A stretch of 64,000 bases of DNA from Acrocarpospora macrocephala (GTDB lineage: Bacteria; Actinomycetota; Actinomycetes; Streptosporangiales; Streptosporangiaceae), in contig NZ_BLAE01000005.1 of NCBI RefSeq assembly GCF_009687865.1, positions 202,299 through 266,298 of the forward strand, in the 5' to 3' direction. Below, one piece after another: positions 1 to 64,000 of the stretch. The translations under genes and the position numbers were made by a program. The notes beneath the pieces were generated by a model, which did not search any database, was not told where the DNA came from, and saw nothing but the letters and a program-made list of their open reading frames with translations. The number at the start of each line of letters is the position of its first letter. Within the stretch, counting starts at the first letter, position 1.

Positions 1-568
1 ACTGCGAGCACTTCACCCCCCGGAGCCTGCGGTCGGTCCGCACGGCGTCGAAGAGCGTGCCGTAGTAGTGGCCGTAGGAGTGCTGATAGTCGAGCGTCAT
101 GGTGTACTCGACCTGCTCGAACGGCTGGGCGAGCCCGTCGGGCGCGATGCGTGGCTTGAAGCCGGGCCCGTCACCCGCCGGTCCGAACCCGGCCAGGTCG
201 AGGACCGAGCCGGTGGGCTCGTCCGCCCAGACGGCGGCCACCCGCGCGCCGATCGTGAGGTCGGCCTCCGCGAAACCGACGATGCGGTGCAGGAAGGGGA
301 CATCCGCGCCGTCCACCAGCACCAGGCCCAGCACACCTTGCGCCGTGACGGTGAAGGCCTCCAGCCGCCCCGCCGGGGCGAGCTCGACGAAGCCCTCGGC
401 CGGCTCTCCGGTCGAGCCGTCGAAGTCCTGCGCCGGCACCAGGATCCTGTCCCCATGGCGCGACCCGATGAGGCGCCGCCTGCCGAGCTCGGCCAGGAAG
501 ACGCCGGTCGCCTCGCCCGGAGTCAGCGTGTAGGGCATCTGGATCCGGGTGGCCATTGTGGTCATCAT
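1..568 (-). CDS. DUF35 OB-fold / zinc-ribbon acyl-CoA-associated protein (partial)
   Basis: This DUF35-type protein is cut by the window edge after about 189 residues. DUF35 proteins pair with thiolase-fold proteins and bind CoA thioesters; in steroid catabolism ChsH2 pairs with the aldolase Ltp2 in this way. An N-terminal ribbon-like segment (about 25-55) has lost its cysteines: RHGDR stands where RCGDC-like sequence is usual. An OB-fold (about 60-150) follows, then a second helix (HSYGHYYGTLFDAVR) that leads into an intact ribbon start (GVKCSQ). The protein is therefore probably a tandem DUF35 with one dead ribbon. The start is one of three clustered ATGs (568, 565, 556) behind GAGGTG. It lies 7 bp after the thiolase-fold gene, so the two are probably co-translated. 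Confidence 0.75.
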   Translation of the reverse strand, partial: MMTTMATRIQMPYTLTPGEATGVFLAELGRRRLIGSRHGDRILVPAQDFDGSTGEPAEGFVELAPAGRLEAFTVTAQGVLGLVLVDGADVPFLHRIVGFAEADLTIGARVAAVWADEPTGSVLDLAGFGPAGDGPGFKPRIAPDGLAQPFEQVEYTMTLDYQHSYGHYYGTLFDAVRTDRRLRGVKCSQ

Positions 569-575
569 CGTCACC

Positions 576-1730
576 TCATCTTTTCTCGGAGCTCACCACG
601 GCGACGCCGCGGAGGTTGGCCCAGCCGCCGCCCGCCTGCACGAGCGCGAGCGAGGCGCCGGGCACCTGGTGCCGGCCGGCCTTGCCCGTCACCTGCATCG
701 CCGCCTCGGCCAGCCGGATCAGCGCGGTGGCGCCGATCGGGTTGGCGCCCATGCAGCCGCCCGACGGGTTGACCGGAAGCGAGCCGCCCATGGCGGTCTC
801 GCCGGAGGCCACCAGGTCGGCGGCCCCTCCAGCTGGGCACAGGCCCAGACCCTCGTAGTAGCTGAGCTCGAAGCAGGTGTACGGCTCCTGCAACTCGGCC
901 ACGTCGAACTGCCGGAACGGGTTGGTGATGCCCGCGTCCCGGTACACCCGGGCGGCCGCGATCTGCAGCGGCTCCGACTGGAGCATCGAGCGATCCGCGC
1001 CGTTGTCGGCCTCGCTGTAGTACGCCATCCCGTTGATCCACGCCGGGGTGTCCGTGATCGCGAGGGCGTCCTCGTCCGCGGCGAGGATGACCGCGCAGGC
1101 CCCGTCCGAGATCGGTGGCACGTCGAGCACCTTGATCGGCCAGCACAGCGGCCGGGAGGCCAGCACCTCCTCGACCGTGACCTCCTTCCTGACGTGCGCC
1201 TTGGGGTTGGCCAGCGCGTGGCGGCGGTTCTTCACCGCGACCATCGCCGCCGCCTCCTGGGTGTGGCCGAGCCGGTCCATCCGGGCCCGCCAGTACGCCG
1301 CGGAGAAGCCCATGATCCCGACGGCGAACTCCCGCCCCCAGAACGGGTCGTAGAGGGTCGAGATGGAGGCCTGCAGGGCCCCTTCCGAGAGCTTGTCGTA
1401 GGCCACGACGAGGACCCGGCGGGCGGCGCCTCCCTTGATCTGGTTCACCGCGGCCAGCGCGCCGGCCAGGCCGGTGCCCCCGCCGCTGGTCACCCGGACG
1501 ACCGGCTTGAACCGGGCGCCCAGCGCGTCGACCAGCCACTTCTCTGGCTGGTTGACCGCGCCGAACATGGCGGGCCCGCTCGCGACGACGACGCTGTCGA
1601 TGTCGTCCATGGTCAGTCCCGCGTCCTGGAGCGCCTCGACGACGGCCTCCCTGGCGAGCCCCGCCTGGCTGACGTCGGTCCGCCGGCGCGCGTGGGCGGT
1701 CTGGCCGGTTCCGACAATCGCGATGCTCAT
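576..1730 (-). CDS. Thiolase-fold (SCP2/Ltp2-like) protein lacking thiolase Cys and His
   Basis: A 384-residue thiolase-fold protein of the lipid-transfer/SCP2-thiolase group. Classical thiolases carry a nucleophilic Cys in the N-terminal half and a GHP-type His. Here the first site reads TSGGGTG (81-87) and the second reads NPSGG-CMGANP (321-331), so both catalytic residues are replaced. A Tyr pair at about 291-292 (SYYEGLG) lies where Ltp2-type retro-aldolases have a catalytic Tyr. With the adjacent DUF35 gene, the likely job is retro-aldol cleavage of a beta-hydroxyacyl-CoA rather than thiolysis. That is an inference from family knowledge. The ATG overlaps the TGA of the upstream thiolase-fold gene by 4 bp. 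Confidence 0.8.
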   Translation of the reverse strand: MSIAIVGTGQTAHARRRTDVSQAGLAREAVVEALQDAGLTMDDIDSVVVASGPAMFGAVNQPEKWLVDALGARFKPVVRVTSGGGTGLAGALAAVNQIKGGAARRVLVVAYDKLSEGALQASISTLYDPFWGREFAVGIMGFSAAYWRARMDRLGHTQEAAAMVAVKNRRHALANPKAHVRKEVTVEEVLASRPLCWPIKVLDVPPISDGACAVILAADEDALAITDTPAWINGMAYYSEADNGADRSMLQSEPLQIAAARVYRDAGITNPFRQFDVAELQEPYTCFELSYYEGLGLCPAGGAADLVASGETAMGGSLPVNPSGGCMGANPIGATALIRLAEAAMQVTGKAGRHQVPGASLALVQAGGGWANLRGVAVVSSEKR

Positions 1731-2851
1731 GCAGCCACCTCCATCGTGACCACGCAGTGGTTCTGCATGGCGAATCCGCCGGTGCCGTGGACGAGCGCGG
1801 TCCTCGCCTCGCCTGCCGCGAACCCGCTCCTGCCCGCCAGCCGGGCGGCCGCCTCGTGGAACCGGGCGAGGCCGGTGGCCATGATCGGGTCGGCGGGCAG
1901 CGCGCCGCCCGACGGGTTCACGGCGGTGGCGCCCCCGCCGTCGTACAGGTCGAGCGCCTTGTGCCGGGGTGCGAGGCCGAGGGCCTCCAGCACCATGAGC
2001 TCCCCCACCGTGGAGGTGGCCGAGACCTCGGCGATGTCGAAGGCGGTCGCCCGCGCCGTCCCCAGCGCCATCCGCGCCGCGGCCGCGCACGCGGGGAGCG
2101 CGTCGGCCTCCCGGGCGGCGAGGAAGTGCTGGTCGATCGCCGAGCCGTGGCCGGTCAGCCGTACCGGCCGGGTGGTGATCTGGTCGGCGACGTCGGCGGC
2201 GGCCAGGAGCACCGCCACGGCGCCGTCGACCGGGCGGGCGAAGTCCGAGCCGTGCAGCGGGCTGGCCACCCGCTCGTGCCAGAAGGGCTCGGCCGAGGGC
2301 ACCTCGTCGAGGTCGACGTTCGGGTTCCGCACGGCCGCCTCCCACGCGTGCCGCGCGACCACCTCGAGGTCCTTCGGCTTCAGGCCGGCCGCGGTGAGGT
2401 AGCGATGGGCGTACAGGCCCGCCGCGGAGAGGTGGTCGAGTCCCACCGGCCGCTGGGTGAAGGGCTCGAGCAGGGTGCACCAGAACGAGCGCGCGTCGAG
2501 CTCGGACGGCTTCGCGTACGCCACGACCAGCCCGACCGAGGCCGAGCCGGAAGCGATCTTGTTCATCGCGTAGGAGAGCGCCCAGAGGCCGTCCTCCTCG
2601 ACTCGGGACTCCTCCTTGTGGTGCGCGCCCATGGCGCCGAGAAAGCCGCAGTTGGAGATGCTGCGACCGTCGAGGAAGTCGCTGCCTGAGTCGATCACGA
2701 AGTCGACGTCGTCGATCCTGAGTCCGGTGCCCTTCAGGACACCGGTGACGGCTTCGGAGATCAGGTCGACATGCTGGCGGTCCGCCCACGACGGCTTGAA
2801 CAGGGTCTGCGCGCTGTTCACCACCGCGACGGGCCGGGGTGCGTAACTCAT
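1727..2851 (-). CDS. Second thiolase-fold protein, non-canonical active site
   Basis: A 374-residue thiolase-superfamily protein (SCP2/lipid-transfer branch). It keeps the fold signatures SRVEEDG and NPSGG, but the NPSGG loop continues ALPADP instead of GHP and no nucleophile Cys is visible in the N-terminal half. A late NHCVV segment (about 363-367) supplies a His/Cys near the C-terminus. Two consecutive divergent thiolase-fold genes suggest a heteromeric complex or two steps of one pathway. The SD is weak: GGAAGG lies about 12 nt upstream of the ATG, in the 31-bp gap after the SDR gene. That gap also contains a GTTTGG element shared with other promoters in the window. Confidence 0.75.
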   Translation of the reverse strand: MSYAPRPVAVVNSAQTLFKPSWADRQHVDLISEAVTGVLKGTGLRIDDVDFVIDSGSDFLDGRSISNCGFLGAMGAHHKEESRVEEDGLWALSYAMNKIASGSASVGLVVAYAKPSELDARSFWCTLLEPFTQRPVGLDHLSAAGLYAHRYLTAAGLKPKDLEVVARHAWEAAVRNPNVDLDEVPSAEPFWHERVASPLHGSDFARPVDGAVAVLLAAADVADQITTRPVRLTGHGSAIDQHFLAAREADALPACAAAARMALGTARATAFDIAEVSATSTVGELMVLEALGLAPRHKALDLYDGGGATAVNPSGGALPADPIMATGLARFHEAAARLAGRSGFAAGEARTALVHGTGGFAMQNHCVVTMEVAA

Positions 2852-2882
2852 GAGGGGGTTAGACCTTCCGTTTGGGAGAATT

Positions 2883-3593
2883 TCACGGGGCGATGCTGCG
2901 CCCTCCGCACACCGTCAGGACCTGGCCCGTGATGTAGGACGCGTCGTCGGACGCCAGGAAGGCGACCGCCTTCGCCACGTCCTCGGGCTCGCCGATCCGC
3001 CCGGCGGGGATCCTGGCCACGAGGCCGTCGAGAACCCGCGGCGGCATCGCCCTGCTCATCGGGGAGTCGATGAGACCGGGCGCCACGGCGTTGACGCGGA
3101 CCCTGGGGGACCAGCGCAGCGCCAGGCCCCGGGTGAAGCCGATCAGCCCCGACTTCGACGCGACATAGTTCGCCTGGCCGAAGTTGCCGAGCGCCGCCCT
3201 GGAGCTCATGTTGACGACCGAGCTGCCGTCCCGGAGCTCCGCCTCGAGCGCGAAGGTCAGCCTCATCGCGGCGAGCAGGTTCACCTCGACCACGGCGGTG
3301 AAGTCCGCCTCCGCCATCGTGGCCAGCCGGGCATCCCTGGTGATCCCGGCGTTGTTGACCAGGACGTCCACCGAACCGTGGGTCTCGCGGACGAAGTCAC
3401 GGACGCGGCGCACGTCCTCGTCGGCGGTCAGGTCCGCGACGACCGCGCTCGCCGTACGCAACTGCTCGGCCGTGTCCCGCACCGCGTCGTCCCGGTCCAC
3501 GAGCACGAGGGCGTGGCCACGGTCGGCCAGGAGGCGCGCGATGGCGAGTCCCAGCCCGCGCGCGCCGCCGGTGACGACCGCGATCCGCGTCAT
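2883..3593 (-). CDS. SDR family 3-oxoacyl-CoA/ACP reductase-like dehydrogenase
   Basis: A 236-residue classical SDR. The NAD(P)-binding motif is TGGARGLG (about 8-15), followed by NNAG and a complete catalytic set in NMSSRAALGNFGQANYVASK (Ser, Tyr, Lys). It ends with ITGQVL and a short tail. FabG-like members oxidise or reduce beta-hydroxy/beta-keto acyl thioesters, which fits its place between acyl-CoA dehydrogenases and thiolase-fold proteins. Its start overlaps the stop of the degenerate SDR-like gene upstream by 4 bp, which hints at a paired heteromeric enzyme. The natural substrate cannot be read from sequence. Confidence 0.85.
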   Translation of the reverse strand: MTRIAVVTGGARGLGLAIARLLADRGHALVLVDRDDAVRDTAEQLRTASAVVADLTADEDVRRVRDFVRETHGSVDVLVNNAGITRDARLATMAEADFTAVVEVNLLAAMRLTFALEAELRDGSSVVNMSSRAALGNFGQANYVASKSGLIGFTRGLALRWSPRVRVNAVAPGLIDSPMSRAMPPRVLDGLVARIPAGRIGEPEDVAKAVAFLASDDASYITGQVLTVCGGRSIAP

Positions 3594-3958
3594 GGGATCA
3601 CCTTCCCGGCGAGTCCGGCGCCGAGCGTCAGCACCTGGCCGGTCAGCCCGAGGTCGCGGACCGCCGTGATGATCGCCTCTTCGTCCCCGGCGTCCTCGTC
3701 GGGGAGGGCCACGACGTTGACCTGCCAGCCGGCACGGGCGCCCTCGAACCCGGCCGCGCGCGCGATCCCCGCCAGGCCGTTCGCGTAGGCCGCGCCGTAC
3801 ACCGAGTGATGCCCGAGCAGGTCGCCCGCGCGGACGAGGATCACCACCGGGCGGCCCTCGGCCACGGCGTCCCGCACCGTGACGAACGCGGCTCGCAGCC
3901 CGTCGCCTACCTCGTCGAGACTGCGCGGGTCGGCGGGCCGGATCAGCACGGGTCTCAT
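3590..3958 (-). CDS. Truncated SDR-like protein, probable non-catalytic partner
   Basis: A 122-residue protein resembling the C-terminal half of an SDR. It has a YGAAYANGLAGIARAAG helix like the Tyr-containing SDR helix, a VNVVALP segment like VNAVAPG, and a terminal LTGQVLTLGAGLAGK. The N-terminal glycine-rich nucleotide-binding half is missing. The ATG at 3958 makes a 4-bp overlap with the preceding stop and is preferred to an in-frame ATG at 3967. Because it is translationally coupled to a complete SDR, I infer a structural subunit, comparable in principle to the inactive BbsC subunit of the BbsCD dehydrogenase. It could instead be a decaying duplicate, but the frame is clean. Confidence 0.65.
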   Translation of the reverse strand: MRPVLIRPADPRSLDEVGDGLRAAFVTVRDAVAEGRPVVILVRAGDLLGHHSVYGAAYANGLAGIARAAGFEGARAGWQVNVVALPDEDAGDEEAIITAVRDLGLTGQVLTLGAGLAGKVIP

Positions 3959-5079
3959 GCCGGCCACCCCCTGCGGACCGCGTCCATCCGCGCGTACGCG
4001 GTGGCCGGTCCGGACAGGATCTCCAGGTCGGCCAGGGCCCGTTTGTAGTACCGGCCGATGTCGAACTCGTCGGTGAACCCGACGCCGCCGTGGAGCTGGA
4101 TGCCCTCCTCTGACGTGCGTTTCAGCACCTCCCCCGCCCTGGCCAGGGCCAGCGGGGCGAACAGGGCCAGGGCCGCGGCGTCACCCGTATCGGCGGTCTC
4201 GGCGGCGGCGAACACGAGTTCCTGGGCCGTGGTGAGGCCGACGGCGAGGTCCGCGCAGCGGTGCTTGAGGGCCTGGAAGGAGCCGATGGGCCGGCCGAAC
4301 TGGCGGCGGGTGCGCAGATAGTCCAGCGTCTGGTTGAGGCAGGCGATCGCGGCGCCCACCATCTCGGCCGCCAGGAAGACCGCCAGGCGGTCCACGAGAC
4401 CGTCGATCCTGGCCCGGTCGAAGGTCTCCCGGTGCAGGGCCACAGCCGGCGTCTCCCGCAGCAGCAGGTCACCGAAGGCGCGGGTGCTGTCGACCGTCCG
4501 TACCGGGTGGCTGACGCCTTTGGCGTCCACTCGGAACAGCCCCCAGTTTCGCTCGTCGATCGCCGCGACGACGATCAGCCGCTGCGCTCGGGCCGCGTCG
4601 GGGACCAGGGGGACGGCACCGTCGAGGACCCAGCCCGCACCGGAGCGGGTGGCGGTCACCAGCGGCGACGGCGCGGACGACCAGCCGCGGCCGTGCCCGA
4701 GAACCAGGGCGAGCAGGGTCGGCTCCCCCGCGATCGCCGCCAGCAGGCCGCCGGAGAGCTCCGGATCCGCGAGCTCGTCCAGGGCCGTGGCCGCGAAGGC
4801 GGCCGTCGCCAGGTACGGCGAGGGCGCCAGCCGGGCGCCGAGCTCACGGTGCACGATGCACTGGACGAACACGCCGAGTTCCGCACCACCCGCCACGGCG
4901 GGCACCCCGAGGCCCGACCAGCCGAGCTCGACCATCTGCTTCCAGGCGAGCTCGTCGAACCCGGGCGCGCCGGCGGCGGCCTCGCGCACGCGGTCCGAAC
5001 TGAAGACGCGCTGGGTGAAGTCGCCGACGATCGCGCCGATCTCCAGATGATCGTCTGAGGTGAGCGGGTCGGTGATCAC
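3955..5079 (-). CDS. Acyl-CoA dehydrogenase, small/second subunit type
   Basis: A 374-residue acyl-CoA dehydrogenase-family flavoprotein. The C-terminal domain shows TRRQFGRPIGSFQALKH and QLHGGVGFTDEFDIGRYYKRA, which are FAD and dimer-contact motifs. The N-terminal half is less conserved and rich in Ala/Leu. The usual catalytic-Glu motif is not obvious. In steroid-degrading actinobacteria such proteins form alpha2beta2 dehydrogenases with a second FadE. The next gene (5099) is the natural partner, 19 bp away. The likely role is alpha,beta-desaturation of a bulky acyl-CoA. Its stop overlaps the truncated SDR start by 4 bp. Confidence 0.85.
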   Translation of the reverse strand: MITDPLTSDDHLEIGAIVGDFTQRVFSSDRVREAAAGAPGFDELAWKQMVELGWSGLGVPAVAGGAELGVFVQCIVHRELGARLAPSPYLATAAFAATALDELADPELSGGLLAAIAGEPTLLALVLGHGRGWSSAPSPLVTATRSGAGWVLDGAVPLVPDAARAQRLIVVAAIDERNWGLFRVDAKGVSHPVRTVDSTRAFGDLLLRETPAVALHRETFDRARIDGLVDRLAVFLAAEMVGAAIACLNQTLDYLRTRRQFGRPIGSFQALKHRCADLAVGLTTAQELVFAAAETADTGDAAALALFAPLALARAGEVLKRTSEEGIQLHGGVGFTDEFDIGRYYKRALADLEILSGPATAYARMDAVRRGWPA

Positions 5080-5098
5080 CGGCTGCGTCCTTCCTGGC

Positions 5099-6277
5099 TC
5101 ATCGCGGTAGTCCGAGGAGACGCTCGGAGATGATGTTGCGCTGAATCTCGCTGGTGCCGGAGTAGATGGAGGCGGCCCGGCTGGCCAGCCGGTGATGGGT
5201 GTCGGCCCGGCCGAGCACCAGGCCGCGCGCGCCGGCCACCTCGGCCTGCAGGCTGCCGAGATCCTTCTCGAGCTCGCCCCACACCAGGTTGGTCATCGAC
5301 CCGACGGCCCCCAGGCTCCGGCCCGCGGCGGCCAGCAGCGTCCCCCGGTAGTTGAGGAGGCGGAGCTCCTGGCAGCGCACCCAGAGCCGGCGCAGCTCCT
5401 CGCGCGCGGCGCGGACCCGCTCCGGCGGGAGGTCGCCGGCCTCCCCGAGGACGCGTTCGCAGTCGAGCAGGCGGACGAGCAGCCGGGCATGGTCGGTGTA
5501 GCCCTGGTCGCCCCGCTCGAACTGGAAGAGGGTCATCGCCACCTGCCAGCCCTGGCCGGCCTCGCCCAGGACCCAGTCGCGGGGGACCCGGGCGCCCTCG
5601 AAGAAGATCTCGCAGAACTCGGCGTCGCCGCTGATCTGCTGGATCGGGTGGACGGTCACGTTCGGCTGGTCCAGCGAGCAGATGAGCATGCTGAGGCCGT
5701 GATGGCGGGCCGAGCCGGGCTCGGTGCGGGCCAGCACGAAGCAGAAGTCGGCGTACTGGCCGAAGGTGGTCCAGGTCTTCTGGCCGGTCACCACCCAGTC
5801 GTCCCCGTCCAGTTCGGCCCGCGTCCGCAGCGAGGCGAGGTCGGAGCCGGAGTCGGGCTCGGAGAAGCCCTGGCACCACATCTGGCCGCCCGACAGGATC
5901 CCCGGGAGGAAGGCGCGCTTGAGCAGGTCGGAGCCGTGCGCCATCAGGGTGGGGCCGAGCAGGATCAGGCCCGGCGTGTTGACCGGTTCCGGCGCCCGGG
6001 CCAGGGCCAGCTCCTCGTAGTACATGAACTGCAGGACCGGGTCCGCGCCGCGGCCGCCGTACTCGACGGGCCAGTGCAGGCCGGTCCAGCCGCCCCCGGC
6101 CATGGTGTGGTGCCAGCGCCTGCGGAACTCGAAGCGCGCGTCCTGGTCCAGCGGTTCCGGTTCTCCGGTGGCGTGCTCCCGCAGCCAGGCGCGGAACTCG
6201 GCGCGGAAGGGATGGTCGTAGGGGGCTCGCGGGAGCGCGGGACCCAGGACGTGATGGTCGAGAAGCGTGGCGTTCAC
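5099..6277 (-). CDS. Acyl-CoA dehydrogenase, catalytic subunit candidate
   Basis: A 392-residue acyl-CoA dehydrogenase. Visible motifs are WCQGFSEPDSGSDLASLRT (acyl/FAD-binding middle domain), GQKTWTTFGQYAD, and a C-terminal IYSGTSEIQRNIISERLLG. The Glu of the MCAD-type YEGT motif is Ser here. FQFERGDQ in the helical domain supplies a Glu in the alternative position used by isovaleryl- and long-chain-type enzymes, so this subunit may be the catalytic one. The GTG start at 6277 overlaps the TGA of the cyclase gene (GTGA), which decides the start against a much longer open frame. It probably pairs with the gene at 3955. Confidence 0.88.
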   Translation of the reverse strand: MNATLLDHHVLGPALPRAPYDHPFRAEFRAWLREHATGEPEPLDQDARFEFRRRWHHTMAGGGWTGLHWPVEYGGRGADPVLQFMYYEELALARAPEPVNTPGLILLGPTLMAHGSDLLKRAFLPGILSGGQMWCQGFSEPDSGSDLASLRTRAELDGDDWVVTGQKTWTTFGQYADFCFVLARTEPGSARHHGLSMLICSLDQPNVTVHPIQQISGDAEFCEIFFEGARVPRDWVLGEAGQGWQVAMTLFQFERGDQGYTDHARLLVRLLDCERVLGEAGDLPPERVRAAREELRRLWVRCQELRLLNYRGTLLAAAGRSLGAVGSMTNLVWGELEKDLGSLQAEVAGARGLVLGRADTHHRLASRAASIYSGTSEIQRNIISERLLGLPR

Positions 6278-7191
6278 AGCACCGCCAGGGCGTTGGAGGG
6301 CGAGCTGACCCCGCCCGCGAGCGGAAGGGGCACGGCGACGAAGAGGAACTCCCACCGGGCGAGGTCCGCGCACCTGGCGGCCAGGGCGTCGAGGTCGAGC
6401 AACTCGGCCACGGCCATCCCCAGCAGGGGGATCAGGCGGCGGTGGAGTGACCCCACGGCCGGGTCGCCCGGGGTCGACTCCAGCGCGGGGTTGTCCGCCG
6501 CGACCGCGGCCACCTGGCCGTCCCAGAGGAACCGCGCCATGGCGGCGTCGGCGCGGAGCCCCGTGCAGCGAGGGGCGAGGGACGCGCGGGACCCCGCGTC
6601 CAGGCTCCGGTAGGCCGAGACCCAGCCGGTGCGGACGCAGAGGATGTCTCCGGTTTTGAGCTCGACGCCCTGCTGCTCCGCGCAGGCGCGGAGGTCCTCG
6701 TCGCCGATCACGTGCCCGGAGAGCGGGTCGATGGGCGAGCCCTGCGCCTCGGCCCAGCGGGCGATGTCCAGCAGCACGCCCCGCCCCACGATGCCCGCGC
6801 GCGCCCACCGCGATATCCCCGGACCTCGTGCTGCCTGCTCGAACGAGGTCTCCCCGCCGAAGAAGCCGAACTCCCGGGCCCGGACGTGGAGGAGCCCGTC
6901 CCACTGGGAACCCGACTGCGGGTTGAAGTCGTCGATCACGTCCTCGTAGGTGTTCCGGCCGACCTGGACGTGGCGATGGCGGTGCGCCGCCCGGCCGTAC
7001 AGCGGCGGGTCGATCAGGCCGAGGGGAAGGTCGAGCGAGATGGACTCACCGGCGCTGACCAGGGCGGCGGCCTCCCGTCTGAGCTCTGGCGTCAGCAGCG
7101 AGAGGCTGCCCAGCTCGTGATCGAGCACGTCCCACGCGTGCGGGAGCCCCAGCCCGTCGAGCACGGGGAGCAGGTCGTACGCCGGTCTCAT
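6274..7191 (-). CDS. Cyclase-family (PF04199) metal hydrolase
   Basis: A 305-residue member of the cyclase/kynurenine-formamidase-like family. SQWDGLLHVRARE (about 95-107) stands in the place of the usual HxGTHxDxxxH metal motif, as in a known subgroup, and LKTGDILCVRTGW and VAADNPALES are further family signatures. These enzymes hydrolyse amides, esters or lactones, often after ring oxidation. It is the first gene of the long minus-strand operon and has its own intergenic region (7192-7247) with a palindromic operator. A second cyclase (11889) with the canonical motif lies nearby, so two ring-opening or hydrolysis steps are possible. Confidence 0.82.
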   Translation of the reverse strand: MRPAYDLLPVLDGLGLPHAWDVLDHELGSLSLLTPELRREAAALVSAGESISLDLPLGLIDPPLYGRAAHRHRHVQVGRNTYEDVIDDFNPQSGSQWDGLLHVRAREFGFFGGETSFEQAARGPGISRWARAGIVGRGVLLDIARWAEAQGSPIDPLSGHVIGDEDLRACAEQQGVELKTGDILCVRTGWVSAYRSLDAGSRASLAPRCTGLRADAAMARFLWDGQVAAVAADNPALESTPGDPAVGSLHRRLIPLLGMAVAELLDLDALAARCADLARWEFLFVAVPLPLAGGVSSPSNALAVL

Positions 7192-7204
7192 CTTCCCTCC
7201 GAAT

Positions 7205-7224
7205 TCTACCGAATGTTTGGTAGA
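7205..7224. promoter_or_regulatory. Palindromic operator candidate upstream of the cyclase/FadE operon
   Basis: TCTACCGAATGTTTGGTAGA is a 20-bp inverted repeat with six perfect outer pairs. It starts 14 bp upstream of the ATG at 7191, a position typical of TetR-type repression. The core GTTTGG/CCAAAC recurs at 2870, 8441 and 19495. Confidence 0.6.
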
Positions 7225-7247
7225 TTAAGTGCCTCTGACCAGCCCTG

Positions 7248-8240
7248 TCAACGGCCGGAGGCCAGCCGCGGCAACACCTTCGCGGCGAGGTACTCCAGCC
7301 GGACGGTCGCCGCCGCCACGTCCTCGCCGGGCAGCATGCCGAAGAAGTGCACCTCGTCGACACCGGCCGCACCGGCCTCGGCCAGCGCGGCCAGCGCGCC
7401 TTCCGCGTCCACGAAGGTGTAGAACCCGTCCTGGATCAGCCGGCGCGGGTCGGTGTAGGGCGGGACCTTCAGGAACCCGTAGTCGATGTACTGGTTCACC
7501 TGGTAGAGCATGTGCTCGCCGAGCGCCGCGAGGGCCCGCTCGGGATCCTCGTCCACCACCATCCACGCGGTCCGGGAGGCGGGCTTCCGGCCGGCGCCCA
7601 GGCGCTCGCAGGCCCCGTGGAACGCGACGACCTCCGCGTTGACCGACGCCATGAAGCCGTCGGCGGTCCGCGCGGCGCGGTCGAGGGCGGCGGGAGCCGT
7701 ACCGCCCAGCCAGATCGGCGGTCCGCCCGGGCGGACCGGTCCCGGCCGGACGCCGAGTTCCGGGATCGACCAGTGCCTGCCCTCAAACCGGAAGGGCTCC
7801 CCGGCGAACGCCAGCCGGAGGATCTGGAGGGCCTCCTCCATCCGGGAGGCCCGGTCCCGCGTCGACGTGCCCAGCGCCTCGAACTCCAGCTCGCGGTAGC
7901 CGACGGCGACGCCGAGCCGGAACCGTCCCGCCGACAGCGCGTCCACGGTGAGGGCGTCCTCGGCCACCCGGAGCGGATGGTGCAGCGGCAGCTGCAGGAT
8001 GTTGGTGGAGACGCCGACCCGGGTCGTACGGGCGGCGATCGCGGCCGACAGCGCGAGCACCGACGGCGTGTAACCGTCATCGACGAAGTGGTGCTCGGAG
8101 ACCGACACTTCACCGAAAGCCGGGGTGGACTCCACCCAGTCGATCTGCTCAAGGATCTTGCGATAGCGCACGTCCCACGGCTCGCGCCAGGGAGCCGGGT
8201 TGCGGAAGTCGTAGAAGACGCCGAATCTGCTGGGAGCCAT
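7248..8240 (-). CDS. Luciferase-like (F420/FMN-type) oxidoreductase
   Basis: A 330-residue LLM-class TIM-barrel flavin/F420 oxidoreductase. SVSEHHFVDDGY (about 46-57), GVSTNILQLPLHHPLRVAEDAL and GRFRLGVAVGYRELEFEALG are standard family segments. In actinobacteria such enzymes use F420 or reduced FMN to reduce or mono-oxygenate substrates. The start at 8240 sits 9 nt after GAGGG and gives the family N-terminus MAPSRFGVFYDF; an upstream in-frame start would add an unconvincing leader. It is divergent from the Fis-type regulator gene, and the 15-bp regulon palindrome lies between them. Confidence 0.85.
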   Translation of the reverse strand: MAPSRFGVFYDFRNPAPWREPWDVRYRKILEQIDWVESTPAFGEVSVSEHHFVDDGYTPSVLALSAAIAARTTRVGVSTNILQLPLHHPLRVAEDALTVDALSAGRFRLGVAVGYRELEFEALGTSTRDRASRMEEALQILRLAFAGEPFRFEGRHWSIPELGVRPGPVRPGGPPIWLGGTAPAALDRAARTADGFMASVNAEVVAFHGACERLGAGRKPASRTAWMVVDEDPERALAALGEHMLYQVNQYIDYGFLKVPPYTDPRRLIQDGFYTFVDAEGALAALAEAGAAGVDEVHFFGMLPGEDVAAATVRLEYLAAKVLPRLASGR

Positions 8241-8331
8241 CTGGGTCAGCCCTCTCTCACCGGATGCCGGAACGGCACCGCCCGCCTGTCGCGCCACTCT
8301 GGTCGGGGCGGCCCGCGGGCGAAGGGCGACC

Positions 8332-8346
8332 GTTCCAGATTGGGAC
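8332..8346. promoter_or_regulatory. Putative Fis-type regulator site A
   Basis: GTTCCA-GAT-TGGGAC, an imperfect 15-bp palindrome between the divergent luciferase-like gene (8240) and the activator gene (8462). It is one of five 15-bp matches to GTYYCR-N3-YGRRAC, plus a weaker sixth, all in promoter regions of this cluster. Confidence 0.6.
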
Positions 8347-8437
8347 AGTCAAGCCGGTGAGTCAGGGTTCCCCGCCGAGCCGATGCCGTCGCGGGTCTGG
8401 TGCCGCGCTGGTCAGAGGGGTAGGGTGCTCCCATCCT

Positions 8438-8447
8438 ACCGTTTGGT
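8438..8447. promoter_or_regulatory. ACCGTTTGGT element before the activator gene
   Basis: ACCGTTTGGT lies 15 bp before the activator ATG. It shares the ACC/GGT arms and the GTTTGG core with the operator at 7205. The arms are closer together than at 7205, so binding by the same protein is uncertain. Confidence 0.4.
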
Positions 8448-8461
8448 TGAATGGAGCGAGC

Positions 8462-10174
8462 ATGACTCCCTCACCTTCGGGACAGCCGCTGATCCTTCGT
8501 TCCTGGGAGCGTTCCCGCATGTGCGGCCTGGACCGGGGGGACAGCCTGACGCTCCCCTACCAGGCGGATTTCGAGGCGAGTGGCAGGTTCCTGCGCGCCG
8601 CGGAGCCGGTCATGGACCGGCTCGCCGAGTGGCTGCCCGGGTGCGGCACCTCGGCCGTGCTCACCGACGCCGCCGGCCAGCTGCTGCTGATCCGGTGCGA
8701 CGACGACGAGCTCTCGCGGCGGTTGGAAGCCGGTCAGAGCGCGCCCGGGTTCGTCTGGAGCGAGGAGTTCTCCGGCACGAACGCGGTGGGGATCGCCCTC
8801 GAGGAGCGCATCGCGACCTGGACCACGGGGAACGACCACTATCTCGAGGTGCTGCGGGATCTCGCCTGCGCGGCCGTTCCCATCGTCAACCCGCTCACCC
8901 AGCGGCTGGAGGGCGCCGTCGACCTCACCACCTTGCTCCACCGGGCGAGCCCTCTGATGATGCCCATGGCGATGCAGGCGGCCAAGGCGATCGAGGACCG
9001 CCTCGTCGAACTCGGCTCGGCCGCCGAGCGTTGCCTCCTGGAGGCGTTCATGTCGGCGACCAAGCGCCCGGGCCGCTCGGTCGTCGTCCTGAGCGACCGC
9101 GCCGAGTTCAGCTCCGCGGCGGCCTCGAAGCTGCTCGGCGCGGACGACAGGGCGCTGCTGGGACAGCGGGCCGAGGACCTCGGTGACGGTGCGGAGCGGC
9201 GACCGGAGGAGGTGCCACTGAGCAACGGCGAGGTCGCCCTGGCGAGGTTCGAGCAGATCAGGCTGGCCGGCCGCCGCATCGGGACGCTCGTGCAGCTGAC
9301 CATTCCGGCGAGCTCCTCGCGCCGTTCGCCGGGCACGGTCGTCACCGGGCGGTTCGGCGGGCCGAAGGAGTTCGGCTTCCTGGGCCGCAGCCCCGCGGCC
9401 AAGCACGTCAACCAGCGGATCCAGGAGGTCGGTTCTTCGACCTTCCCGCTCGTGATCGACGGTGAAGCCGGCGCGGGGAAGTTCACGGTCGCCAAGCTCA
9501 TCGCGCGGCGCACCGGCAAGCCGGTGGTGTTCGACGTGAGCAACACCCCCAGCGTCAACGAGGCGAACCTGCTCCGCGAGCTCGGCGACGTGCTCAGCGC
9601 CGGTTCGCGCTGCGTCATCGTGAAGGGGATAGGAGACCGGTCTGAGGAGTTCAACAGCCACCTCGCGACGCTCGCGGAGACCGCCGAGAACCACGCCAGC
9701 CGGGTCATCGCCACGCTCACCTCCGGCTCGGCCGCGCGTGTCGCGAAGGCGGCGGGTTTCGGCGTCCGGCTGACCGTTCCCTCGCTGCGGGAACGGCCCG
9801 AGGACATCCTGGACCTGGCTCCCGCCCTCATCAGCCGCCGCGGCGCCCGGGTCAGGATCGCCCCGCCGGTGCTGCACGCCCTGATGCGTTACGAGTGGCC
9901 GGGCAACGTCCGCGAGCTGGACAGCGTGCTCTCCGCGATGCTCAACCGCAGCCGCGGCTCCGAGATCACCCTGTCCGACCTGCCCGCGCACTACCAGCGA
10001 GGCAGCCGGCGGCTGCGCCGCATCGAGCACATCGAACGCTCCGCCATCATCCAGGCGATCACGGAGGCGGGGGGCAACAAGACCCAGGCCGCGGAGCTCC
10101 TGGAGATCGGGCGGGCGACGCTCTACCGCAAGATGAAGGCCTACAAACTGGATCCCGACCTGCTCGGGGGCTGA
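8462..10174 (+). CDS. AcoR/Fis-type transcriptional activator with degenerate sigma-54 AAA domain
   Basis: A 570-residue regulator with an N-terminal GAF-like sensor (about 60-190), an AAA-type central domain (about 310-510) and a Fis/HTH_8 C-terminus (GGNKTQAAELLEIGRATLYRKM, about 535-556). The Walker A loop is present (GEAGAGKF, about 334-341) and so is the ring segment YEWPGNVREL. The GAFTGA loop that contacts sigma-54 is absent: the sequence passes from NTPSVNEANLL directly to LGDVLSAG. It probably activates sigma-70-type promoters, as proposed for actinobacterial members. The ATG at 8462 has GGAG 5 nt upstream; a GTTTGG element lies just before it. It is the likely owner of the 15-bp palindromes. 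Confidence 0.88.
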   Translation: MTPSPSGQPLILRSWERSRMCGLDRGDSLTLPYQADFEASGRFLRAAEPVMDRLAEWLPGCGTSAVLTDAAGQLLLIRCDDDELSRRLEAGQSAPGFVWSEEFSGTNAVGIALEERIATWTTGNDHYLEVLRDLACAAVPIVNPLTQRLEGAVDLTTLLHRASPLMMPMAMQAAKAIEDRLVELGSAAERCLLEAFMSATKRPGRSVVVLSDRAEFSSAAASKLLGADDRALLGQRAEDLGDGAERRPEEVPLSNGEVALARFEQIRLAGRRIGTLVQLTIPASSSRRSPGTVVTGRFGGPKEFGFLGRSPAAKHVNQRIQEVGSSTFPLVIDGEAGAGKFTVAKLIARRTGKPVVFDVSNTPSVNEANLLRELGDVLSAGSRCVIVKGIGDRSEEFNSHLATLAETAENHASRVIATLTSGSAARVAKAAGFGVRLTVPSLRERPEDILDLAPALISRRGARVRIAPPVLHALMRYEWPGNVRELDSVLSAMLNRSRGSEITLSDLPAHYQRGSRRLRRIEHIERSAIIQAITEAGGNKTQAAELLEIGRATLYRKMKAYKLDPDLLGG

Positions 10175-10177
10175 GGC

Positions 10178-10192
10178 GTTTCACATTGGGAC
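10178..10192. promoter_or_regulatory. Putative Fis-type regulator site B
   Basis: GTTTCA-CAT-TGGGAC lies 4 bp after the activator's stop codon and 38 bp before the acyl-CoA synthetase start. It matches the shared 15-bp palindrome and suggests that the synthetase has its own activator-dependent promoter. Confidence 0.6.
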
Positions 10193-10229
10193 GGCCCGGG
10201 CGGCGGGGATCCCGCCAGGATTCACTGGT

Positions 10230-11795
10230 GTGAAGACCTATCCGCAGTCAGTCGGGGACATCGTGGCGATCGGCGCGCGTCGCGCGCCGGCGAGGGTGGC
10301 GGTCAGGGATCGGGCCGGCACCGAACGCACCTACGCCGAGTTGCACGAACGCAGCACCCGGCTGGCCAACGGGCTGGTGGGTCTTGGCCTGAAGCCGGGG
10401 GATCGCGTCGCGGCCTGGATGGAGGACTGCGCCGAGCACGTCGAGGTGTACTTCGCCTGCGCCAAGGCCGGGCTGGTGGTCTGCCCGGTGAACGCGCGCT
10501 TCACCGCCTCCGAGGCGGCGTACATCCTGGCGGACAGCGAGGCCCGCGCGCTCCTCTGGACTCCTGGTCTGGAGGAGCGGGTCGCCTCGCTTCCGGATAT
10601 GTCCGGCGAGTTGCTTCTCGTCTCGCCGCCCGGGAGCGGCCTCGGGCATGAGTACGAGGCGCTCGTGGCGGGTGGGGCCTCGCTGGAGCTCCCGCCGCCG
10701 GCTTCGGACAGCCTCTTCATCCTCGGATTCACCAGCGGCACCACCGGGAAGCCCAAGGGGGCGATGCTGACCCATCGCAGCGTGCTGGCCATCGCCCGGA
10801 TGAACGCGCGGTCGTTCCGGCTGAGCGGGTGGCCGGTGGTCGCGCTGACCGGATCGATGTCGTTCGTGGCCGTGGTGCCCGCCCACGTGCTGTGCGCGCT
10901 GAGCCTCGGCGGAACGGTCACGATCATGGGGAAATGGGACCCGGACTCGCTGCTTTACGTCATCGAACGCGATCGCGCGACGTTCACCTATGTGCCGTCC
11001 CCGCTCCTGCCCGAGGTGACCGAGGCGCTCTCTCGCCGCCGGGCCGCGTGGCAGTCCCTGGACTCCGTGCTGCACTCCGCCAGCCGGGCCAGTGCCGACC
11101 ACCTCGGGGCGCTCTACGACGTGGTGGGGAGCCGTCTGATCGAAGGTTGGGGGATGACCGAGCACTCGGGCGGGCTGGCCACCGCGACCGTGCCCAGCGA
11201 CTATCTGGGCGCCACCCGCCAGTCGGGGATCTTCGCCGGTGTGGGGCGGGCGGCGGTGGACGTCGACATCAAGGTGGTGGACGGCCAGGGAGCGGAGCTG
11301 CCCCACGACGGTGTCTCGGTCGGCGAACTCTGTCTCTCGTCTCCGGCGCTGATGGCGGGCTACTGGCGCCGCCCGGACGCCACCGCGGCGGCGCTCGCCG
11401 ACGGCTGGTACCGCACGGGTGACGCGGGAACCATCGACCCGGACGGGTACGTCACGGTCTCGGACCGGCGGACCGACCTGATCGTGAGCGGCGGCGCGAA
11501 CGTCTACCCGAGCGAAGTCGAGATATGCATCGCCGCCATCCCCGAGGTCAGGGAGGTGGCGGTCGTCGGTGTGCCGCACCCCCGCTGGGGGCAGGCGGTC
11601 GTGGCCGTCGTGGTGAAGCGGCCGGACGGCTCGCACCTGACCGAGGACGCGGTCATCCAGCACTGCAGGCGGGAGCTCGCGGGCTACAAGAAGCCCACCC
11701 AGGTAATCTTCATGCCCGAACTGCCGCGCACCACCAGCCTCAAGATCTCCCGCGTCCGGCTTCGTGAACAGGTGGTCTCCCGCCTGACCGCCTAA
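10230..11795 (+). CDS. Acyl-CoA synthetase (class I adenylate-forming)
   Basis: A 521-residue AMP-forming acid:CoA ligase, which activates a carboxylic acid through an acyl-adenylate. Motifs are TSGTTGKPKGAMLTH (A3, about 168-182), GWGMTEHSG (A5), YRTGDAG (A7), DRRTDLIVSGGANVYPSE (A8) and the C-terminal Lys in LPRTTSLKISRVRLRE (A10). Length is normal. The start is GTG with AGGA 9 nt upstream. It probably feeds the CoA-thioester degradation operon on the opposite strand and is preceded by regulon site B. Confidence 0.92.
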   Translation: MKTYPQSVGDIVAIGARRAPARVAVRDRAGTERTYAELHERSTRLANGLVGLGLKPGDRVAAWMEDCAEHVEVYFACAKAGLVVCPVNARFTASEAAYILADSEARALLWTPGLEERVASLPDMSGELLLVSPPGSGLGHEYEALVAGGASLELPPPASDSLFILGFTSGTTGKPKGAMLTHRSVLAIARMNARSFRLSGWPVVALTGSMSFVAVVPAHVLCALSLGGTVTIMGKWDPDSLLYVIERDRATFTYVPSPLLPEVTEALSRRRAAWQSLDSVLHSASRASADHLGALYDVVGSRLIEGWGMTEHSGGLATATVPSDYLGATRQSGIFAGVGRAAVDVDIKVVDGQGAELPHDGVSVGELCLSSPALMAGYWRRPDATAAALADGWYRTGDAGTIDPDGYVTVSDRRTDLIVSGGANVYPSEVEICIAAIPEVREVAVVGVPHPRWGQAVVAVVVKRPDGSHLTEDAVIQHCRRELAGYKKPTQVIFMPELPRTTSLKISRVRLREQVVSRLTA

Positions 11796-11808
11796 CAACG
11801 CGAGACCT

Positions 11809-11823
11809 GTCTCAGTGCGAGAC
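11809..11823. promoter_or_regulatory. Putative Fis-type regulator site C
   Basis: GTCTCA-GTG-CGAGAC is a near-perfect 15-bp palindrome (Y/R-matched arms) located 66 bp upstream of the second cyclase gene. It is part of the shared set of sites. Confidence 0.6.
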
Positions 11824-11888
11824 GATCCGGCCACCTCGGGCCCGCCCGCTCCTAGCCTGACATGCGACTGAGCCGAGGAGGACGTGAG

Positions 11889-12785
11889 ATGACCGAACAG
11901 AAGATCGGCAACTGGGGCCGGTGGGGAGCCGACGACGAACGCGGTGCGCTGAACCTGCTGGACCCCGGCACCACGCTGGCGGCGACCAGGGTCTCCCGCA
12001 CCGGCAAGGTCTACCCGCTGGGCCTGCCGATCCAGCGAGCGGGCATCCCCCTGGTCGACTACCGGGGGACTCCGCAGCGGCTGACCCTGCTGAACCATCT
12101 CGACGAGCACATGTACGAGCCGTACGGCGGAAAGCCCGGCGTGGGATGTCACGAGGACGTGCTGACGCTCGCGTCACACACCTCGACGCACATGGACGCC
12201 CTCTGCCACGTCTACGCCGACGGCAGGACGTACAACGGTTTCGGCAACGACGCCATGGAGACGTACGGCGGCGCGGCCCGATGCGGCATCGAGAAGGCCG
12301 ACCCCATCGTCACGCGGGGGGTCCTCATCGACGTCGCGCGGTACAAGCAGGTCGACTGGCTCGAACCCGGCTACGTCATCACCCAGGAGGACCTGGAGAA
12401 CACCCTCAAGTCCCAGGGCGTCCAGCTGCAACCGGGTGACGCGGCGCTGATCCGTACGGGCTGGGTGGACTGGTTCTTCGCCAACGGCGAGGAGATGTCC
12501 CTGGTGCAGCCGGGGATCGGGCTCGAGGCGGCCGCCTTCCTCGCTTCGCGGGACGTCGTGGCGGTGTGCTCCGACAACACCGCGGTCGAGGCTCAGCCGT
12601 TCGACCGCGACGAGTTCCTCGGCGGCCATGTCGAGCTGCTCGTCCGCCACGGCATATACCTCATCGAGCATCTCAACCTGTCGGAGCTCGCCGCCGACGG
12701 GTGCCACGAGTTCCTCTTCATGGTGAGCCCGCTGCGGATCACCGGAGCCACCGCCAGCCCGGTGAACCCCGTCGCCGTGGGCTGA
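11889..12785 (+). CDS. Cyclase-family (PF04199) metal hydrolase, canonical motif
   Basis: A 298-residue cyclase/formamidase-like hydrolase. Unlike the enzyme at 6274 it has the canonical metal-binding pattern HTSTHMDALCHVY, plus LQPGDAALIRTGW and VCSDNTAVE. Family members open lactones, amides or cyclic esters. Next to a Baeyer-Villiger monooxygenase (convergent, 12838), lactone opening after ketone oxygenation is a reasonable hypothesis. AGGAGG 7 nt before the ATG fixes the start. Transcription ends at the strong hairpin that follows. Confidence 0.85.
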   Translation: MTEQKIGNWGRWGADDERGALNLLDPGTTLAATRVSRTGKVYPLGLPIQRAGIPLVDYRGTPQRLTLLNHLDEHMYEPYGGKPGVGCHEDVLTLASHTSTHMDALCHVYADGRTYNGFGNDAMETYGGAARCGIEKADPIVTRGVLIDVARYKQVDWLEPGYVITQEDLENTLKSQGVQLQPGDAALIRTGWVDWFFANGEEMSLVQPGIGLEAAAFLASRDVVAVCSDNTAVEAQPFDRDEFLGGHVELLVRHGIYLIEHLNLSELAADGCHEFLFMVSPLRITGATASPVNPVAVG

Positions 12786-12791
12786 AACGAG

Positions 12792-12826
12792 AACGACCTC
12801 CCTCTCCAGGTGAGAGGGAGGTCGTT
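12792..12826. terminator. Bidirectional terminator, 15-bp perfect stem
   Basis: AACGACCTCCCTCTC and its exact reverse complement flank a 5-nt loop (CAGGT). The hairpin sits between the convergent cyclase (stop 12785) and monooxygenase (stop 12838) genes. A short T-rich tail (GTTGTTC) follows on the plus strand. Confidence 0.9.
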
Positions 12827-12837
12827 GTTCATGCGGA

Positions 12838-14622
12838 TCAGCTGAGCTCCAGCCCCGCGAAGTCCCCGGACCGCCGCCAGTCCGCGAGCATGGCGAAGAA
12901 CTCGGTGGAGGGGAAGTACATCCCGGAACCGATGGCGCTCCGCATGTCCTCTGGCTTGCCCTCGGCGTTGAAGTAGCCAGGGGTGCACGCCTCCTGGAAC
13001 GGCCGCCGCAGCGCGGTCTTCGCCGCGATGACCTCCTGCCACTCCCGCTCGGCTTCGACCGTGGCCTCGACGCGGGTGACCCCCGCGTCGAGGCAGTGCC
13101 TGACGATGTGGGTGATGTGGTTCACCTGCTCCTGCAACATGTGCGGGACGCTGATCGTCGTACCCGTCTGGGTGAGCCCCATGAAGAAGCTGTTCGGGAA
13201 GCCGTGGCTGAAAAGACCGTGGTAGGTCTTGATGCCGTCGGCCCACTTCTCCGACAGCCGCGCGCCGCCGCGGGAGACGACGTCGTAGCCGGCCTGGTGG
13301 CACCAGGTCGTACCCAGCTCGAACCCGGTCGCGAAGATCACGCAGTCGAGTTCGTGTTCAACGCCGTCCACCACGACTCCGCGCTCGGTGATCCGCTCGA
13401 TGCCCCCGCTCACGTCGACCAGGCTCACGTTGCCCTGGTCGAAGGCGGGCAGGTAGTCGTCGCTGAAGCCGGGCCGCTTGCAGAGGGTTCGGTAGTAGGC
13501 CTTCAGCAGCTCGGCCTTCCCCGGATCATGGACGATGGTGTCGACCCGGGCGCGCAGCTTCTCGCCCCACTCGTAGTCGGCCGCCTCGGTCGCCGACCCG
13601 ATCGCCTCGGGGGTCCGCTCCGCCTCGGGCAGGCGTTCGACGGCTTCCAGCTGGTGCCGGAAGAAGCGGGCCCACCCGTCGTCGACGGGACAGTCGACGT
13701 TCTCCATGGACATGAGGCGGTTGAAGCTGTCCTCGCGCGCCTTCTGCCAGCCCGCCGGCAGGGACTTGAACCACTCCAGGTCGGTGGGGCCGTTGTCCCG
13801 GACCCCCACGGCGGTCGGAGTGCGCTGGAAGACGGTCAGGTGCTGCGCGCCCTCGGCCAGTTTCGGCACCATCTGCAGCCCGGTGGCCCCGGTCCCGATC
13901 ACCCCGACGCGCTTGTCATGAAGCCGGTCGAGGCCACCCGTGGAGTCGCCGCCCGTGTACGCGAAGTCCCAGCGGGCGCTGTGGAACATGTGGCCCTGGA
14001 AGGTCTCGATGCCGGGAATGCCGGGCAGCTGGGGCCGGTTGAAGATGCCGCTCTGCGTGACGACGAATCGCGGCCTCAGCCGGTCGCCTCGCGAGGTGCT
14101 GACGGTCCAGCGCGCCGATTCCTCGTCCCACTCCAGGCCCGTGACCTTGGTCTGGAAGAGCGCGCGCTCGTACAGCCCGAAGTGGCGGCCGAGCTTCTGG
14201 CAGTACCTGAAGATCTCCGCTCCGGTCACGTAGCGCTCGCTCGGAATGAACCCGGTCTCCTCCAGGTACGGCAGGTAGATGTACGACTCGACGTCACAGC
14301 GGATACCCGGGTAGCGGTTCCAGTACCAGGTGCCGCCGAAGTCGGCCGCGACGTCGAGGATCCGGAAGTCGTGGATGCCGGCCGAACGCATGGTCGCGGC
14401 GGCCTGCAAGCCACCGAAGCCGCCACCGATGACGAGCACGTCCAGTTCCTCGTGGAGGGGCTCCCTGGGCGGCGGCGGGGGTGCGTGCGGGTCATCGTCG
14501 AAGTGGGCGTACTGATCCTCGGCGAACTTGTACTGGTCCGTTCCGTTCGTCCGGAGCCGCTTGTCGCGTTCCTCGCGGTACTTCTCGCGCAGAGCCTCCA
14601 CATCTACGTCGATATCTGCCAC
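12838..14622 (-). CDS. Baeyer-Villiger-type flavin monooxygenase
   Basis: A 594-residue FAD/NADPH monooxygenase. There are two Rossmann motifs: GGGFGG (about 66-71) and GTGATG (about 240). The Baeyer-Villiger fingerprint FxGxxxHxxxW appears as FQGHMFHSARWDF. GTWYWNRYPGIRCDVES is the usual NADPH-domain signature. An N-terminal extension of about 60 residues before the FAD motif resembles the cyclopentadecanone-monooxygenase type. It inserts oxygen next to a ketone to give an ester or lactone; the substrate is unknown. The start is GTG with AGGAGG 5-6 nt upstream. It is divergent from the sugar-type importer, and regulon sites lie between them. Confidence 0.9.
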   Translation of the reverse strand: MADIDVDVEALREKYREERDKRLRTNGTDQYKFAEDQYAHFDDDPHAPPPPPREPLHEELDVLVIGGGFGGLQAAATMRSAGIHDFRILDVAADFGGTWYWNRYPGIRCDVESYIYLPYLEETGFIPSERYVTGAEIFRYCQKLGRHFGLYERALFQTKVTGLEWDEESARWTVSTSRGDRLRPRFVVTQSGIFNRPQLPGIPGIETFQGHMFHSARWDFAYTGGDSTGGLDRLHDKRVGVIGTGATGLQMVPKLAEGAQHLTVFQRTPTAVGVRDNGPTDLEWFKSLPAGWQKAREDSFNRLMSMENVDCPVDDGWARFFRHQLEAVERLPEAERTPEAIGSATEAADYEWGEKLRARVDTIVHDPGKAELLKAYYRTLCKRPGFSDDYLPAFDQGNVSLVDVSGGIERITERGVVVDGVEHELDCVIFATGFELGTTWCHQAGYDVVSRGGARLSEKWADGIKTYHGLFSHGFPNSFFMGLTQTGTTISVPHMLQEQVNHITHIVRHCLDAGVTRVEATVEAEREWQEVIAAKTALRRPFQEACTPGYFNAEGKPEDMRSAIGSGMYFPSTEFFAMLADWRRSGDFAGLELS

Positions 14623-14700
14623 GTGTTCCTCCTAGCCACCGTGGAGCGGACTTCCGCCCTTCCCTGTGGCGAGTGTGGCCGCCGCTCCAGCGGGCCGACT

Positions 14701-14754
14701 GTCTCACTTCAATACGCCCGGTCGTGTGAGACCTCCAGTGTCTCGACTTGAGAC
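14701..14754. promoter_or_regulatory. Regulon site cluster (sites D and E) in divergent promoter
   Basis: Between the monooxygenase (14622, minus) and the importer (14880, plus) lie GTCTCA-CTT-CAATAC (14701-14715, weak) and GTCTCG-ACT-TGAGAC (14740-14754, strong). An extra GTGAGAC at 14726-14732 forms a perfect 7-bp inverted repeat with GTCTCAC at 14701. Multiple half-sites suggest cooperative binding of the Fis-type activator. Confidence 0.6.
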
Positions 14755-14879
14755 GTTGTCCAATCGTCGTCACCCGCGCTGGCACCATCTGGGCATCCGA
14801 CGGCGCCCTGCTCTGAGCAGGAGTGCATGGAACCCGCAGCGGGCTCCATCCCGGCCGTGCAAGAGCAAGGAACCGAATC

Positions 14880-15998
14880 ATGCATCGACGCAAGTCCACG
14901 ACAATGCTCCTGGTGAGCGTGGTCGGCCTCGCGCTGGCGGCCGCGTGCTCGACCGAGAACACCACCGCGAACACCGCCACGGCGGGCGGCCCCCGCAAGG
15001 CCGAAGAAGGATTCCAGCAGTCCGGCTCGGGCGGCGACATCACGAAGTTCTGCGGGACCAAGCCCATGAAGGTGGGCTTCCTCAAGAGCGCGGGCGGCAA
15101 CACCTGGGTCCTGCAGGCCGCCGCCGAGTTCAAGGACGAGGCCGCCAAATGCGGCAACGTGACGGAGGCGCTGTTCGCGCAGGCGATCAACGACCAGCAG
15201 AAGGCGATCTCCGACATCACCAGCTATGTCGCGCAGGGTGTCAACGTCCTGGTCATCTCCGCCGACTACGGCGTCGCCGAACTCCCCGCGATCAGCAAGG
15301 CCACCCAGGCCGGGGTCAAGGTGGTCACCATCCTCGGCGACGCCGGGGGGAAGCCCGGAACCGATTTCGTGGACGCGGTCACCTTCGACACCGACTTCAT
15401 CGGCAAGAAGTGGGCGGACTTCCTGCACGAGCAGGTGGGCAAGGGCACGGTCGCGTTCCTGGGCGGCACGCCGGGCAACGAGACGAGCACCCAGTTCTTC
15501 GCCTCCTTCCAGAAGGCCATGAAGGCGTACCCCGAGATCGAGATCGTCGACGACCGGGTCCAGGACACCAACTGGGACCCGGCCCTGCGCCGGAAGGTGA
15601 TGACCGGCCTGCTGTCCAAGCATGGCCGCATCGACGCGATCGTCAGCGACTTCAACGGACCCGACACCGGCGCCATCCAGGCCTACGACAGCGCGAACAT
15701 GGAACGGCCGGTCGTCGCCTCGATCACGAGCAACAACGAGATCGGCTGTGACTGGGCGAAGAAGCCGTACCCGTTCCTCGTCATGGGCCAGACCTCCAGC
15801 CTGCCCAGGCTCGCGCTCCGCATCGGAGTCGCGGCGTTCCAGGGAACCGCCAACACCGAGTCGGCGAAGCTGCACCCGGAGCCGTTCACCTACCTCCCCA
15901 ACGGCACGGCGCCGGACTGCAAGCCGGCCCTGCCGCCGGATGCGGACCTCACCGCGGACCTCACCGAGTCGCAGCTCACCGAGCTGTTCAAGAGCTAG
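14880..15998 (+). CDS. Sugar-type ABC transporter substrate-binding lipoprotein
   Basis: A 372-residue periplasmic-binding-protein type 1 (Peripla_BP_4, RbsB-like). The N-terminus is a lipoprotein signal with lipobox LAAACS, so the mature protein is anchored outside the membrane. The segments KVGFLKSAGGNTWVLQAAAEFKDEA, VLVISADYGV and DAIVSDFNGPDTGA follow the ribose/galactose-binder layout. It heads a three-gene importer operon; the stop is 5 bp before the ATPase-permease fusion. Within this lipid/ketone-like cluster the ligand may be a non-sugar ring compound. I cannot tell. Confidence 0.88.
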   Translation: MHRRKSTTMLLVSVVGLALAAACSTENTTANTATAGGPRKAEEGFQQSGSGGDITKFCGTKPMKVGFLKSAGGNTWVLQAAAEFKDEAAKCGNVTEALFAQAINDQQKAISDITSYVAQGVNVLVISADYGVAELPAISKATQAGVKVVTILGDAGGKPGTDFVDAVTFDTDFIGKKWADFLHEQVGKGTVAFLGGTPGNETSTQFFASFQKAMKAYPEIEIVDDRVQDTNWDPALRRKVMTGLLSKHGRIDAIVSDFNGPDTGAIQAYDSANMERPVVASITSNNEIGCDWAKKPYPFLVMGQTSSLPRLALRIGVAAFQGTANTESAKLHPEPFTYLPNGTAPDCKPALPPDADLTADLTESQLTELFKS

Positions 15999-16003
15999 CG
16001 GAG

Positions 16004-18487
16004 ATGGCAACCACAGCCCTTCAGGTCAGCGCGGTCACCAAGACGTTTCCCGGCGTCACGGCGCTGGACGAGGTCGCGCTGGAGGTCGGGGCCGGCGAGG
16101 TGCACGGGGTCGTCGGCGAGAACGGCGCGGGCAAGTCGACGCTGATGGCCGTGATCTCCGGAGCGCTGGTTCCCGACCGCGGCACGGTCGAGGTCGCGGG
16201 CCGGGCGATGGACGGCGGGCCGGACCTGGCGCGCGCGCTCGGCGTGGCCATCGTGCGGCAGGAACCCGCGCTGCTCCCCGACCTGACCGTCGCCGAGAAC
16301 CTGTACCTCAAGGTCCCACCGGCGCATCGCCCCCAGCCGGGGGCGATGTCGCGGTGGGCCGAGGGGTGCCTGCGGGAGTGGGACCAGGAGACCCGGATCC
16401 GTCCGGACGCCCGGGTGTCCCAGCTGGTGGCCGAGGAGCGGTTCATCGTCGAGATCTCGGCCGCGCTGTCCTCGCGTCCGAAGGTGCTCATCCTGGACGA
16501 GCCGACCGAGCACCTCGGTGAACGGGACGTGGAGCGCCTCTTCGGCAAGGTCCGGGCGCTGGCGCGGCAGGGCTGCGCGGTGATCTACATCAGTCACCGG
16601 ATCCGCGAGGTGCGAGCGGTCGCCGGCGTCATCACCGTGCTCCGGGACGGACGGGTCCGCGGGACGTATCCCGTCGGCGCGCTGTCCGAGTCCGACATCG
16701 TCGCCCTGATCATCGGCAGGACTCTGGACGCGACCTTCCCCGCCAAGCCCGCCCCGGCCGCGCTCCAGGCGCCCCCGCGGCTCGAACTGGCCGACTTCCG
16801 GGGCGCCGGGTTCCAGGGGGTCAACCTCCGGGTCGGCCCTGGCGAGGTGGTCGGGCTGGCCGGGATCGAGGGGAACGGCCAGCGGGAGACGCTGCGCGCG
16901 CTCGCCGGGCTCGGCGGCTCCCGGGGCGAGGTCCGCGTCGACGGGACCGCCGTCCGGGTGCACCGCCCCCAGTCGGCCAGGAAGCACGGGTTCGCGTTCC
17001 TTCCCGGCGACCGCCATCGGGAAGGCGTGCTCGGCGAGCTCAGCGTCGCCGAGAACATCGTCTTCCGGAACCTCGGCTCCGCGTCCCGGTGGGGCGTGGT
17101 CAGCGCCCGGCGGAGTCGCGAGCTGGTCGCCGCGACCCTGGACGGGCTCGCGGTCAAGGCGGCGAGCGCGTCGGCGCCGATCGCGAGCCTGTCCGGTGGC
17201 AACCAGCAGAAGGCCGTGCTGGGGAGCATCCTCGCCACCGACCCTCGCGTCCTGCTCATCGACGAGCCCACCCAGGGCGTGGATGTCGGGTCCAAGGTCG
17301 AGATCTACTCCTACCTCAGGAGGCTCGCGGCCGGCACCGGCACGGCGATCCTCGTGGTCTCCTCCGACGCGCTCGAGCTCGCCGGGCTCTGCGACCGGGT
17401 CCTGGTGTTCTCCAGAGGAGCCGTCGTGGCGGAGGTGTCGGGTCCGGAGCTGACCGAGGAGACGATCACCGCCGCGGCCCTGACGGCCTCGACCGGCCGG
17501 CGGCAGGCCGCGAGAGGCGGCGCCGGTCGGCTGCTGTCCTGGCTGGCGGGCGACTCCGCGCCGGCGATCCTCATCGCCGCCGCGATGGTCGCGCTCGGTG
17601 TGTACGTGGCGACCCGGAACCCGATGTACCTCTCGACTTTCAACATCTCGTCCCTGCTCGCCCTCGTGGTGCCGCTGATGTTCGTGGCGATGGCGCAGAC
17701 GACGGTGATGATGGTCGGCGCGATCGACCTCTCGGTAGGCCCTCTCATGGGGTTCCTCGTGGTCGTCGGCTCCTTCTTTCTCACCGCTGAGGACGCCCAG
17801 GGCCGTCAGGCGCTCGGCTGGATCCTGATCGTCGTGGTGGCGATCGCGGTCAGCGCGCTCAACTGGGCGTTGGTGGACGCGCTCAAGCTCCCCCCGCTCG
17901 TCGCCACCCTCGCGACCTTCTTCGCGCTCCAGTCCGGATCGCTGCTCCTGCGCCCCCAGCCCGGTGGTGTCATCGACACCCGGATCGTCACCGGCCTGGG
18001 AGCCCAGATCGGCGTCGTCCCCGTGGCCTTCCTGGTCGCCGTGGCCGGCGCGGTCGCGCTCCAGTTCGCGCTGCGCAGATCATGGGCGGGGCTCGCCCTT
18101 CGCGCGGTGGGATCCGACGAGAGGCGCGCGGGCCTGGCGGGTGCTCGCGCGGCGGCGGTCCGGCTGGCCGCGTTCGCCGGCTGCGGGCTGCTGACCGCGG
18201 CCGCCGCCGTGTGCCTGATCGCCCAGGTCGGTTCCGGGGATCCCGCGGCGGGGACGACGTACACGCTGACCAGCATCAGCGCGGCGGCGATCGGTGGCGC
18301 CAGCATCTTCGGCGGGCGCGGCTCGTTCCTCGGGGCCGTCCTGGGCGCGCTCCTGGTCCAGCAGATCCTCGGCGCGATCCCTTTCCTGTCCCTCAGTACG
18401 GCGTGGGAGTCCTACCTCGTCGGTGCGCTGACGCTGGTCGCGGTGGCCACGTTCTCGAAGTCACGCCAGATGAGCGAGGTCGCCTAG
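16004..18487 (+). CDS. Fused ABC ATPase (tandem NBDs) and permease, RbsA-RbsC type
   Basis: An 827-residue fusion. Residues 1-490 are an RbsA/XylG-type tandem ATPase. NBD1 has Walker A GENGAGKST (about 38-46) and LILDEPTEHL. NBD2 has the usual degenerate P-loop (GIEGNGQRET), an intact LSGGNQQKAVLG signature (about 395) and LLIDEPTQGVDVG. From about residue 507 a hydrophobic permease domain follows (BPD_transp_2; VGAIDLSVGPLMG is the typical loop), with roughly eight to ten membrane segments. NBD1's signature is weak (VAEERFIVEISAAL). ATPase and permease are normally separate genes in this family, so the fusion is notable; no internal stop or SD-ATG separates the parts. Confidence 0.9.
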   Translation: MATTALQVSAVTKTFPGVTALDEVALEVGAGEVHGVVGENGAGKSTLMAVISGALVPDRGTVEVAGRAMDGGPDLARALGVAIVRQEPALLPDLTVAENLYLKVPPAHRPQPGAMSRWAEGCLREWDQETRIRPDARVSQLVAEERFIVEISAALSSRPKVLILDEPTEHLGERDVERLFGKVRALARQGCAVIYISHRIREVRAVAGVITVLRDGRVRGTYPVGALSESDIVALIIGRTLDATFPAKPAPAALQAPPRLELADFRGAGFQGVNLRVGPGEVVGLAGIEGNGQRETLRALAGLGGSRGEVRVDGTAVRVHRPQSARKHGFAFLPGDRHREGVLGELSVAENIVFRNLGSASRWGVVSARRSRELVAATLDGLAVKAASASAPIASLSGGNQQKAVLGSILATDPRVLLIDEPTQGVDVGSKVEIYSYLRRLAAGTGTAILVVSSDALELAGLCDRVLVFSRGAVVAEVSGPELTEETITAAALTASTGRRQAARGGAGRLLSWLAGDSAPAILIAAAMVALGVYVATRNPMYLSTFNISSLLALVVPLMFVAMAQTTVMMVGAIDLSVGPLMGFLVVVGSFFLTAEDAQGRQALGWILIVVVAIAVSALNWALVDALKLPPLVATLATFFALQSGSLLLRPQPGGVIDTRIVTGLGAQIGVVPVAFLVAVAGAVALQFALRRSWAGLALRAVGSDERRAGLAGARAAAVRLAAFAGCGLLTAAAAVCLIAQVGSGDPAAGTTYTLTSISAAAIGGASIFGGRGSFLGAVLGALLVQQILGAIPFLSLSTAWESYLVGALTLVAVATFSKSRQMSEVA

Positions 18488-18489
18488 CA

Positions 18490-19482
18490 ATGGACCAGAC
18501 CACCATGCTCGGCACGCCCCGCGCGACCGGCGGGAACGCGCCGCTGTCCGGCTGGGAGTACCGCAGTATCTGGGCCGCGGCGGCGGGTGTCTTCGTGCTC
18601 AGCGCGCTGGTCGCGCCGCGGTCGCTGTCCGCGTCCTCGGTGCTCTCCCTGCTGAGCTTCTCGGCCGTCCTCATCGTCGTCTCTGTCGGGCAGACGCTGG
18701 TCGTCCAGCAGCGCGGCATCGACCTGTCCGTGCCGGGCGCCGTGACGTTGTGCGCGATGGTTCCGCCGCTGCTGATCTCGAAAACCGGGGTCCCCCTCGC
18801 GGTGGCGCTGGTGGCCACGCTGCTGATCGGCGGCTGCGTCGGTCTCCTCAACGGCCTGCTGGTGACCAAGGCCGGGATCACGCCGCTGATCACGACGCTG
18901 GCCGTGAACTCGCTCCTGCTCGGCGCCCTGCTGACCTACAGCGGCGGCCTCCCTTCGGTGGCCGCGCCGCCGGCGCTCGTCTCCTTCGCGACGCACCAGG
19001 TCCTCGGCGTCCCGCTGGTGTTCTGGGTCGCCGTGGGCTTCGTCGCCGTCGTGGCCTTCGGCGCCGGCCGTACGGTCCTCGGCCGGCGATTCGTGGCGGC
19101 CGGGGTGAACCCGGCCGCGGCGAAGTCGGCGGGCGTGCCGGTGGACCGGTACGTCATCGGCGCGTACGTGTTCGGTTCGATGAGCGCCGCCCTCGCCGCG
19201 ATCCTGCTGCTCGGGTACCTGGAGTCCGCCTCGGTGCGGATCGGCAACGACTACCTCTTCGCCTCGATCTCCGCCGTGGTGCTGGGCGGCACGTCGCTGG
19301 CGGGCGGCAAGGGCAGCGTCGTGGCCAGCGGCGTCGCGGCCGTGTTCCTCACCCAGTTGACGCAGTTGCTGCTGACGGCGGGCGCGCCGACGTCCATCCA
19401 GCTGCTCGCTCAGGCGGTGGCGATCGGGCTGGCCGTCTGCCTGCGCACGCTCGCGGGGGCGGGCGCCCGGCGTACAGGATAG
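18490..19482 (+). CDS. Sugar-type ABC transporter permease (RbsC-like)
   Basis: A 330-residue polytopic permease of the BPD_transp_2 family, starting 3 bp after the fusion gene's stop. QQRGIDLSVPGAVTLCAM is the family's conserved cytoplasmic loop and VVLGGTSLAGGKGSV the second. Because the fusion protein already contains one permease domain, the importer probably uses a permease heterodimer on tandem NBDs. Confidence 0.9.
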   Translation: MDQTTMLGTPRATGGNAPLSGWEYRSIWAAAAGVFVLSALVAPRSLSASSVLSLLSFSAVLIVVSVGQTLVVQQRGIDLSVPGAVTLCAMVPPLLISKTGVPLAVALVATLLIGGCVGLLNGLLVTKAGITPLITTLAVNSLLLGALLTYSGGLPSVAAPPALVSFATHQVLGVPLVFWVAVGFVAVVAFGAGRTVLGRRFVAAGVNPAAAKSAGVPVDRYVIGAYVFGSMSAALAAILLLGYLESASVRIGNDYLFASISAVVLGGTSLAGGKGSVVASGVAAVFLTQLTQLLLTAGAPTSIQLLAQAVAIGLAVCLRTLAGAGARRTG

Positions 19483-19486
19483 AGTC

Positions 19487-19500
19487 AAACTAACGTTTGG
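19487..19500. promoter_or_regulatory. CAAAC-N4-GTTTG operator candidate before the TetR gene
   Basis: CAAACTAACGTTTG (positions 19486-19499, within an extended GTTTGG context) is an inverted repeat 24 bp upstream of the TetR start, in the place expected for autorepression. It shares CCAAAC with the elements at 2870, 7215 and 8441. Confidence 0.5.
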
Positions 19501-19523
19501 AAGGTCTGAGCGAGGAGATTCGG

Positions 19524-20141
19524 GTGCGACCGGCAAGCAAGGCGAGCACTGCCAAGAAGTCGTTGGACGGCGGTCGGGCGCGCGACCGGGAGGTCATCGA
19601 GGCCGCCGTCAACCTGTTCTGGGAGAAGGGCTACTCCGCCACCTCAGTGCAGGATGTGGCCGACGCCCTGGGCATGCTCAAAGGCAGCCTCTACTACTAC
19701 ATCGACTCGAAGGGCGACCTGCTCAAGAAGATCTTCGAGGACTCGCACGCCGAGGTGCGCGCGATCGCCGAGGCGGCCGTCGCCCTCGAGCTGCCGTCCA
19801 TCGAACGCCTGCAGGTCTTCATCGAGCGGTATGCCGACTGGTCCCTGCTCCACCTGCGCAGGGCCAGCCTGTACGCCCGGGAGTGGCGCCACGCCGACCC
19901 CGAGCTGCGGAAGCTCATGCTCGCCCAGCGCCAGTACTACGACCAGGTCGTCATGACCCTGATCGAAGGGGCGAAGAACGAGGGCGCCGCGGACCGGGAG
20001 CTGGACACGAAGCTCGCCACGTTCTTCATCCTGTCGGCCGTCGCCGCGCTGCCCGACTGGTACCGGCCCTCGACCGCCAAGAACGCGCAGTCGGTCGCGC
20101 GCGGCTACGCGGAACTGGCGCTGCGCATCGTCACCGCCTGA
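19524..20141 (+). CDS. TetR/AcrR-family transcriptional regulator
   Basis: A 205-residue TetR regulator. After a basic N-terminal tail, the HTH is AAVNLFWEKGYSATSVQDVADALGMLKGSLYYYIDSKGDLL (shown in two parts of the standard motif: the turn SVQDVADALG and the recognition helix KGSLYYY). The C-terminal half is the ligand-binding and dimer domain. I prefer the GTG at 19524 (AGGAG 6 nt upstream) to a TTG at 19497 that lies inside the probable operator. It is a good candidate for a repressor responding to acyl-CoA-type ligands and binding the CCAAAC elements. The 3' end overlaps the convergent SnoaL-like gene by 11 bp. Confidence 0.85.
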   Translation: MRPASKASTAKKSLDGGRARDREVIEAAVNLFWEKGYSATSVQDVADALGMLKGSLYYYIDSKGDLLKKIFEDSHAEVRAIAEAAVALELPSIERLQVFIERYADWSLLHLRRASLYAREWRHADPELRKLMLAQRQYYDQVVMTLIEGAKNEGAADRELDTKLATFFILSAVAALPDWYRPSTAKNAQSVARGYAELALRIVTA

Positions 20142-20583
20142 CGCGCTCATCGATCCGGAAGTGGAACTCGATCTCGTTCAGGTGGTCCACCTGGATGGTC
20201 TTCTCGGCGAACCGCCACTGCCCGGCCCGCCGGATGAACCTGTCGAAGTACTGCCCGCCCACGACGATCCGGTACGGCAGCCCCGGAGGGCGCTGAAGCA
20301 CCGTGAAGTAGCAGCGGGACGTGGCCTCGTCGCCGGTCAGGGTGATCACCTGGTTGGTGAGGAGATGCCGGGTCATCGGACTGCCCTTCTTGTAGGTGAT
20401 GACCTGGTCGGCGTAGAACGCCTCGATCTGGGCCTGGCCGCGGAGTTCGTCGCCGCGTACGCCGGCCATCACCGGACGGAGCACGGCGTCGGACAGCAGC
20501 TCGCCGACGCCGGCGAAGTCGCCGTCGTCCAGCCGGAACGTGTACTCCGCCGTCAGGTGGCGGATCGCCTCGTAGTCAGACAT
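20131..20583 (-). CDS. SnoaL-like (NTF2-fold) protein
   Basis: A 150-residue NTF2-like alpha+beta barrel protein. YTFRLDDGDFAGVGELLSD and the later VGGQYFDRFIRRAGQWRFAEKTIQVD are typical of the SnoaL/ring-hydroxylating-dioxygenase-beta-like family. Such proteins act as isomerases, dehydratases, hydrolases or unassigned partners. The ATG has AGGAGA 5 nt upstream. It is the last gene of a minus-strand operon and overlaps the luciferase-like gene stop by 8 bp. Confidence 0.8.
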   Translation of the reverse strand: MSDYEAIRHLTAEYTFRLDDGDFAGVGELLSDAVLRPVMAGVRGDELRGQAQIEAFYADQVITYKKGSPMTRHLLTNQVITLTGDEATSRCYFTVLQRPPGLPYRIVVGGQYFDRFIRRAGQWRFAEKTIQVDHLNEIEFHFRIDERVRR

Positions 20584-21571
20584 CGGGTTCTCCTGTCGCG
20601 CCGGGTGCGAGGCTGTGGATGATCTGTTCGCAGCTCGCTACGAACGCGGCGCCGCCCACCTCCGCGCCCACGGTCTGGAACGCGATCTCGGTGACGCCCA
20701 GGTCGCCCAGCTCGCGTTCGAGCCGCCGGACGCGGCGGGCGGCGGTCGCCGGCGTGCCGGAGACGGTGAGCTCGTCCACGACGCTGTCGGGGATCAGCTC
20801 GCCCAGCCGGGCCCACGAGCCGCCGACCGCCTTGAAGCCGCGCTGCACCTCCGCCGGGATGTGCTCCCAGCCGGTTCCCGCCGCCACGGTCCGGTAGCTC
20901 GGCGTCGAGAAGTAGAAGGCCAGCTGGGCCCTGGCCCGGGCCCGCGCGACCTCCTCGTCGGGGTCGATCGACGTGACGCACCAGGCGATCACCCTGGGCG
21001 GGCGTCCCGCGCGGGCGCTCGACCCCTTCGCCACCGCGGGCAGCAGCCGCTCGACCAGGTGCCGCCTGGCGATGGCCAGCGGGTGCAGGAGGACGCCGTC
21101 GAGGTGGGCCGCCACATGCCGGCCCATGACCGGGTTGAGCGCCGCGCCGAAGACGGGCGGTGGCCGGTCCGCCAGGTCCTCGTTCTGGCTCCACGCCGCA
21201 CGAAGCGCCGCGGCGTACGCCACCAGCGCGGGCGCGGGCGGTTCGAAGTCCGCGCCGAACCATCGCCGTACGCCTCGCGTCCCGGGGCTCAGGCCGAGCG
21301 AGAACCGGCCGCCGGAGAGGCGCTGCACGTCCGCGGCCATCGCCGCCATCGCCAGGGGGACGCGCGCGAAGGCGTAGGCGATGCCGGTGCCGATCTCGAT
21401 CGACTCGGTGCGCAGCGCCACCGCCAGGGCGCGCACCACCGCGTCGCGATGGGGATACTCCGTCGTCCAGACCCGCTGGAAGCCCGCCGCCTCGGCCTGC
21501 CTGGCCAGGTCGCCCAGGGGATCGAGCTCGGCGGTCGCGAACACCAGACCCCGCCTGAGCGGCCGCGTCAT
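20576..21571 (-). CDS. Luciferase-like (F420/FMN-type) oxidoreductase
   Basis: A 331-residue LLM-class enzyme. FQRVWTTEYPHRDAVV, IEIGTGIAYAFARVPLAMA and GGRFSLGLSPGTRGVRRWFG follow the F420-dependent oxidoreductase pattern. The ATG at 21571 overlaps the thiolase stop (ATGA), which excludes the longer open frame reaching 21775. It is the second LLM enzyme of region 1, and its neighbours are thiolase, SDR and SnoaL-like genes. Confidence 0.85.
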   Translation of the reverse strand: MTRPLRRGLVFATAELDPLGDLARQAEAAGFQRVWTTEYPHRDAVVRALAVALRTESIEIGTGIAYAFARVPLAMAAMAADVQRLSGGRFSLGLSPGTRGVRRWFGADFEPPAPALVAYAAALRAAWSQNEDLADRPPPVFGAALNPVMGRHVAAHLDGVLLHPLAIARRHLVERLLPAVAKGSSARAGRPPRVIAWCVTSIDPDEEVARARARAQLAFYFSTPSYRTVAAGTGWEHIPAEVQRGFKAVGGSWARLGELIPDSVVDELTVSGTPATAARRVRRLERELGDLGVTEIAFQTVGAEVGGAAFVASCEQIIHSLAPGATGEPDV

Positions 21572-22758
21572 CCCCGCTCCAACGTGATGGCGAGCCCTTG
21601 ACCCACACCGACGCACAGCGTGGCCACCCCGAGGCCGGACCCGGCCCGGGCCAGCTGGTGCGCCAGCGAACCGGCGAGCCGGGCGCCGGAGCAGCCGAGC
21701 GGGTGACCCATGGCGATCGCTCCGCCCAGGGGGTTCACGACCGCGGGGTCGAGCCCCTGCCACTCCCCCAGGCACGCGAGCGTCTGGGCGGCGAACGCCT
21801 CGTTCAGCTCCAGGACCGTCACGTCCCCGAGCGTCCGGCCCGCTCTGCCCAGTGCCCGCCGGACGGCTTCGACCGGGCCGATGCCGAACAGCTGGGGTTC
21901 GACCGCGTGCACGCCCGAGGCGGTGAGGCGCGCGAGAGGTTCGACGCCGAGGTCGGTGACCGCGTGCTCGTCCGCCAGGAGCAGCGCGGCCGCGCCGTCC
22001 GAGAGCTGGGAGGCGTTGCCCGCGGTCACCGTACCCGCGTCGCGGAAGGCGGGCCTGAGCCGCGCGAGGCTTTCGGCCGTGACGCCGTCGCGGATGCCCT
22101 CGTCCCGGTCCAGCGGGGCGTCCGGCACCTGGATCACCGAGCCGGCGTACCGGCCTTCCCGCCAGGCCAGGGCGGCGAGCCGGTGGCTTCGGGCGGCGTA
22201 CTCGTCGCAGGCGTCCCTGGTGATGCCGTACTTCCCGGCCAGCTGTTCCGTGCTCTCACCGAGGCTGACCGTCCAGGCGTCCGGCATCCGGGGGTTGACC
22301 ATGCGCCAGCCGAGCGTGGTCGAGAACAGGGTGGTGTCGGCGACGGGGAAGGCACGCTCGGGCTTGGGCACCACCCAGGGGGCCCTTGACATGGACTCCA
22401 CGCCACCGGCGATGTAGAGGGAACCGTCGCCTGCCTTGATCGCGCGGGCGGCGGCGATCACCGCGTCGAGTCCCGAGGCGCACAGCCGGTTGGTCGTCGA
22501 ACCGGGGACCGAGGTGGGGAGCCCGGCGAGCAGGGCGGCCATCCGGGCGACATTGCGGTTGTCCTCACCGGCCTGGTTCGCCGCCCCGAAGTACACCTCG
22601 TCGACCCGGGCCGGGTCGAGCCGGGGGTTGCGGTCCAGGAGCGACCTGATGGCCAGCGCCGCCAGGTCGTCGGGGCGGACCCGCGCCAGGGCTCCACCGG
22701 CCTTGCCGATGGGGGTCCGGACCGCGTCGACGACATAGACCTGCGGGCTACTGGGCAA
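21568..22758 (-). CDS. Acetyl-CoA acetyltransferase (thiolase), canonical
   Basis: A 396-residue thiolase with a full catalytic set: NRLCASGLDA (nucleophile Cys), ELNEAFAAQ, GGAIAMGHPLGCSGAR (His) and CVGVGQG (second Cys). It performs the final thiolysis of a 3-ketoacyl-CoA. Its intact active site contrasts with the two thiolase-fold genes at 576 and 1727. The start is a TTG at 22758 that overlaps the upstream SDR stop; no ATG or GTG precedes the conserved VYVVDAVRTP. Confidence 0.92.
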   Translation of the reverse strand: MPSSPQVYVVDAVRTPIGKAGGALARVRPDDLAALAIRSLLDRNPRLDPARVDEVYFGAANQAGEDNRNVARMAALLAGLPTSVPGSTTNRLCASGLDAVIAAARAIKAGDGSLYIAGGVESMSRAPWVVPKPERAFPVADTTLFSTTLGWRMVNPRMPDAWTVSLGESTEQLAGKYGITRDACDEYAARSHRLAALAWREGRYAGSVIQVPDAPLDRDEGIRDGVTAESLARLRPAFRDAGTVTAGNASQLSDGAAALLLADEHAVTDLGVEPLARLTASGVHAVEPQLFGIGPVEAVRRALGRAGRTLGDVTVLELNEAFAAQTLACLGEWQGLDPAVVNPLGGAIAMGHPLGCSGARLAGSLAHQLARAGSGLGVATLCVGVGQGLAITLERG

Positions 22759-23506
22759 CGTAGCCGCCGTCCACGGGGAACGGCACGCCCGTGATGTAAC
22801 TCGCGGCGTCGCTGGCCAGGAAGATGACCGCTTCGGCGATCTCGCGCGCGTCCGCGACCCGGCCCAGGGGAACCCGCGACGCGTACAGGTCGGCGACCTC
22901 GTCGGTGAACGCGGTGTCCTTCTGCATGAATCCGGCCAGCATGGGCGTACGCACGGGACCGGGGCAGACCGCGTTGACCCGGATGCCTTCGGGGGCGAGG
23001 TGAACCGCGAGCGCCTTGGCGAGACCGATGACCCCCGCCTTGGTGAGCGAGTAGAGCGGGGTCGTGTACGACGCCACCAGTCCCGCCGCGGAGGAGGTGA
23101 AGACGATGGAGCCACCGCGGCCGGACTTCCTGATCAGGGGCAGCAGCAGCTGGGTGAGGAAGAAGCCGCTCTTCAGGTTGACGTCCACGGAGCGCTGCCA
23201 CTGCTCTTCGGTGATGTCCATGATCCCGTGCGGGTTCGGCATGCCGACGTTGTTGAACAGGATGTCGACGTGGTCGACGAGCGAGGAGATCTCCGCCACC
23301 ACCCGCTTGAGCTCGCTCACCACTCCGCAGTCGGCCACATGAGCGCTCGCCTGGCCCCCGATCTCTGCCGCCACCGCCTCCGCGGCTGCCTTGTCCAGGT
23401 CGATGACCGCGACCCGGGCGCCCCGCTCGGCCAGTCCGAGCGCCGTCATCCGGCCGATGCCGGATCCACCCGCCGCGACGACGGCGACCTTGCCCTGCAT
23501 GCTCAT
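22748..23506 (-). CDS. SDR family oxidoreductase
   Basis: A 252-residue classical SDR. AAGGSGIG forms the cofactor loop and NNVG the structural motif; the catalytic residues lie in FTSSAAGLVASYTTPLYSLTKAG (Ser, Tyr, Lys, with the helix shown from the Ser strand). It ends ITGVPFPVDGGYVAQ. DLDKAAAE after the second strand suggests a preference for NAD. The ATG at 23506 is preceded by GGGAG and shares one base with the upstream stop. It is likely a 3-hydroxyacyl-CoA dehydrogenase step before the thiolase. Confidence 0.85.
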   Translation of the reverse strand: MSMQGKVAVVAAGGSGIGRMTALGLAERGARVAVIDLDKAAAEAVAAEIGGQASAHVADCGVVSELKRVVAEISSLVDHVDILFNNVGMPNPHGIMDITEEQWQRSVDVNLKSGFFLTQLLLPLIRKSGRGGSIVFTSSAAGLVASYTTPLYSLTKAGVIGLAKALAVHLAPEGIRVNAVCPGPVRTPMLAGFMQKDTAFTDEVADLYASRVPLGRVADAREIAEAVIFLASDAASYITGVPFPVDGGYVAQ

Positions 23507-23913
23507 CAGCTCTCCCAGCGTTCGGGGCGGTCGATCGCGACCACCCGCTCCTTCAGGAGCCATTCGGCGCGGACCCGTTCGAACCTGTCCCGGTAGACCG
23601 CCGTGTAGCTCATCGAGACGCCCTCGGCCGTGGTCACCAGCAGTCCCGCCGAGCAGCGGCCCGCGAGTTCCGCCTCCAGGACCAGGTGGTGCCAGGTGAT
23701 GTGGCGGGACGGCCCGGGCCGGGACGCGATCCAGGACTCGGCGAACTCACGCAGGGCCGACCGCCCTGTCACCTCGAGCGGACGGTTCGTCCGCAACACC
23801 CCGTCCGGGGTGAAACAGCGGGCCCACGCCTCCGCGTCCCCGTCGTCGATGGCATTGGCGTACCGCGCGTGAAGGTCCATCACCTCGTCGCGAAGCTGCC
23901 GGTTAGATTCCAC
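23506..23913 (-). CDS. SnoaL-like (NTF2-fold) protein
   Basis: A 135-residue NTF2-fold protein (RYANAIDDGDAEAWARCFTPDGVLR, then ITWHHLVLEAE and VYRDRFERVRAEWLLKERVV, typical of the polyketide-cyclase-like SnoaL_4 group). It is the first gene of a four-to-five-gene minus operon. I chose GTG at 23913 because regulon site F lies just upstream; the SD (GGAAG) abuts the codon, so an internal ATG at 23881 remains possible. Confidence 0.75.
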   Translation of the reverse strand: MESNRQLRDEVMDLHARYANAIDDGDAEAWARCFTPDGVLRTNRPLEVTGRSALREFAESWIASRPGPSRHITWHHLVLEAELAGRCSAGLLVTTAEGVSMSYTAVYRDRFERVRAEWLLKERVVAIDRPERWES

Positions 23914-23948
23914 CTTCCGACCATGGCCGAGCGGACGTGACGCGTAAC

Positions 23949-23963
23949 GTCCCACTTTGAAAC
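23949..23963. promoter_or_regulatory. Putative Fis-type regulator site F
   Basis: GTCCCA-CTT-TGAAAC matches the 15-bp palindrome. It lies between the divergent SnoaL operon (23913) and SDR gene (24005), and brings the second thiolase operon under the same proposed control. Confidence 0.6.
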
Positions 23964-24004
23964 GGCTCGGAGCACTCCGGCGGCGGCTGCGTACGCTCCG
24001 ATCC

Positions 24005-24763
24005 ATGGAACACGTTCTCTCCGGCACCGTCGCGGTCGTCACCGGAGCCGGCGGCGGCATCGGCCGGGCGATCGCGCTCCGGCTCGCCGCGGACGGCGCG
24101 CTCGTCGTCGCCGCCGACCGGCGCGCGGAAGCGGCCGAACAGACCTGCGCGGCCGTCGTCGCCATGGGGGGCGCGGCCGAGTTCCAGACCGTGGACGTCA
24201 CGCGGTCGGCCGCGATGGAGCACCTGCTCAGGACGACCGCGGAGCGCCATGGCTCGCTGGACATCCTGGTCAACAATGCCGGCATCTCGGGTGGTCCGAC
24301 GCCGATCGCCCAGTTCGACGAGACGTTCTTCGACCGGCTCGTAGCGGTCAACCTCAAGGGGGTCTTCCTCGGGCTCCGGCACGGTCTCCCGATCATGATC
24401 AGCCAAGGCCGGGGCCGCGTCCTCAACATCGCTTCGGTGAGCGCGGTGCGCAATGTGCCGGGAATGGGGCCCTATGCCGCGACGAAGGCCGGGGTCATCG
24501 CCCTGACCAGGGCCGCCGCCACCGAGGCGGGCCCGCACGGGGTCAGGGTGAACGCCCTGCTCCCCGGTGCCACGGACACGCCGATGGTGAACCCACCGGG
24601 CCGGGAGAGCAACGGCGAGGAGACCTTCGTCAGCGGGATCCCCCTCGGCCGCCTCGCCACCGCCGCCGAACAGGCCGAGGTCGCCGCATTCCTGGTGTCC
24701 CCGCGGTGCACCTACATGAACGGCTCCTCCGTGCTCGTGGACGGCGGTATGGCGTTCGCCTGA
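24005..24763 (+). CDS. SDR family oxidoreductase
   Basis: A 252-residue SDR with TGAGGGIG, NNAG and the catalytic stretch IASVSAVRNVPGMGPYAATK (Ser, Tyr, Lys), ending LVDGGMAFA. The ATG at 24005 gives a normal N-terminus; an upstream in-frame start would run through the operator. It is transcribed alone, divergent from the thiolase operon, and followed by a decayed AraC-type gene. Confidence 0.85.
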   Translation: MEHVLSGTVAVVTGAGGGIGRAIALRLAADGALVVAADRRAEAAEQTCAAVVAMGGAAEFQTVDVTRSAAMEHLLRTTAERHGSLDILVNNAGISGGPTPIAQFDETFFDRLVAVNLKGVFLGLRHGLPIMISQGRGRVLNIASVSAVRNVPGMGPYAATKAGVIALTRAAATEAGPHGVRVNALLPGATDTPMVNPPGRESNGEETFVSGIPLGRLATAAEQAEVAAFLVSPRCTYMNGSSVLVDGGMAFA

Positions 24764-24767
24764 GCAT

Positions 24768-24925
24768 CCTTCGAGGCGTGCGGCTTCGGCGCGGTGGGGA
24801 AGGCTCGCCGGTAGTGGACGGGCCACCCCGACATGGTGCGTGAAATGGTGGCGCAGGTTGCCGGCGCTGCCGAGTCCGCTGAGTTCGCTGATCTTCTCGA
24901 TCGGCAGGTCGGTCGCTTCGAGCAG
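24768..24925 (-). pseudogene. Frameshifted remnant of an AraC/GlxA-type regulator (HTH end)
   Basis: The minus strand reads LLEATDLPIEKISELSGLGS, then AGNLRHHFTHHVGV, which is the second half of an AraC-type DNA-binding domain. The frame then breaks, and the expected continuation VHYRRAFPTAPKP appears in another frame at about 24800-24840. No N-terminal regulator domain is left. The remnant lies between an SDR gene and the imine-reductase-like gene, so it may be the former regulator of one of them. Confidence 0.7.
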
Positions 24926-24950
24926 TGCGTTCTGACCAGAGGAAGAGCAG

Positions 24951-25841
24951 GTGGCGACTGTGGGCACGGACCGTACAGCGGTGACAGTGATCGGGTTGGG
25001 TTTGATGGGCCGGGCTCTGGCGGGCGCCTTCGCGGCCGCCGGTCACCCGACGACGGTGTGGAACCGGACGCCCGGCAAGGCCGCTGAATTGATCGCGTCG
25101 GGCGTGCGTGAGGCCCGCACGGCCGCGGACGCCGTCAGCGCCGGTTCGCTGCTGATCGTGTGCGTACGCGACTACGACGCGGTTCGGGAGATCCTCGCTC
25201 CGGTGCGCGGGGCACTGTCAGGCCGGGTGCTGTTGAACCTCACGTCGGGAGCCTCCGACGAGGCGCGTGCGCTGGCCGGGTGGGCGGGCGAGCACGGCGC
25301 GGGCTATCTCGACGGGGCGATCATGATGACACCCCCTGGCATCGGGGCTCCCGACACGGTCATCCTGTACGGCGGATCGCCGGACCTGTTCGCCGAACAC
25401 GAGCAGACCTTGCGGGTGCTGGGCGGCGGGACCACCCATCTGAGCGCCGACGCGGGCATCCCCTCGCTGTACGACGTGGCACTGCTCGGCATCATGTGGG
25501 GCACCTTCAACAGCTTCATGCACTCCCTGGCCCTGGTAGGCACCGAGAACGTCGCGGCCACGGAATTCCTGCCGTTCGCGACCAGCTGGCTGGGCGGCGT
25601 TGCGTCGTTCATGTCGACCTACGCGCAGCAGATCGACAAGGGCGAATACCTGGCCGCCGACGCCACCCTCGAAACCCAGCTCCCACCGATCGGCCACCTC
25701 GTCCACGAGAGCCACGCCCGAGGCGTCGACGCCACGATCCCCGAATACACCAAGGCACTCATCGAGAAGTCGATCGCCCAAGGACACGCGCTCGACAGCT
25801 ACGCGCGCATCATCGAACACTTCAGACCGGCCGCCCGCTGA
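24951..25841 (+). CDS. NAD(P)-dependent oxidoreductase, imine-reductase/6PGDH-like
   Basis: A 296-residue beta-hydroxyacid-dehydrogenase-fold enzyme with VIGLGLMGRALAGAFAAAGH (about 13-32), then VWNRTPGKA (NADPH-preferring), LLNLTSGASDEA and the C-terminal helical dimer domain. The Lys/Asp region typical of 3-hydroxyisobutyrate dehydrogenase is replaced by an imine-reductase-like pattern (DGAIMMTPPGIGAPDT). The GTG start has GGAAG upstream. The gene stands alone next to the AraC remnant. Confidence 0.82.
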   Translation: MATVGTDRTAVTVIGLGLMGRALAGAFAAAGHPTTVWNRTPGKAAELIASGVREARTAADAVSAGSLLIVCVRDYDAVREILAPVRGALSGRVLLNLTSGASDEARALAGWAGEHGAGYLDGAIMMTPPGIGAPDTVILYGGSPDLFAEHEQTLRVLGGGTTHLSADAGIPSLYDVALLGIMWGTFNSFMHSLALVGTENVAATEFLPFATSWLGGVASFMSTYAQQIDKGEYLAADATLETQLPPIGHLVHESHARGVDATIPEYTKALIEKSIAQGHALDSYARIIEHFRPAAR

Positions 25842-25930
25842 CAAGATGGATCACGTCACTTCCTGGCCCGCGCTCGTCACCGAAGCGTCCGCCGCGCGTA
25901 CGGGAAGTGTGTCGGCCATGAGGCCGGAGA

Positions 25931-26105
25931 TCACCCGTTGCCCAGCGACAGTTCGTCCAGCGGCAGGGACCGCAGGAAGTCCTCGGCATCGAAGATCTCC
26001 CCGGCGGTGCCGACGCCGGTGGCCCGGCCGGCCAGGATCCGCTCGGCGGCCTCCACCACGATCGGCGCGGTGATGGCGTAGATGTCGCGGCCGCGCGCCG
26101 CCTAC
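25931..26105 (-). pseudogene. C-terminal fragment of a saccharopine-dehydrogenase-like protein
   Basis: In one minus frame about 54 residues read GRDIYAITAPIVVEAAERIL, then AGRATGVGTAGEIFDAEDFLRSLP, and finish at a stop at 25931. This matches the usual end of the saccharopine-dehydrogenase/trans-enoyl-reductase-like family. A TAG directly upstream (about 26102) closes the frame and the rest of the gene is absent. The 327-bp stretch 25842-26168 holds nothing else convincing apart from a short plus-strand tail that ends at 26153. Confidence 0.6.
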
Positions 26106-26153
26106 CGGCGGACGTTCCACGAACGGGCCGGCGCGGCGCGGATCGCCAGCTGA
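26103..26153 (+). pseudogene. Possible C-terminal tail of an AraC-type regulator
   Basis: The plus strand reads YRRTFHERAGAARIAS then stop. YRRTF is typical of the last helix of GlxA/FtrA-like AraC regulators. It abuts the opposite-strand dehydrogenase fragment, which suggests a deletion junction. At 16 residues the assignment is tentative. Confidence 0.35.
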
Positions 26154-26168
26154 CCGGGCCGACCAGGG

Positions 26169-26561
26169 TCAGGCGCTTTTCCGGTCGTACTCCTCGCGTG
26201 CCCTGTCCACCTCGGCCATGTGCTCCTCGGCCCACTCCTTGAGGTGGCGAATCGTGTCCAGGAGGGACAGGCCCAATGGCGTGAGCTCGTAGTCGACGCG
26301 GACGGGTACCGATGGAGTCACCGTGCGGGTCAGCAGGCCGTCTCGCTCGAGGCCCCGGACGGTCTGGGTCAGCATCTTCTGGCTCACCCCGGCGATCCGC
26401 GCGGAGAGCTCGGAATAGCGCATCCGGCCCTGCAGGCCCAGTGCCACGATCACTAGGCTCGCCCACTTGTTGCCGATCGTGTCGAGCAGCCGCCGGCTGG
26501 GGCAGAAGGCGTCGAACACATCGAACCGCATCGTCGGCCCGTCAGCAGTGGTCACGTCCAT
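26169..26561 (-). CDS. HxlR-family transcriptional regulator
   Basis: A 130-residue HxlR winged-helix regulator. CPSRRLLDTIGNKWASLVI contains the redox-relevant N-terminal Cys of the family; RYSELSARIAGVSQKMLTQT is the recognition region and YELTPLGLSLLDTI the wing and dimer helix. It is divergent from the quinone oxidoreductase at 26662, the classic arrangement in which HxlR represses a detoxifying reductase. The intergenic region has two inverted repeats. Confidence 0.88.
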   Translation of the reverse strand: MDVTTADGPTMRFDVFDAFCPSRRLLDTIGNKWASLVIVALGLQGRMRYSELSARIAGVSQKMLTQTVRGLERDGLLTRTVTPSVPVRVDYELTPLGLSLLDTIRHLKEWAEEHMAEVDRAREEYDRKSA

Positions 26562-26584
26562 GGCTCACCTCTGGGTGCCTACAC

Positions 26585-26618
26585 CACTTCAAAGTGTCTA
26601 CTTCCTAAAAGAGAGTAG
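26585..26618. promoter_or_regulatory. HxlR operator candidates in divergent promoter
   Basis: Two inverted repeats lie side by side between the HxlR and oxidoreductase genes: CACTT-CA-AAGTG (26585-26596) and CTACT-N11-AGTAG (26598-26618). This AT-richer segment stands out from its surroundings and could overlap both promoters. Confidence 0.55.
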
Positions 26619-26661
26619 GTCACCGATGGTGGTGCAGTCCACCTATCGCAAGGAGATCCAC

Positions 26662-27558
26662 ATGACGCTCGCACTCGTGTCCAAGCCCGACTCCGCCGCG
26701 CTCACCCTCGAGGAGGTGACGCTGCCCCCGCTGGGACCCGGCGACCTGCGGGTCCGCGTCACGGCGGCATCGGTCGATCCCGTCGACACCCTCTTCGCCG
26801 GCGGACCGGCCCGGGTGATCTTCGGACTCACCGGCACGGTCGGCCTCGGCTTGTCCCTCACCGGCGTCGTCACCGAGACCGGGGCCGAGGTCACCGGCTT
26901 CTCGGTCGGCGACCCGGTCGCCGCCGTACATGGCGACTTCACGGCCCCGGTCCGCGCACACGCCGAGGAGACCGTCGTGCCGGGGGCGGCCGCCGCGCTG
27001 CTGCCGGGCGGCCTCGATCCGGTCGACGCGGCCTCCCTCCCGCTCAACGCCTCGACCGCGGCGCAGATGGTGGACCGGCTCGGCCCCGCCGACGGGCGGA
27101 CCCTGCTGGTCACCGGCGCCGCCGGCGCCGTGGGCGGGTACGCCGTCGCGCTGGCCGCCCACGCGGGCTGGACCGTCACCGGACTGGCGCGCGAGTCCGA
27201 CCGCGACTTCGTACGGAGAGCCGGGGCTCGTGAGCTCGTCACGCAGCTGCCGGGGCCGTCGTTCGACGCCGTCCTCGACGGCGCCGTCCTGCACGCGGCG
27301 GCCCTCGTCGCGGTCCGCGACGGCGGGACGTTCGTCGGCGTGGTCTCGGCGTCTCCCGCGACGTCCGAGCGGGGCATCGAGATCGGCATCGTGAACGTCG
27401 AGCCCGACGGCGCGCGGCTCGCCGAGCTGCTCGCCCTCGCCGCCTCCGGCGTTCTGGAGCTGCGGGTGGCCGGCCGGGTGCCGCTGGCCGAGGCCGCGAC
27501 GGCGTACGACAAGGTCGCCGGCGGCGGCCAACGGGGGCGGTGGCTGCTGGTGCCGTGA
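26662..27558 (+). CDS. Zinc-independent quinone oxidoreductase (MDR superfamily)
   Basis: A 298-residue MDR/QOR-type NADPH oxidoreductase. The GroES-like N-domain carries VTAASVDPVDTLF; LLVTGAAGAVGGYAVALAA is the nucleotide-binding loop. No structural or catalytic zinc cysteines are present. AAGGAG 8 nt before the ATG fixes the start. It is probably induced by electrophiles or quinones through HxlR. Confidence 0.87.
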   Translation: MTLALVSKPDSAALTLEEVTLPPLGPGDLRVRVTAASVDPVDTLFAGGPARVIFGLTGTVGLGLSLTGVVTETGAEVTGFSVGDPVAAVHGDFTAPVRAHAEETVVPGAAAALLPGGLDPVDAASLPLNASTAAQMVDRLGPADGRTLLVTGAAGAVGGYAVALAAHAGWTVTGLARESDRDFVRRAGARELVTQLPGPSFDAVLDGAVLHAAALVAVRDGGTFVGVVSASPATSERGIEIGIVNVEPDGARLAELLALAASGVLELRVAGRVPLAEAATAYDKVAGGGQRGRWLLVP

Positions 27559-27600
27559 GGGCGGCCCTGATGTGTCCCTGACCCGACTCGACGCGCGAAC

Positions 27601-27626
27601 GCCCGCCCGGGCAAACCCGGGCGGGC
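27601..27626. terminator. Bidirectional terminator, 11-bp stem
   Basis: GCCCGCCCGGG-CAAA-CCCGGGCGGGC is a perfect hairpin between the convergent oxidoreductase (stop 27558) and GNAT-like gene (stop 27651). Confidence 0.85.
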
Positions 27627-27650
27627 ACCAAAGCCCTGGAACAGATGGCC

Positions 27651-28397
27651 TTACCCTGAATTCGAAGTGGAAGGATCATCCTCGTTGCTCGCGCGTAGCT
27701 TTTCGTAGAGGCGCGATATGTAGCGCATGTAGTCTTCGTCGATGCCGACGGTGCGCACATAACCATCGAAGTAGATCGACTCGACGAGCCGGAGGTAACT
27801 CAGTTTTGTCATGGCGGCCAGCGCATCGGGGTTCGACGCGATGTACAGGTCCGCGGGCAGTTCTGTTGTCCCCTCCATCGCCTTATAGTCCATGTCCGGC
27901 TGGACATAGTCGATGGGCGCTTTCCGAGTGGCCAGGCCGCGCATCCGGGCGTATTCAGTGAACAGTCGTGCCTTCGCGCGTGATCGGGCTGACTCGGCGA
28001 CGGGCGGTGCGATCTCGAACATCAGCATGAACGGGGATTTCAGGGTCTTCGCGTGGTCGTGCCAGGCGGTTTCCAGCATCTCCCAGCTGACGCTTCCGGT
28101 AGACGGCAGCGCACCCAGGTAGTCGATGAGAGCGTAGTTGCGATCGACGCTGGTGAGCAGATTCAGGAAGCCGACCACACGGTCGCCCTGCACCGCGAGA
28201 TAGAGGGAGTAATCGATCGGCTGTGGGTCGCCTTCGCGCGAGAAGTCTGCAAGCCGCCGGTCGGCGGCATGGCCGAGGATAATCGTCGGCGACATTTGCT
28301 GATTCGCTGGTATGAGGCGACGGAAGAGCTCACAGAATTGGTCCGCATACTGTCGGGTGGCGCGATCTCCGTACCGCACGACGCGCTGCTCGTTCAT
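27651..28397 (-). CDS. GNAT-like protein of unknown function
   Basis: A 248-residue protein. SLYLAVQGDRVVGFLNLLT resembles the beta4 strand and acetyl-CoA-contact region of GNAT acyltransferases, and the length is compatible with an N-acyltransferase. The clear R/QxxGxG/A loop is missing. Its codon use and G+C are visibly lower than its neighbours (AGT, TTC-AAC and ATA codons, AT-rich 3' end), a sign of transfer. The ATG lies 1 bp after the stop of a tiny upstream ORF (28399), so translation may be coupled. No function is assigned. Confidence 0.55.
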   Translation of the reverse strand: MNEQRVVRYGDRATRQYADQFCELFRRLIPANQQMSPTIILGHAADRRLADFSREGDPQPIDYSLYLAVQGDRVVGFLNLLTSVDRNYALIDYLGALPSTGSVSWEMLETAWHDHAKTLKSPFMLMFEIAPPVAESARSRAKARLFTEYARMRGLATRKAPIDYVQPDMDYKAMEGTTELPADLYIASNPDALAAMTKLSYLRLVESIYFDGYVRTVGIDEDYMRYISRLYEKLRASNEDDPSTSNSG

Positions 28398-28398
28398 C

Positions 28399-28578
28399 TC
28401 AGGGCAGGCCGATCAGCTGGGTCGCGCCCAGGAAGAACGCCTCGTGGTCGTCGCCCGGCATCGCGGTACGGGCGGACAGCCGGCGCGCCAGGCGCTCGAC
28501 GGCCGCGTTGTGGTCGAAGTTCTTGGGCAGCCGGTTCTTGACGCGGACATACAGAACGAGGGCGTACAGCAGCCACAC
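28399..28578 (-). CDS. Small ORF coupled to the GNAT-like gene
   Basis: An unrecognised 59-residue ORF beginning at GTG. It has a hydrophobic N-terminus (VWLLYALVLYVRVKNRLPKN) and a C-terminus HEAFFLGATQLIGLP. The stop touches the GNAT-like start. A strong SD (GGAGG) precedes an ATG at 28622 in another frame, which is closed after 12 codons by a TGA just before this GTG. The ORF may therefore be a frameshifted 70-residue gene. Confidence 0.4.
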   Translation of the reverse strand: MWLLYALVLYVRVKNRLPKNFDHNAAVERLARRLSARTAMPGDDHEAFFLGATQLIGLP

Positions 28579-28647
28579 GTGCTCAGCCTCGCCGAGATCC
28601 GGCCTTGAACTTTTTCCTCATGTCGGTTCCTCCCTTCGTTCGCCGGG

Positions 28648-28776
28648 TCAGGCACCGGCGAAGCGGGCGGCGCCCAGGAAGAAGGCGGCCTGAGTTCGGG
28701 CAGCTTCACGATGTCGCTGCCATGACCTTGGGTCAAGCGCTGCTGGCCGGCCTGGCCTAGCCGCCCAGGTCGCCAC
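28648..28776 (-). CDS. Small ORF with a related C-terminus
   Basis: A 42-residue ORF from GTG, with AGGA 6 nt upstream. It ends TQAAFFLGAARFAGA and so shares AFFLGA and spacing to the stop with the ORF at 28399. Tandem short ORFs with a common tail could be small structural proteins, precursor peptides or debris of a duplicated gene. The 28398-28834 stretch holds only these two ORFs and the operator at 28806. Confidence 0.35.
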   Translation of the reverse strand: MATWAARPGRPAALDPRSWQRHREAARTQAAFFLGAARFAGA

Positions 28777-28805
28777 GAAATTTCCTGCTATTATTCCATG
28801 ACAAT

Positions 28806-28821
28806 CTATTATCGATAATAG
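28806..28821. promoter_or_regulatory. Perfect 16-bp palindrome, GntR operator candidate 1
   Basis: CTATTATCGATAATAG is a perfect palindrome 13 bp upstream of the SDR start, next to its SD. The ATCGAT core recurs in the promoter regions at 33488 and 40643. Confidence 0.65.
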
Positions 28822-28834
28822 GGGAGGGAATGTG

Positions 28835-29533
28835 ATGGATCGTAAGGTGGCGATCGTTACGGCGGCGAGCGCCGGGATCGGGAAGGCCATCGCGCAGGAG
28901 CTGGCGGCTGACCACGAGCTGGTGGTCATGTCGCGGTCGGATGCGATCTCGGACGTGGCACGCGAGCTTGGCGCCTGTGCCGTGCGCGGCGACGTCCGCT
29001 CGGGGGACGACCTTGACCGGCTCGTGACGACGGCGCTCGACCGCTACGGACGCGTCGATGCCGTGGCCATCAACACGGGACACCCGCCCAAGGGCAAGTT
29101 GCTCGATCTCACGGAAGACGATTGGCGCGCCGGCTACGACCTGGTGCTGAGCTCGGTGATGTCGCTGGTGAAGCTCGTCACTCCGGTCTTCGTCCGCCAG
29201 GGGACGGGGAGCGTGGTCGCGGTGGCCTCGTACGCGGCGCGCACCCCAGAGCCGACGATGCCGGTCTCATCCGTCTTCCGGTCGGCGCTGCAAGCGTGGA
29301 TCAAGCTCTACGCGACCGAGTACGGGCCTGCGGGGGTGCGCGCGAACACCATTCTGCCGGGGTACATCGCCACCCACCCGCAGGACCCGGCTCGCGTGGC
29401 GACGATCCCGGCCGGGCGTTACGGGCATCCGGCGGAGATCGGGAAGCTGGCGGCCTTCCTGCTGTCGGACGGCGCCGGATTCGTGTCCGGACAGGCGATC
29501 CTCGCCGACGGCGGGATGGTCACCGCAATCTGA
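28835..29533 (+). CDS. Divergent SDR with non-canonical catalytic residues
   Basis: A 232-residue SDR with TAASAGIG as cofactor loop. The active-site segment is ASYAARTPEPTMPVSSVFRSALQAW: where YxxxK is expected it reads SxxxR, and NNAG is replaced by INTG. This pattern exists in a known SDR subgroup with conserved VSSVFR and NTILPG, so it may still be an enzyme with altered chemistry. GGAGG 7 nt upstream supports ATG 28835 over the overlapping GTG. Operator 1 precedes it and a hairpin terminator follows. Confidence 0.8.
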   Translation: MDRKVAIVTAASAGIGKAIAQELAADHELVVMSRSDAISDVARELGACAVRGDVRSGDDLDRLVTTALDRYGRVDAVAINTGHPPKGKLLDLTEDDWRAGYDLVLSSVMSLVKLVTPVFVRQGTGSVVAVASYAARTPEPTMPVSSVFRSALQAWIKLYATEYGPAGVRANTILPGYIATHPQDPARVATIPAGRYGHPAEIGKLAAFLLSDGAGFVSGQAILADGGMVTAI

Positions 29534-29537
29534 ACGC

Positions 29538-29572
29538 CGGTGCCCGGCCCGATTTCCTCGGGCCGGGCACCG
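29538..29572. terminator. Bidirectional terminator, 14-bp stem
   Basis: GGTGCCCGGCCCG and its complement flank a 7-nt loop (ATTTCCT), with one extra C-G pair outside. It is placed between the convergent SDR (stop 29533) and M24 genes (stop 29579). Confidence 0.88.
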
Positions 29573-29578
29573 CCCCCC

Positions 29579-30613
29579 TCACGGCTCAAGGCTGAGACTG
29601 TGCGAGGTCAGCAGGCTGGCCCCGCCCTCCTCGATCAGCATCAGGTGCTCGACCCTGACCCCGTAGCCGTCAAGGTACGCACCAGGCTCCAAGGCGAGGA
29701 CCGCGCCCGCTTGAAGCACGACCTTCGACGCCGGGTCGAACAGCGGAAAGTCCTGTTGCTTGTAGCCGATGCCGTGGCCGGTCATATGGGGATATTCATA
29801 TCCTCCCTCGGCCATCACCCCCCGTACGGCGCGATCGACATCACCCACGACGGCTCCTGGCCGCAGCATCGAGATGCCGTGATCCAGGGCCCGCATCGCG
29901 TGATCGTGCAGACGCCGCACCTCGCGAGGCACAGGTCCGAGGACGGTCGTCGAGCACGAGTCGCCCCAGATCCCGTCCAGCAGCGGCGCGAAGTCGAAGA
30001 TGACCGTCTCGCCGGGCCGCACGCGGCGTCCGGTGGGAGGAAGGCCGACCTGCTCGCAACGATCGCCGAACATCAGATCGACGATCGCGGCGGCGGGGGC
30101 CGTATGAGCGGTCAGCTCCGCGTTGACGGCGTCGAACAGCTCCAGCTCGGAGATCCCGGACCGGATGTGGCGGCGGAGCGCGTCCTGCCCCCGGCTCGCG
30201 TACCGGGCGGCGGCGCGGATCCGCTCCAGGTCAGCCGGCCCATGGGTGAGCCGGCGCCCCGCCAGAAAGGCGGCGACGTCGACGAGGGGGTGCCCGCGCA
30301 GCACGGGTTCCAGGGCCGCGGGCAGCGCCGTGGTTTCGACGGCGATCACGCGGCCGGCGCGAAGACCGGCCTCGTCGAGTAGCTCCTGAGCGAGAGCCCG
30401 GGTGCCCGGACGGATCAGCCGCACGGTCTCGTCGTCGGCGAGGGCGACCGTGCCGGCCTCCACGTCCCGACCGCCGATCCAGCGCACGCTGGCGTGATCG
30501 GTGGCGATGAGGACGTGCGCGCCCACCTCCCGGAGATGTTCGCGCACGTCTTCATGCCGCCCGGCGAGCACGCGCTCCCATTCGTCCCGCGGCGCGGGCG
30601 AGCCGGCGATCAT
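29579..30613 (-). CDS. M24-family (Xaa-Pro peptidase/creatinase-fold) hydrolase
   Basis: A 344-residue pita-bread-fold protein. DFAPLLDGIWGDSCSTTVLG supplies two metal Asp (D-x-x-x... and GD), MTGHGIGYKQQDFP the metal His, LEPGAYLDGYGVRVEHLMLI two Glu positions. The metal site looks complete, so it should be a hydrolase (X-Pro dipeptidase-, ectoine hydrolase- or creatinase-like) acting on an amide. The ATG overlaps the SDR stop by 4 bp. It is the last gene of the 33444-29579 operon. Confidence 0.85.
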   Translation of the reverse strand: MIAGSPAPRDEWERVLAGRHEDVREHLREVGAHVLIATDHASVRWIGGRDVEAGTVALADDETVRLIRPGTRALAQELLDEAGLRAGRVIAVETTALPAALEPVLRGHPLVDVAAFLAGRRLTHGPADLERIRAAARYASRGQDALRRHIRSGISELELFDAVNAELTAHTAPAAAIVDLMFGDRCEQVGLPPTGRRVRPGETVIFDFAPLLDGIWGDSCSTTVLGPVPREVRRLHDHAMRALDHGISMLRPGAVVGDVDRAVRGVMAEGGYEYPHMTGHGIGYKQQDFPLFDPASKVVLQAGAVLALEPGAYLDGYGVRVEHLMLIEEGGASLLTSHSLSLEP

Positions 30614-31401
30614 ACGGTCAGGACCCCCGCGGCGAGCACGCCGCCGTCGCAGGTCAGGTTGGCGCCGGTGATGTAGCCGGCCTCGGGTCCGAGCAGCCAC
30701 AGCGCGGCGCGCGCGGGCTCCTCGGGGTCGGCCAGGCGGCCGAAGGGCACCTCCTCGTTGATCTTCACCCGGGTGCTCGCCAGGTCCTCCGGCGCGACGT
30801 TGGCCCACATCAGCTCGGTCTCGGTCGCGCCCGGGGTCACCGCGTTGACGCGGATGCCCGCGCCCGCGTACTCGACGGAGAGCGCCCGGACGAGGGAGCT
30901 GACGCCCCCCTTGGAGGCCGCGTACGCCGCCGCGCCACCCACGCGCGGGGCGACGAAGCTCCACGGCGACGAGATGCAGACGATCGCGCCGGGGTGGCCA
31001 GACTCGCGGAAGGATCGGATGGCCGCACGGCAGGTCAGGAACGTGCCGGTGAGGTTGGTCTCGACCACCTTGTGCCAGGTCTCCATCGACAGCTCGTGGC
31101 TGGGGGCCCCGGTGTCGATGCCGGCACTGCAGATCGCACCGGTGACCGGGCCGAGCGCGGCCGACGCGCGGGCGAAGGCCGCCTCGACGTCGCCTTCGAC
31201 GCGCACGTCGCACTCGGCGAAGAGCAGGTCGCCCGCCTCCTCGGCGGCCGACCACTCGCCGGTCGGCGCGCTCGGCGGGGCGAGCCCGAGTGCCGCCACT
31301 CGCGCGCCGCCGCGCAGCGCGAGAATGGCGGCGGCCTGACCGATTCCGCTACTGGCACCGGTGATGACGACGACGCTCCGCCGGTTGGAATCGGCTGGCA
31401 T
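30610..31401 (-). CDS. SDR family oxidoreductase
   Basis: A 263-residue SDR with TGASSGIG, an unusual ICSAGID in place of NNAG, and catalytic ISSPWSFVAPRVGGAAAYAASK (Ser ... Tyr-x-x-x-Lys, quoted around the loop). The insert GEWSAAEEAG after the second strand is atypical. AAAGGG 6 nt upstream supports ATG 31401. It probably oxidises a hydroxyl group in the sugar-acid-like pathway. Confidence 0.83.
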   Translation of the reverse strand: MPADSNRRSVVVITGASSGIGQAAAILALRGGARVAALGLAPPSAPTGEWSAAEEAGDLLFAECDVRVEGDVEAAFARASAALGPVTGAICSAGIDTGAPSHELSMETWHKVVETNLTGTFLTCRAAIRSFRESGHPGAIVCISSPWSFVAPRVGGAAAYAASKGGVSSLVRALSVEYAGAGIRVNAVTPGATETELMWANVAPEDLASTRVKINEEVPFGRLADPEEPARAALWLLGPEAGYITGANLTCDGGVLAAGVLTV

Positions 31402-31412
31402 GCTCGGCCCTT

Positions 31413-32537
31413 TCACAGATCGTCGACGCTCTTGCAGTCGTATTCGGCCAGGGTGGCCCGCTTCATGGCGTCCCAGTCGATCTCCAGGCCGATGCCGTGG
31501 CCGTCGGGGGCGCGCACCTCGCCGTTCTCGTCGCAGCGGATCGGGTTCACGATCCCGTACTCGTAGGCGTCGTACGGGATGGGAAGCTCGAAGTAGCTGC
31601 TGACGGGCGACGCCAGGCCCACATGGATGGCGGCCCCCTGGATCAGGGAGTAGCCCCAGCTCTGCTGCTCGGCGGGCAGGCCGAGCGCCTCGGCGATGGC
31701 CACCATCTTGCGGGCCTGGGTGATGCCCCCGCTCATCGAGGCGTCGAAGCGCACCGCGTCCCAGGGGAAGCGCGAGACGTGGTGGTAGATCTCCTGCAGG
31801 TCCATCAGCCACAGGCCGTGCGGGACGATCGGGATCTTGATGCGCTCGCGCAGCCGGAAGTAGCTGGCCAGGTCGTAGTCGCGGAAGGGCGCCTCGAACC
31901 ACCGGAAGCCCATCTCCTCCAGGGCCCGCCCGACCTTGACCGCGCCGTTGAAGTCGTAGCGGTTCTCCGCGTCGTGCATGAAGGTGACGGTGTCGCCGAA
32001 TTTCTTGTGCACCGTCGTGAGCATTTCAAGATCTTTTTCGGGAACGTTCCAGGCGTGGAATTTGATCGCCGTGAAGCCGTCGGCGATCATCTCCTCGACG
32101 TGGTCGAGGTAGTCGGCCGTGGTCTCCAGCTCCGCGGTCGAGGCATACGCGGGGATCGAGTCCCGCGAGCCGCCGAGCATCTTGTACAGCGGGAGGCGGG
32201 CCTTCTTGGCGGCCAGGTCCCACAGGGCGATGTCGATGGCCGCGATGGCGCCGGGCGCCGTCGGCGTGATGTACGTGTGCAGGTCGCGCCAGCGCGCCTC
32301 GATGTTGGACGGGTCCTTGCCGATGATGTACTGGCCGAGCGTGCGGATCGACTCGAAGGTGGCGAAGTCGTACTCCCCCGAGCCGTAGCTCTGCGTGCAG
32401 CCGACGCCCACGCCACCGTCGGAGTCGAAGACCTGGACGATCGTCATCAGCATGAACTGCGGGGGCATGCTCGCCCATGTCGTACGCGGGATGTCGGGGC
32501 CGACCCCGATCACGTGGACCCGCTCGATGGTCGCCAT
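31413..32537 (-). CDS. Mandelate racemase/muconate lactonizing (enolase superfamily) enzyme 1
   Basis: A 374-residue enolase-superfamily protein. Lys159-x-His161 (AIKFHAW) ends the second barrel strand, Asp189 (MHDAENRYD) and the Glu of WFEAPFRD are metal ligands, and RFDASMSGGI follows. It abstracts an alpha-proton from a carboxylate, giving dehydration or racemisation. K-x-H instead of K-x-K makes the subgroup uncertain. It starts 1 bp after the DHDPS-family gene's stop, a coupling that suggests dehydratase then aldolase. Confidence 0.87.
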   Translation of the reverse strand: MATIERVHVIGVGPDIPRTTWASMPPQFMLMTIVQVFDSDGGVGVGCTQSYGSGEYDFATFESIRTLGQYIIGKDPSNIEARWRDLHTYITPTAPGAIAAIDIALWDLAAKKARLPLYKMLGGSRDSIPAYASTAELETTADYLDHVEEMIADGFTAIKFHAWNVPEKDLEMLTTVHKKFGDTVTFMHDAENRYDFNGAVKVGRALEEMGFRWFEAPFRDYDLASYFRLRERIKIPIVPHGLWLMDLQEIYHHVSRFPWDAVRFDASMSGGITQARKMVAIAEALGLPAEQQSWGYSLIQGAAIHVGLASPVSSYFELPIPYDAYEYGIVNPIRCDENGEVRAPDGHGIGLEIDWDAMKRATLAEYDCKSVDDL

Positions 32538-32538
32538 G

Positions 32539-33444
32539 TCAGCCCTTGACCGCTACGCCGGAGGACCGCAGCACGTCGGCGAGGCGCGCCTTGAAGTCCG
32601 CGGGGGCGGGCAGCAGCGGGAGCCGGGGGTTGCCGACCGGCAGGCCCACGACCTCGCAGCCGGCCTTGACCGCGCTCTGGTAGCCCAGCTCCCCCACGGT
32701 CGTCATGATCGGCCACAGCCGCTTCCACACCGCCTGGGCCGCCGGGAGGTCCTGCTTCTTGATGATCGCGTCGTACAGCTCGACCGCGAGGCCGGGGAAG
32801 AAATTGGCGGCGCCCCAGACCGAGGCCCGCGCGCCCGAGGTCAGCCCGAAGAAGGTGAGCTTGTCCTCGCCGTTGAACACCTTGAGCTTGTCGGGCATCT
32901 CCTGGAACAGCTCGCCCAGCTGTACGGCGTTGGCGCTACTGTCCTTGGTGAACTTGATGTTCTCGATGGCGGCGAGCTCTTCGAACTGCTCGCGGGTCAG
33001 CGGCAGGCCGGTGGCCGCGGGCATGTGGTAGTACATGATCGGAATGTTGATGGCGTCGGAGAGTGCCCGGAAGTGCGCCAGCACCTCCGGCCAGGTCACC
33101 GGCTCGTAGTACGGCGGGATGACCATCACGGCCGCGGCGCCGTTCCGCTCGGCGTGCCGGCTCAGGTCGATCGTCTCCTTGGTGGTCAGGGCACCGGTAT
33201 GCGGAACAACCGGCACCGCGCCGTCGACGGCCGCGGAGACGACTTCGGTGACGTGCTTGCGCTCATCGGTGGTCATGTTCATGAACTCACCGGTGCTGCC
33301 GCAGGGGATCACACCGCCGACGCCGGCGTCGAGCTGGAACTCGACAACCTGCCTGAGCACGGCATCGTCGACGGATTCTCCATCCGCGGTGAAGGGGGTC
33401 ACGAGCGCGGGGAAGATGCCTTCGAAGATCGGATCGCTGGACAC
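32539..33444 (-). CDS. DHDPS-family aldolase/dehydratase
   Basis: A 301-residue DapA/NanA-family TIM barrel. GSTGE (49-53) binds the alpha-keto carboxylate, Tyr138/139 (MYYHMPAATG) and Schiff-base Lys167 (KFTKDSS) are in place. With two enolase-superfamily enzymes and no lysine genes nearby, it is more likely a keto-deoxy sugar-acid aldolase or dehydratase than DapA. First gene of the operon; divergent from the GntR gene, with operator 2 between them. Confidence 0.88.
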   Translation of the reverse strand: MSSDPIFEGIFPALVTPFTADGESVDDAVLRQVVEFQLDAGVGGVIPCGSTGEFMNMTTDERKHVTEVVSAAVDGAVPVVPHTGALTTKETIDLSRHAERNGAAAVMVIPPYYEPVTWPEVLAHFRALSDAINIPIMYYHMPAATGLPLTREQFEELAAIENIKFTKDSSANAVQLGELFQEMPDKLKVFNGEDKLTFFGLTSGARASVWGAANFFPGLAVELYDAIIKKQDLPAAQAVWKRLWPIMTTVGELGYQSAVKAGCEVVGLPVGNPRLPLLPAPADFKARLADVLRSSGVAVKG

Positions 33445-33487
33445 GAGGGCTCCAGGTGTTAGAAGGGCACGTAGTCGATGATAGGAT

Positions 33488-33506
33488 TATAGACAATCGA
33501 TGATTA
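33488..33506. promoter_or_regulatory. GntR operator candidate 2
   Basis: TAGACAATCGATGATTA, centred on TCGA at 33497-33500, lies between the divergent DHDPS-family (33444) and GntR (33574) genes. It resembles operators 1 and 3 and would serve both autoregulation and operon control. Confidence 0.6.
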
Positions 33507-33573
33507 GTCAACCCTAGGCGAGCCAGTGATGATCAGCCACCATTGGACGAAGAATCGGAAACGGAAGGTTTAA

Positions 33574-34284
33574 ATGGCGACCGAGATCAGTCGGCCAGCG
33601 GGCGAGGCGTTGCGCCCGGCTTCGCGTAGAGCGCATATCCCGGTCGCCTCGCGGCCGCAGCAGATCGTCGACCTGCTGCGTGAAGAGATCGTCTCCGGGA
33701 CCTTGAAAGCAGGTCAGCAGCTCAAGCAGGACGAGCTTCGCGAAGACTTCGGTGTCAGTCCCGGACCGGTCCGGGAAGCGCTGCGCGTCCTGGAGAACGA
33801 GGGCTTGGTGGAGCACTTCCCGAACAGGGGCGTGTTCGTCGCCGACATCTCCGCGACCGACCTGATCGGGGTGCTGATCCCGGTTCGCCTGGCGATCGAG
33901 ATGTTCGCGGTGACCGCCGCCGCGCCGGCGCTGCGCGCCGGTGGCATCGCCGACCTGGAGAACCTGATCGAGCAGATGCGCGTCGCCGCGGAACGCAACG
34001 ACCGCTTGACGATCAACGAGCTGGACGTGCGCTTCCACGAGACCATCGTCCGTGCGTCCGCGTCGAGCCACGCGTTGCAGTTGTGGCGTAGTGTCCAGCC
34101 GCGCATAAGGGCACAGATCTACGCCCTCGCGCCGCGCCATCACGCGGCCGATGACATCGTCGCCGAACACCAGCAGATCGTCGACGCGATTCGCGACGGC
34201 GACGACGAGAAGCTGAAGGCCGTCATCACCGAGCACGTCCAGATCACTCCCCTGCGCCTGCTCGGGGCAGGGGACGCCGGCTGA
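33574..34284 (+). CDS. GntR-family regulator, FadR/FCD subgroup
   Basis: A 236-residue GntR regulator. N-terminal wHTH: IVSGTLKAGQQLKQDELRED, then FGVSPGPVREALRVLENEGLV. The C-terminal FCD helical domain carries the metal-ligand pattern Asp/His (DVRFHETIV), and further His (EHQQIVDAI). FCD regulators commonly sense sugar acids or other carboxylates, consistent with the enolase-superfamily operons on both sides. The ATG has GGAAGG 5 nt upstream. It ends at the hairpin at 34329. Confidence 0.9.
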   Translation: MATEISRPAGEALRPASRRAHIPVASRPQQIVDLLREEIVSGTLKAGQQLKQDELREDFGVSPGPVREALRVLENEGLVEHFPNRGVFVADISATDLIGVLIPVRLAIEMFAVTAAAPALRAGGIADLENLIEQMRVAAERNDRLTINELDVRFHETIVRASASSHALQLWRSVQPRIRAQIYALAPRHHAADDIVAEHQQIVDAIRDGDDEKLKAVITEHVQITPLRLLGAGDAG

Positions 34285-34328
34285 TTCCCACGCCCGCTTA
34301 AGCAAAGCCGGTCGGCCCGCCGCGCGAC

Positions 34329-34360
34329 CGCCCGGCCCACGGCAGGCCGCGGGCCGGGCG
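34329..34360. terminator. Hairpin terminator, 10-bp stem
   Basis: CGCCCGGCCC and GGGCCGGGCG flank a 12-nt loop, between the convergent GntR (stop 34284) and U32-like (stop 34381) genes. Confidence 0.75.
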
Positions 34361-34380
34361 ACTCCCAGGACGGCGCGGTG

Positions 34381-35307
34381 TCATGCCGGTACGGGCACGC
34401 CGTCTCGCTTGCCGTCGACCGCTGAGGGCGCCGCGTCGGGCCTGCCGCGCCACAGGTGTTCGAGCCCGGCCCGAGCCCGGGCGACCCGCGCTTTCGCCGA
34501 GGATGCGACCACGGCGGCCAGGTGTTCACCGGCGGGGTAGAAGGCCGGGGCGTTACGCAGGCCGAACTTCAGGTGGACGGGGGCGCCGATCCGGACGATC
34601 TCGGGGAGATCGTGGTAGCGCATGAAACCACCGAGGCCGTCCTGACCCTCGATGTACATGTCGAGCGCACCCCGCGTGAGCTGCCGGTACGCGGCCAGAT
34701 CGCCGAGGGTGGTGTCACTGGCGATGTTCAGCGAATGCGCCCCCGCCTGCTCCAGCGCGCGGGCGCCGAGCGGGTTGGCGATGCCCATCAGCGCCGACGC
34801 CTTGACGATCAGGTCGCTCGGCAGGTCGCCGGCGGCCTGCGCCTGACCGATGAGGGCGATGAGTCCCTCGTCGGCGACCAGGAGGCTGCGCAGCCCGGAA
34901 TCGACGGCGCGCTCAACGTCTTCCCAGGCGGCGCGCAGCGCGGCGACACCGATATGGCGGGCGCCGAAAATGCCGCCGTCCGCGGTCAGCGCCGACGCGG
35001 CGTTGCCGTCCCACGCGGCGCGCGGGCCGATGAACAGGCAGACCTCGACGTTGTGGTCGGCGCCGATGGCCACGTACTCGCGCAGCGTGTCGTCGGTGAG
35101 AACGGTGATGCCGCTGCCTTGCGAGATCCGGTGCAGCGGCACGCCCTGCCGCTCGCACTCCTGGATGACGATGCGGAACGCCTCGGTGCTTTCCACGCTC
35201 GGGATCTCGATTCGGTACTCACCGCCGTCGTCGAAACGGATCGGGGAGTCGGGCAGACGCCTGCTCGCGAGAGCGAGCTCGTCGAGCACGGAGGGGTAGG
35301 AGAACAT
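34381..35307 (-). CDS. Peptidase U32-like TIM-barrel protein, function unknown
   Basis: A 308-residue protein. RISQGSGITVLTDDTLREYV, EVCLFIGPRAAWDGNAAS and EQAGAHSLNIASDTT suggest a TIM barrel related to U32-type proteins; I do not recognise a catalytic motif. It lies 21 bp after the ABC ATPase gene and closes the operon running from 40629. A helper role in the imported compound's degradation is a guess from context only. Confidence 0.5.
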   Translation of the reverse strand: MFSYPSVLDELALASRRLPDSPIRFDDGGEYRIEIPSVESTEAFRIVIQECERQGVPLHRISQGSGITVLTDDTLREYVAIGADHNVEVCLFIGPRAAWDGNAASALTADGGIFGARHIGVAALRAAWEDVERAVDSGLRSLLVADEGLIALIGQAQAAGDLPSDLIVKASALMGIANPLGARALEQAGAHSLNIASDTTLGDLAAYRQLTRGALDMYIEGQDGLGGFMRYHDLPEIVRIGAPVHLKFGLRNAPAFYPAGEHLAAVVASSAKARVARARAGLEHLWRGRPDAAPSAVDGKRDGVPVPA

Positions 35308-35328
35308 CGGAGTCCCTTTCAGTGCGAG

Positions 35329-36093
35329 CTAGAGGACCTTGCCGAGGAAGTCGCGGACGCGCGCGTTCGCGGCGCCCCTGAAGACGTCCTCGACCGTGCC
35401 GTCCTCGACGATCCTGCCGGCGTCCATGAAGACGGCGCGGGCCGCGACCTCACGCGCGAATCCGATCTCGTGCGTGACGACGATCATCGTCATGCCCAGG
35501 TCGCTGAGCCTGCGCATCGTCTCCAGGACCTCGCTGACGAGTTCGGGATCGAGCGCGGAGGTCGGCTCGTCGAACAGCATCACCTTGGGCCGCATCGCCA
35601 GGGCGCGGGCGATCGCGACGCGCTGCTGCTGGCCGCCCGACAGTTGCTCGGGCATCGCGTGCGCCTTGTGGGCCATGCCCACGGTCTCCAGCAGTTCCTC
35701 GGCGCGGGACCTGGCCTGCTTGCGGTCCAGGCCGAGCACGCCGACCGGCGCCTCCATGACGTTCTGCAGCACGCTCATGTGGGTGAACAGGTTGAAGGAC
35801 TGGAACACCATGCCCACCTCGCGGCGCTGGCGGGCGATCTCACGCTTGGGCAGTTCGACCAGGTGATCACCGCGGTGCTCGTATCCCAGCAGTTCGCCGT
35901 CGATGAAGACCGCGCCGGACGTCGGTTTCTCCAGGTGGTTCAGGCAGCGCAGGAAGCTGGTCTTGCCCGCGCCGGACGGGCCCATGACGCAGACGGTCTG
36001 GCCACGCTGCACCTGCAGGGTGACGCCGTCGAGGACCAGATCGTCGCCGTATCTCTTGCTGAGATTGACGGCTTCGAGTACGACGTCGTTCAT
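35329..36093 (-). CDS. Polar amino acid-type ABC transporter ATPase (GlnQ-like)
   Basis: A 254-residue ATPase: [13 protein letters not shown] (Walker A, about 39), [15 protein letters not shown] (Q-loop), [15 protein letters not shown] (signature), [14 protein letters not shown] (Walker B) and VVTHEIGFA (H-loop). All catalytic elements are intact. The ATG overlaps the permease stop (ATGA). It powers the importer with 36090 and 37100. Confidence 0.93.
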
Positions 36094-37049
36094 GCCGGCT
36101 TCCCTCCCGCGACCACGCGCGCGGCGTTGCCGAGCTTGCGCGACCGGCCGCGTAGGCGACGTTCCAGCAAGGACTGCACCGCCGACAGGACGGTGACCAG
36201 CACGATGTACCACAAGGTCACGACCACCAGGAGGGGGACGACCTCGTAGGTCAGCTGGTAGATGGACTGCGCGGTGTACATCAGGTCGAACACCGCGATG
36301 AACGCGACAAGCGAGGTTCCCTTCAGCATGTTGATCGTGTCGTTGCCCAGCGGCGGGATCGCGATCCTGAGCGCCTGCGGCAGCACCACCCGCCGGTAGA
36401 TCCTGGCCCTGGTCATCCCCAGCGCGGTGCCGGCCTCCCATTGCCCCGTGGACACCGCGGTGATGGACGAGCGCAGGATCTCGGCCGAGTACGCCGCCTC
36501 ATTGAGCGCGAAGGCGAGGACCGCCGCCATGAAGGGCGAGATCAGCGTGTGGGTCTCGCCGGAGATGAGGGTGGGGCCGCCCGGGATGCCGATGGTCAGG
36601 GTGGGATAGAACAGCGACAGGTTGAAGGTGATGATGAGCAGCACCAGGACGGGTGTCGAGCGGAAGAACCAGACGAACAGCAGCGCCGCCTGACGCAGGG
36701 CCCAATTGCCCGACAATCGCATCAGCGCGACGATGACCGCCAGCACGAGGCCCACCGCCATCGAGGCCGCCGTCAAGCCGATCGTCACCCAGACCCCGTT
36801 GAGGATCCGGATGTCGAGCATGTAGCGGCCGACGATGTCCCACTGCAACGCCTCGTTGGAGACGACGCTCCACACGGCCAGGGCGAGGACCGCGAGCACC
36901 GCGACGGCGATGATCTCGCGCCGGTGGCCGCCACGTTGCCTGATCGGCAACCCGGCGAGTTCAACCATGCGCCCGTGCCTGGCTGGTTCGCTGGTCGGAC
37001 TGGGCACCGGGTCGTCCTCGGCCAAGGCGCTGGGATCACTCGGGCGCAT
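36090..37049 (-). CDS. Polar amino acid-type ABC transporter permease
   Basis: A 319-residue HisM/GlnP-type permease with a cytoplasmic N-terminus and about five membrane segments. [22 protein letters not shown] is the EAA loop contacting the ATPase; [11 protein letters not shown] is family-typical. Only one permease gene is present, so it probably forms a homodimer. The nearly parallel permease at 44661 shares layout. Confidence 0.92.
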
Positions 37050-37099
37050 GGTTGAACCTTCCTTATGGGGGATCGATGGCAGCGTCAGCGGATCAGGGG

Positions 37100-38005
37100 T
37101 TATTCGGCCGACGGAGGGGTGGGGTTGACCTGCGCAGAGTCCGCAATATTCTCACTTAGACCGTGTTTGGTGAGAATAGCCTCATATGTCCGGTCTTTCA
37201 TCAATGCGTCGATCCCCTGCTGGACCACGGTGATGAGCTTGGAACCCTTGGGGAAGGAGTAACCGGCGTACACCGACAGGATTGACGGGCCGGTCAGTTT
37301 CCACTCCTTGCCAAGCTGCTGCTTCTCCTGGCTCAGGAAGTAGCTCAACGTGGAGGTGGGGGCGACCGCGGCCTCCGCCCGCCCGCTGGCCACCGTCAGG
37401 TACCCCTCCGGCAGGGAGGGGAGCTGGACCAGCTTGATCGCCTGCTTCCCGGCGGCCGTACAGGCGTCGGACTTGCCCTGCAGGTACTCGGTCGCCTGAT
37501 CGCCGGTCTGGGAGGCGATCGTCCGGCCGCACAGGTCGTCGATCGTGGAGCCGAAGTCCGCCGTGGACTTCAGGGTGATGAAGTTGTACCCGTCGTTGAA
37601 CTGCGACAGCTGGTCGTAGATCTTCATCCGCTCGGTGGTGATGTTGGTCTGCGTGATGAAGTCGTACTTCTTCTGGTTGAGCCCGAGCAGCATGTTCTCG
37701 AAGGACACCTGCTCGATCTTGATGGGGATGCCCAGTTGCTTGGACAGCGCCGCGAGAAGTTCGGGGTCCTCACCCTGCGCGGTGCCGTCGGTGCCCTTGA
37801 AGGACAGGGGCGGCGCGTTGACCTGCACGGCGACCGTGATGCCGTCCCGGAACTCTTCGGGCACGCTCTGGTAGAGGGGAGCGGTGGTGTCTCCTCCGGA
37901 GGCCGCGGAGGTTTCGGAGGCGGTGCCGGACGCTCCGCAGCCGGTGACGGCCAAGGCCAGCAGCGCGGCCGACGCCGCGAGGGAGAAGTAGGGCTTTTGG
38001 TTCAT
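37100..38005 (-). CDS. Amino acid-type ABC transporter substrate-binding lipoprotein
   Basis: A 301-residue SBP_bac_3 protein with lipobox VTGC (about 19-22). GITVAVQVNAPPLSFKGTD and LAALSKQLGIPIKIEQVSFENMLLGL follow the polar amino acid binder pattern. GGAG 5 nt before the ATG fixes the start and rejects longer frames. Its ligand may be a carboxylate- or amine-bearing sugar acid derivative, given the amine oxidase upstream. Confidence 0.9.
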   Translation of the reverse strand: MNQKPYFSLAASAALLALAVTGCGASGTASETSAASGGDTTAPLYQSVPEEFRDGITVAVQVNAPPLSFKGTDGTAQGEDPELLAALSKQLGIPIKIEQVSFENMLLGLNQKKYDFITQTNITTERMKIYDQLSQFNDGYNFITLKSTADFGSTIDDLCGRTIASQTGDQATEYLQGKSDACTAAGKQAIKLVQLPSLPEGYLTVASGRAEAAVAPTSTLSYFLSQEKQQLGKEWKLTGPSILSVYAGYSFPKGSKLITVVQQGIDALMKDRTYEAILTKHGLSENIADSAQVNPTPPSAE

Positions 38006-38093
38006 GTGCTCTCCATATGAGGGGTGGCCCCCGAATGTGGTTGGTCGCGCGACGCGGAGGTCACGCAGCCGGCCTGGACATCGGCCGGCTCGC

Positions 38094-39491
38094 CTACTGG
38101 CCTCCTCTCCCGCTGGCGACCTCGGCGGATCGCAGATTTTCCGAGACCCGCAGGACCGCCCGGAGGGAGGACCGGGCGGCCTGCTCCATTCCGCTGAGCG
38201 GGTCGAAATAGTCGCCCGCGAGCGCGATGCGGCCGTGGTCGAAGCCACGCTCGAGGGCCGGCTGGAACGCGGCGCGGCCTGGCGCGGCGTAGATCGTCCC
38301 CAGGGGCCAGCGCTGCACCACCGTCTCGGTGATCTTGCCGCGGAGCTGCGGCACCAGTTCGAGCACCGAGCGCAGGAAGGTGCGCTCGATCACCTCGTCG
38401 CTCTCGGCCATCAGCTCGGCGGCGCGCGGGCCGCCGCGGTAGCACATCAGGCTGCCACCGCTCTTGCGCTCCCCTTCACGGGTCACCTGGGCGTGGTTGA
38501 ACAGGAAGTCGATCTCATGGCCGGGTGTCGTCACCGCGTAGACGTCGTCGATCGGCAGCGGCCCGGACTCTGAGGTGAAGATCGCCATGCTGAGGAACGC
38601 TCCATGGGTGACGTGGCGCAGCGCCTCGTCCAGGGGCGGCGGGACGTCGTCGATGATGTCCCGCGCGATGTGGGCGGGCGTCGCGACGATGACCGACTGG
38701 GCGGTAACGGTCTCGTCGAGGAACCGCACCTCGACGTGATCGCCCTGGTCCGTGACCCGCTCGACGGGGGCGCCGACCCGGATGTGGTCGCCGAGCCGGG
38801 CGTGTAGCGCGTGGACGACCTCCTCCGTCCCCCCGATCACGACCCGCGCGGTGGCGCCCGGGGCGTCCTTGGGCCCCATCACGTGCGCGCAGCACAGCAG
38901 CGCGGTGCCGCTGGAGACCTCGTAGGAGTCGGCGGCGGCGCGCCGGGCGATGCAGTCGAAGATCGATTCGACCCGGCCGCGGAGGGGGCCGAGGTATTCC
39001 TCGAACGTCTGGTCGTTGCGGAACTCGACGAGCCGGTGGCGCTGCTTCACCTCGTCCGCGGGGGTCTGCGGCTGATGATCCTCGATCCGGTTGACCTGCC
39101 TGACGCCGAGCGCGAGTTTGAGGCCCGCCTTGATCATGGAGGCGCGCTCGCGCAGGGTGAGCGGGAGGACGAAGGGCAGCATTTCCACCCGAGCAGGGTC
39201 GACGATCCTCGCACCCAACCCCATGCCCGTGACCGATCCCTTGACCTGGCGGACATCCAGGCCGAGCTCGATCGCCAGCTGGCCCATGTGGGTGTCGGTG
39301 TGCGGAAACACATGAGCTCCGACGTTGACCCAGTAGTCGCCGCGGCGTACGGACTTGATGCGCCCGCCGACTCGCTCGTCCGCCTCGAGGATCAAGATCT
39401 TGCGATCGCGCAGCCGCCAGGCCGAGAAGAGGCCGGCGATGCCGCCGCCCACGATGACGACGTCGTAGTCGGTCACAGGGGAGTTGCTCAT
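38094..39491 (-). CDS. FAD-dependent amine oxidase-like protein
   Basis: A 465-residue flavoprotein of the amine oxidase/phytoene desaturase-like fold: VVIVGGGIAGLFSAWRL (FAD ADP-binding, about 11-27), LEADERVGGRIKSV, and a C-terminal IALAGDYFDPLSGMEQAARS that contacts FAD. It may oxidise an amine or desaturate a substrate. The ATG at 39491 gives the family N-terminus just before the FAD motif; the longer frame overlaps the neighbouring gene. It lies 16 bp after the enolase-superfamily gene. Confidence 0.85.
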   Translation of the reverse strand: MSNSPVTDYDVVIVGGGIAGLFSAWRLRDRKILILEADERVGGRIKSVRRGDYWVNVGAHVFPHTDTHMGQLAIELGLDVRQVKGSVTGMGLGARIVDPARVEMLPFVLPLTLRERASMIKAGLKLALGVRQVNRIEDHQPQTPADEVKQRHRLVEFRNDQTFEEYLGPLRGRVESIFDCIARRAAADSYEVSSGTALLCCAHVMGPKDAPGATARVVIGGTEEVVHALHARLGDHIRVGAPVERVTDQGDHVEVRFLDETVTAQSVIVATPAHIARDIIDDVPPPLDEALRHVTHGAFLSMAIFTSESGPLPIDDVYAVTTPGHEIDFLFNHAQVTREGERKSGGSLMCYRGGPRAAELMAESDEVIERTFLRSVLELVPQLRGKITETVVQRWPLGTIYAAPGRAAFQPALERGFDHGRIALAGDYFDPLSGMEQAARSSLRAVLRVSENLRSAEVASGRGGQ

Positions 39492-39507
39492 GGTGTAGCG
39501 CCCGCTT

Positions 39508-40629
39508 TCAGATGGTGACGAGGTACTTCTCGATCGTGGCGTCATCCAGCTCCACGCCGAGTCCCGGCTCGGCCGGCACGTAGGCCGTGCCGCCCTCGAT
39601 GCGCGGGGGGTTGCGCACGAGAGACTTGCTCAGGTCGGTTTCCTCGACGCAGTACTCGAGCATGAGCGCGTTGGGGATCGACGCCAGCAGGTGCAGCGAC
39701 GCGGCGGTGTTGATGTCGGTGGTGAAGTTGTGGTTGCACACCGGCAGCCCGCGGTCGGCGGCGAGCCGGGCGATCCGCACCGCCTCGGTCAGCCCCGTCC
39801 GGGTGACGTCGATCTGGACGACGTCCACCCGGCCCTGGTCCATCAGGCGCAGGTAACCCTCGGCGGTGCACTCCTGCTCCCCCGCCGCGATCCGCATGTC
39901 CGTCGCGTCGCTCAGCAACGCGTAGCCGCGCAGATCTCCTGGCATCAACGGCTCCTCAAGCCAGAACGGCTGGTACTGCTCGAAACGGCGGGCCCGGCTC
40001 AGCGCGGTCTTGGCGTCCCAGGCCAGGCCGGCGTCGACCATGATGTCGGCCGTGCCGGCGCCCTTCCTGATCGCCGCGACCAGCGCCTCGTCCAGGTCAG
40101 GGTCGGGGCCCATGGGTTCCCAGCCGAACTTCATCGCGGTGTATCCGGCATCGGCGGCGGCGGCCGCCCGTTCCGCGTTCTCCTTCGGCGTGAAGGAGAA
40201 CATGTGGCTGGCGTAGACCCGGTGCTCGGTGGAATAGCCGCCGCCGAGCAATTCGTAGACCGGCCGCTGAAGGATCTTGCCCTTCAGGTCCCACAGCGCG
40301 AGATCCACTCCGGCCATGGCGTGGATGACCGCTCCGCCCCGGCCATAGTAAATGGTGCCGCGGAGCATCTTGTCCCACAGCCTGCTGATCTCCAGCGGGT
40401 TCTCCCCCACCAGCAGGTGCCGCAAGCCGCTCACCATCTCGTGGGAGTACGGCGCCTCAATGATCGACTTGACCACCAGCGGGCTCGAATCGACCTCGCC
40501 GATTCCGGTGATACCCGCGTTGGTGGAAATGCGGACGAGAAGGGTGTCCTGCGAGCTGTCGGTCCGCTCCCGGATCGACGGCATCTTCAGGTAATGAGCC
40601 TCGACATCGATGATCTCAAAATCTGACAT
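39508..40629 (-). CDS. Mandelate racemase/muconate lactonizing (enolase superfamily) enzyme 2
   Basis: A 373-residue enolase-superfamily protein only distantly similar to the one at 31413. Lys167-x-Gly169 (AMKFGWEPMG) replaces the K-x-K motif; metal ligands are in VDAGLAWD, WLEEPL and AAGEQE; CNHNF is near the end of the barrel. One catalytic base appears to be missing or supplied elsewhere. It is the first gene of the operon that also carries amine oxidase, ABC importer and U32-like genes, and lies under operator 3. Confidence 0.87.
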   Translation of the reverse strand: MSDFEIIDVEAHYLKMPSIRERTDSSQDTLLVRISTNAGITGIGEVDSSPLVVKSIIEAPYSHEMVSGLRHLLVGENPLEISRLWDKMLRGTIYYGRGGAVIHAMAGVDLALWDLKGKILQRPVYELLGGGYSTEHRVYASHMFSFTPKENAERAAAAADAGYTAMKFGWEPMGPDPDLDEALVAAIRKGAGTADIMVDAGLAWDAKTALSRARRFEQYQPFWLEEPLMPGDLRGYALLSDATDMRIAAGEQECTAEGYLRLMDQGRVDVVQIDVTRTGLTEAVRIARLAADRGLPVCNHNFTTDINTAASLHLLASIPNALMLEYCVEETDLSKSLVRNPPRIEGGTAYVPAEPGLGVELDDATIEKYLVTI

Positions 40630-40642
40630 GGATAGTAGTCTG

Positions 40643-40658
40643 TAGATAATCGATAGAT
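40643..40658. promoter_or_regulatory. GntR operator candidate 3
   Basis: TAGATAATCGATAGAT, centred on TCGA at 40650-40653, lies in the 62-bp gap between the divergent enolase-superfamily (40629) and SDR (40692) genes. It matches the left arm of candidate 2 closely (TAGA-AATCGAT). Confidence 0.6.
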
Positions 40659-40691
40659 GGTGTCAAGAGATGCGATTGAAGGGCTACACAG

Positions 40692-41459
40692 ATGAAACAT
40701 TCCGCCCGAACAGCCCTCGTCACCGGCGCAAACGGCGGAGTCGGCGCCGCGATCGCCCGCGCGCTCGCCGCGTCAGGACATCGGGTGGCCGTGCACTACG
40801 GGCACTCGGAGCGGGCCGCCCATCAGCTCGCCGGCGAGCTCGCCGGCGACGGCCACGCGGTCGTGGCGGGCGACCTCCGGGAGCAGGGCGCGGCCACGAA
40901 GATCGTCGATGACGCGGTTTCCCGTCTTGGGCGCATCGACGTACTGGTGAACAACGCGGGGGTGACGAGACGCACGCTCATCACCGAGCCGAGCCTCGCG
41001 CAGTGGCGAGCGGACTGGGAGGACGTCTTCGCGGTGAACCTGTTCGCGGCCGCCGACCTGGCCTGGGAGGTCGCCCGGCACCTGCGCGAGCGACCGGAGA
41101 CCGCCGCGGGCGGGCGGATCGTCAACGTCGGCTCCCGCGGGGCGTTCCGCGGGCAGGCGGACGCCATCGCCTACAGCGCGAGCAAGGCCGCGCTGCACGC
41201 GATGACGCACTCGCTCGCGATCGCGCTGGGCCCGTACGGCATAGCGGTCACCGCCGTCGCACCCGGCCTGGTGAAAACTCCGATGACAGCGTCGCTCATC
41301 GAGGACATGTCCGAGGAGGCGGTGAAAGCGGAGAGCCCGCTGGCCCGGCTGGCTGTCCCCGAAGACGTGGCCGCGGCGGTCGCCTGGCTCGCTTCTCCCG
41401 AGGCCGAGTGGGTCAGCGGGGCGGTCGTCGACGTCAACGGCGCCTCGTACACGCACTGA
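40692..41459 (+). CDS. SDR family oxidoreductase
   Basis: A 255-residue SDR: TGANGGVG, VNNAGV and VGSRGAFRGQADAIAYSASK (Ser, Tyr, Lys), ending VVDVNGASYTH. The second strand VHYGHSERAA suggests an NADPH preference. AAGGG precedes the ATG by about 10 nt. It is monocistronic and divergent from the enolase operon under a shared operator. Confidence 0.85.
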   Translation: MKHSARTALVTGANGGVGAAIARALAASGHRVAVHYGHSERAAHQLAGELAGDGHAVVAGDLREQGAATKIVDDAVSRLGRIDVLVNNAGVTRRTLITEPSLAQWRADWEDVFAVNLFAAADLAWEVARHLRERPETAAGGRIVNVGSRGAFRGQADAIAYSASKAALHAMTHSLAIALGPYGIAVTAVAPGLVKTPMTASLIEDMSEEAVKAESPLARLAVPEDVAAAVAWLASPEAEWVSGAVVDVNGASYTH

Positions 41460-41473
41460 CGCCGCGCCGCCGG

Positions 41474-41953
41474 TCAGGTGCCTGGCAGGCCGGCGTTGAT
41501 CCGTTGCACGCAGGCCCGGATGACGGCCAGCAGGGAGTGGCGATCCGCCTGGGATACGCCCTCCAGCATGCGGTCCTCGATTTCGTCGGCGATGAGGTCG
41601 CACCTGGCCGTGACCTCGAGCCCTTTGGGGGTGAGCCGGGTCTCGAGCACGCGCTGGTTGTCGTTGGACGGGCTCCGGGAGATCAGGCCGGCGGTGATGA
41701 GCGAGGTGAGAACCTGGCTCATCGCCTGGGGTGTCACGTACGCCCGCCGGGCGAGCTGGGCGTTGCTGAGGCCGCTGCGCGCGCGGAGCACGGTCAGCGT
41801 GGCGTACTGGTGCGGGGAGAGCCCGAGCGGCCTGAGGCCCTGCTCGAGTTCCCGCTGGATGCCGCGATCGAGGCGGCCGATCGCGTACAGCAACCGCAGT
41901 TGCTGAGAGGAGACGACTTCGTCCGGCTCCCTCGCCGCAGGCATCGACACCAT
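41474..41953 (-). CDS. MarR-family transcriptional regulator
   Basis: A 159-residue MarR wHTH: LSPHQYATLTVLRARSGLSN, then QLARRAYVTPQAMSQVLTSL (recognition helix) and a wing with SPSNDNQRVLETRLT. There is no SD before the ATG at 41953, but TATACC sits 8 bp upstream, so a leaderless transcript is possible; ATG 41944 is an alternative. It lies just downstream of the nine-gene desulfinase-like operon and may regulate it. Confidence 0.85.
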   Translation of the reverse strand: MVSMPAAREPDEVVSSQQLRLLYAIGRLDRGIQRELEQGLRPLGLSPHQYATLTVLRARSGLSNAQLARRAYVTPQAMSQVLTSLITAGLISRSPSNDNQRVLETRLTPKGLEVTARCDLIADEIEDRMLEGVSQADRHSLLAVIRACVQRINAGLPGT

Positions 41954-41965
41954 CGAAGGGTATAA

Positions 41966-41997
41966 CGGCGGGACGCGGCGTCGCCCACGTCCCGCCG
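41966..41997 (-). terminator. Hairpin terminator of the nine-gene operon
   Basis: CGGCGGGACG and CGTCCCGCCG flank a 12-nt loop, 5 bp after the stop at 42003. It separates the operon from the MarR gene. Confidence 0.7.
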
Positions 41998-42002
41998 CCG
42001 TC

Positions 42003-42860
42003 TCATCGCGCCGCCGCCACCACGGCGATCGCCTTCGGGATGACGCCGAACCGGTGGAACAGGTCGGCCGCGAACTGCTGCTCGGCCAGGAATCGCCCGT
42101 CGACGGCGTGCACGCCCCAGTGCCGCGTGGCCAGCGCGGCACGCCACGTCTCCGCCGCGCCGCCGCGGCTGCTGCGCGAGAGCAGGGCGGCGACCTCGTC
42201 CAGGTGCGCCGCAGCCCATTCCTCAGTGGCGGCGACGGCGTCCACGAACGCGCGGGCCTCGGCGGGGTGCTCGCGCACCCAACTCCCCCGGCCGAAGAAC
42301 ACCGACCGGTTCTGCACGAGGTCCTGTGTCGGTGCGACGACGCGCACCTCGGCGAGCCGGCGCAGCCTGCTGTAGGCCGGGTCGACCACGAGCCAGCTGT
42401 CGGTGCCGGCGGCCAGGAAGTCCTCACCCTGGGCGGTCGCCTCGATGTCCACGATTGTCACGTCGTCCCAGGCCAGCCCGGCCCGGTCGACCGCGACGGC
42501 GAGGGCGTGCGTCTGCCAGGAGCCGACCGTGAAGGCGATGCTGCGGCCGCGCAGGTCGGCCAGGGTGCGGATGGGCGAGTCCGCCGGCACGACGATGCCA
42601 CCGGGGTCCGGGTGCGGCTCGGACGCGGCGAGGTAGACGACGTCCAGGTCCTGCGCCTGGGCCACGATCGGTGGCGTGGACCCCGTCGCGCCCACGTCGA
42701 TCACCCCGTCGACGAGCAGTCCGGTGGTACGGCGTCCGTCGTCGTAGCGGACGAACTGGACGTCTTGGGCTGCCCGCCGGAGCGGCTCCTGCAGGGCGTC
42801 GACGTGGCTCAGGATCCAGGTCGCCAGGTTGTTGGGGTGGGTGCCGATGATGATGCTCAC
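42003..42860 (-). CDS. SsuA/NMT1-like binding-protein-fold protein without signal peptide
   Basis: A 285-residue type 2 periplasmic-binding-protein fold, resembling sulfonate/nitrate binders (GVIDVGATGSTPPIVAQAQ, then SPIRTLADLRGRSIAFTVGS). It has no signal peptide or lipobox: the start (GTG at 42860, GGAGG 7 nt upstream, GTGA overlap with the previous stop) leads directly into IIIGTHPNN. It is therefore probably cytoplasmic, like its neighbour the DszB-like protein, and could be an enzyme or its partner rather than a transport component. Last gene of the operon. Confidence 0.75.
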   Translation of the reverse strand: MSIIIGTHPNNLATWILSHVDALQEPLRRAAQDVQFVRYDDGRRTTGLLVDGVIDVGATGSTPPIVAQAQDLDVVYLAASEPHPDPGGIVVPADSPIRTLADLRGRSIAFTVGSWQTHALAVAVDRAGLAWDDVTIVDIEATAQGEDFLAAGTDSWLVVDPAYSRLRRLAEVRVVAPTQDLVQNRSVFFGRGSWVREHPAEARAFVDAVAATEEWAAAHLDEVAALLSRSSRGGAAETWRAALATRHWGVHAVDGRFLAEQQFAADLFHRFGVIPKAIAVVAAAR

Positions 42861-43882
42861 GAGCTGACCTCCGTCGTCGTGTCCTGGGTGAGGTAGGCGT
42901 CCGATGCGGCGAGCGGCCCAGGGTCGATCCACTCGTCGATCGGGAAGTCGCGGGGAAGCACACCGTGGCGGAGCAGGAACCGTTTCTGGTCGTCGAGATG
43001 GCCGATCCAGTCCGGCCTGAGCTCGGGTTCGAGGCGGTGGTGCAGCGTGTCGCCGTACGCGCGGGCCACCCCGGCGCGGGTCGAGCCGGTCTCGGCCGCG
43101 ACGATCCGCGCGGTGTCCTCCGGATGTCCGGCGGCCCACCGCGCCGCCTCCCGCAGCGCCGCGAGGTACCGGGCGACGATGTCGGGCCGCCGGGTCGCGA
43201 GGTCCTCGCTGACCGTCAGCGTCCGGGGCGTCCCGTTGTTGACCTGGAGCCGCGGGTCCGCCGTACGGGTGAGGTCGTGCACGCACAGCAGGTCGTCGCG
43301 GGCCAGCACGTCGGCCCCGGGTGCGCCTTTGACGTAGGCGGCGTCGCCGAGGCCCGCGCGCAGCGCCGCCACGGTGGCGCCGTAGAAGCCGTCGGCGCCT
43401 TTGTCCTCCGTCTGCGGCAGCGGGGCGGGGGCGTCGACGAGTTCCACGTCCGCCAGGGAGAGGCCGGCGTCGCGCAGGGCGGCGTCGAACCCGCGCAGGG
43501 CCATGGCCCGGAAGAAGTCCACGCGGTCGCCGCCGTGGGTGGGCAGGATGAGCCGCCGGCCCGCCAGGTCCCCCGGGCCGGTGATCCCGCTGCCCCGGCG
43601 GGTGACGATCGCCTGCAGCTCGGGGACCCAGGTCAGGCCGACCAGGCGGGTGCGCTCGCCGCGGGACCGCGCCCACAGCGCCGGCACGTTGCCGCCCTCG
43701 CGGAACAGGGCCGGAAGGCGGTGGTCGAAATGCGCCTCCGCGGCCCCGGCCAGGCGCAGCGGGGCCACGGCCAGCCCGGCGGCGGAGAGCGACGCCGCCA
43801 GCCGCCCGGTGTCGAGCGCGATCCCGGACGCCGTCGGCACGGGGCACCGCGTGTACCAGACAGTGCTCACTGCGTCGGTCAT
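42857..43882 (-). CDS. DszB-like desulfinase candidate (binding-protein fold)
   Basis: A 341-residue protein that I align by eye to DszB, the 2'-hydroxybiphenyl-2-sulfinate desulfinase. YTRCPVPTA (Cys13) matches DszB's YSNCPVPNA, whose Cys27 is catalytic. HFDHRLPALFREGGN places His51 and Arg61 ten residues apart, exactly as His60 and Arg70 of DszB. RTRLVGLT and ITGPGDLAGRRL also correspond. No signal peptide is present. It would release sulfite from a sulfinate; the natural substrate is unknown, and no DszA/DszC monooxygenase is nearby. AAGGAG 5 nt before the ATG and ATGA overlap fix the start. It could instead be a binding protein that merely retains these residues. Confidence 0.7.
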   Translation of the reverse strand: MTDAVSTVWYTRCPVPTASGIALDTGRLAASLSAAGLAVAPLRLAGAAEAHFDHRLPALFREGGNVPALWARSRGERTRLVGLTWVPELQAIVTRRGSGITGPGDLAGRRLILPTHGGDRVDFFRAMALRGFDAALRDAGLSLADVELVDAPAPLPQTEDKGADGFYGATVAALRAGLGDAAYVKGAPGADVLARDDLLCVHDLTRTADPRLQVNNGTPRTLTVSEDLATRRPDIVARYLAALREAARWAAGHPEDTARIVAAETGSTRAGVARAYGDTLHHRLEPELRPDWIGHLDDQKRFLLRHGVLPRDFPIDEWIDPGPLAASDAYLTQDTTTEVSS

Positions 43883-44664
43883 CTCGGCTCCTTTGTCGTG
43901 AGGCGGCCCAGGAAGGCGTGGGTACGCGCGTGGCGGGGCGCGGTCAGGACGGACTCCGGCGGGCCGAGTTCGAGGATGCGGCCCTCGTCGACGAACGCGA
44001 CCCGGTCGGCGATGTCCCGGGCGAAGGCCAGCTCGTGGGTCACGATGAGCATCGTCATGCCACGACCCGCGAGGGTCTGGATGGTCTGCAGAACCTCGGC
44101 GACGAGTTCGGGATCCAGGGCGCTGGTCGGCTCGTCGAACAGCATGACCTTCGGCCGCATCGCCAGCGCCCGGGCGATCGCGACCCGTTGCTGCTGGCCG
44201 CCGGAGAGCTGGCGCGGATAGCTGTGCTCCCGGCCCGCGAGGCCGACCTGGGCCAGCAGCTCCCCCGCCCGCTCCGCCGCCTCGGCCCGGGACAGGCCGC
44301 GGACCGAGATCGGCGCTTCGACGATGTTCTCCAGGGCCGTGAGGTTCGGAAACAGGTTGAAGCTCTGGAACACCATGCCGACGTCGGCCCGCTGGCGGCG
44401 GATCCTGCCCTCGGGGAGGGCGCGCAGCCGGTGGCCGCCGGCGGGACGGTAGCCGATCAGCTCGCCGTCGATCTCGACGAATCCGGCGTCGGGCGCTTCG
44501 AGGTGGTTGACGCAGCGCAGCAGGGTGCTCTTGCCCGACCCTGAGGCGCCGATGAGGCAGATCACCTCGCCGCGCGCGACCTCCAGGTCGACTCCGCGCA
44601 GCACGGGCGTGCCGGCATAGCTTTTGTGCAGGTCGACCAGGCGGATCATGGGCTGCTCGCTCAT
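43879..44664 (-). CDS. Amino acid-type ABC transporter ATPase
   Basis: A 261-residue GlnQ-like ATPase with [57 protein letters not shown] and VTHELAFA all intact. I chose ATG 44664 (GGAGGA 4 nt upstream, ATGA overlap) over 44676. It is closely similar to the ATPase at 35329, as if the two importers share ancestry. Confidence 0.92.
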
Positions 44665-45590
44665 CGGCTCCTCCATGCCGCCCGTATCCGATGCCACGGA
44701 GACGGCGGTGGCGGGCGCCGCGCGCCGCGGGCGAAATGGCGCTCGACGTAGTACTGCGCGGCCGAGAGCAACGAGGTGACGATGAGGTACCACGCCGTGG
44801 CCACGGCCAGCAGCGGCACAATCGCGTAGGTGCGGTTGTAGATGAACTGCACCGAGTAGAGGAGGTCGTTCACGGCGATCACACTCACCATCGAGGTGCC
44901 TTTGAGGGTGCCGATGAGCAGGTTGCCGGTCGCGGGCACGATGCTGCGCATGGCCTGGGGCAGCACGACCCGGCGGAAGATCCTTGACCGGCGCAGTCCG
45001 AGCGCGGTGCCGGCCTCGATCTGGCCTGGATCCACCGCGAGGATGCCGCCGCGGATGATCTCACCGGCGTGCGCCGCCTCGTGCAGCGTCAGCCCGAGCA
45101 GGGCCGCGGTCGTGGCGCTGATCAGGTCGTTGGAGCTGCCCGAGATGAGCGTCGGCCCACCGGGGATCCCCAGGGAGAGGGTGGGATAGAGGTAGCCGAT
45201 GTTGAACCAGAACAGCAGCTGCACCAGGACGGGCACCGACCGGAAGAACCAGACGTAGGCCCAGCTGATCGCCCGCAGGACGGGATTGGCCGACAGGCGC
45301 ATGGCGGCCACGGCGATGCCGGCGACGAATCCCAGCGTCGTGACGACCAGGGTGAGCCACACCGTCAGCCACAGCCCCTTCAGCACCGGCGTGGCCAGGA
45401 AGTATGCCGCGACGACATCCCACTCCATGGCGGGGTTGCGGGCCAGGGAGGAGGCGCCGGCCGCCACGATCGCCAGGGCGGCGGCGCCGGCCACCCATCG
45501 CCACGGGTGCCGGCGACCGGCCAGCGCGGGCGTGTCCGGCCGGGGCGGTCCGGGCTCGGTGCCGATCTCCGCCGGGTGCGGGGCGCTCAT
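44661..45590 (-). CDS. Amino acid-type ABC transporter permease
   Basis: A 309-residue HisM/GlnP-type permease with a Pro-rich cytoplasmic head, about five membrane segments, [14 protein letters not shown] and the EAA loop [22 protein letters not shown]. It overlaps both neighbours by 4 bp. With 43879 and 48951 it makes one complete importer. Confidence 0.92.
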
Positions 45591-45976
45591 CGTGGTGTCT
45601 CATCGATGATGAGGCAGGTCACCCGGGCGGTGCACACTTGCTCGCCGGCGTCGTCGGTGATGACGACGTGGTAGCTCGCCACCCGCCGTCCCAGCCGGAT
45701 GGCGGTGGCCACCGCCGTGACGCTCCCGTGGCGTACCGAACGGTGGTGGGTGGCGTTGAGCTCGAGGCCGACGGCGGTCGCGCCGAGTTCGGCGGCGTGC
45801 AGGTTCGCGGCGAGGGAGGCGATGCTCTCGGCCAGCATGCACGAGGCGCCACCGGCGAGCAGTCCCCTGGGCTGCCGGTTGCCGGATACGGGCATCCGGG
45901 CGGCGGCGCGCGACGGAGCCGCGGACAGCACCTCGATGCCGAGGCGGTCGCGCAGCAGTGTCTCTGACACGCTCAC
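45587..45976 (-). CDS. PaaI-type hot-dog thioesterase
   Basis: A 129-residue hot-dog protein: RGLLAGGASCMLAESIASLA stands at the central hot-dog helix and GLELNATHHRSVRHGSVTAV follows. These proteins hydrolyse acyl-CoA esters, often to rescue CoA from dead-end intermediates. The GTG at 45976 overlaps the aminotransferase stop. It fits a CoA-dependent pathway begun by the CoA-transferase at 47815. Confidence 0.82.
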   Translation of the reverse strand: MSVSETLLRDRLGIEVLSAAPSRAAARMPVSGNRQPRGLLAGGASCMLAESIASLAANLHAAELGATAVGLELNATHHRSVRHGSVTAVATAIRLGRRVASYHVVITDDAGEQVCTARVTCLIIDETPR

Positions 45977-47082
45977 TGGGTGGTCACCGCCTTGTCCAGG
46001 GTCAGCCTCTCGATGGCCTCGACCGCGAAAGCGAGTTCGCTTCCGGTGGTGAACGGACCGCAGGACAGGCGTACGGCGTCGATCTCGGCGATGCCCCTGG
46101 CGGCGATCCGCTGGGCGCCCAGCGCCGTGGCGACGGCGAGCGGGTCGGCGCCGGCGAGCCGGAACGCGACGAGACCGGCGTGCGGCGCCGGCGTGAGCAC
46201 CTGGATGCCCGGGATGCCGGCGAGCTGACGGCGGGCCAGCGCGGCGCCCCGCCACACCGCGTCGAGCAGGCGTTCGTGGCCATGCTCCTCGCGCCACCGT
46301 ACGGCGGCGCGCAGGCCCGCCCAGAGCATCGCCGACTTCGCGCCGGATCCGAAGGCGGACGCGGGCCGGTGGTGCGCGCCGCGGGTGACCACCAGGGCGC
46401 CGGTGCCCTCGGGGCCCAGCAGCCACTTCTGCCCGGGGAAGGCGTAGAAGTCGGCGCCCAGCGCGTGGACGTCGACGTCGAGTGCGCCGACCGCCTGGGC
46501 GCCGTCGACGAGTACCCGCGCGCCGTGGCGTCGCGCCGCCGCCGCGATCCGCTCGATCGGGAGTACGGCTCCGGCGCCATAGGTGACGTGGGAGACGACG
46601 ATCAGCCGGGCTCCTTCGGCTGCGGCGATCACGCTCGATCCGATCTCCTCGGGTGTGTGGCCGCTCGTACCGGCCAGGACGAGGCGCAGGTCGTGGCGGC
46701 GCACGGTGGCGCGCACGGCGGCCAGGACGTCCGGGTGTTCGAGGGAGGTCGTCAGGACACGGTCGCCAGGAGACCACGGGATCGACGCCAGGACCTGCTC
46801 GATGCCGTCGGTCGTGCCGCTGGTCAGGGCGATCTCGCCTTCGTCGGCGCGGACGAGGCCGGCCAGCAGGGCGCGGGCCTGCTCGAATCCTTCGGCGATC
46901 CGGGCGAATCGCCGGCCGGAGGCGCGTCCTCTCGCCAGGTCGGCGTCGAGCGCGGCGACCATCGCGTCGCGTACCTGGCGGGGCAGCGGGCCGGCGGTCC
47001 CGGTGTTCAGGTAGACCAGTCCGGTCAGCGCGGGAATGTCGGCGCGGACCGCGGCCACGTCGAGCCCGGTGCACTCAGCCAT
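45973..47082 (-). CDS. Class V aminotransferase / cysteine desulfurase-fold PLP enzyme
   Basis: A 369-residue fold-type I PLP enzyme: LTSGTTDGIEQVLASIPWSP, the TSLEHPDVL loop, VDGAQAVGALDVDV (PLP Asp) and FYAFPGQKWLLGPEGTGAL with the Schiff-base Lys. Members include cysteine desulfurases, isopenicillin-N epimerase-like proteins and EgtE-type C-S lyases. No SufS-type catalytic-Cys loop is evident near the C-terminus. Beside the DszB-like gene, C-S or C-N bond cleavage is plausible. Confidence 0.85.
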   Translation of the reverse strand: MAECTGLDVAAVRADIPALTGLVYLNTGTAGPLPRQVRDAMVAALDADLARGRASGRRFARIAEGFEQARALLAGLVRADEGEIALTSGTTDGIEQVLASIPWSPGDRVLTTSLEHPDVLAAVRATVRRHDLRLVLAGTSGHTPEEIGSSVIAAAEGARLIVVSHVTYGAGAVLPIERIAAAARRHGARVLVDGAQAVGALDVDVHALGADFYAFPGQKWLLGPEGTGALVVTRGAHHRPASAFGSGAKSAMLWAGLRAAVRWREEHGHERLLDAVWRGAALARRQLAGIPGIQVLTPAPHAGLVAFRLAGADPLAVATALGAQRIAARGIAEIDAVRLSCGPFTTGSELAFAVEAIERLTLDKAVTTQ

Positions 47083-47818
47083 CGGAGCCGTCCGGGTGGT
47101 TCGCCGCGTGCAGGGCCTTGTCGGCGGCCTCGATCGCGTCCGCGAAGGTCGTCGGCGCCGTACGCAGCCTGCGCAGCCACGCGTGCGTGGCGGCGAGGGC
47201 GTGGGGCTCGTGCGCGGCGATCGCCCGGGCGATGGCGACGGCGGTCGCGCGCTCCTCGCCGGCGGGGACCAGGCGGGCGGCCAGACCGGCCGCGACGGCC
47301 TCGTCGGCCGACAGCCAGCGCGAGGTGAGCAGCAGGTCGGCGGCGAGTTGCGGCCCGACCCGCGAGTGCACCAGCCAGGCGCCCAGGATGCCGGGCAGTC
47401 CCGCGCTGAGCTCGGGCATGCCGAGGCGGGCCCCAGGTCCGACGACGAGGAGGTCGCAGTGCAGCGCGAGCTGCAGTGACGCTCCCGCGGCGATGCCGTG
47501 GACGGCGGCGATCGTCGGCAGCGCGTAGTCGCTCAGCGTCCGCTGCAGCCCGATCATGAGTTGCCGCTGCTCGTCACGTTCCGCTGGGGTTTGCTCGGCC
47601 AGTTCGCGCACGTCGATGCCGGCGCCGAAGGCCCGTTCGCCCGCGCCGGTGAGGACCACCGCGCGGGTGGTGGCGTCCCCGGCGAGCAGGGCCAGGGCGT
47701 CGGTGAGATCGCGGGCGAGCCTGCGGGAGATGGCGTTGAGCCGGGCGGGTCGCGTCATCTCCAGCACGACCACGCCGCCGTCCAGGGCTTCCGATCGCAG
47801 GACAGCGTCCGTACTCAT
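47075..47818 (-). CDS. Enoyl-CoA hydratase/isomerase family protein
   Basis: A 247-residue crotonase. Oxyanion-hole segments AFGAGIDVREL (about 61-71) and HGIAAGASLQLALHCDL; MPELSAGLPGILGAWLV contains one of the two catalytic carboxylate positions. It hydrates, isomerises or hydrolyses an enoyl- or acyl-CoA. It overlaps the aminotransferase by 8 bp and the CoA-transferase by 4 bp. Confidence 0.87.
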   Translation of the reverse strand: MSTDAVLRSEALDGGVVVLEMTRPARLNAISRRLARDLTDALALLAGDATTRAVVLTGAGERAFGAGIDVRELAEQTPAERDEQRQLMIGLQRTLSDYALPTIAAVHGIAAGASLQLALHCDLLVVGPGARLGMPELSAGLPGILGAWLVHSRVGPQLAADLLLTSRWLSADEAVAAGLAARLVPAGEERATAVAIARAIAAHEPHALAATHAWLRRLRTAPTTFADAIEAADKALHAANHPDGSDG

Positions 47819-48954
47819 GCCAGCTCCGCTGTCGTGTGCTCGCCGGTTCGCGGCACGCGGCGGCGGAGTGCCGTGTCGTCCCAGCCCGAGAACCGCAACG
47901 GCGACCGGACCACGCGGATGGGGCTGCCGTCGATGTCCTCGGCGTCCAGGATGGAGTCCCTCTTACCGTCCCCGACGACCTCGGCGTACGTCCGGATGCG
48001 GCCGGCGGTCAGTCCCGCCGAGGCGAACAGCCGCAGCCAGTGGTCGACCGGATGCTCGCGCAGGACCTCCTCGATCGCCGCGGTCAGCGCCTCCCGGTGC
48101 GTGACGCGGGCGTCCGCTGTGCCGAACCGCGGGTCGTCCCGCCATTGCGGGCGTCCCACCAGCTCACACAGCCGCGCCCAGTGCCGGGGCAGGTGGGCGG
48201 AGATGACGAGCGGGCCGTCCGCGGCCAGGAACACGTCGGCGGGCGCGGCGTACGGCGCGCGGTTGCCGGCCCGTTCCGGCTCCTTGCCGGACGACAGGTA
48301 CTCGGCCAGCGGCTGGGCCTGCAGATGCAGCCCGACGTCGAGCATCGACACGGTCACCTCCTCGGGCGCGCCGCCGCGTTCGCGGCCGAGGAGGGCGCTG
48401 ACCACACCGAGCGCCAGCACGTACGCCGACGCCGCGTCGATGATGGGCACGCCGACCTTCGTCGGGGGCCCGTCGGGCTCGCCGGTGACCGCCATGAGGC
48501 CGGACTCGGCCTGCAGCACGATGTCGACCCCGCCGCGGTCGCGGTCGGGCCCGGACTCGCCGAAAGCCGACAGCCGCGCCACCACCAGCCGGGGGTTGCG
48601 GGCGCGCAGCTCCCGTACGCCCAGTTCGAGCCGTTCCATCGTCCCGGGGCGGAACGAGGAGATCACCGCGTCCGCGCCCGCGCACAGGCGCAGGGCGTCC
48701 GAGCGGCCTCCGGGATCTTTCAGGTCCAGCGCGACCGAGCGTTTGTGCACGTTGTACGCGGCGAAGGACGGTGTGGTCAGGCCGTGCTCGACCCGGCGCG
48801 AGCGCGCGCCGCGCATCGGATCGCCGGTGACGTCCTCCACCTTGATCACGTCCGCGCCCAGCGCGGCGAGCAGATCGCCGGCGGACGGGCCGGCGATCAA
48901 CCGGCTGAAGTCGACGATCACGCAGCCGGACAGCGGCCCCGCGGTGGCACTCAA
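47815..48954 (-). CDS. Class III CoA-transferase (CaiB/BaiF-like)
   Basis: A 379-residue family III CoA-transferase: DFSRLIAGPSAGDLLAALGADVIKVE is the N-terminal signature (split here at GPSAGD), FAAYNVHKRSVALDLKDPGG and GGVDIVLQAESGLMAVTGEPDGPP follow, with Asp in the usual nucleophile position (VDIVLQAESG). It loads CoA onto a carboxylate. The start is TTG at 48954, overlapping the binding-protein stop as TTGA; no other start keeps the conserved N-terminus. Confidence 0.86.
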   Translation of the reverse strand: MSATAGPLSGCVIVDFSRLIAGPSAGDLLAALGADVIKVEDVTGDPMRGARSRRVEHGLTTPSFAAYNVHKRSVALDLKDPGGRSDALRLCAGADAVISSFRPGTMERLELGVRELRARNPRLVVARLSAFGESGPDRDRGGVDIVLQAESGLMAVTGEPDGPPTKVGVPIIDAASAYVLALGVVSALLGRERGGAPEEVTVSMLDVGLHLQAQPLAEYLSSGKEPERAGNRAPYAAPADVFLAADGPLVISAHLPRHWARLCELVGRPQWRDDPRFGTADARVTHREALTAAIEEVLREHPVDHWLRLFASAGLTAGRIRTYAEVVGDGKRDSILDAEDIDGSPIRVVRSPLRFSGWDDTALRRRVPRTGEHTTAELA

Positions 48955-49940
48955 CCCGCGAACCCCGTTCCCTGGTCGCCGATGTTCACATCGGGGCCGA
49001 GCTTGTTGCCGGAGACGCCCCAGCGCTCGAACGCCTTGTCGTAGTAGCCGTCCGCTTGCAGCTTCTGGAGCGCGCCGAGGACCGCGTCGCGCAGGCCGTC
49101 CTGCCCCTTGGGCAGGGTCCAGCCGAGGACGAGCGTGCCGGCCTCGGGCAACTGGACGGCGTCGACGGGCTTGCCCTGGGACTGGTCCCACACCACGTTG
49201 AAGTCGCTGCCGACGTAGCTGTCGATCCGGCCCGAGATCAGCGCGAGCTGCATCGACGGGATGTCCTCGAAGCTCGACAGGACGGGGTTCTCCGTACCCG
49301 CCTGCTGGCAGACGCCCTGCAGGATCGCCAGCACCGAGAACGAGCCCTTCACCTCGCCGAACTTCTTGCCGCAGACGTCGGCGGCCGACTTGATGCCGGC
49401 CGGGTTGCCCTTCTTGACCATGAGGACGTTGCGGGACAGCAGCGTGTCGATGAAGTCGTACTTCGCCTCCCGCTCCTTGGTGTCGCCGTTGGTCGAGGTG
49501 GTCAGGTCGATCCGCTTGGAATCGAGGGCGAGCAGCTGGGCCGCCGTGCTCGGGTAGTTCTCCGACTCGAATTTCACGCCGAGCAGCTGCTCGACCGCGA
49601 GGATGAGGTCGGCGTTGAGCCCTTTCACCTCGTCGGTGCCCTCGCCGGGGAAGTTGATCGGCGGCAGGCCGACACTCGTGGCGGTCCGCACCAGACCGGA
49701 GTCGAGCACGCTCTTGGGGAGCTTGGCGCGCAGCTCGGGATCGGCCTCGTAGCCGGGCGCGAGCTGCGCCTGACCAGCCAGGTTCGCCGGCTGACCCGAC
49801 GGGGTCGCCGCGTTCCCGGCGCCGGCATTCACCGAGGTCTCGGCCGACCCGCACGCGGTCAGACCGGCGAGTGCGACCGACACGAGCCCGAGGGCCAGAC
49901 GACGACGCACACCCGGCGCCAAGGAGGTGGAGGAGTACAT
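48951..49940 (-). CDS. Amino acid-type ABC transporter substrate-binding lipoprotein
   Basis: A 329-residue SBP_bac_3 protein with lipobox LTAC (about 27-30), TATSVGLPPINFPGEGTDEV and LNADLILAVEQLLGVKFES. It is the first gene of the nine-gene operon, under the promoter at 49989. In this family the ligand is usually a zwitterionic amino acid or small carboxylate; here perhaps a sulfur-containing one. Confidence 0.9.
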   Translation of the reverse strand: MYSSTSLAPGVRRRLALGLVSVALAGLTACGSAETSVNAGAGNAATPSGQPANLAGQAQLAPGYEADPELRAKLPKSVLDSGLVRTATSVGLPPINFPGEGTDEVKGLNADLILAVEQLLGVKFESENYPSTAAQLLALDSKRIDLTTSTNGDTKEREAKYDFIDTLLSRNVLMVKKGNPAGIKSAADVCGKKFGEVKGSFSVLAILQGVCQQAGTENPVLSSFEDIPSMQLALISGRIDSYVGSDFNVVWDQSQGKPVDAVQLPEAGTLVLGWTLPKGQDGLRDAVLGALQKLQADGYYDKAFERWGVSGNKLGPDVNIGDQGTGFAG

Positions 49941-49988
49941 GGCAATCTTCTTCCAGTAAAACCAGTCGGCAATGTAGGGAATATGACC

Positions 49989-50017
49989 AATATAAAGGCC
50001 CTTGATATCCACAGCAA
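49989..50017 (-). promoter_or_regulatory. Sigma-70-type promoter of the nine-gene operon
   Basis: On the minus strand TTGCTG (50017-50012) and TATATT (49994-49989) are separated by exactly 17 bp, 48 bp upstream of the start at 49940. This is the best-looking promoter of the window. The region is clearly more AT-rich than its flanks. Confidence 0.65.
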
Positions 50018-50610
50018 AGCCGTCTCACTATGTGGACCGTTCCACCTCAAGACGGCGCCGACCGGTGCCCTGTGGGACGCCTGCTCCCGGAGTTGACTGC
50101 AGCGGTGCCCGTTGCCTCACATCTTCTCGAAGGGGTCGACGGCTCAGGCGCTCACCTCTGCCAAGCGGCCATTCGCATGGCAGAGGCAAGCGGCGGGTAC
50201 GTCCACATCTTCTGCTGGCTATCCGCCCCGTGATGGACCCGTTGGGCGTCGAGTCAGGCGACCAGCTTCCCGGCGACGGACCAGGTGTTGCATCGTGCGG
50301 GGGACGGCTTCGTGAATCCCCGGTTCACCCAGTACACGATGCTGCGGCCCGTACCGTGCCATCGCTCCTCCGTGGACCTCATGTCGTCTCCGGTACCGCG
50401 TATGGCGTCGAGGAATTTCCGCCAGTCCCGGCCGCCGGCCCAGGGAGAAGCCCGGTGATCAGGGCCACGGCGAGAACGAAGAGAAGCGGGGTGCGCATGA
50501 GGCGGGAAGGTAGCCTAGCCGTACCGTGCCCGCAAGATCCGCTTGGAGCGGGGCGGGTCCGGGAATCTGCTGCGGCCGGACGGCCTGGACGCCTACCGCA
50601 AGGCCAGACG
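50018..50610. other. Low-density stretch with gene fragments
   Basis: No intact recognisable gene here. The plus strand has an open frame at 50030-50233 (67 codons) without SD or family resemblance. A plus-strand tail LLRPDGLDAYRKARRHL ends at about 50619 and is cut off upstream by a stop near 50513. The minus strand holds the fragment at 50254. Together these suggest repeated small deletions. Confidence 0.4.
50254..50442 (-). pseudogene. Unrecognised protein fragment
   Basis: A minus-strand frame of about 62 codons reads RDWRKFLDAIRGTGDDMRST, then WHGTGRSIVYWVNRGFTKPS, and ends PARCNTWSVAGKLVA. It looks protein-like (third-position GC, amphipathic spacing), but has no good upstream start apart from an internal ATG after GGAG. 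A different frame upstream begins with a signal-peptide-like MRTPLLFVLAVALITGLLPG, so a frameshifted secreted protein is possible. Confidence 0.35.
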
Positions 50611-51436
50611 TCACTTGTAGATGATCGGCTCGGTCGGTTCGCCGGGGAACACCATGATGAGCAGTCGCACCGCGCCGTCTGGGGGGTCGATGGCCTGGGT
50701 GACGAGGTCGCGGCCGCGCAGGTGGACGCGGACGCGGTAGGAGCCGGGGCCCTTGGCCGTGAGCCCCGGCCGGGCACAGGAACTGCGCCTCGGCCGTGGT
50801 CAGCCCGCGCTGCGGGGTGTGGCCGGAGCCGTCGCAGTCCAGCTCCCAGGAGGTGCCCACCTTGCTGGGCGCGGTGGACTGGGCGGTGATCACGGAGGTT
50901 CCCAGCAGCGTCAGGACGATGGCCACGCGGCGGCCGACCGGGCCGCGCTGTGCGTACGCGCGGCGCGGGGTTCTGGTGGCGAGGAGGATGAGGATCGGGG
51001 GAATCAGGTAATAGAGGTCGATTTTCAGGGCGAACGACAGCGGGTCCCAGAATTGCGCGCAATCCGGAGACGTCGCGTCGTAGGCGTACATCAGAGGGCC
51101 AGGGAGGCATCTCGCGATCAGCAGCGTGGCGGTGAAGCCGGCGATGGTCCGGCCCAGCCGGTCGCGTCCGCGCCGGACGCTCAGGTACCAGCCCGCGAAG
51201 CCCAGCAGGAGGAGCGGGGCGCCGCCGTACCAGAACAGGGGGGTGTCGAGGATCGTGTACATCGTGTACGCGTTCGCGAGGTAGAGCTCGAAGCCCGGGC
51301 AGATCCCGTACCCGGTCCAGCCGAAGGATTCTCCGCCGAAGCCGTCGGTCAGGAGCGAGCCGATCCACCAGTACAGGTCGGGCCCCAGCGAGACCAGCAG
51401 CGCTGTCACCCAGAGAACCCATGATCGTCGCGACAC
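50611..51436 (-). pseudogene. Frameshifted multi-pass membrane protein
   Basis: From a GTG at 51436 the frame encodes several hydrophobic segments (WVLWVTALLVSLGPDLYWW, TPLFWYGGAPLLLLGFAGW, LKIDLYYLIPPILILLA, VAIVLTLLGTSVI) and about 220 residues. Near 50762-50775, in a C/G-rich run, the coding signal moves to another frame, which continues LTAKGPGSYRVRVHLRGRDL and stops at 50611 with EPTEPIIYK. One indel would restore a protein of about 275 residues. It is a pseudogene or an assembly error. The family is not recognised. Confidence 0.6.
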
Positions 51437-51560
51437 GACAACGAAGATTAGCCGGATATATCGCGACAAATAGGCGACATCGTGCGCCTACCGGTGGTGA
51501 GTACCCCCGGGTATGCGAGCCGCCGTCAAAATCGTGGGCACGGTCGCCGTCGCAGCCCGA

Positions 51561-52742
51561 TCACTCGGCTTCGGCGGCGGCGAGGTAGCCGGCCAGCATG
51601 GCCAACGCCACGTCGGTCACGGCCTCGTCCGGGGGTAGGAAGTCGGCGCCGTGCAGGCGGGACCGCTCGCCGGTGTCCACGCCGACGAACATCATCAGGC
51701 CGGGTAGTGCCGTTGACAGGTAGGAGAAGTCGTCGGCGCCGAAGGAGAGCATCGGGCGGGACGGGGTCAGGCCCAGGCCGGCCAGTTCGGCGCCTGCTCG
51801 GGTGGCCAGCCGGGAGTCGTTGTGGAGGACGGGCTCGCCCCGGGTGATGGTCACCTCGGCGGTGCAGCCGTGGGCGCGGGCGAGCAGGTCGGCGACGTCG
51901 GCCAGCTGGGTGTGCACCTGCTCCCGGGTGGCCTCGTTCATCGCCCGTACGGTGCCGCCCGCCACCGCCTGGTCCGGCACCACGTTGGACGCGCTGCCCG
52001 CGCGCAGCGTGGAGACGCCCAGCACGGCCGAGCTGATCGGGTCCACGTTCCGGCTGACGATGTGCTGGAGCCCGATGATGACGTGCGCGAGCGCGAGCAC
52101 GGGATCGCTGGTCAGATGCGGGTAGGCGGCGTGGCCGCCGTGGCCGCGGACGGTGAGGATGAACTCGTCGGCGGCGGCGTTCACGGTGCCGGGGGTGGCG
52201 GCCACCTCGCCCCTCGGGAGGGTGGGCTGGACGTGCGCGCCGATGATCGAGGTCAGCTGGTGCGCGCGCAGCAGCGGCGAGGCGGCGATGTCGCGGGCGC
52301 CGGAGGGGTAGGTCTCCTCTCGCGGCTGGAGCACCGCCACCAGCGGTTGCGCGCCCGGAGTGGCGGCGACCGCCCGGCACAGGGCGACCAGTGCGGCCAG
52401 GTGGACGTCGTGACCGCAGGCGTGCATGCACCCCACCCGGGTGGACGCCCACGGGACGCCGGTCCGCTCGGTCACGGCCAGCGCGTCCAGCTCGGCGCGT
52501 ACGCCGACGGCCGGGCCTGGACCGCCGATCCGGACCAGCGCGCCGGTCCCCGCCACCAGGTCGGCCGGATGGCCGGCGAGTTCGGCCAGGACCAGGTCCC
52601 GGGTCGGGCCCTCGGCGCCCGAGGGGTCGGGCGCGGCGTGCAGGCGGCGGCGCAGCTCGACCGCCGCGGGCAGCTCGTCGTGCAACGCGCCTTTCAGGCG
52701 GTCGGCGAGGCCGGTGACGAGGGTGGGAATCGACTCGGTCAC
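51561..52742 (-). CDS. M20-family amidohydrolase
   Basis: A 393-residue M20D-type amidohydrolase (hippurate/IAA-amino acid hydrolase-like). CMHACGHDVHLAALVAL carries the metal Cys/His set, LQPREETYPSGARD the Glu pair and RGHGGHAAYPHLTSDPV the dimer-domain motif. It cleaves an N-acyl amino acid or similar amide. The GTG at 52742 overlaps the upstream stop (GTGA). Third and last gene of the 55151-51561 operon. Confidence 0.9.
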   Translation of the reverse strand: MTESIPTLVTGLADRLKGALHDELPAAVELRRRLHAAPDPSGAEGPTRDLVLAELAGHPADLVAGTGALVRIGGPGPAVGVRAELDALAVTERTGVPWASTRVGCMHACGHDVHLAALVALCRAVAATPGAQPLVAVLQPREETYPSGARDIAASPLLRAHQLTSIIGAHVQPTLPRGEVAATPGTVNAAADEFILTVRGHGGHAAYPHLTSDPVLALAHVIIGLQHIVSRNVDPISSAVLGVSTLRAGSASNVVPDQAVAGGTVRAMNEATREQVHTQLADVADLLARAHGCTAEVTITRGEPVLHNDSRLATRAGAELAGLGLTPSRPMLSFGADDFSYLSTALPGLMMFVGVDTGERSRLHGADFLPPDEAVTDVALAMLAGYLAAAEAE

Positions 52743-53872
52743 GGGGTGGGCTCCAGGCCGTAGACGCGCAGCGCGTTGGTGACTCCGATCATGGTGGCGA
52801 CCCGGATCGCGTCCGGTTCTGTCCACTCGCCGGCGTCCACCCAGCCCCGCAGCGCCCGGCCCAGACCGCGCCGGAACAGGTGCGCGCCGAGGTGGTGCAG
52901 CTCGGCGGGCCCCCATGCGTCGGACGAGAAGAGGATCTTCGCGAAGGGGGCCAGCTCCAGGGACTCGGCGATCACGGCGTCGGAACGGCTGCCGGTGTAG
53001 TTCACGCCGAGCCCGACGTCGAAGTAGACGTGCGGGAACACCTGGGCGAGGTAGCCCGCGTTGCGCTGGTAGGGGTAGCAGTGCAGAAGCAGGACGTCCA
53101 CGCCGTACGGCTCCACCAGCTTCAGCCAGCGGGTCAGCAGCAGCGGATCGCACAGGTGCAGCTCCACGTCCGGGTCGCCGTAGCCCGTGTGCAGCTGGAT
53201 CGGGAGACCCTGGGCCACCCCGGTCCACAGGCCGAAGCGGAGCAGGACGGGGTCCTCCACCCGCGGTGCGCCGTCGGCGAGCCAGCGCCCGGCGGCGGCC
53301 ACCACCTCACGCTCGGCCGGCGGCTCGGGGGCGAAGGCGAAACCGTGCCGGTAGGCGACGATGCTCTTCAGCCCGACCGCGTCCGCGCACCGGACGGCCA
53401 GCTCCGCGCGGAACCGATGCGGCAGCTCGGCGGCGCTCACCCCGGTGGCGGCGACCTCCTCCAGGACGCGCTCGATCCGGACGACCTCGGCGGCCGGACG
53501 GCCCGAAGAGGCGGCCATGCCCGCCACGCCCAGGACCTCCTCGCCCCGATAACCGGTCTCGACCAGGAACCGCCCGATGCCGCTCGCCGCCAGCAGCCGC
53601 CGGTTGACCTCGGCCGCGCCCAGCTCGGCGCGCCGGGCCAGGTAGTCGCCGGGCGAGGCGTGCGCGGGCAGCCCGAGGACGGGGGCGCACCAGCGGCGGA
53701 TCGCGAAGCCGAGCTGGGAGTCGAACTGCGTCATGAACGCCGGAATCGGCCGGTCGGACTCGGTGATCAGCGTCTCGAAGGCGGTCCGGTCCAGCGGGAC
53801 GGTGGACGCGCCGTGCACGTGGTGGTCGACCAGCGGCAGGGCGGCCAGGACCGCTTCCAGGTCAGTAGGCAT
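52739..53872 (-). CDS. Amidohydrolase-2 family protein (FluG N-half-like)
   Basis: A 377-residue metal-dependent amidohydrolase (PF04909 type): LVDHHVHGAS (metal His pair), LPIQLHTGYGDPDVEL, LLLHCYPYQRNAGYLA, and FSSDAWGPAEL (metal Asp). In fungal FluG, and in some bacteria, such a domain is fused or adjacent to a glutamine-synthetase-like domain, as it is here. Overlaps the GS-like gene by 11 bp. Confidence 0.87.
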   Translation of the reverse strand: MPTDLEAVLAALPLVDHHVHGASTVPLDRTAFETLITESDRPIPAFMTQFDSQLGFAIRRWCAPVLGLPAHASPGDYLARRAELGAAEVNRRLLAASGIGRFLVETGYRGEEVLGVAGMAASSGRPAAEVVRIERVLEEVAATGVSAAELPHRFRAELAVRCADAVGLKSIVAYRHGFAFAPEPPAEREVVAAAGRWLADGAPRVEDPVLLRFGLWTGVAQGLPIQLHTGYGDPDVELHLCDPLLLTRWLKLVEPYGVDVLLLHCYPYQRNAGYLAQVFPHVYFDVGLGVNYTGSRSDAVIAESLELAPFAKILFSSDAWGPAELHHLGAHLFRRGLGRALRGWVDAGEWTEPDAIRVATMIGVTNALRVYGLEPTP

Positions 53873-55151
53873 CGACGACCTTACGGCAGAGTTCGGCGAC
53901 GGACAGGCCGGCCACTTCGGCCAGCTCGGCCCGGCGTACGGCGAGGAAGGCGTCCAGCAGCGTGGGCGGCAGCCAGCCGCGGGCGACCGGGTCGCGCTCC
54001 AGCGCGGCCAGCGCCGTCGGCAGCGCGTCGGGCAGGGCGGGTTCGCCCGCCAGGTCGGCCTCGGTGGCGCTCTCCGGCCAGACATGGGCGCGTTCGCCGC
54101 CGGCAAGACCGGCCAGCCCGGCGCGGACCAGCGTACCGAGCACCAGCCAGGGGTTGGCGGTGGCGTCGGCCGCGCGGTACTCCAGGTGCAGCTGGGCGGC
54201 CGGGTCGGCGCCGCCGATCTCCACCGTGGGCGCGATCCGGAGCAGCGCCTCCCGGTTGCGCTCGGCCAGGAAGACGCCGCCCGCGCTCCACCGGTGCGGG
54301 GTGAGCCGCAGGGAGGACACGGGGTTGGGCGCGGTGACCGCCACCACGGCGGCGGCGTGGCGCAGGATCCCGGCCGCGAACCGCGCCGCGAGGTCGGACA
54401 GGCGGCCGGGCGCCCCGGCGTCGTACATGACCGGGCCGCCGCCGACGGCGTGCAGCGAGAAGTGCACGTGGACGCCGTTGCCGACGTCCTCGGGATCGGC
54501 GATGGGGGCGAAGGTGGCGCGCCTCCCCCGCCGCCGGGCGAGGTCGCGCACCAGTTCGCGGAGCAGGACCGCGCGGTCGGCGGCGACCAGGCCCGGGGCC
54601 GGGCGGAGGGTGATCTCGAACTGGCCGGAGCCGTACTCGGGCAGCCAGCACTCCGGTTCCAGGCCCGCGTGCTCCAGCAGGGTGACCAGGTCGGTGCCGA
54701 ACGGCTCGGCCGTCCGCAGCCGCTGGAACGAGAACGGGGCCTCGCCGTCCGGCCCGTCGAGCATGAACTCGTGCTCGAAGGCCGCGCGCAGCTCCAGTCC
54801 CGCGCTCTCCCGCAGCTCCCGCAGGGCCGCCGCCAGGAACGTGCGCGGGCAGCCCTCCCATGGCACGCCGTCCAGGCCGGTCTGGTCCGCCAGGTAGAGC
54901 CGGACGCCGGGCGTCTCGCCGTCGGCGGGCACCTCGATCGCGCTGGCCGGGTCGGGCAGCAGCCGCAGGTCACCGGTGGAGCCGAACGGGCTGCCCCCGG
55001 CGAGGTGCCCGAAGCCGGTCAGCGCCAGGTTGGCGGGCACCCAGCCCACCCCCGTCGCCAGGGTCCGCTCCAGCCGTGCCGCCGGGATCGCCCGGCCGCG
55101 TACCTGGGCCGCGAGGTCACAGGTCGCCACGAAGACGGTCCCGGTCATCAT
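53862..55151 (-). CDS. Glutamine synthetase-like gamma-glutamyl ligase (FluG C-half-like)
   Basis: A 429-residue GS-fold protein: AAFEHEFML (catalytic Glu), PEYGSGQFEITL, NGVHVHFSLHAVGG (ATP/Glu site), LTPHRWSAGGVFLAERNREALLRI, and a C-terminal EYRAADATANPWL. It is shorter than GlnA and lacks its usual N-terminal domain length and adenylylation Tyr motif, so it likely ligates glutamate to an amine rather than to ammonia. First gene of its operon, divergent from an SDR across the palindromic site at 55201. Confidence 0.87.
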   Translation of the reverse strand: MMTGTVFVATCDLAAQVRGRAIPAARLERTLATGVGWVPANLALTGFGHLAGGSPFGSTGDLRLLPDPASAIEVPADGETPGVRLYLADQTGLDGVPWEGCPRTFLAAALRELRESAGLELRAAFEHEFMLDGPDGEAPFSFQRLRTAEPFGTDLVTLLEHAGLEPECWLPEYGSGQFEITLRPAPGLVAADRAVLLRELVRDLARRRGRRATFAPIADPEDVGNGVHVHFSLHAVGGGPVMYDAGAPGRLSDLAARFAAGILRHAAAVVAVTAPNPVSSLRLTPHRWSAGGVFLAERNREALLRIAPTVEIGGADPAAQLHLEYRAADATANPWLVLGTLVRAGLAGLAGGERAHVWPESATEADLAGEPALPDALPTALAALERDPVARGWLPPTLLDAFLAVRRAELAEVAGLSVAELCRKVVDAY

Positions 55152-55200
55152 TCGGCTTTCCTCCCGTGCCGGCTCGGCGTCCGCGGGCCAGCCGCCCTAG

Positions 55201-55217
55201 TGAAACATACGATTCAT
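55201..55217. promoter_or_regulatory. Operator candidate 1 of region 5
   Basis: TGAAACATACGATTCAT lies between the GS-like operon (55151) and SDR gene (55311). It matches the site at 56110 at 13 of 17 positions and approximates the palindrome TGAAACGTACGTTTCA. An ATTGA-N7-TCAAT repeat (55233-55249) follows. Confidence 0.55.
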
Positions 55218-55310
55218 ATCCCCGGTCAAGGTATTGAAATGAAATCAATCCTGCGTGTAACCTGCCAGACCTGGCGAAATAACCCCAGGTCAGAGGCAGG
55301 GAGGCAATTC

Positions 55311-56072
55311 ATGGCGGATACCCCGGCACGCGTCGGCGGCCGGTTGACCGGCACGGTGACCCTGGTCACCGGTGGCGCCCAGGGCATCGGCCGGGGCGTC
55401 GCCGCGGCCTTCCGGGACGCCGGTTCGACGGTCGTGGTCGCGGATCTCGACGAGGCCCGCGCCGCCGACCTGCCCGGGGTGGACCGGGTGCGGATGGACG
55501 TACGCGATCCGGCGTCGGTGGCGAGCGCGACCGAGCAGGTCGTGGCACGGCACGGCGGCCTGGACACCCTGGTCGCCAGCGCGGGCGTCTACCCGAACAC
55601 GCCCGTGCTGGAGATGGATCCGGCCGAGTGGGACGAGGTGTTCGCGGTGAACACCCGCGGGGTCATGCTGGCCGCGCGGGCGTTCGCCGGGGCCCCGGGC
55701 GCCTCCGGGGCCGAGCGCCGGATCATCGCGATCTCCTCCGGGGCGGGGCGGTCGGCGCGGGTGGGGGCCGCGCACTACTGCGCCTCGAAGGCGGCCCTGG
55801 ACATGCTGGTGAAGGTGCTGGCCCTGGAGCTGGCGCCGACCACGGTCAACGCGGTCGCGCCCGGCCTGATCGAGGTCCCGGCCACCGCCGCGCTGGCCCC
55901 GGACTACGTCGCCACCCTGGTCGCCGGGCAGCCGGTGCACCGGATGGGCACGCCCGCCGAGGTCGCGCGGGCCTGCCTGTTCCTGGCCGACCCGGACTCC
56001 TCGTTCATCACGGGAAGCGTGCTCGACGTGGATGGAGGCTTCCTGGCCGGCACGCCGCTCCCGCCAAGTTAG
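55311..56072 (+). CDS. SDR family oxidoreductase
   Basis: A 253-residue SDR: TGGAQGIG, VASAGVY in place of NNAG, catalytic ISSGAGRSARVGAAHYCASK (Ser, Tyr, Lys), end VLDVDGGFLAG. AGGGAGG 7 nt upstream marks the ATG. It lies between two copies of the same operator, so it is likely co-regulated with the GS-like operon and the Liv operon. Confidence 0.86.
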   Translation: MADTPARVGGRLTGTVTLVTGGAQGIGRGVAAAFRDAGSTVVVADLDEARAADLPGVDRVRMDVRDPASVASATEQVVARHGGLDTLVASAGVYPNTPVLEMDPAEWDEVFAVNTRGVMLAARAFAGAPGASGAERRIIAISSGAGRSARVGAAHYCASKAALDMLVKVLALELAPTTVNAVAPGLIEVPATAALAPDYVATLVAGQPVHRMGTPAEVARACLFLADPDSSFITGSVLDVDGGFLAGTPLPPS

Positions 56073-56109
56073 TAACAAATCATTAATACGTCTGTTCTTT
56101 CGCATCAGA

Positions 56110-56126
56110 TGCAACGTACGTTTCAA
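56110..56126. promoter_or_regulatory. Operator candidate 2 of region 5
   Basis: TGCAACGTACGTTTCAA contains the perfect palindrome AACGTACGTT and lies 122 bp before the LivK-like start. No regulator gene is in the visible part of this region. Confidence 0.55.
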
Positions 56127-56248
56127 TTTGCTCGGAGTAGTGGAATGGTGCAAATCGGACAGTTGATCGTTCCGTGCGCGGCCTGGCCTCTCCTCGATCC
56201 GACCGGCCTCCGATCAACCCAGCCCTGATCACGCAGAGAGGTTCCCCC

Positions 56249-57541
56249 ATGGACCGTCCTTCCTTCCTTCGCTCCCGGCCGCCCCTCGCCGCCGCCCTGC
56301 TGGCCGCCGTCACCACGCTGGCCGCCTGTTCCTCCGGCGCCACCACCGAGGCGGGCGACGGCCAGGCCGCCGCGAGCCCTGCCGGCAAGGAGATCCAGAT
56401 CGGCCTGCTGGCCCCGCTGACCGGCGGCTCCGCCTCCGACGGCAAGGGCATGCAGCAGGGCGCGGAATTGGCAATCAAGCAGCTCAACGAGCGCGGCGGC
56501 GGCTACACCTTCAAGCTGAAGAGCGTGGACGTCCAGGGCCAGTCCAACGACGCGGTCACCAAGGGCGTGCAGACCCTGATCGACGACCCGGAGATCAAGG
56601 CCGTGGTCACCGGCTACGCCTCCACCTCCAACTTCGAGATCGACGAGTTCGCCGCGGCCGAGAAGGTGTACCTGATCGGCGGCAACACCGCGCAGACTCA
56701 GGCGATCATCGAGAAGGACCCCGCCAAGTACCCCACCGTCTGGTCGGTCACCCCCAACTACGACGCGTACGGGGTGGAGCCGGTCACCCTGGCCCTGAAG
56801 TGGGCCGACCAGGGGCTGTGGAAGCCGCGCTCCAAGAGCGTCTTCCTGGTCCGCTCCGACAACCCGTACAGCGAGGGCATCGCCGACGGCCTGGTCAAGG
56901 AGTTCCAGAGCAAGGGCTGGACCGTCGCCGGGCAGGAGAAGGTGCCGTTCGGCGCGGTCAACGACTGGGGCACGGTGATCAGCAAGATCCGCGCCGCCGA
57001 CCCCGACTTCATCGTCAACACCGACTACCAGGTCGCCAACGAGGCGAGCTTCATGCAGCAGTTCCTGCAGAACCCCACCAAGTCGCTGGTCTTCCTGCAG
57101 TACGGCCCCAACCAGCCGCAGTTCTTCGAGCTGACCAAGCAGAAGGCCGAAGGGGTGCTGTTCAACAACCTGGCCGGCTTGGTGCCCTCGGCGAACTACG
57201 CGCCCTCCGCCCAGCTCCAGAAGGACTGGCAGGCCGCGTACGGCACCAGCGAGGTGGACCCGCAGGGCGTCCTCACCTACACCGAGATGATGATCTACGC
57301 CGAGGCGCTGCGCCAGGTCGGCGACCCCGACGACGCCAAGGCGATCGGCGCCGCGATCGGGGCCCTCGACACCGAGCAGGCCTCCGGCCGGATCGCCTTC
57401 GACCCGGCCACCCACCTGGCCAAGCAGGGCGACGACTACGTGCCGCTCCAGTCCTTCCAGTTCCAGGACGAGAAGAAGGTCCTGATCGCTCCGGAGAAGT
57501 ACGCCTCCGGCACCTTCCGGCTGCCGCCCTGGATGAGCTGA
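56249..57541 (+). CDS. Branched-chain amino acid-type ABC substrate-binding lipoprotein
   Basis: A 430-residue Peripla_BP_6 (LivK/UrtA-like) protein with lipobox LAAC (about 24-27), IQIGLLAPLTGGSASDGKGM and FLVRSDNPYSEGIADGL. The mature length is longer than LivK and closer to amide/urea-type binders. It begins the Liv importer operon, which extends past the window end. Confidence 0.9.
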   Translation: MDRPSFLRSRPPLAAALLAAVTTLAACSSGATTEAGDGQAAASPAGKEIQIGLLAPLTGGSASDGKGMQQGAELAIKQLNERGGGYTFKLKSVDVQGQSNDAVTKGVQTLIDDPEIKAVVTGYASTSNFEIDEFAAAEKVYLIGGNTAQTQAIIEKDPAKYPTVWSVTPNYDAYGVEPVTLALKWADQGLWKPRSKSVFLVRSDNPYSEGIADGLVKEFQSKGWTVAGQEKVPFGAVNDWGTVISKIRAADPDFIVNTDYQVANEASFMQQFLQNPTKSLVFLQYGPNQPQFFELTKQKAEGVLFNNLAGLVPSANYAPSAQLQKDWQAAYGTSEVDPQGVLTYTEMMIYAEALRQVGDPDDAKAIGAAIGALDTEQASGRIAFDPATHLAKQGDDYVPLQSFQFQDEKKVLIAPEKYASGTFRLPPWMS

Positions 57542-57551
57542 GAGGATCACC

Positions 57552-58397
57552 GTGACGGACACCCTTCTGACGCTGCCGCCCGGCAAGCGGATGGCGGTCG
57601 CGCTGACCTTCGACTTCGACGCGCACTCCCCGTGGATGGGCACGGTCGGCCGTACCTCGCCGACCTACCTGTCCCGGGGGGACTTCGGCGCCGAGCAGGG
57701 CGTGCCGCGCCTGCTGGAGTTGCTGGGCCGCCACGACCTGCCGGCCACCTGGGCCACGCCCGGCCACGACCTGGTGACCTTCCCGCACCGGATCGAGCAG
57801 ATCCTGGCCGCCGGGCACGAGATCGCCGCGCACGGCTGCTACCACGAGGTGGTGCCGAGCCTCGGGCCGGACGAGGAGCGGCGGCTGATGGAGGTGGCGC
57901 TCGGCCAGCACGAGCGCGTCGTCGGCCGCCGCCCGCGCGGCTACCGCTCCCCCGCCTGGGACTTCTCCGAGACCACGCTGGACCTGCTGGAGGAGTACGG
58001 CTTCGACTGGGACAGCTCGCTGATGGGCCGGGAGTTCGAGCTGTACCGCCCGCGCCGGGTCACGATCAACTACGAGTCGGCCAACGAGTTCGGCCCGGAG
58101 AGCCGGATCATCGAGATCCCGGTCTCCTGGTACCTGGACGACTGGCCCTCGGTGGAGTACGTCGCGGGGATCTCGGCCCTCGGGCCGCACCGCGACATGG
58201 AGGACCGCTGGCACACCATCTTCGGCTACGCCCACGAGCGGGTGCCGGGCGCGGTCTACGTGCTCACCATGCATCCGCAGACCATCGGCCGCTCCCACCA
58301 CCTGCTGGTGCTGGAGAAGCTGATCGAGCGGATGCTGGACACGGGCGACGTCTGGTTCGCGACCCTCAGCGAGATCGCCGATGCCTGGCGCGGGTGA
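57552..58397 (+). CDS. Polysaccharide deacetylase-family hydrolase
   Basis: A 281-residue NodB-fold protein of the PuuE-like branch. LTFDFDAHSPW (catalytic Asp pair), HEIAAHGCYHEVVPSLGPDE (metal His) and GYRSPAWDFSETTLDLL are visible. This branch includes allantoinase- and imidase-like amide hydrolases as well as deacetylases. Given the amide-oriented neighbours, a C-N hydrolase acting on a small molecule is more likely than cell-wall deacetylation, and no signal peptide is seen. The GTG start has AGAGGA 5 nt upstream. Confidence 0.83.
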   Translation: MTDTLLTLPPGKRMAVALTFDFDAHSPWMGTVGRTSPTYLSRGDFGAEQGVPRLLELLGRHDLPATWATPGHDLVTFPHRIEQILAAGHEIAAHGCYHEVVPSLGPDEERRLMEVALGQHERVVGRRPRGYRSPAWDFSETTLDLLEEYGFDWDSSLMGREFELYRPRRVTINYESANEFGPESRIIEIPVSWYLDDWPSVEYVAGISALGPHRDMEDRWHTIFGYAHERVPGAVYVLTMHPQTIGRSHHLLVLEKLIERMLDTGDVWFATLSEIADAWRG

Positions 58398-59985
58398 GGC
58401 CACCGGCGGGCTGGTCACGGCGCCCGATCCGCGGGCGGCGCACGCCGGCGCGCTGATGCTGCGCGCGGGCGGCAGCGCCGTGGACGCCGCCGTGGCCACC
58501 GCCTTCGCGATCGGCGTGGTCGAGCCGTACATGAGCGGCCTGGGCGGCGGCGCCTGGCTGGTGATCCGCGAACCGGGCGCCAGGACCGCGACCACCGTGT
58601 CCGGGCCGATCCGGGCCCCGGGCCTGGCCAGGGCGGACATGTTCCCGCTCGCGCCCGGCGCGGACCCGGCCGGCCTGTACGGCTGGCCCGCGGTGGCCGG
58701 CGACGCCAACATCGTCGGCCCGCTGTCGGTGGGGACGCCCGGCGCGGTGGCCGCGCTGTGCCGGGCCCACGCCCGTTTCGGCCTGCTCCCGCTGGCCGAG
58801 GTGCTGGCCCCGGCGATCGAGCTGGCCGAGGAAGGTCACCAGACCAACTGGTTCGCCTCGTCGGCGATCTGCGCCGAAGCCCGGAACCTGCGCGGATTTC
58901 CGGACAGCGCGGCCCTGTTCCTCCCCGACGGGCTGCCCCTGCGCGGCCCGTCGCAGGGACCGGGCGACCGGCTGGTGCAACCCCGCCTGGCCGCCGTCCT
59001 GCGGGAGATAGCCGACGGTGGCCCTGATCAGTTCTACCGGGGCCGAGCCGGTCAGGCCATCGCCGCCTTCGTCGGCGCGCGGGGCGGCCCGCTGCGCACC
59101 GCCGACCTGGCCGGCTACGAGGCCGTCGAGGCCGAGATCGACCCGGTCGAGATCGGCCCGCTGCGCCTGTACGGCCCGCTGTCCACCGGCGTGGTGACGG
59201 TCGCCGAGGCGCTGCAGATCGTCGAGGCCGCCGGGCGGCGCGGCCTGGACCCGGGCCCCCGGCTGTGGGCTCGCGCCCTGGCCCGCGCCTTCGACGACCG
59301 GCTACGCGAGGTCAGCCCGGAGCAGTCCGGCTGGGAGCGGCTGGCCGGCGCCGAACACGCCGAGCGGGTCGTCGCGGAGTGGCACCACCCCCTGCCGGTG
59401 ACGAGGGGACCGGCCAAAGCCGGGTGCACCTCCCACCTGTCGGCCGTGGACGGGCGCGGCATGACGGTCGCGCTCACCCAAACGGTGCTCGACCTGTTCG
59501 GCTCGCGCCTGGTCGAGCCGGAGACCGGCATCGTGCTCAACGACGGGATGATGTACTTCGACCCGCGCCCCGGCCAGGTGACCAGCATCTCCCCCGGCGC
59601 GGCCGGGCTCAGCGCGGTCAGCCCCATCATCGTCGGCGGCCCCGGCGGCGAGGCCGTGCTCGGCGCGTCCGGCGGCCGGCGGATCATCTCCGCCGTCGCC
59701 CAGATCATCGCCCGCTGGCGGGACGGCGCCACCCTCCAGGCCGCCGTCGAGGCCCCAAGGCTGCACGCCGAGGGACGCCGGGTCTGGCTGGACCGCCGCC
59801 AGGAGAGCGCCGCCGCCGACCTGGCCGCGGCGGGACACGACGTCCAGGTGGTCGAAGAGGAGCCGACCACCTGGCACTTCGCCCGCCCGGGCGGCGTCGA
59901 GCGCCGCCCGGGGCGTGGCTGGGCGCCCGGGGTGGACCGGATGAAGCCCTACGGCGTGGGCGTACAGGAACGTGCAGCGGACTGA
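58381..59985 (+). CDS. Gamma-glutamyltransferase family protein
   Basis: A 534-residue Ntn-hydrolase of the GGT family. HAGALMLRAGGSAVDAAVAT and EPYMSGLGGGAWLVI are N-terminal signatures. The autoprocessing Thr is probably Thr350 in AGC-TSHLSAVD (canonical TTHxSVVD), and GMMYFDP and SPIIVGG follow. There is no signal peptide, so it would act in the cytosol, unlike typical exported GGT. It overlaps the deacetylase gene by 17 bp. Cleavage of a gamma-glutamyl bond links it to the GS-like ligase. Confidence 0.85.
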   Translation: MPGAGEATGGLVTAPDPRAAHAGALMLRAGGSAVDAAVATAFAIGVVEPYMSGLGGGAWLVIREPGARTATTVSGPIRAPGLARADMFPLAPGADPAGLYGWPAVAGDANIVGPLSVGTPGAVAALCRAHARFGLLPLAEVLAPAIELAEEGHQTNWFASSAICAEARNLRGFPDSAALFLPDGLPLRGPSQGPGDRLVQPRLAAVLREIADGGPDQFYRGRAGQAIAAFVGARGGPLRTADLAGYEAVEAEIDPVEIGPLRLYGPLSTGVVTVAEALQIVEAAGRRGLDPGPRLWARALARAFDDRLREVSPEQSGWERLAGAEHAERVVAEWHHPLPVTRGPAKAGCTSHLSAVDGRGMTVALTQTVLDLFGSRLVEPETGIVLNDGMMYFDPRPGQVTSISPGAAGLSAVSPIIVGGPGGEAVLGASGGRRIISAVAQIIARWRDGATLQAAVEAPRLHAEGRRVWLDRRQESAAADLAAAGHDVQVVEEEPTTWHFARPGGVERRPGRGWAPGVDRMKPYGVGVQERAAD

Positions 59986-59997
59986 GGAGAGATCGGG

Positions 59998-60803
<806 letters not shown>

Positions 60804-60807
<4 letters not shown>

Positions 60808-61538
60808 CGGTGCTGCTGGCCGCCGAGGAGGTCACCAAGTCCTTCGGCAGCCTCCGCGCCGTGGACGGGGTGTCCATCGAGGTACGGCAGGGCGAGGTCT
60901 TCGGCCTGGCCGGTCCCAACGGCGCGGGCAAGAGCACGCTGTTCAACCTGCTGACCGGCATCCCGATCCGGCCCGACTCGGGCCGGGTGCTCTTCGGCGG
61001 CCGGGAGGTCCAGCACCGCTCCCCGCGCTGGCTCGCCAAGGCCGGGCTGAAGCGCACCTTCCAGACCGAGGCCGTCTTCGAGTCCCTCACCGTCCGGGAG
61101 AACGTCCGGATCGGCTCAGCGTACGGCGGGGCGGGCCGTACCGCCCGGTGGGACCGGGCCCGCTGCGCCGAGGCGCTGGAGCAGGTGGAGCTGGGCGGCG
61201 ACCCCGACCGCCCGGCCGACGGTCTTTCGCTGATCGACCGCAAGCGGCTGATGATCGCCTGTGCCCTGGTCAGCCGCCCGTCCGTGCTCCTGCTGGACGA
61301 GCCGGCGGCCGGACTGGACCCCGCCGACCAGGACGCCCTGATCCGCCTGCTGACCCGGATCCACGCCACCGGCACCACGATGGTGATCATCGAACACGTG
61401 CTGTCGGTGCTGGAGGCGCTCGCCGACCGGATGGCCGTGCTGGACAGCGGCCGGGTGATCGTCACCGGCGCCCCCGCCGACGTGCTCACCGACGCCCGCG
61501 TGGTCGAGGCGTACCTGGGGCCGGGAGCGGCGCGATGA
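60804..61538 (+). CDS. livG: Branched-chain-type ABC transporter ATPase LivG
   Basis: A 244-residue LivG-type ATPase: GPNGAGKSTLFNLLTG (Walker A), FQTEAVFESLTVREN (Q-loop), LLLDEPAAGLDPADQ (Walker B), IIEHVLSVLEAL (H-loop). The signature is abnormal: LSLIDRKRLMIACAL (about 141) in place of LSYGQQRRL, so the Ser is retained but the Gly is lost. Both NBDs of a Liv heterodimer normally contribute a signature, so ATP site asymmetry is likely. Confidence 0.9.
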
Positions 61539-62269
61539 ACGACGACCTGCTGACGGTGACCGATCTCACCGCGGGCTACGGCCACACCAAGGTCCTGCGC
61601 GGGATCTCGCTGCGCGTCGGCGCGGCCGAGGCGATCGGCCTGCTCGGCCCCAACGGGCACGGCAAGACCACACTGCTGCGCTGCGTGTCCAACCTGCACC
61701 GGGCGACCTCCGGTTCCGTCGCCTACGCGGGCAGCGACACCCGGGGCCGCTCGCCGCGCGACCTGGTCCGCCGCGGCCTCATCCACGTCCCGCAGGGCTC
61801 CCGGCTGTTCCCGCAGCTCACCGTGGCGGAGGCGCTGCGCCTGTCGGCCGCCTCCAGCGGCCACCTCGCGACCTGGCGGGACGGCCTGGACCACGTCTTC
61901 ACCGTCTTCCCCCGCCTGAAGGAGCGCCGCGGCCAGCTCACCGGCACGCTGAGCGGCGGCGAGCGCCAGATGGTCAGCCTCGGGATGGGCCTGATGGCCC
62001 GGCCCACCCTGCTCATCCTCGACGAGCCCACCCTCGGCCTGTCGCCCAAGGTCAAGCACGAGCTGAGCGAGTGCATCCTGCGGATCCGCGCCGAGGTCTC
62101 CTCGATCATCCTGGTGGACGGGGACATGGAGCTGGTGCTCAGTCTCACCGACCGCTACCACGTCGTGCTGCACGGCGACATCGTGCACAGCGGCGCCTCC
62201 GACGCGACCGTCGGCCGCGACGCGATGATGTCGCTCTTCCTGGGAGGGTCCGCCGATGAACGGCGTTAG
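61535..62269 (+). CDS. livF: Branched-chain-type ABC transporter ATPase LivF
   Basis: A 244-residue LivF-type ATPase: GPNGHGKTTLLRCVSN (Walker A with His in the loop), VPQGSRLFPQLTVAEAL (Q-loop), LSGGERQMVSLGMGL (intact signature), LILDEPTLGLSPK (Walker B). The usual H-loop His is replaced in LVDGDMELVL (Asp instead of EQN/EH region), as in other LivF proteins. It overlaps livG by 4 bp and livH by 14 bp. Confidence 0.9.
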   Translation: MNDDLLTVTDLTAGYGHTKVLRGISLRVGAAEAIGLLGPNGHGKTTLLRCVSNLHRATSGSVAYAGSDTRGRSPRDLVRRGLIHVPQGSRLFPQLTVAEALRLSAASSGHLATWRDGLDHVFTVFPRLKERRGQLTGTLSGGERQMVSLGMGLMARPTLLILDEPTLGLSPKVKHELSECILRIRAEVSSIILVDGDMELVLSLTDRYHVVLHGDIVHSGASDATVGRDAMMSLFLGGSADERR

Positions 62270-63131
62270 CGCCATCCTGACCAGCGCCCTCGTCCTGGGC
62301 GGGCTCTACCTGCTCATGGCGGCCGGGCTCACGCTGATCTGGTCCACCCTGCGGGTGTTCAACTTCGGGCACGGCGCGCTGCTGATGTTCGGGGCGTACC
62401 TGTCCTGGACGCTCCTGGACCGCGCCGGGCTGCCCCTGCTCCCCGCCCTGATCGGCGGCGTGCTGGCGCTGGCCCTGCTCGGCGTGGCCTACGAGTTCCT
62501 GCTGGTCAGCCCGTTCATCCGGCGGCCCAACGGGGACATGCTGGTGATGGTGGCCACGCTGGCCGCCACCATGCTGCTGCAGTCCGCCGCGCTGCTGCTG
62601 TGGGGGCCGGAGATCAAGCAGCTCCCGCCGCTCGGCTCGGCCAGGATCGAGCTGGGCGGCTCGGTCGTCCAGGGCACCCAGCTGGTCACCATCGTCCTGG
62701 CGCCGGTGCTGGTCGGCCTGCTGGCCCTGGCGCTCAGGCGCACCGGCATCGGGCTGACCGTGCGGGCGCTGGAACAGAACCGCGAGCACGCCCAGCTCCT
62801 GGGCATCTCGCCGCGCCGGGTCTACCTGTTCGTGGTGACCATCGCGATCGGGCTGGCGGCGGTGGCCGGGGTGCTGCTGGGCAGCATGCGGTTCATCTCG
62901 CCGGCGATGGGCGACGATCCGCTGCTGCGCGCCTTCGTGGTGCTCGCCTTCGGCGGTGCGGGCAGCCTCGGCGGCACCATCGCCGGCGCGTACGCCATCG
63001 GCCTGCTCGAAGCGGTGACCACGTACTACTTCGGGCTGTCGTGGAGCCCGGTCCTGGTCTTCCTGGCCATGATCGTCATCATGCTGGCCCGCCCGGAGGG
63101 TCTGCTGCGCAACCAGGTGAGGAGCGCGTGA
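62256..63131 (+). CDS. livH: Branched-chain-type ABC transporter permease LivH
   Basis: A 291-residue LivH permease with about eight membrane segments; TLIWSTLRVFNFGHGALLMF and AFVVLAFGGAGSLGGTIAGAYAIGLLE are the conserved loop and late segment. Its ATG at 62256 lies inside livF. Its stop shares a base with the livM start. Confidence 0.92.
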   Translation: MNGVSAILTSALVLGGLYLLMAAGLTLIWSTLRVFNFGHGALLMFGAYLSWTLLDRAGLPLLPALIGGVLALALLGVAYEFLLVSPFIRRPNGDMLVMVATLAATMLLQSAALLLWGPEIKQLPPLGSARIELGGSVVQGTQLVTIVLAPVLVGLLALALRRTGIGLTVRALEQNREHAQLLGISPRRVYLFVVTIAIGLAAVAGVLLGSMRFISPAMGDDPLLRAFVVLAFGGAGSLGGTIAGAYAIGLLEAVTTYYFGLSWSPVLVFLAMIVIMLARPEGLLRNQVRSA

Positions 63132-64000
63132 TGGGGAACCTGCGCGCCTGGGCCGGGTGGCCCGCCTACGCGATCGTGCTGGCCGTGCTCCCGCTGGTCC
63201 TCACCGACCCGCACACCCGGCTGCTGCTGATCCTGATCACCATGTACGGCATGCTCGCCCTGGGCTGGAACCTCACCCTCGGCTTCGCCGGCATCTTCAA
63301 CTTCGCCCAGATCGGCTTCTTCGGCATCGGCGCCTACACGGCCGGCATCCTGGCCACCCGGACCGGGATCGACCCGTGGCTGACGCTGCCGATCTCCGGG
63401 GTGTCGGCCGTGCTGGCCTCGCTGGTGGCCTTCCTGCCGGTGCTGCGGTTGCGCGGCATCTACGTCGGCCTGGCCACCTACGTCTTCTCCCAGCTCTGCA
63501 TCTACCTGGTGCTCGGCCAGGCGGGCCTGACCGGCGGCTCCAACGGCATCGTCGGCATCCCCCGGCTGACCCTCGGGGAGACCAGCCTGCGGGCCGACGG
63601 CCGGATCGGCTACTACTTCCTGGGCGCGGCGCTGCTGTTCGCCACCACCCTGCTGGTCCGCCTGATCACCCGTTCCACGCTCGGCCTGTCCCTGCTGGCG
63701 ATCCGCGACAACGAGGCCCTGGCCACCAGCCGGGGCGTCTCCCGGGTGCGGCAGCACCTGATCGTCTTCATGATCGGCGCCGCGGTGGCCGGGGTGGCGG
63801 GCGCCTTCAACACCTTCCTCAACGGCGTGGTCAGCACCGACGTGTTCGGCTTCGGCTACCTGACCCTGCTGCTCAGCATGATCTTCCTGGGCGGCAGCGG
63901 CAGCGTGTACGGCCCGATCGCGGGCGCCGTCGTGGTCACCCTGGTCACCGACGCGCTCCAGGACGCCGGGGCGTGGCGCGACGTGACGGTCGCGCTGCTC
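63131..64000 (+). CDS. livM: Branched-chain-type ABC transporter permease LivM (partial)
   Basis: The first 290 residues of LivM are inside the window; the C-terminus is cut off. LGWNLTLGFAGIFNFAQIGF and RGIYVGLATYVFSQL are family motifs, and SRGVSRVRQHLIVFMIGAAV is the cytoplasmic loop facing the ATPases. Confidence 0.92.
   Translation, partial: MGNLRAWAGWPAYAIVLAVLPLVLTDPHTRLLLILITMYGMLALGWNLTLGFAGIFNFAQIGFFGIGAYTAGILATRTGIDPWLTLPISGVSAVLASLVAFLPVLRLRGIYVGLATYVFSQLCIYLVLGQAGLTGGSNGIVGIPRLTLGETSLRADGRIGYYFLGAALLFATTLLVRLITRSTLGLSLLAIRDNEALATSRGVSRVRQHLIVFMIGAAVAGVAGAFNTFLNGVVSTDVFGFGYLTLLLSMIFLGGSGSVYGPIAGAVVVTLVTDALQDAGAWRDVTVALL

Follow-up and report, generated by a model that had tools for sequence, protein, structure and literature searches.

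Three intergenic sites in the window, the 64,000-nucleotide stretch of Acrocarpospora macrocephala DNA analyzed here, are very probably the operators of the FCD-type GntR regulator encoded at 33574–34284 (+ strand), whose ligand-free dimer would block three promoters until a carboxylate releases it. The computational analysis establishes the sites themselves, their conservation, their specificity for the locus and the association of the motif with the regulator. The predicted single regulon is well supported for the SDR gene at 28832, the DHDPS–enolase–SDR–M24 operon, the GntR gene itself and the enolase–oxidase–importer operon; the SDR gene at 40692 would belong to it less securely, on the basis of a shared 62-bp divergent gap.

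A palindrome common to three promoters

A sequence-only reading had pointed to three strings: CTATTATCGATAATAG at 28806–28821, directly upstream of the SDR gene at 28832; TAGACAATCGATGATTA at 33490–33506, inside the 129-bp gap between the divergent DHDPS-family gene (33444, − strand) and the GntR gene (33574, + strand); and TAGATAATCGATAGAT at 40643–40658, inside the 62 bp that separate an enolase-superfamily gene (40629, − strand) from a divergent SDR gene (40692, + strand). All three are found where they were placed, and all are intergenic. The same reading had centered them on ATCGAT. This hexamer alone occurs 10 times in the window against 10.9 expected, which is chance level; the case therefore rests on a longer motif, and the feature common to the three sites is the palindrome GATTRTCKAYAATC rather than ATCGAT. 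The centering holds for the 28806 site, where the best 14-mer (TATTATCGATAATA at 28807) has ATCGAT at its middle, but not for the other two, where the best palindrome (GATTATAGACAATC at 33485 and GTCTGTAGATAATC at 40638) is centered 7 bp leftward. At these two sites ATCGAT sits where the palindrome meets a third, weaker half-site, and the TAGAYAATCGAT that had first drawn attention comprises the right-hand part of the palindrome and the beginning of that third box.

Predicted operator 1 spans 28800–28820 (half-sites GACAATC/TATTATC/GATAATA; core palindrome 28807–28820) and lies 11 bp before the start codon of the SDR gene. Predicted operator 2 spans 33485–33505 (GATTATA/GACAATC/GATGATT; core 33485–33498), and predicted operator 3 spans 40631–40658 (GATAGTA/GTCTGTA/GATAATC/GATAGAT; core 40638–40651), the latter being the weakest of the three with two mismatches, both within one half-site. 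A standard promoter scan gave one promoter-like match each at sites 1 and 3, neither of them decisive, and recognized none at site 2. The operators lie close to or overlap gene start regions, an arrangement consistent with occlusion of the polymerase.

The motif accompanies the regulator across genera

With an N-terminal GntR wHTH and a C-terminal FCD domain (Pfam GntR 2.4e-19 and FCD 8.4e-25, both above cut-off), the regulator belongs to the FadR (FCD) subfamily of the GntR family and is predicted to be an autoregulated repressor. Metal-binding FCD domains hold a metal/carboxylate site of the form DxxxH...H...H. The corresponding residues D151, H155, H199 and H221 (DxxxH/H/H) are invariant in four orthologues and align with the D/H residues of the solved FCD proteins 3fms and 3sxy; the regulator thus carries the residues of a metal-type FCD pocket and is predicted to bind metal.

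Orthologues of the regulator, 35–53% identical, occur across many actinobacterial genera. Loci were gathered by the regulator gene, and the operator was sought directly upstream of it; it is present upstream of nearly all orthologous genes examined, in Mycolicibacterium (GATTATCTATAATC), Arthrobacter, Nakamurella, Glaciibacter, Cryobacterium (TTGACAGATTATCGATAATCTGTCAA), Nocardiopsis, Pseudonocardia (GATTATCGATAATC), Streptomyces (GATTGTCGACAAAG and CATTGTCGACAATC), Microbacterium, Nocardioidaceae (GATTGTCGACAATC) and one Chloroflexi MAG, with no match above threshold at three orthologue loci (L065, L075 and L077). The Streptomyces and Microbacterium loci carry a second copy at the adjoining enolase or importer promoter, a multi-site, autoregulated layout. 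An MR_MLE gene usually neighbors the orthologue, and an SDR or an importer of the polar-amino-acid type is frequent there; the regulator's gene row in Mycobacterium, Nakamurella and Cryobacterium includes an amidohydrolase as well. This phylogenetic footprinting supports the proposal, made from the window's sequence, that the locus forms one regulon under the FCD regulator at 33574.

A matrix built from 16 distinct sites in other genera, with none from the window's own genus, placed the three sites at the top of the 64-kb window, with scores of 25.9 (33485), 24.4 (28807) and 19.6 (40638). Overlapping registers of the same sites followed at 14.7 (40645), 13.6 (28800) and 8.8 (33492), and the best unrelated place reached 7.2. 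Since the first consensus had been picked by eye, a seed-free motif search was also run; it returned GATTGTCGACAATC with at most three mismatches in 17 of 19 upstream regions, compared with 7–8 of 19 in shuffled controls, and the refined matrix derived from it again ranked the same three window sites on top. Two simpler patterns were discarded. A consensus in the style of the sequence-only reading, TAGAYAATCGATNNAT, matched only sites 2 and 3 in the whole genome at up to one mismatch, the others lying near control level, and its failure at site 1 led to the better motif; the pattern GATTATCGATAATC with three mismatches was too loose, matching 100 places.

Conservation and specificity of the sites

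Site-level conservation within the genus could be followed in one sister species, Acrocarpospora pleiomorpha, in which the regulator is 95% identical and none of the three sites has been lost. Around site 1, the sister species has an invariant block of 25 nt (ATGACAATCTATTATCGATAATAGG) next to preceding sequence that has diverged. The counterpart of the divergent SDR at 40692 is truncated in A. pleiomorpha, with most of its sequence lost, and site 3 is kept all the same, which indicates that the conserved target is the importer operon and not this SDR. The regulator and the 31413 enolase are both present in two of five Acrocarpospora genomes and both missing from the other three, so that the locus has the distribution of an accessory unit.

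Within the 12.1-Mb genome, GATTRTMKAYAATC with at most two mismatches occurs at 67 places, the three sites included, and its sole exact match is site 2. By simple arithmetic, the 11.9-kb locus should hold 0.066 matches, against three found. Among the 50 of these 67 places that were listed, the window sites rank first, second and fifth by matrix. Eight top outside matches among the places listed were inspected: most fall within predicted ORFs, and a strong third half-site is absent from all eight, for which reasons we claim no distant regulon member, although a weak distant target may exist elsewhere in the genome. The sequence-only reading had named a motif common in unrelated promoters as an outcome that would speak against it; the eight outside genome matches inspected do not show that pattern.

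A third half-site in phase with the palindrome

Each of the three operators reads as consecutive half-sites of 7 bp. When 20 operators were compared, half-site scores outside the core were highest at offsets −7 and +14. The permutation test on the third half-site reached the floor of its 5,000 shuffles (p = 2e-4), whether or not the window was included. In FadR-subfamily operators, Suvorova et al. 2015 (PMC4494728) noted weaker extra boxes 7–12 nt from the center, whose role they did not settle. One tentative reading, which we regard as possible but do not favor, is that the operator is a phased 7-bp array on which at least two FCD dimers would sit in overlapping registers, in the manner of NanR but on inverted, 7-bp-spaced arms, with the number of half-sites setting the strength of control.

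Comparison with known operators

FadR-subfamily operators take the palindromic form NyGTM-N0-1-KACNy (PMC4494728). The orthologue consensus GATTGTCGACAATC fits the GTM-N0-1-KAC palindrome of that study, and the window sites are variants of it: most of their arms have AT instead of GT, with GATTGTCTATAATC (the reverse strand of 33485) retaining one GT arm. The likeness extends to the divergent, autoregulated layout and to the weaker extra half-site, which lies about 10.5 nt from the center here, within the 7–12 nt of the published operators; the Acrocarpospora box differs in keeping a strict 7-bp phase on either side. In a word search of the text of PMC4494728, neither the orthologous group nor the motif turned up, and a literature search with the motif returned only Pseudomonas aeruginosa PrpR as relevant.

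PrpR (PMC9765439) is likewise an autoregulated FCD repressor, and its site ATTGTCGACAAT shares its 12-bp core with the group's members in Streptomyces and Nocardioidaceae; PrpR controls the 2-methylcitrate operon, however, and such genes are absent from this locus. Escherichia coli NanR on (GGTATA)3 (PMC8012715) is also an FCD regulator acting on tandem short repeats, but there the repeats are direct and 6 bp long and are bound by three dimers through an N-terminal extension, whereas the Acrocarpospora half-sites are 7 bp long and have a clear inverted repeat as their core. An operator of the NanR type has two or more repeats in one direction, to which several dimers bind cooperatively; the Acrocarpospora operators show a significant third half-site in 7-bp phase. 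Site 1 contains an exact BioR-type box (TTATCGATAA; BioR box TTATMKATAA, PMC4494728), and both regulators are of the FadR subfamily. We rejected a BioR operator or regulon, as only site 1 matches the box and the annotated regulon genes (SDR, DHDPS, enolase superfamily, M24 and ABC importer) include no biotin gene; BioR regulates biotin genes and has been reported from some alpha-proteobacteria only.

Alternative explanations

One alternative concerns the register: ATCGAT would be the true dyad of every site, with the 33485 and 40638 registers as secondary. Site 1 and several relatives (Cryobacterium, Pseudonocardia and Nocardiopsis) are indeed ATCGAT-centered, and AGTCAA follows site 2 at the spacing that TGTCAA has in Cryobacterium and Glaciibacter. 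We nonetheless consider this unlikely: the ATCGAT register scores 8.8 against 25.9 for the leftward register at site 2 and 14.7 against 19.6 at site 3, the seed-free search concurs, and the Mycolicibacterium operators are centered on TCTATA. It is more improbable still that the sites serve another regulator, such as those of the MarR family (41474) or the HxlR family (26169), with the GntR gene a mere neighbor. Both genes do lie near the sites, and short palindromes are bound by other regulator families too, but in the loci of distant genera, gathered by the FCD orthologue, that gene is the common partner of the operator and lies directly downstream of it, and the motif has the FadR-subfamily shape (GTM-KAC; PMC4494728).

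That the sites are chance AT-rich promoter sequence, or a restriction/methylation-type ATCGAT devoid of a regulatory role, has a negligible probability even with ATCGAT alone at its expected frequency. Markov-simulated windows yielded one match of at least 19.5 in 3.84 Mb, three promoters with matches of at least 19.5 never occurred together in 3,000 promoter-composition trials, and a site is conserved beside diverged sequence; the matrix scan, the simulations and the seed-free search effectively refute this explanation.

Genes of the predicted regulon

Operator 1 precedes an SDR oxidoreductase gene (28832–29533, + strand; adh_short_C2 1e-44; GTG at 28832 or ATG at 28835). Under operator 2, the operon on the − strand begins with a DHDPS-family aldolase/lyase (32539–33444; DHDPS 2e-61), followed by an enolase-superfamily (MR_MLE) enzyme (31413–32537; MR_MLE_C 3e-37), whose nearest solved chain, 4jhm, is named only "mandelate racemase/MLE domain protein", an SDR oxidoreductase (30610–31401; Pfam) and, last, an M24 (aminopeptidase/prolidase-like) enzyme (29579–30613; Peptidase_M24 2e-37). 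The operon had been described as DHDPS/enolase/M24, and those members are present; the Pfam-supported SDR at 30610 had been left out, and an SDR related to it adjoins many regulator orthologues, with 33–52% matches in related loci.

Under operator 3, the importer operon on the − strand starts with an enolase-superfamily, dehydratase-like enzyme (39508–40629; MR_MLE_C 4e-62), for which galactonate/gluconate dehydratase models stay below their cut-offs and the nearest solved chain is 3sjn. It continues with a flavin amine oxidase-like protein (38094–39491; Amino_oxidase 2e-38), a family 3 solute-binding protein of the polar amino acid class (37100–38005; SBP_bac_3 4e-22), an ABC permease (36090–37049; BPD_transp_1 1.5e-24) and an ABC ATPase (35329–36093; ABC_tran 1e-36), and ends with a weakly U32-like protein (34381–35307; Peptidase_U32 0.038, below cut-off) with homologues in 69 of 394 genomes of the class. 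The divergent SDR (40692–41459, + strand; adh_short_C2 6e-51) starts 33 bp from operator 3. Two other regulator genes are found nearby, of the MarR family at 41474 and of the HxlR family at 26169.

Proposed mechanism and outlook

FCD-type regulators are mostly repressors released by ligand. We infer binding, repression rather than activation, and release by a carboxylate here as well. The ligand-free dimer would bind the palindrome GATTRTCKAYAATC at each promoter, with the adjacent weaker half-site 7 bp off probably lending extra affinity or accepting a second dimer. Bound in this way, it would block RNA polymerase at the promoter of the SDR at 28832 and at the divergent DHDPS-operon/gntR and importer-operon/SDR 40692 promoters. 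A carboxylate ligand, imported or made by the pathway, would then enter the metal-type FCD pocket and cause the DNA to be released. The label "sugar-acid-like" given to the locus is not borne out: no curated NCBIfam model for a named sugar-acid dehydratase or aldolase reached its cut-off among the locus enzymes, all matches falling below, and the importer is of the SBP_bac_3 class. The binding protein is of the polar-amino-acid class, and an amidohydrolase lies beside the regulator in relatives. A hydroxy or sugar acid is a possible ligand, and an amino- or amide-bearing acid equally so.

Overall, the locus can soundly be regarded as an ordinary example of well-known bacterial gene control. 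The analysis assigns a predicted operator and regulon to an actinobacterial group of FCD regulators for which the literature searched held no description. It also links a pair of enolase-superfamily enzymes, both with only generically named chains as their nearest solved structures, to one importer and one sensor, and this regulon membership narrows the search for their substrates. The phased extra half-site offers a concrete case in which to test the so far unexplained extra boxes of GntR operators and, if the array reading is true, would represent a widespread architecture in an uncharacterized actinobacterial regulator group.

Genes within and beside the predicted regulon

Beyond the MarR gene, the predicted regulon is adjoined by a second ABC system (42003-45590), comprising two NMT1/THI5-like binding proteins, an ATPase and a permease, at which no operator was found. 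Upstream of operator 1 (28800-28820), A. macrocephala carries a 248-aa reading frame (27651-28397) without a Pfam match; the sequence of this region differs in the sister species A. pleiomorpha. The counterpart of the SDR gene beside operator 3 (40692-41459) is truncated in A. pleiomorpha, where only its first ~130 bp are recognisable (L034:17200-17330); that species retains both an intact operator 3 and an intact importer operon. The last gene of that operon (34381-35307) matches no Pfam family above the cut-off, the U32-like match lying at E 0.038, and has homologues in 69 of the 394 genomes of the class.

Additional sites near regulator orthologues

In Glaciibacter and Cryobacterium (L048:9871-9905 and L083:7459-7493), the main operator is accompanied by a second, weaker palindrome 21 bp downstream, an offset of two helical turns that keeps the 7-bp phase of the main operator. 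At three Thermoleophilia-type loci (L078, L080 and L081) the sites occur in pairs, 18 bp apart. The longest phased array among the loci seen lies upstream of the FCD regulator in a Chloroflexi MAG (L051:9888-9915), where four half-sites follow in succession: GATTGTC AACAATC TACAATC TTCAATT.

Follow-up and report, generated by a model that had tools for sequence, protein, structure and literature searches.

The window analysed here, a 64 kb stretch of DNA, carries at 28832-41459 two enolase-superfamily genes (enoA and enoB), together with genes for an M24 hydrolase, an FAD amine-oxidase-like flavoprotein, a DHDPS-family enzyme, a GntR/FCD regulator, short-chain dehydrogenases (SDR) and an SBP_bac_3/ABC importer. 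The features of the locus are the following:

28806..28821, no strand: CTATTATCGATAATAG, a perfect palindrome of 16 bp that resembles an operator; it precedes SDR1 and is identical in G127, another genome from this genus
28832..29533, plus strand: SDR1, short-chain dehydrogenase of 233 aa (Pfam adh_short_C2, 1.2e-44), kept in G127 with a dN/dS of 0.18
29579..30613, minus strand: M24 metallopeptidase-fold hydrolase of 344 aa (Pfam Peptidase_M24, 2.3e-37)
30610..31401, minus strand: SDR2, short-chain dehydrogenase of 263 aa (Pfam), separated from enoB by 11 bp and sharing 4 bp with M24
31413..32537, minus strand: enoB, enolase superfamily (Pfam, residue alignment, structure model)
32539..33444, minus strand: DHDPS-family class I aldolase/lyase of 301 aa (Pfam DHDPS, 1.6e-61), 1 bp from enoB
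33493..33504, no strand: operator-like site ACAATCGATGAT, between DHDPS and GntR
33574..34284, plus strand: GntR/FCD transcription regulator of 236 aa (Pfam FCD, 8.4e-25; GntR, 2.4e-19), divergent from DHDPS
34381..35307, minus strand: orphan gene of 308 aa whose relatives carry the annotation U32-family peptidase; we read it as a putative sugar-acid-type enzyme
35329..36093, minus strand: ABC transporter ATPase, amino-acid type (Pfam ABC_tran, 1.4e-36)
36090..37049, minus strand: ABC transporter permease (Pfam BPD_transp_1, 1.5e-24)
37100..38005, minus strand: solute-binding protein SBP_bac_3 (Pfam, 3.9e-22)
38094..39491, minus strand: FAD amine-oxidase-like flavoprotein of 465 aa (Pfam Amino_oxidase, 1.6e-38)
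39508..40629, minus strand: enoA, enolase superfamily (Pfam, residue alignment)
40646..40657, no strand: operator-like site ATAATCGATAGA, between enoA and SDR3
40692..41459, plus strand: SDR3, short-chain dehydrogenase (Pfam adh_short_C2, 6.4e-51), of doubtful membership

The Pfam matches (MR_MLE_N and MR_MLE_C in both enolases, Peptidase_M24, Amino_oxidase, DHDPS, GntR with FCD, SBP_bac_3, BPD_transp_1, ABC_tran and three SDRs) bear out the initial annotation, which had placed M24, amine-oxidase-like, dehydratase- or aldolase-like and amino-acid-type importer genes here; its term "amide hydrolase" is a family-level guess only, although the M24 gene is present. The genes form two tight runs, enoA-FAD oxidase-SBP-permease-ATPase-orphan and DHDPS-enoB-SDR2-M24, with SDR1 in addition. 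Twelve of the 13 genes are also present in G127, at dN/dS values of 0.02-0.23, so the gene set is not a chance assembly. The thirteenth, SDR3, is largely deleted there, which makes both its membership and the right border of the cluster weak. On the left side, similarity to G127 starts at 28781 (26000-29600 compared).

The three operator-like sites, ATCGAT flanked by A/T-rich sequence, are near-palindromic and the sole ones of their kind in the window, and one lies at every outward promoter of the cluster. The pattern AYHATCGATDRW, built from these three sites and counted afterwards, has three locations in the window, each within an outward promoter region. This makes 5 strand matches where 0.13 are expected, a number not attained in any of 100 shuffles; in an accompanying control the operator-site shuffles were first-order Markov resamplings. 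Genome-wide, it is found at 18 places in 12.1 Mb, three of them at this locus (Poisson P 6e-7 for the clustering, with a pattern defined post hoc), and its backward reading at 0 places in the 12.1 Mb. Among the 15 other places, the surroundings of four were examined, and two have an MR gene nearby, at 3 and 7 kb. The common sites at the outward promoters suggest one regulon, and the gene set is probably co-regulated for the import and breakdown of a small, probably nitrogen-bearing acid.

Both enolase-superfamily proteins carry the second-strand motifs that had been pointed out as non-standard, K159-F-H161 (K-x-H) in enoB and K167-F-G169 (K-x-G) in enoA. enoB deviates further than had been recognized: D189, E215 and D265 are kept, and L242 replaces metal ligand 3 and Q292 the dyad His, so that it departs from the mandelate racemase subgroup both in its three acidic metal ligands and in the His of the His-Asp dyad. 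In an alignment of 135 sequences (140 MR ORFs before length and duplicate filters), enoB belongs to a clade of 27 rows (SH-aLRT 100) in which the third metal Glu is replaced by Asn in 22, by Leu in three (the window, G127 and the relative's locus L103) and by Asp in two, and in which the dyad position holds Gln in 24 of the 27 and His in none. At least one copy in each of the four loci with tandem enoB genes additionally lacks D265. Superfamily membership is evident from both MR_MLE domains and a capping domain plus barrel fold, the structure model (pLDDT 88.7) giving Z values of 40-52 to the 50 solved entries listed; the dN/dS of enoB versus G127, 0.024, is the lowest in the cluster. The gene was found at 1e-60 in 0 of 369 genomes of a gammaproteobacterial sample, yet relatives sit on gammaproteobacterial plasmids. 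Judged from these alignments, the enoB clade is a rare group of predicted enzymes minus part of the usual active site, that is, a variant within the enolase superfamily with a putative function.

enoA, with the same two domains and a dN/dS of 0.080 versus G127, has a complete Asp/Glu/Glu metal site and the His-Asp dyad, the residues D, E, E, D and H being present in the window protein and in 12 of 12 enoA rows, as in the mandelate racemase subgroup. Mandelate racemase has K-x-K on strand 2, where enoA has K-x-G. Since K-x-G occurs in all 12 enoA rows, all with the full metal site and dyad, it is not odd by itself. Wider enoA relatives paired with enoB have K-x-E and K-x-C (L162 and L180), and with these two partners the 12 rows make up a fork of 14 (support 92, below the 95 that the tool stars). 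Sugar-acid dehydratases give the best NCBIfam scores for both proteins, at 183.5 of a required 750 and 168 of 311 (galactonate dehydratase) for enoA and 133.8 of 650 and 89.8 of 311 for enoB. As every NCBIfam equivalog cut-off was missed and the closest solved relatives, 4JHM and 3SJN, have titles that name no function, the known subgroups provide a name for neither enolase, which supports the initial annotation in its view that their reactions are not transferable.

The remaining enzymes are likewise assigned at family level. The nearest PDB sequence to the M24 protein is a proline dipeptidase (1e-25). The DHDPS-family protein (nearest PDB entry 2YXG, 1e-39) scored 176.8 of 206.15 with dapA and 117.9 of 382 with nanA, and a lysine or sialic-acid route was set aside on these values, the former by a narrow margin. 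The flavoprotein matches solved amine oxidases weakly and in part (1.4e-14 at best), the best PDB matches of the solute-binding protein are glutamine-type and other amino-acid-binding proteins, and an SDR gene adjoins enoB in L022 and L103 too.

The orphan gene matched nothing in Pfam and NCBIfam (E 0.001) or among the PDB sequences; the U32 peptidase name stems from the annotation of relatives, no Pfam peptidase model being matched at E 0.001. A profile of 14 proteins of its family had no match among PDB sequences at E 1, and the structure prediction from the single sequence reached a pLDDT of 35. The gene family is present in 40 of 150 genomes of the host family, the host genome included, and 5 of the 16 loci read contain an enoA-like MR gene. 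In L133 the neighbours comprise an IlvD/Edd dehydratase, for which L-arabinonate dehydratase is the closest equivalog (under the cut-off), a GntP permease, an aldehyde dehydrogenase and a gene resembling galactonate dehydratase; in Thermomicrobium they are an MR gene and a sugar ABC system. This gene context points to plain sugar acids for the orphan family.

We also compared the loci of relatives. Across 22 enoB loci (the same-genus copy L104 and L020, outside the clade, left out, and L022 counted as L162), an enoA-clade gene was found in nine and a second enoB in four more, hence a second enolase in 13; a blastp search at 1e-15, covering 13.5-25 kb per locus and all 64 kb of the window, found none in the other nine, though it may have missed some. 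BCCT or OpuAC betaine importers occur in 11/22 enoB loci versus 2/58 control MR loci (58 of 74 being long enough), both of the latter being enoA loci (Fisher 3.8e-6). With close relatives collapsed the figures are 6/17 versus 2/58 (P 0.0013), and P is 0.014 when L026, L181 and L182 are collapsed as well. The BCCT and OpuAC queries were drawn from enoB loci, so finding them there may be favoured, and the other markers were picked after viewing the loci. Outside the window sub-clade, many enoB relatives lie among betaine-, carnitine- or DMSP-type genes: four genomes of the Psychrobacillus order have contiguous GntR-enoB-enoA-BCCT genes, Sporosarcina has enoB adjoining a carnitine acyltransferase followed by BCCT, and in L179 enoB directly follows a TmpA/gamma-butyrobetaine-dioxygenase (BBOX)-like gene, with a DmdA above its cut-off 3 kb away. 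Onium markers were found in none of the three independent members of the window sub-clade (the window, L103 and L106), nor in L025, L176 and L177. The Pantoea enoA (L160), 58% identical to that of the window, lies beside an FMN-dependent dehydrogenase and an allantoinase/hydantoinase-like gene (340.7 of 650 with hydantoin-5-propionate amidohydrolase, ErtD; 356.2 of 357.85 with allantoinase AllB), pointing to another amide or amine compound.

Taken together, we consider it quite possible, if just short of probable, that 28832-41459 is one GntR-controlled catabolic regulon for a zwitterionic amino- or onium-substituted hydroxy acid, a substrate class that we infer largely from relatives in other phyla, the window sub-clade itself having the markers in 0 of 3. 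The SBP/ABC importer would take up this small acid. enoA, with metal ligands and dyad intact and Gly in place of the second-strand base, would abstract the alpha-proton, followed by elimination of the beta-hydroxyl (dehydration) or by epimerisation. enoB retains the Lys of the second strand and two carboxylate ligands but lacks metal ligand 3 and the His of the dyad; it would act on the same or the next intermediate, with K159 and H161 as the candidate acid-base pair. The FAD oxidase would remove the amine. A 2-keto-3-deoxy-type acid would result, for DHDPS and the orphan protein to process, and the SDRs and M24 may finish or prepare side groups. A further proposal, which we hold to be rather unlikely as it stands, is that the enoB clade, having neither a canonical third metal ligand nor a His-Asp dyad, employs Lys-x-His as acid-base residues acting on onium or amino hydroxy acids; with enoA it would form a two-enolase relay, or a mixed oligomer, that has spread over at least three phyla, and the D265-less copy of tandem loci would be akin to a partner subunit.

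The proposed substrate had been an amino- or amido-substituted sugar acid or an opine-like compound. The amino-acid-type importer and the amine-oxidase-like enzyme favour an amine-bearing acid, and DHDPS and the orphan gene, through its L133 neighbours, favour sugar-acid-like chemistry. "Opine-like" gained no evidence, and opine catabolism was dropped as a candidate, no supporting gene being found in the Pfam and NCBIfam scans. As a whole, the earlier interpretation is partly supported.

Three other explanations have to be weighed. A plain sugar-acid pathway, with enoA as an ordinary aldonate dehydratase, DHDPS as a 2-keto-3-deoxy-aldonate aldolase, the orphan as a related lyase and the amine oxidase and amino-acid importer incidental or for salvage, would fit the L133 and Thermomicrobium neighbours of the orphan family and the best NCBIfam scores of both enolases; the missed cut-offs, the tight run that the FAD oxidase and SBP share with enoA and the orphan, and the betaine importers in half of the enoB loci make it doubtful. 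We judge improbable a strict carnitine-like pathway in all loci, the window included, in which enoA and enoB would jointly act on carnitine or an analogue, a beta-hydroxy quaternary ammonium acid, by dehydration, rehydration or racemisation. The Psychrobacillus, Sporosarcina and L179 arrangements argue for it, but the window, L103 and L106 are without an onium marker, Leu stands at metal ligand 3 in the window, G127 and L103 versus Asn in 22/27, and the nearest solved relative of the Psychrobacillus BCCT is the DMSP transporter DddT (392.7 bits), not CaiT (239.8). That enoB is non-catalytic (serving enoA as a heteromer partner or in a structural or regulatory role), as the lost ligand and His, the frequent second enolase and the D265-less tandem copies might indicate, is distinctly improbable, given that the window copy retains the Lys, D189, E215 and D265, that nine of the 22 stretches searched yielded no second enolase and that enoB is under the strongest constraint of the cluster. 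Observations that run against the amino/onium reading are the amino-acid type of the window importer, the marker-free loci (the window sub-clade, L025, L176 and L177), the Pantoea enoA context and the company that the orphan family keeps with sugar-acid genes.

In textbooks, the enolase superfamily exemplifies divergent evolution in which the metal site and the proton-abstraction step are conserved. A clade that has lost an acidic metal ligand and the His of the dyad and is nevertheless strongly constrained would test how much of the scaffold is needed. The recurring partner of enoB and the betaine-type neighbourhoods of many of its relatives provide concrete candidate substrates, and the four-gene sets of Psychrobacillus and its kin offer a minimal system.

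Among known systems, the ectoine hydrolase DoeA/EutD and the DMSP lyase DddP belong to the M24 family, as does the window protein, and genes like them, under the model cut-offs, occur in the enoB loci L177 and L180. The window M24 differs from both: it scored 31.9 of 613 and 33.1 of 575 with the DoeA/EutD models, and DddP is absent from its 13 NCBIfam matches at E 0.001, for which reason DddP was rejected, as was an ectoine pathway, M24 and SBP both lying far under the ectoine cut-offs. The sugar-acid dehydratases of the mandelate racemase subgroup (gluconate/galactonate, arabinonate, talarate/galactarate) share with enoA the fold, Pfam domains, metal site and His-Asp dyad, and their curated cut-offs are those missed by enoA and enoB. 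Hydroxyproline-betaine 2-epimerase and proline-betaine racemase belong to the muconate-lactonizing subgroup. As enolase-superfamily enzymes acting on betaines they offer a precedent, described in PMC5144071. Among the open-licence papers listed, none was found, by title or the start of the abstract, linking the enolase superfamily to carnitine or mandelate racemase to betaine or BCCT, which does not imply absence from print; the matches for D-carnitine racemase or degradation in bacteria concern production and gut carnitine, and those for 4JHM, 3SJN and Spea_3858 are unrelated by title. The closest PDB relative of enoB, 4JHM from Pseudovibrio sp. ("putative" mandelate racemase/muconate lactonizing enzyme, 38% identity), matches the enoB model with a Z of 51.9 over 370 residues, the next of the 50 entries listed reaching 43.4; like enoB, it has K-x-H, H-G at strand 5 and Q-S replacing the dyad His, whereas it has Asn at metal ligand 3 instead of the Leu of the window protein. 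That of enoA, 3SJN (enolase Spea_3858, EFI-500646, from Shewanella pealeana, with magnesium bound; E 2e-79), shares with it K-F-G, the full metal site and the His.

The initial annotation placed a catabolic cluster with two enolase-superfamily enzymes in this window (G+C 70.9%; source genome 12.1 Mb, with 18 MR_MLE_C matches genome-wide). That observation is correct, and the genes are arranged as follows.

40629 down to 34381, minus strand: run of enoA (enolase superfamily, 39508-40629), FAD amine-oxidase-like gene, solute-binding protein, permease, ATPase and an orphan gene (34381-35307)
Between the two runs, plus strand: GntR
33444 down to 29579, minus strand: run of DHDPS, enoB (enolase superfamily, 31413-32537), SDR2 (short-chain dehydrogenase) and M24
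Left end: SDR1 (short-chain dehydrogenase)
Right end: SDR3 (short-chain dehydrogenase)

Within the two runs, with the chosen start codons, intergenic gaps go from a 4-bp overlap up to 88 bp. The left border first proposed is real, because similarity to G127, a second genome of the same genus, starts at 28781, shortly before the first operator-like site (26000-29600 compared). On the right, this similarity extends to at least 43869 except for a 653-base gap (40819-41471), and as this gap takes out most of SDR3, its membership is doubtful. Outside the cluster, a 248-aa protein without Pfam match at 1e-6 lies at the left border (27651-28397, minus strand). To the right (43879-45590 and 45973-50012, minus strand) there are a second amino-acid-type ABC cassette, aminotransferase-like and enoyl-CoA-hydratase-like genes and another binding-protein gene, names within 45973-50012 being assigned by eye; in G127, the copy of this cassette shares 60% identity with the ATPase and 46% with the permease of the cluster.

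The cluster is probably a single regulon, as suggested by its operator-like sites. Of the ten ATCGAT hexamers in the window, only three have flanks with at least 6/10 A/T: one in front of SDR1, one in the gap from DHDPS to GntR and one in the gap from enoA to SDR3 (3 observed versus a mean of 0.19 and a maximum of 3 in 100 random resamplings). The pattern derived from these sites, which is drawn from the same three that it then counts, has no further match in the window and 18 places in the genome, and all three sites are identical in G127. Two other genome matches (L184 and L185; G000:C66, C84) lie 7 and 3 kb from mandelate racemase-type (MR) genes.

The caution that the reactions of both enolases cannot be copied from known subgroups was well founded. 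In a tree of 135 aligned enolase-superfamily proteins, enoB groups with 26 others in a clade (SH-aLRT 100, from a quick tree search) that keeps the first Lys in 27/27 rows and K-x-H in 25/27, a motif also present in 14 rows outside and thus not unique alone. Metal ligand 3, Glu in 91 of all 135 proteins, is Asn in 22 rows of the clade, Leu in three (window, G127, L103) and Asp in two, the dyad-His position is Gln in 24 and Met, Val or Arg in one each, and D265 is retained in 20/27, the window among them. The functions given to Lys, His and Asp are those we assume from the alignment and general superfamily knowledge. The dN/dS of enoB against G127 is 0.024, the lowest among twelve genes with a counterpart there, so that enoB is not decaying. 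Tandem enoB pairs occur in four loci; Gly stands at D265 in one copy and Asp in the other in L025, L181 and L182, and Gly in both in L026, while the L182 copy at 9243-10352 has also lost D189 and carries K-x-R. As for enoA, its K-x-G motif alone is no sign of a broken enzyme, because all 12 enoA rows combine it with the full set of D, E, E, D and H. These rows and the partners from L162 and L180 (K-x-E and K-x-C) form a fork of 14 whose support of 92 is below the tree tool's star.

EnoB is rare: at E 1e-60, it was found in 3/297 genomes of the window's family and 2/396 of its phylum (own genome included in both), in 5/261 from the order that contains Psychrobacillus (counting the query genome), in 8/385 of an alphaproteobacterial class sample and in 0/369 gammaproteobacteria. 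Among 22 enoB loci, nine carry a gene of the enoA clade on the same stretch, four a second enoB, and in nine no second enolase was found in the stretches searched; as many loci were found via enoB, the counts cannot be read as an unbiased rate. The pair occurs in the window's own lineage, in relatives of Psychrobacillus together with a plasmid of Psychrobacter, in Pseudomonas MPC6 and in two lines of alphaproteobacteria (L180, and L162, where the two genes are some 8 kb from each other). Pantoea, two Bacillota and one Latescibacterota genome have enoA without adjoining enoB, both being present far apart in the last. In Pantoea rwandensis (L160, genome of L076), enoA is 58% identical to the window's and neighbours GntR, an allantoinase/hydantoinase-like gene, an FMN-dependent dehydrogenase and an amino-acid ABC set; in Clostridiaceae M8S5 (L057:9923-14315), enoA, a galactarate-dehydratase/UxaA-like gene (155.9 of a curated cut-off of 730.85) and BCCT are consecutive.

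Elsewhere, enoB has betaine-type neighbourhoods. GntR, enoB, enoA and BCCT stand in a row in four loci (L024, L163, L164, L165), BCCT adjoins enoB or the pair on Psychrobacter, Pseudomonas MPC6 and Vibrio plasmids, and a Sporosarcina locus, in whose genome enoA was not found at 1e-40, holds GntR, enoB, a Carn_acyltransf gene and BCCT. A TauD-family gene (TmpA 341 of 400, gamma-butyrobetaine dioxygenase 267.6 of 414.75) immediately precedes enoB in L179, with a DMSP demethylase above cut-off farther away; L178 has a choline dehydrogenase above its subfamily cut-off, L180 glycine-betaine-monooxygenase-like (131.9 of 670) and DddP-like (427.8 of 600) genes, and L182 OpuAC. BCCT or OpuAC, taken as betaine importers by family and searched by blastp with queries from the enoB loci themselves, occur in 11/22 enoB loci versus 2/58 control loci (Fisher 3.8e-6), and in 6/17 (P 0.0013) or 4/15 (P 0.014) with relatives collapsed. 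A wider marker set, picked after the fact, occurs in 16/22 versus 3/58. It speaks against a betaine link that none of these markers is present in the window, L103 (where a class III aminotransferase and a permease for amino acids occur), L106, L025, L176 or L177.

The orphan family is present in 40/150 genomes of the window's family, own genome included, with an enoA-like MR gene in 5/16 loci read. Its neighbours in L133 are a dehydratase of the IlvD/Edd type (L-arabinonate dehydratase, 792.6 of 882), GntP, an aldehyde dehydrogenase without close equivalog and an MR gene that comes close to the cut-off for galactonate dehydratase (289 of 311). A second copy in the window's genome (36% identical; L142, G000:C60:47000-66000) neighbours hydantoinase A and B, a gene of the ornithine cyclodeaminase family and an ABC set that shares 57%/50% identity with that of the cluster. 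We infer that the orphan may be an enzyme for a 2-keto-3-deoxy-type acid.

Enolase-superfamily enzymes are described as abstracting the alpha-proton next to a carboxylate, followed by racemisation, elimination or cycloisomerisation (PMC6946804), and betaines as substrates of some of them (PMC5144071). The initial guess of an amino- or amido-substituted sugar acid or opine-like compound was half right: evidence from the importer, the amine-oxidase-like enzyme and relatives of the enolases points towards a hydroxy acid with an amine or onium group, and DHDPS and the orphan point towards sugar-acid-like chain chemistry. What is new here is the probable single regulon, an enoB clade that is degenerate yet strongly constrained, the repeated occurrence of this clade together with enoA and, outside the window, its betaine-type surroundings.

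Among known structures, the closest PDB entry to enoA is 3SJN. The predicted enoB model (pLDDT 88.7) best matches 4JHM (Z 51.9, 1.5 A over 370 residues; next 43.4), which by sequence alignment shares the departures of enoB, but with Asn where the window has Leu.
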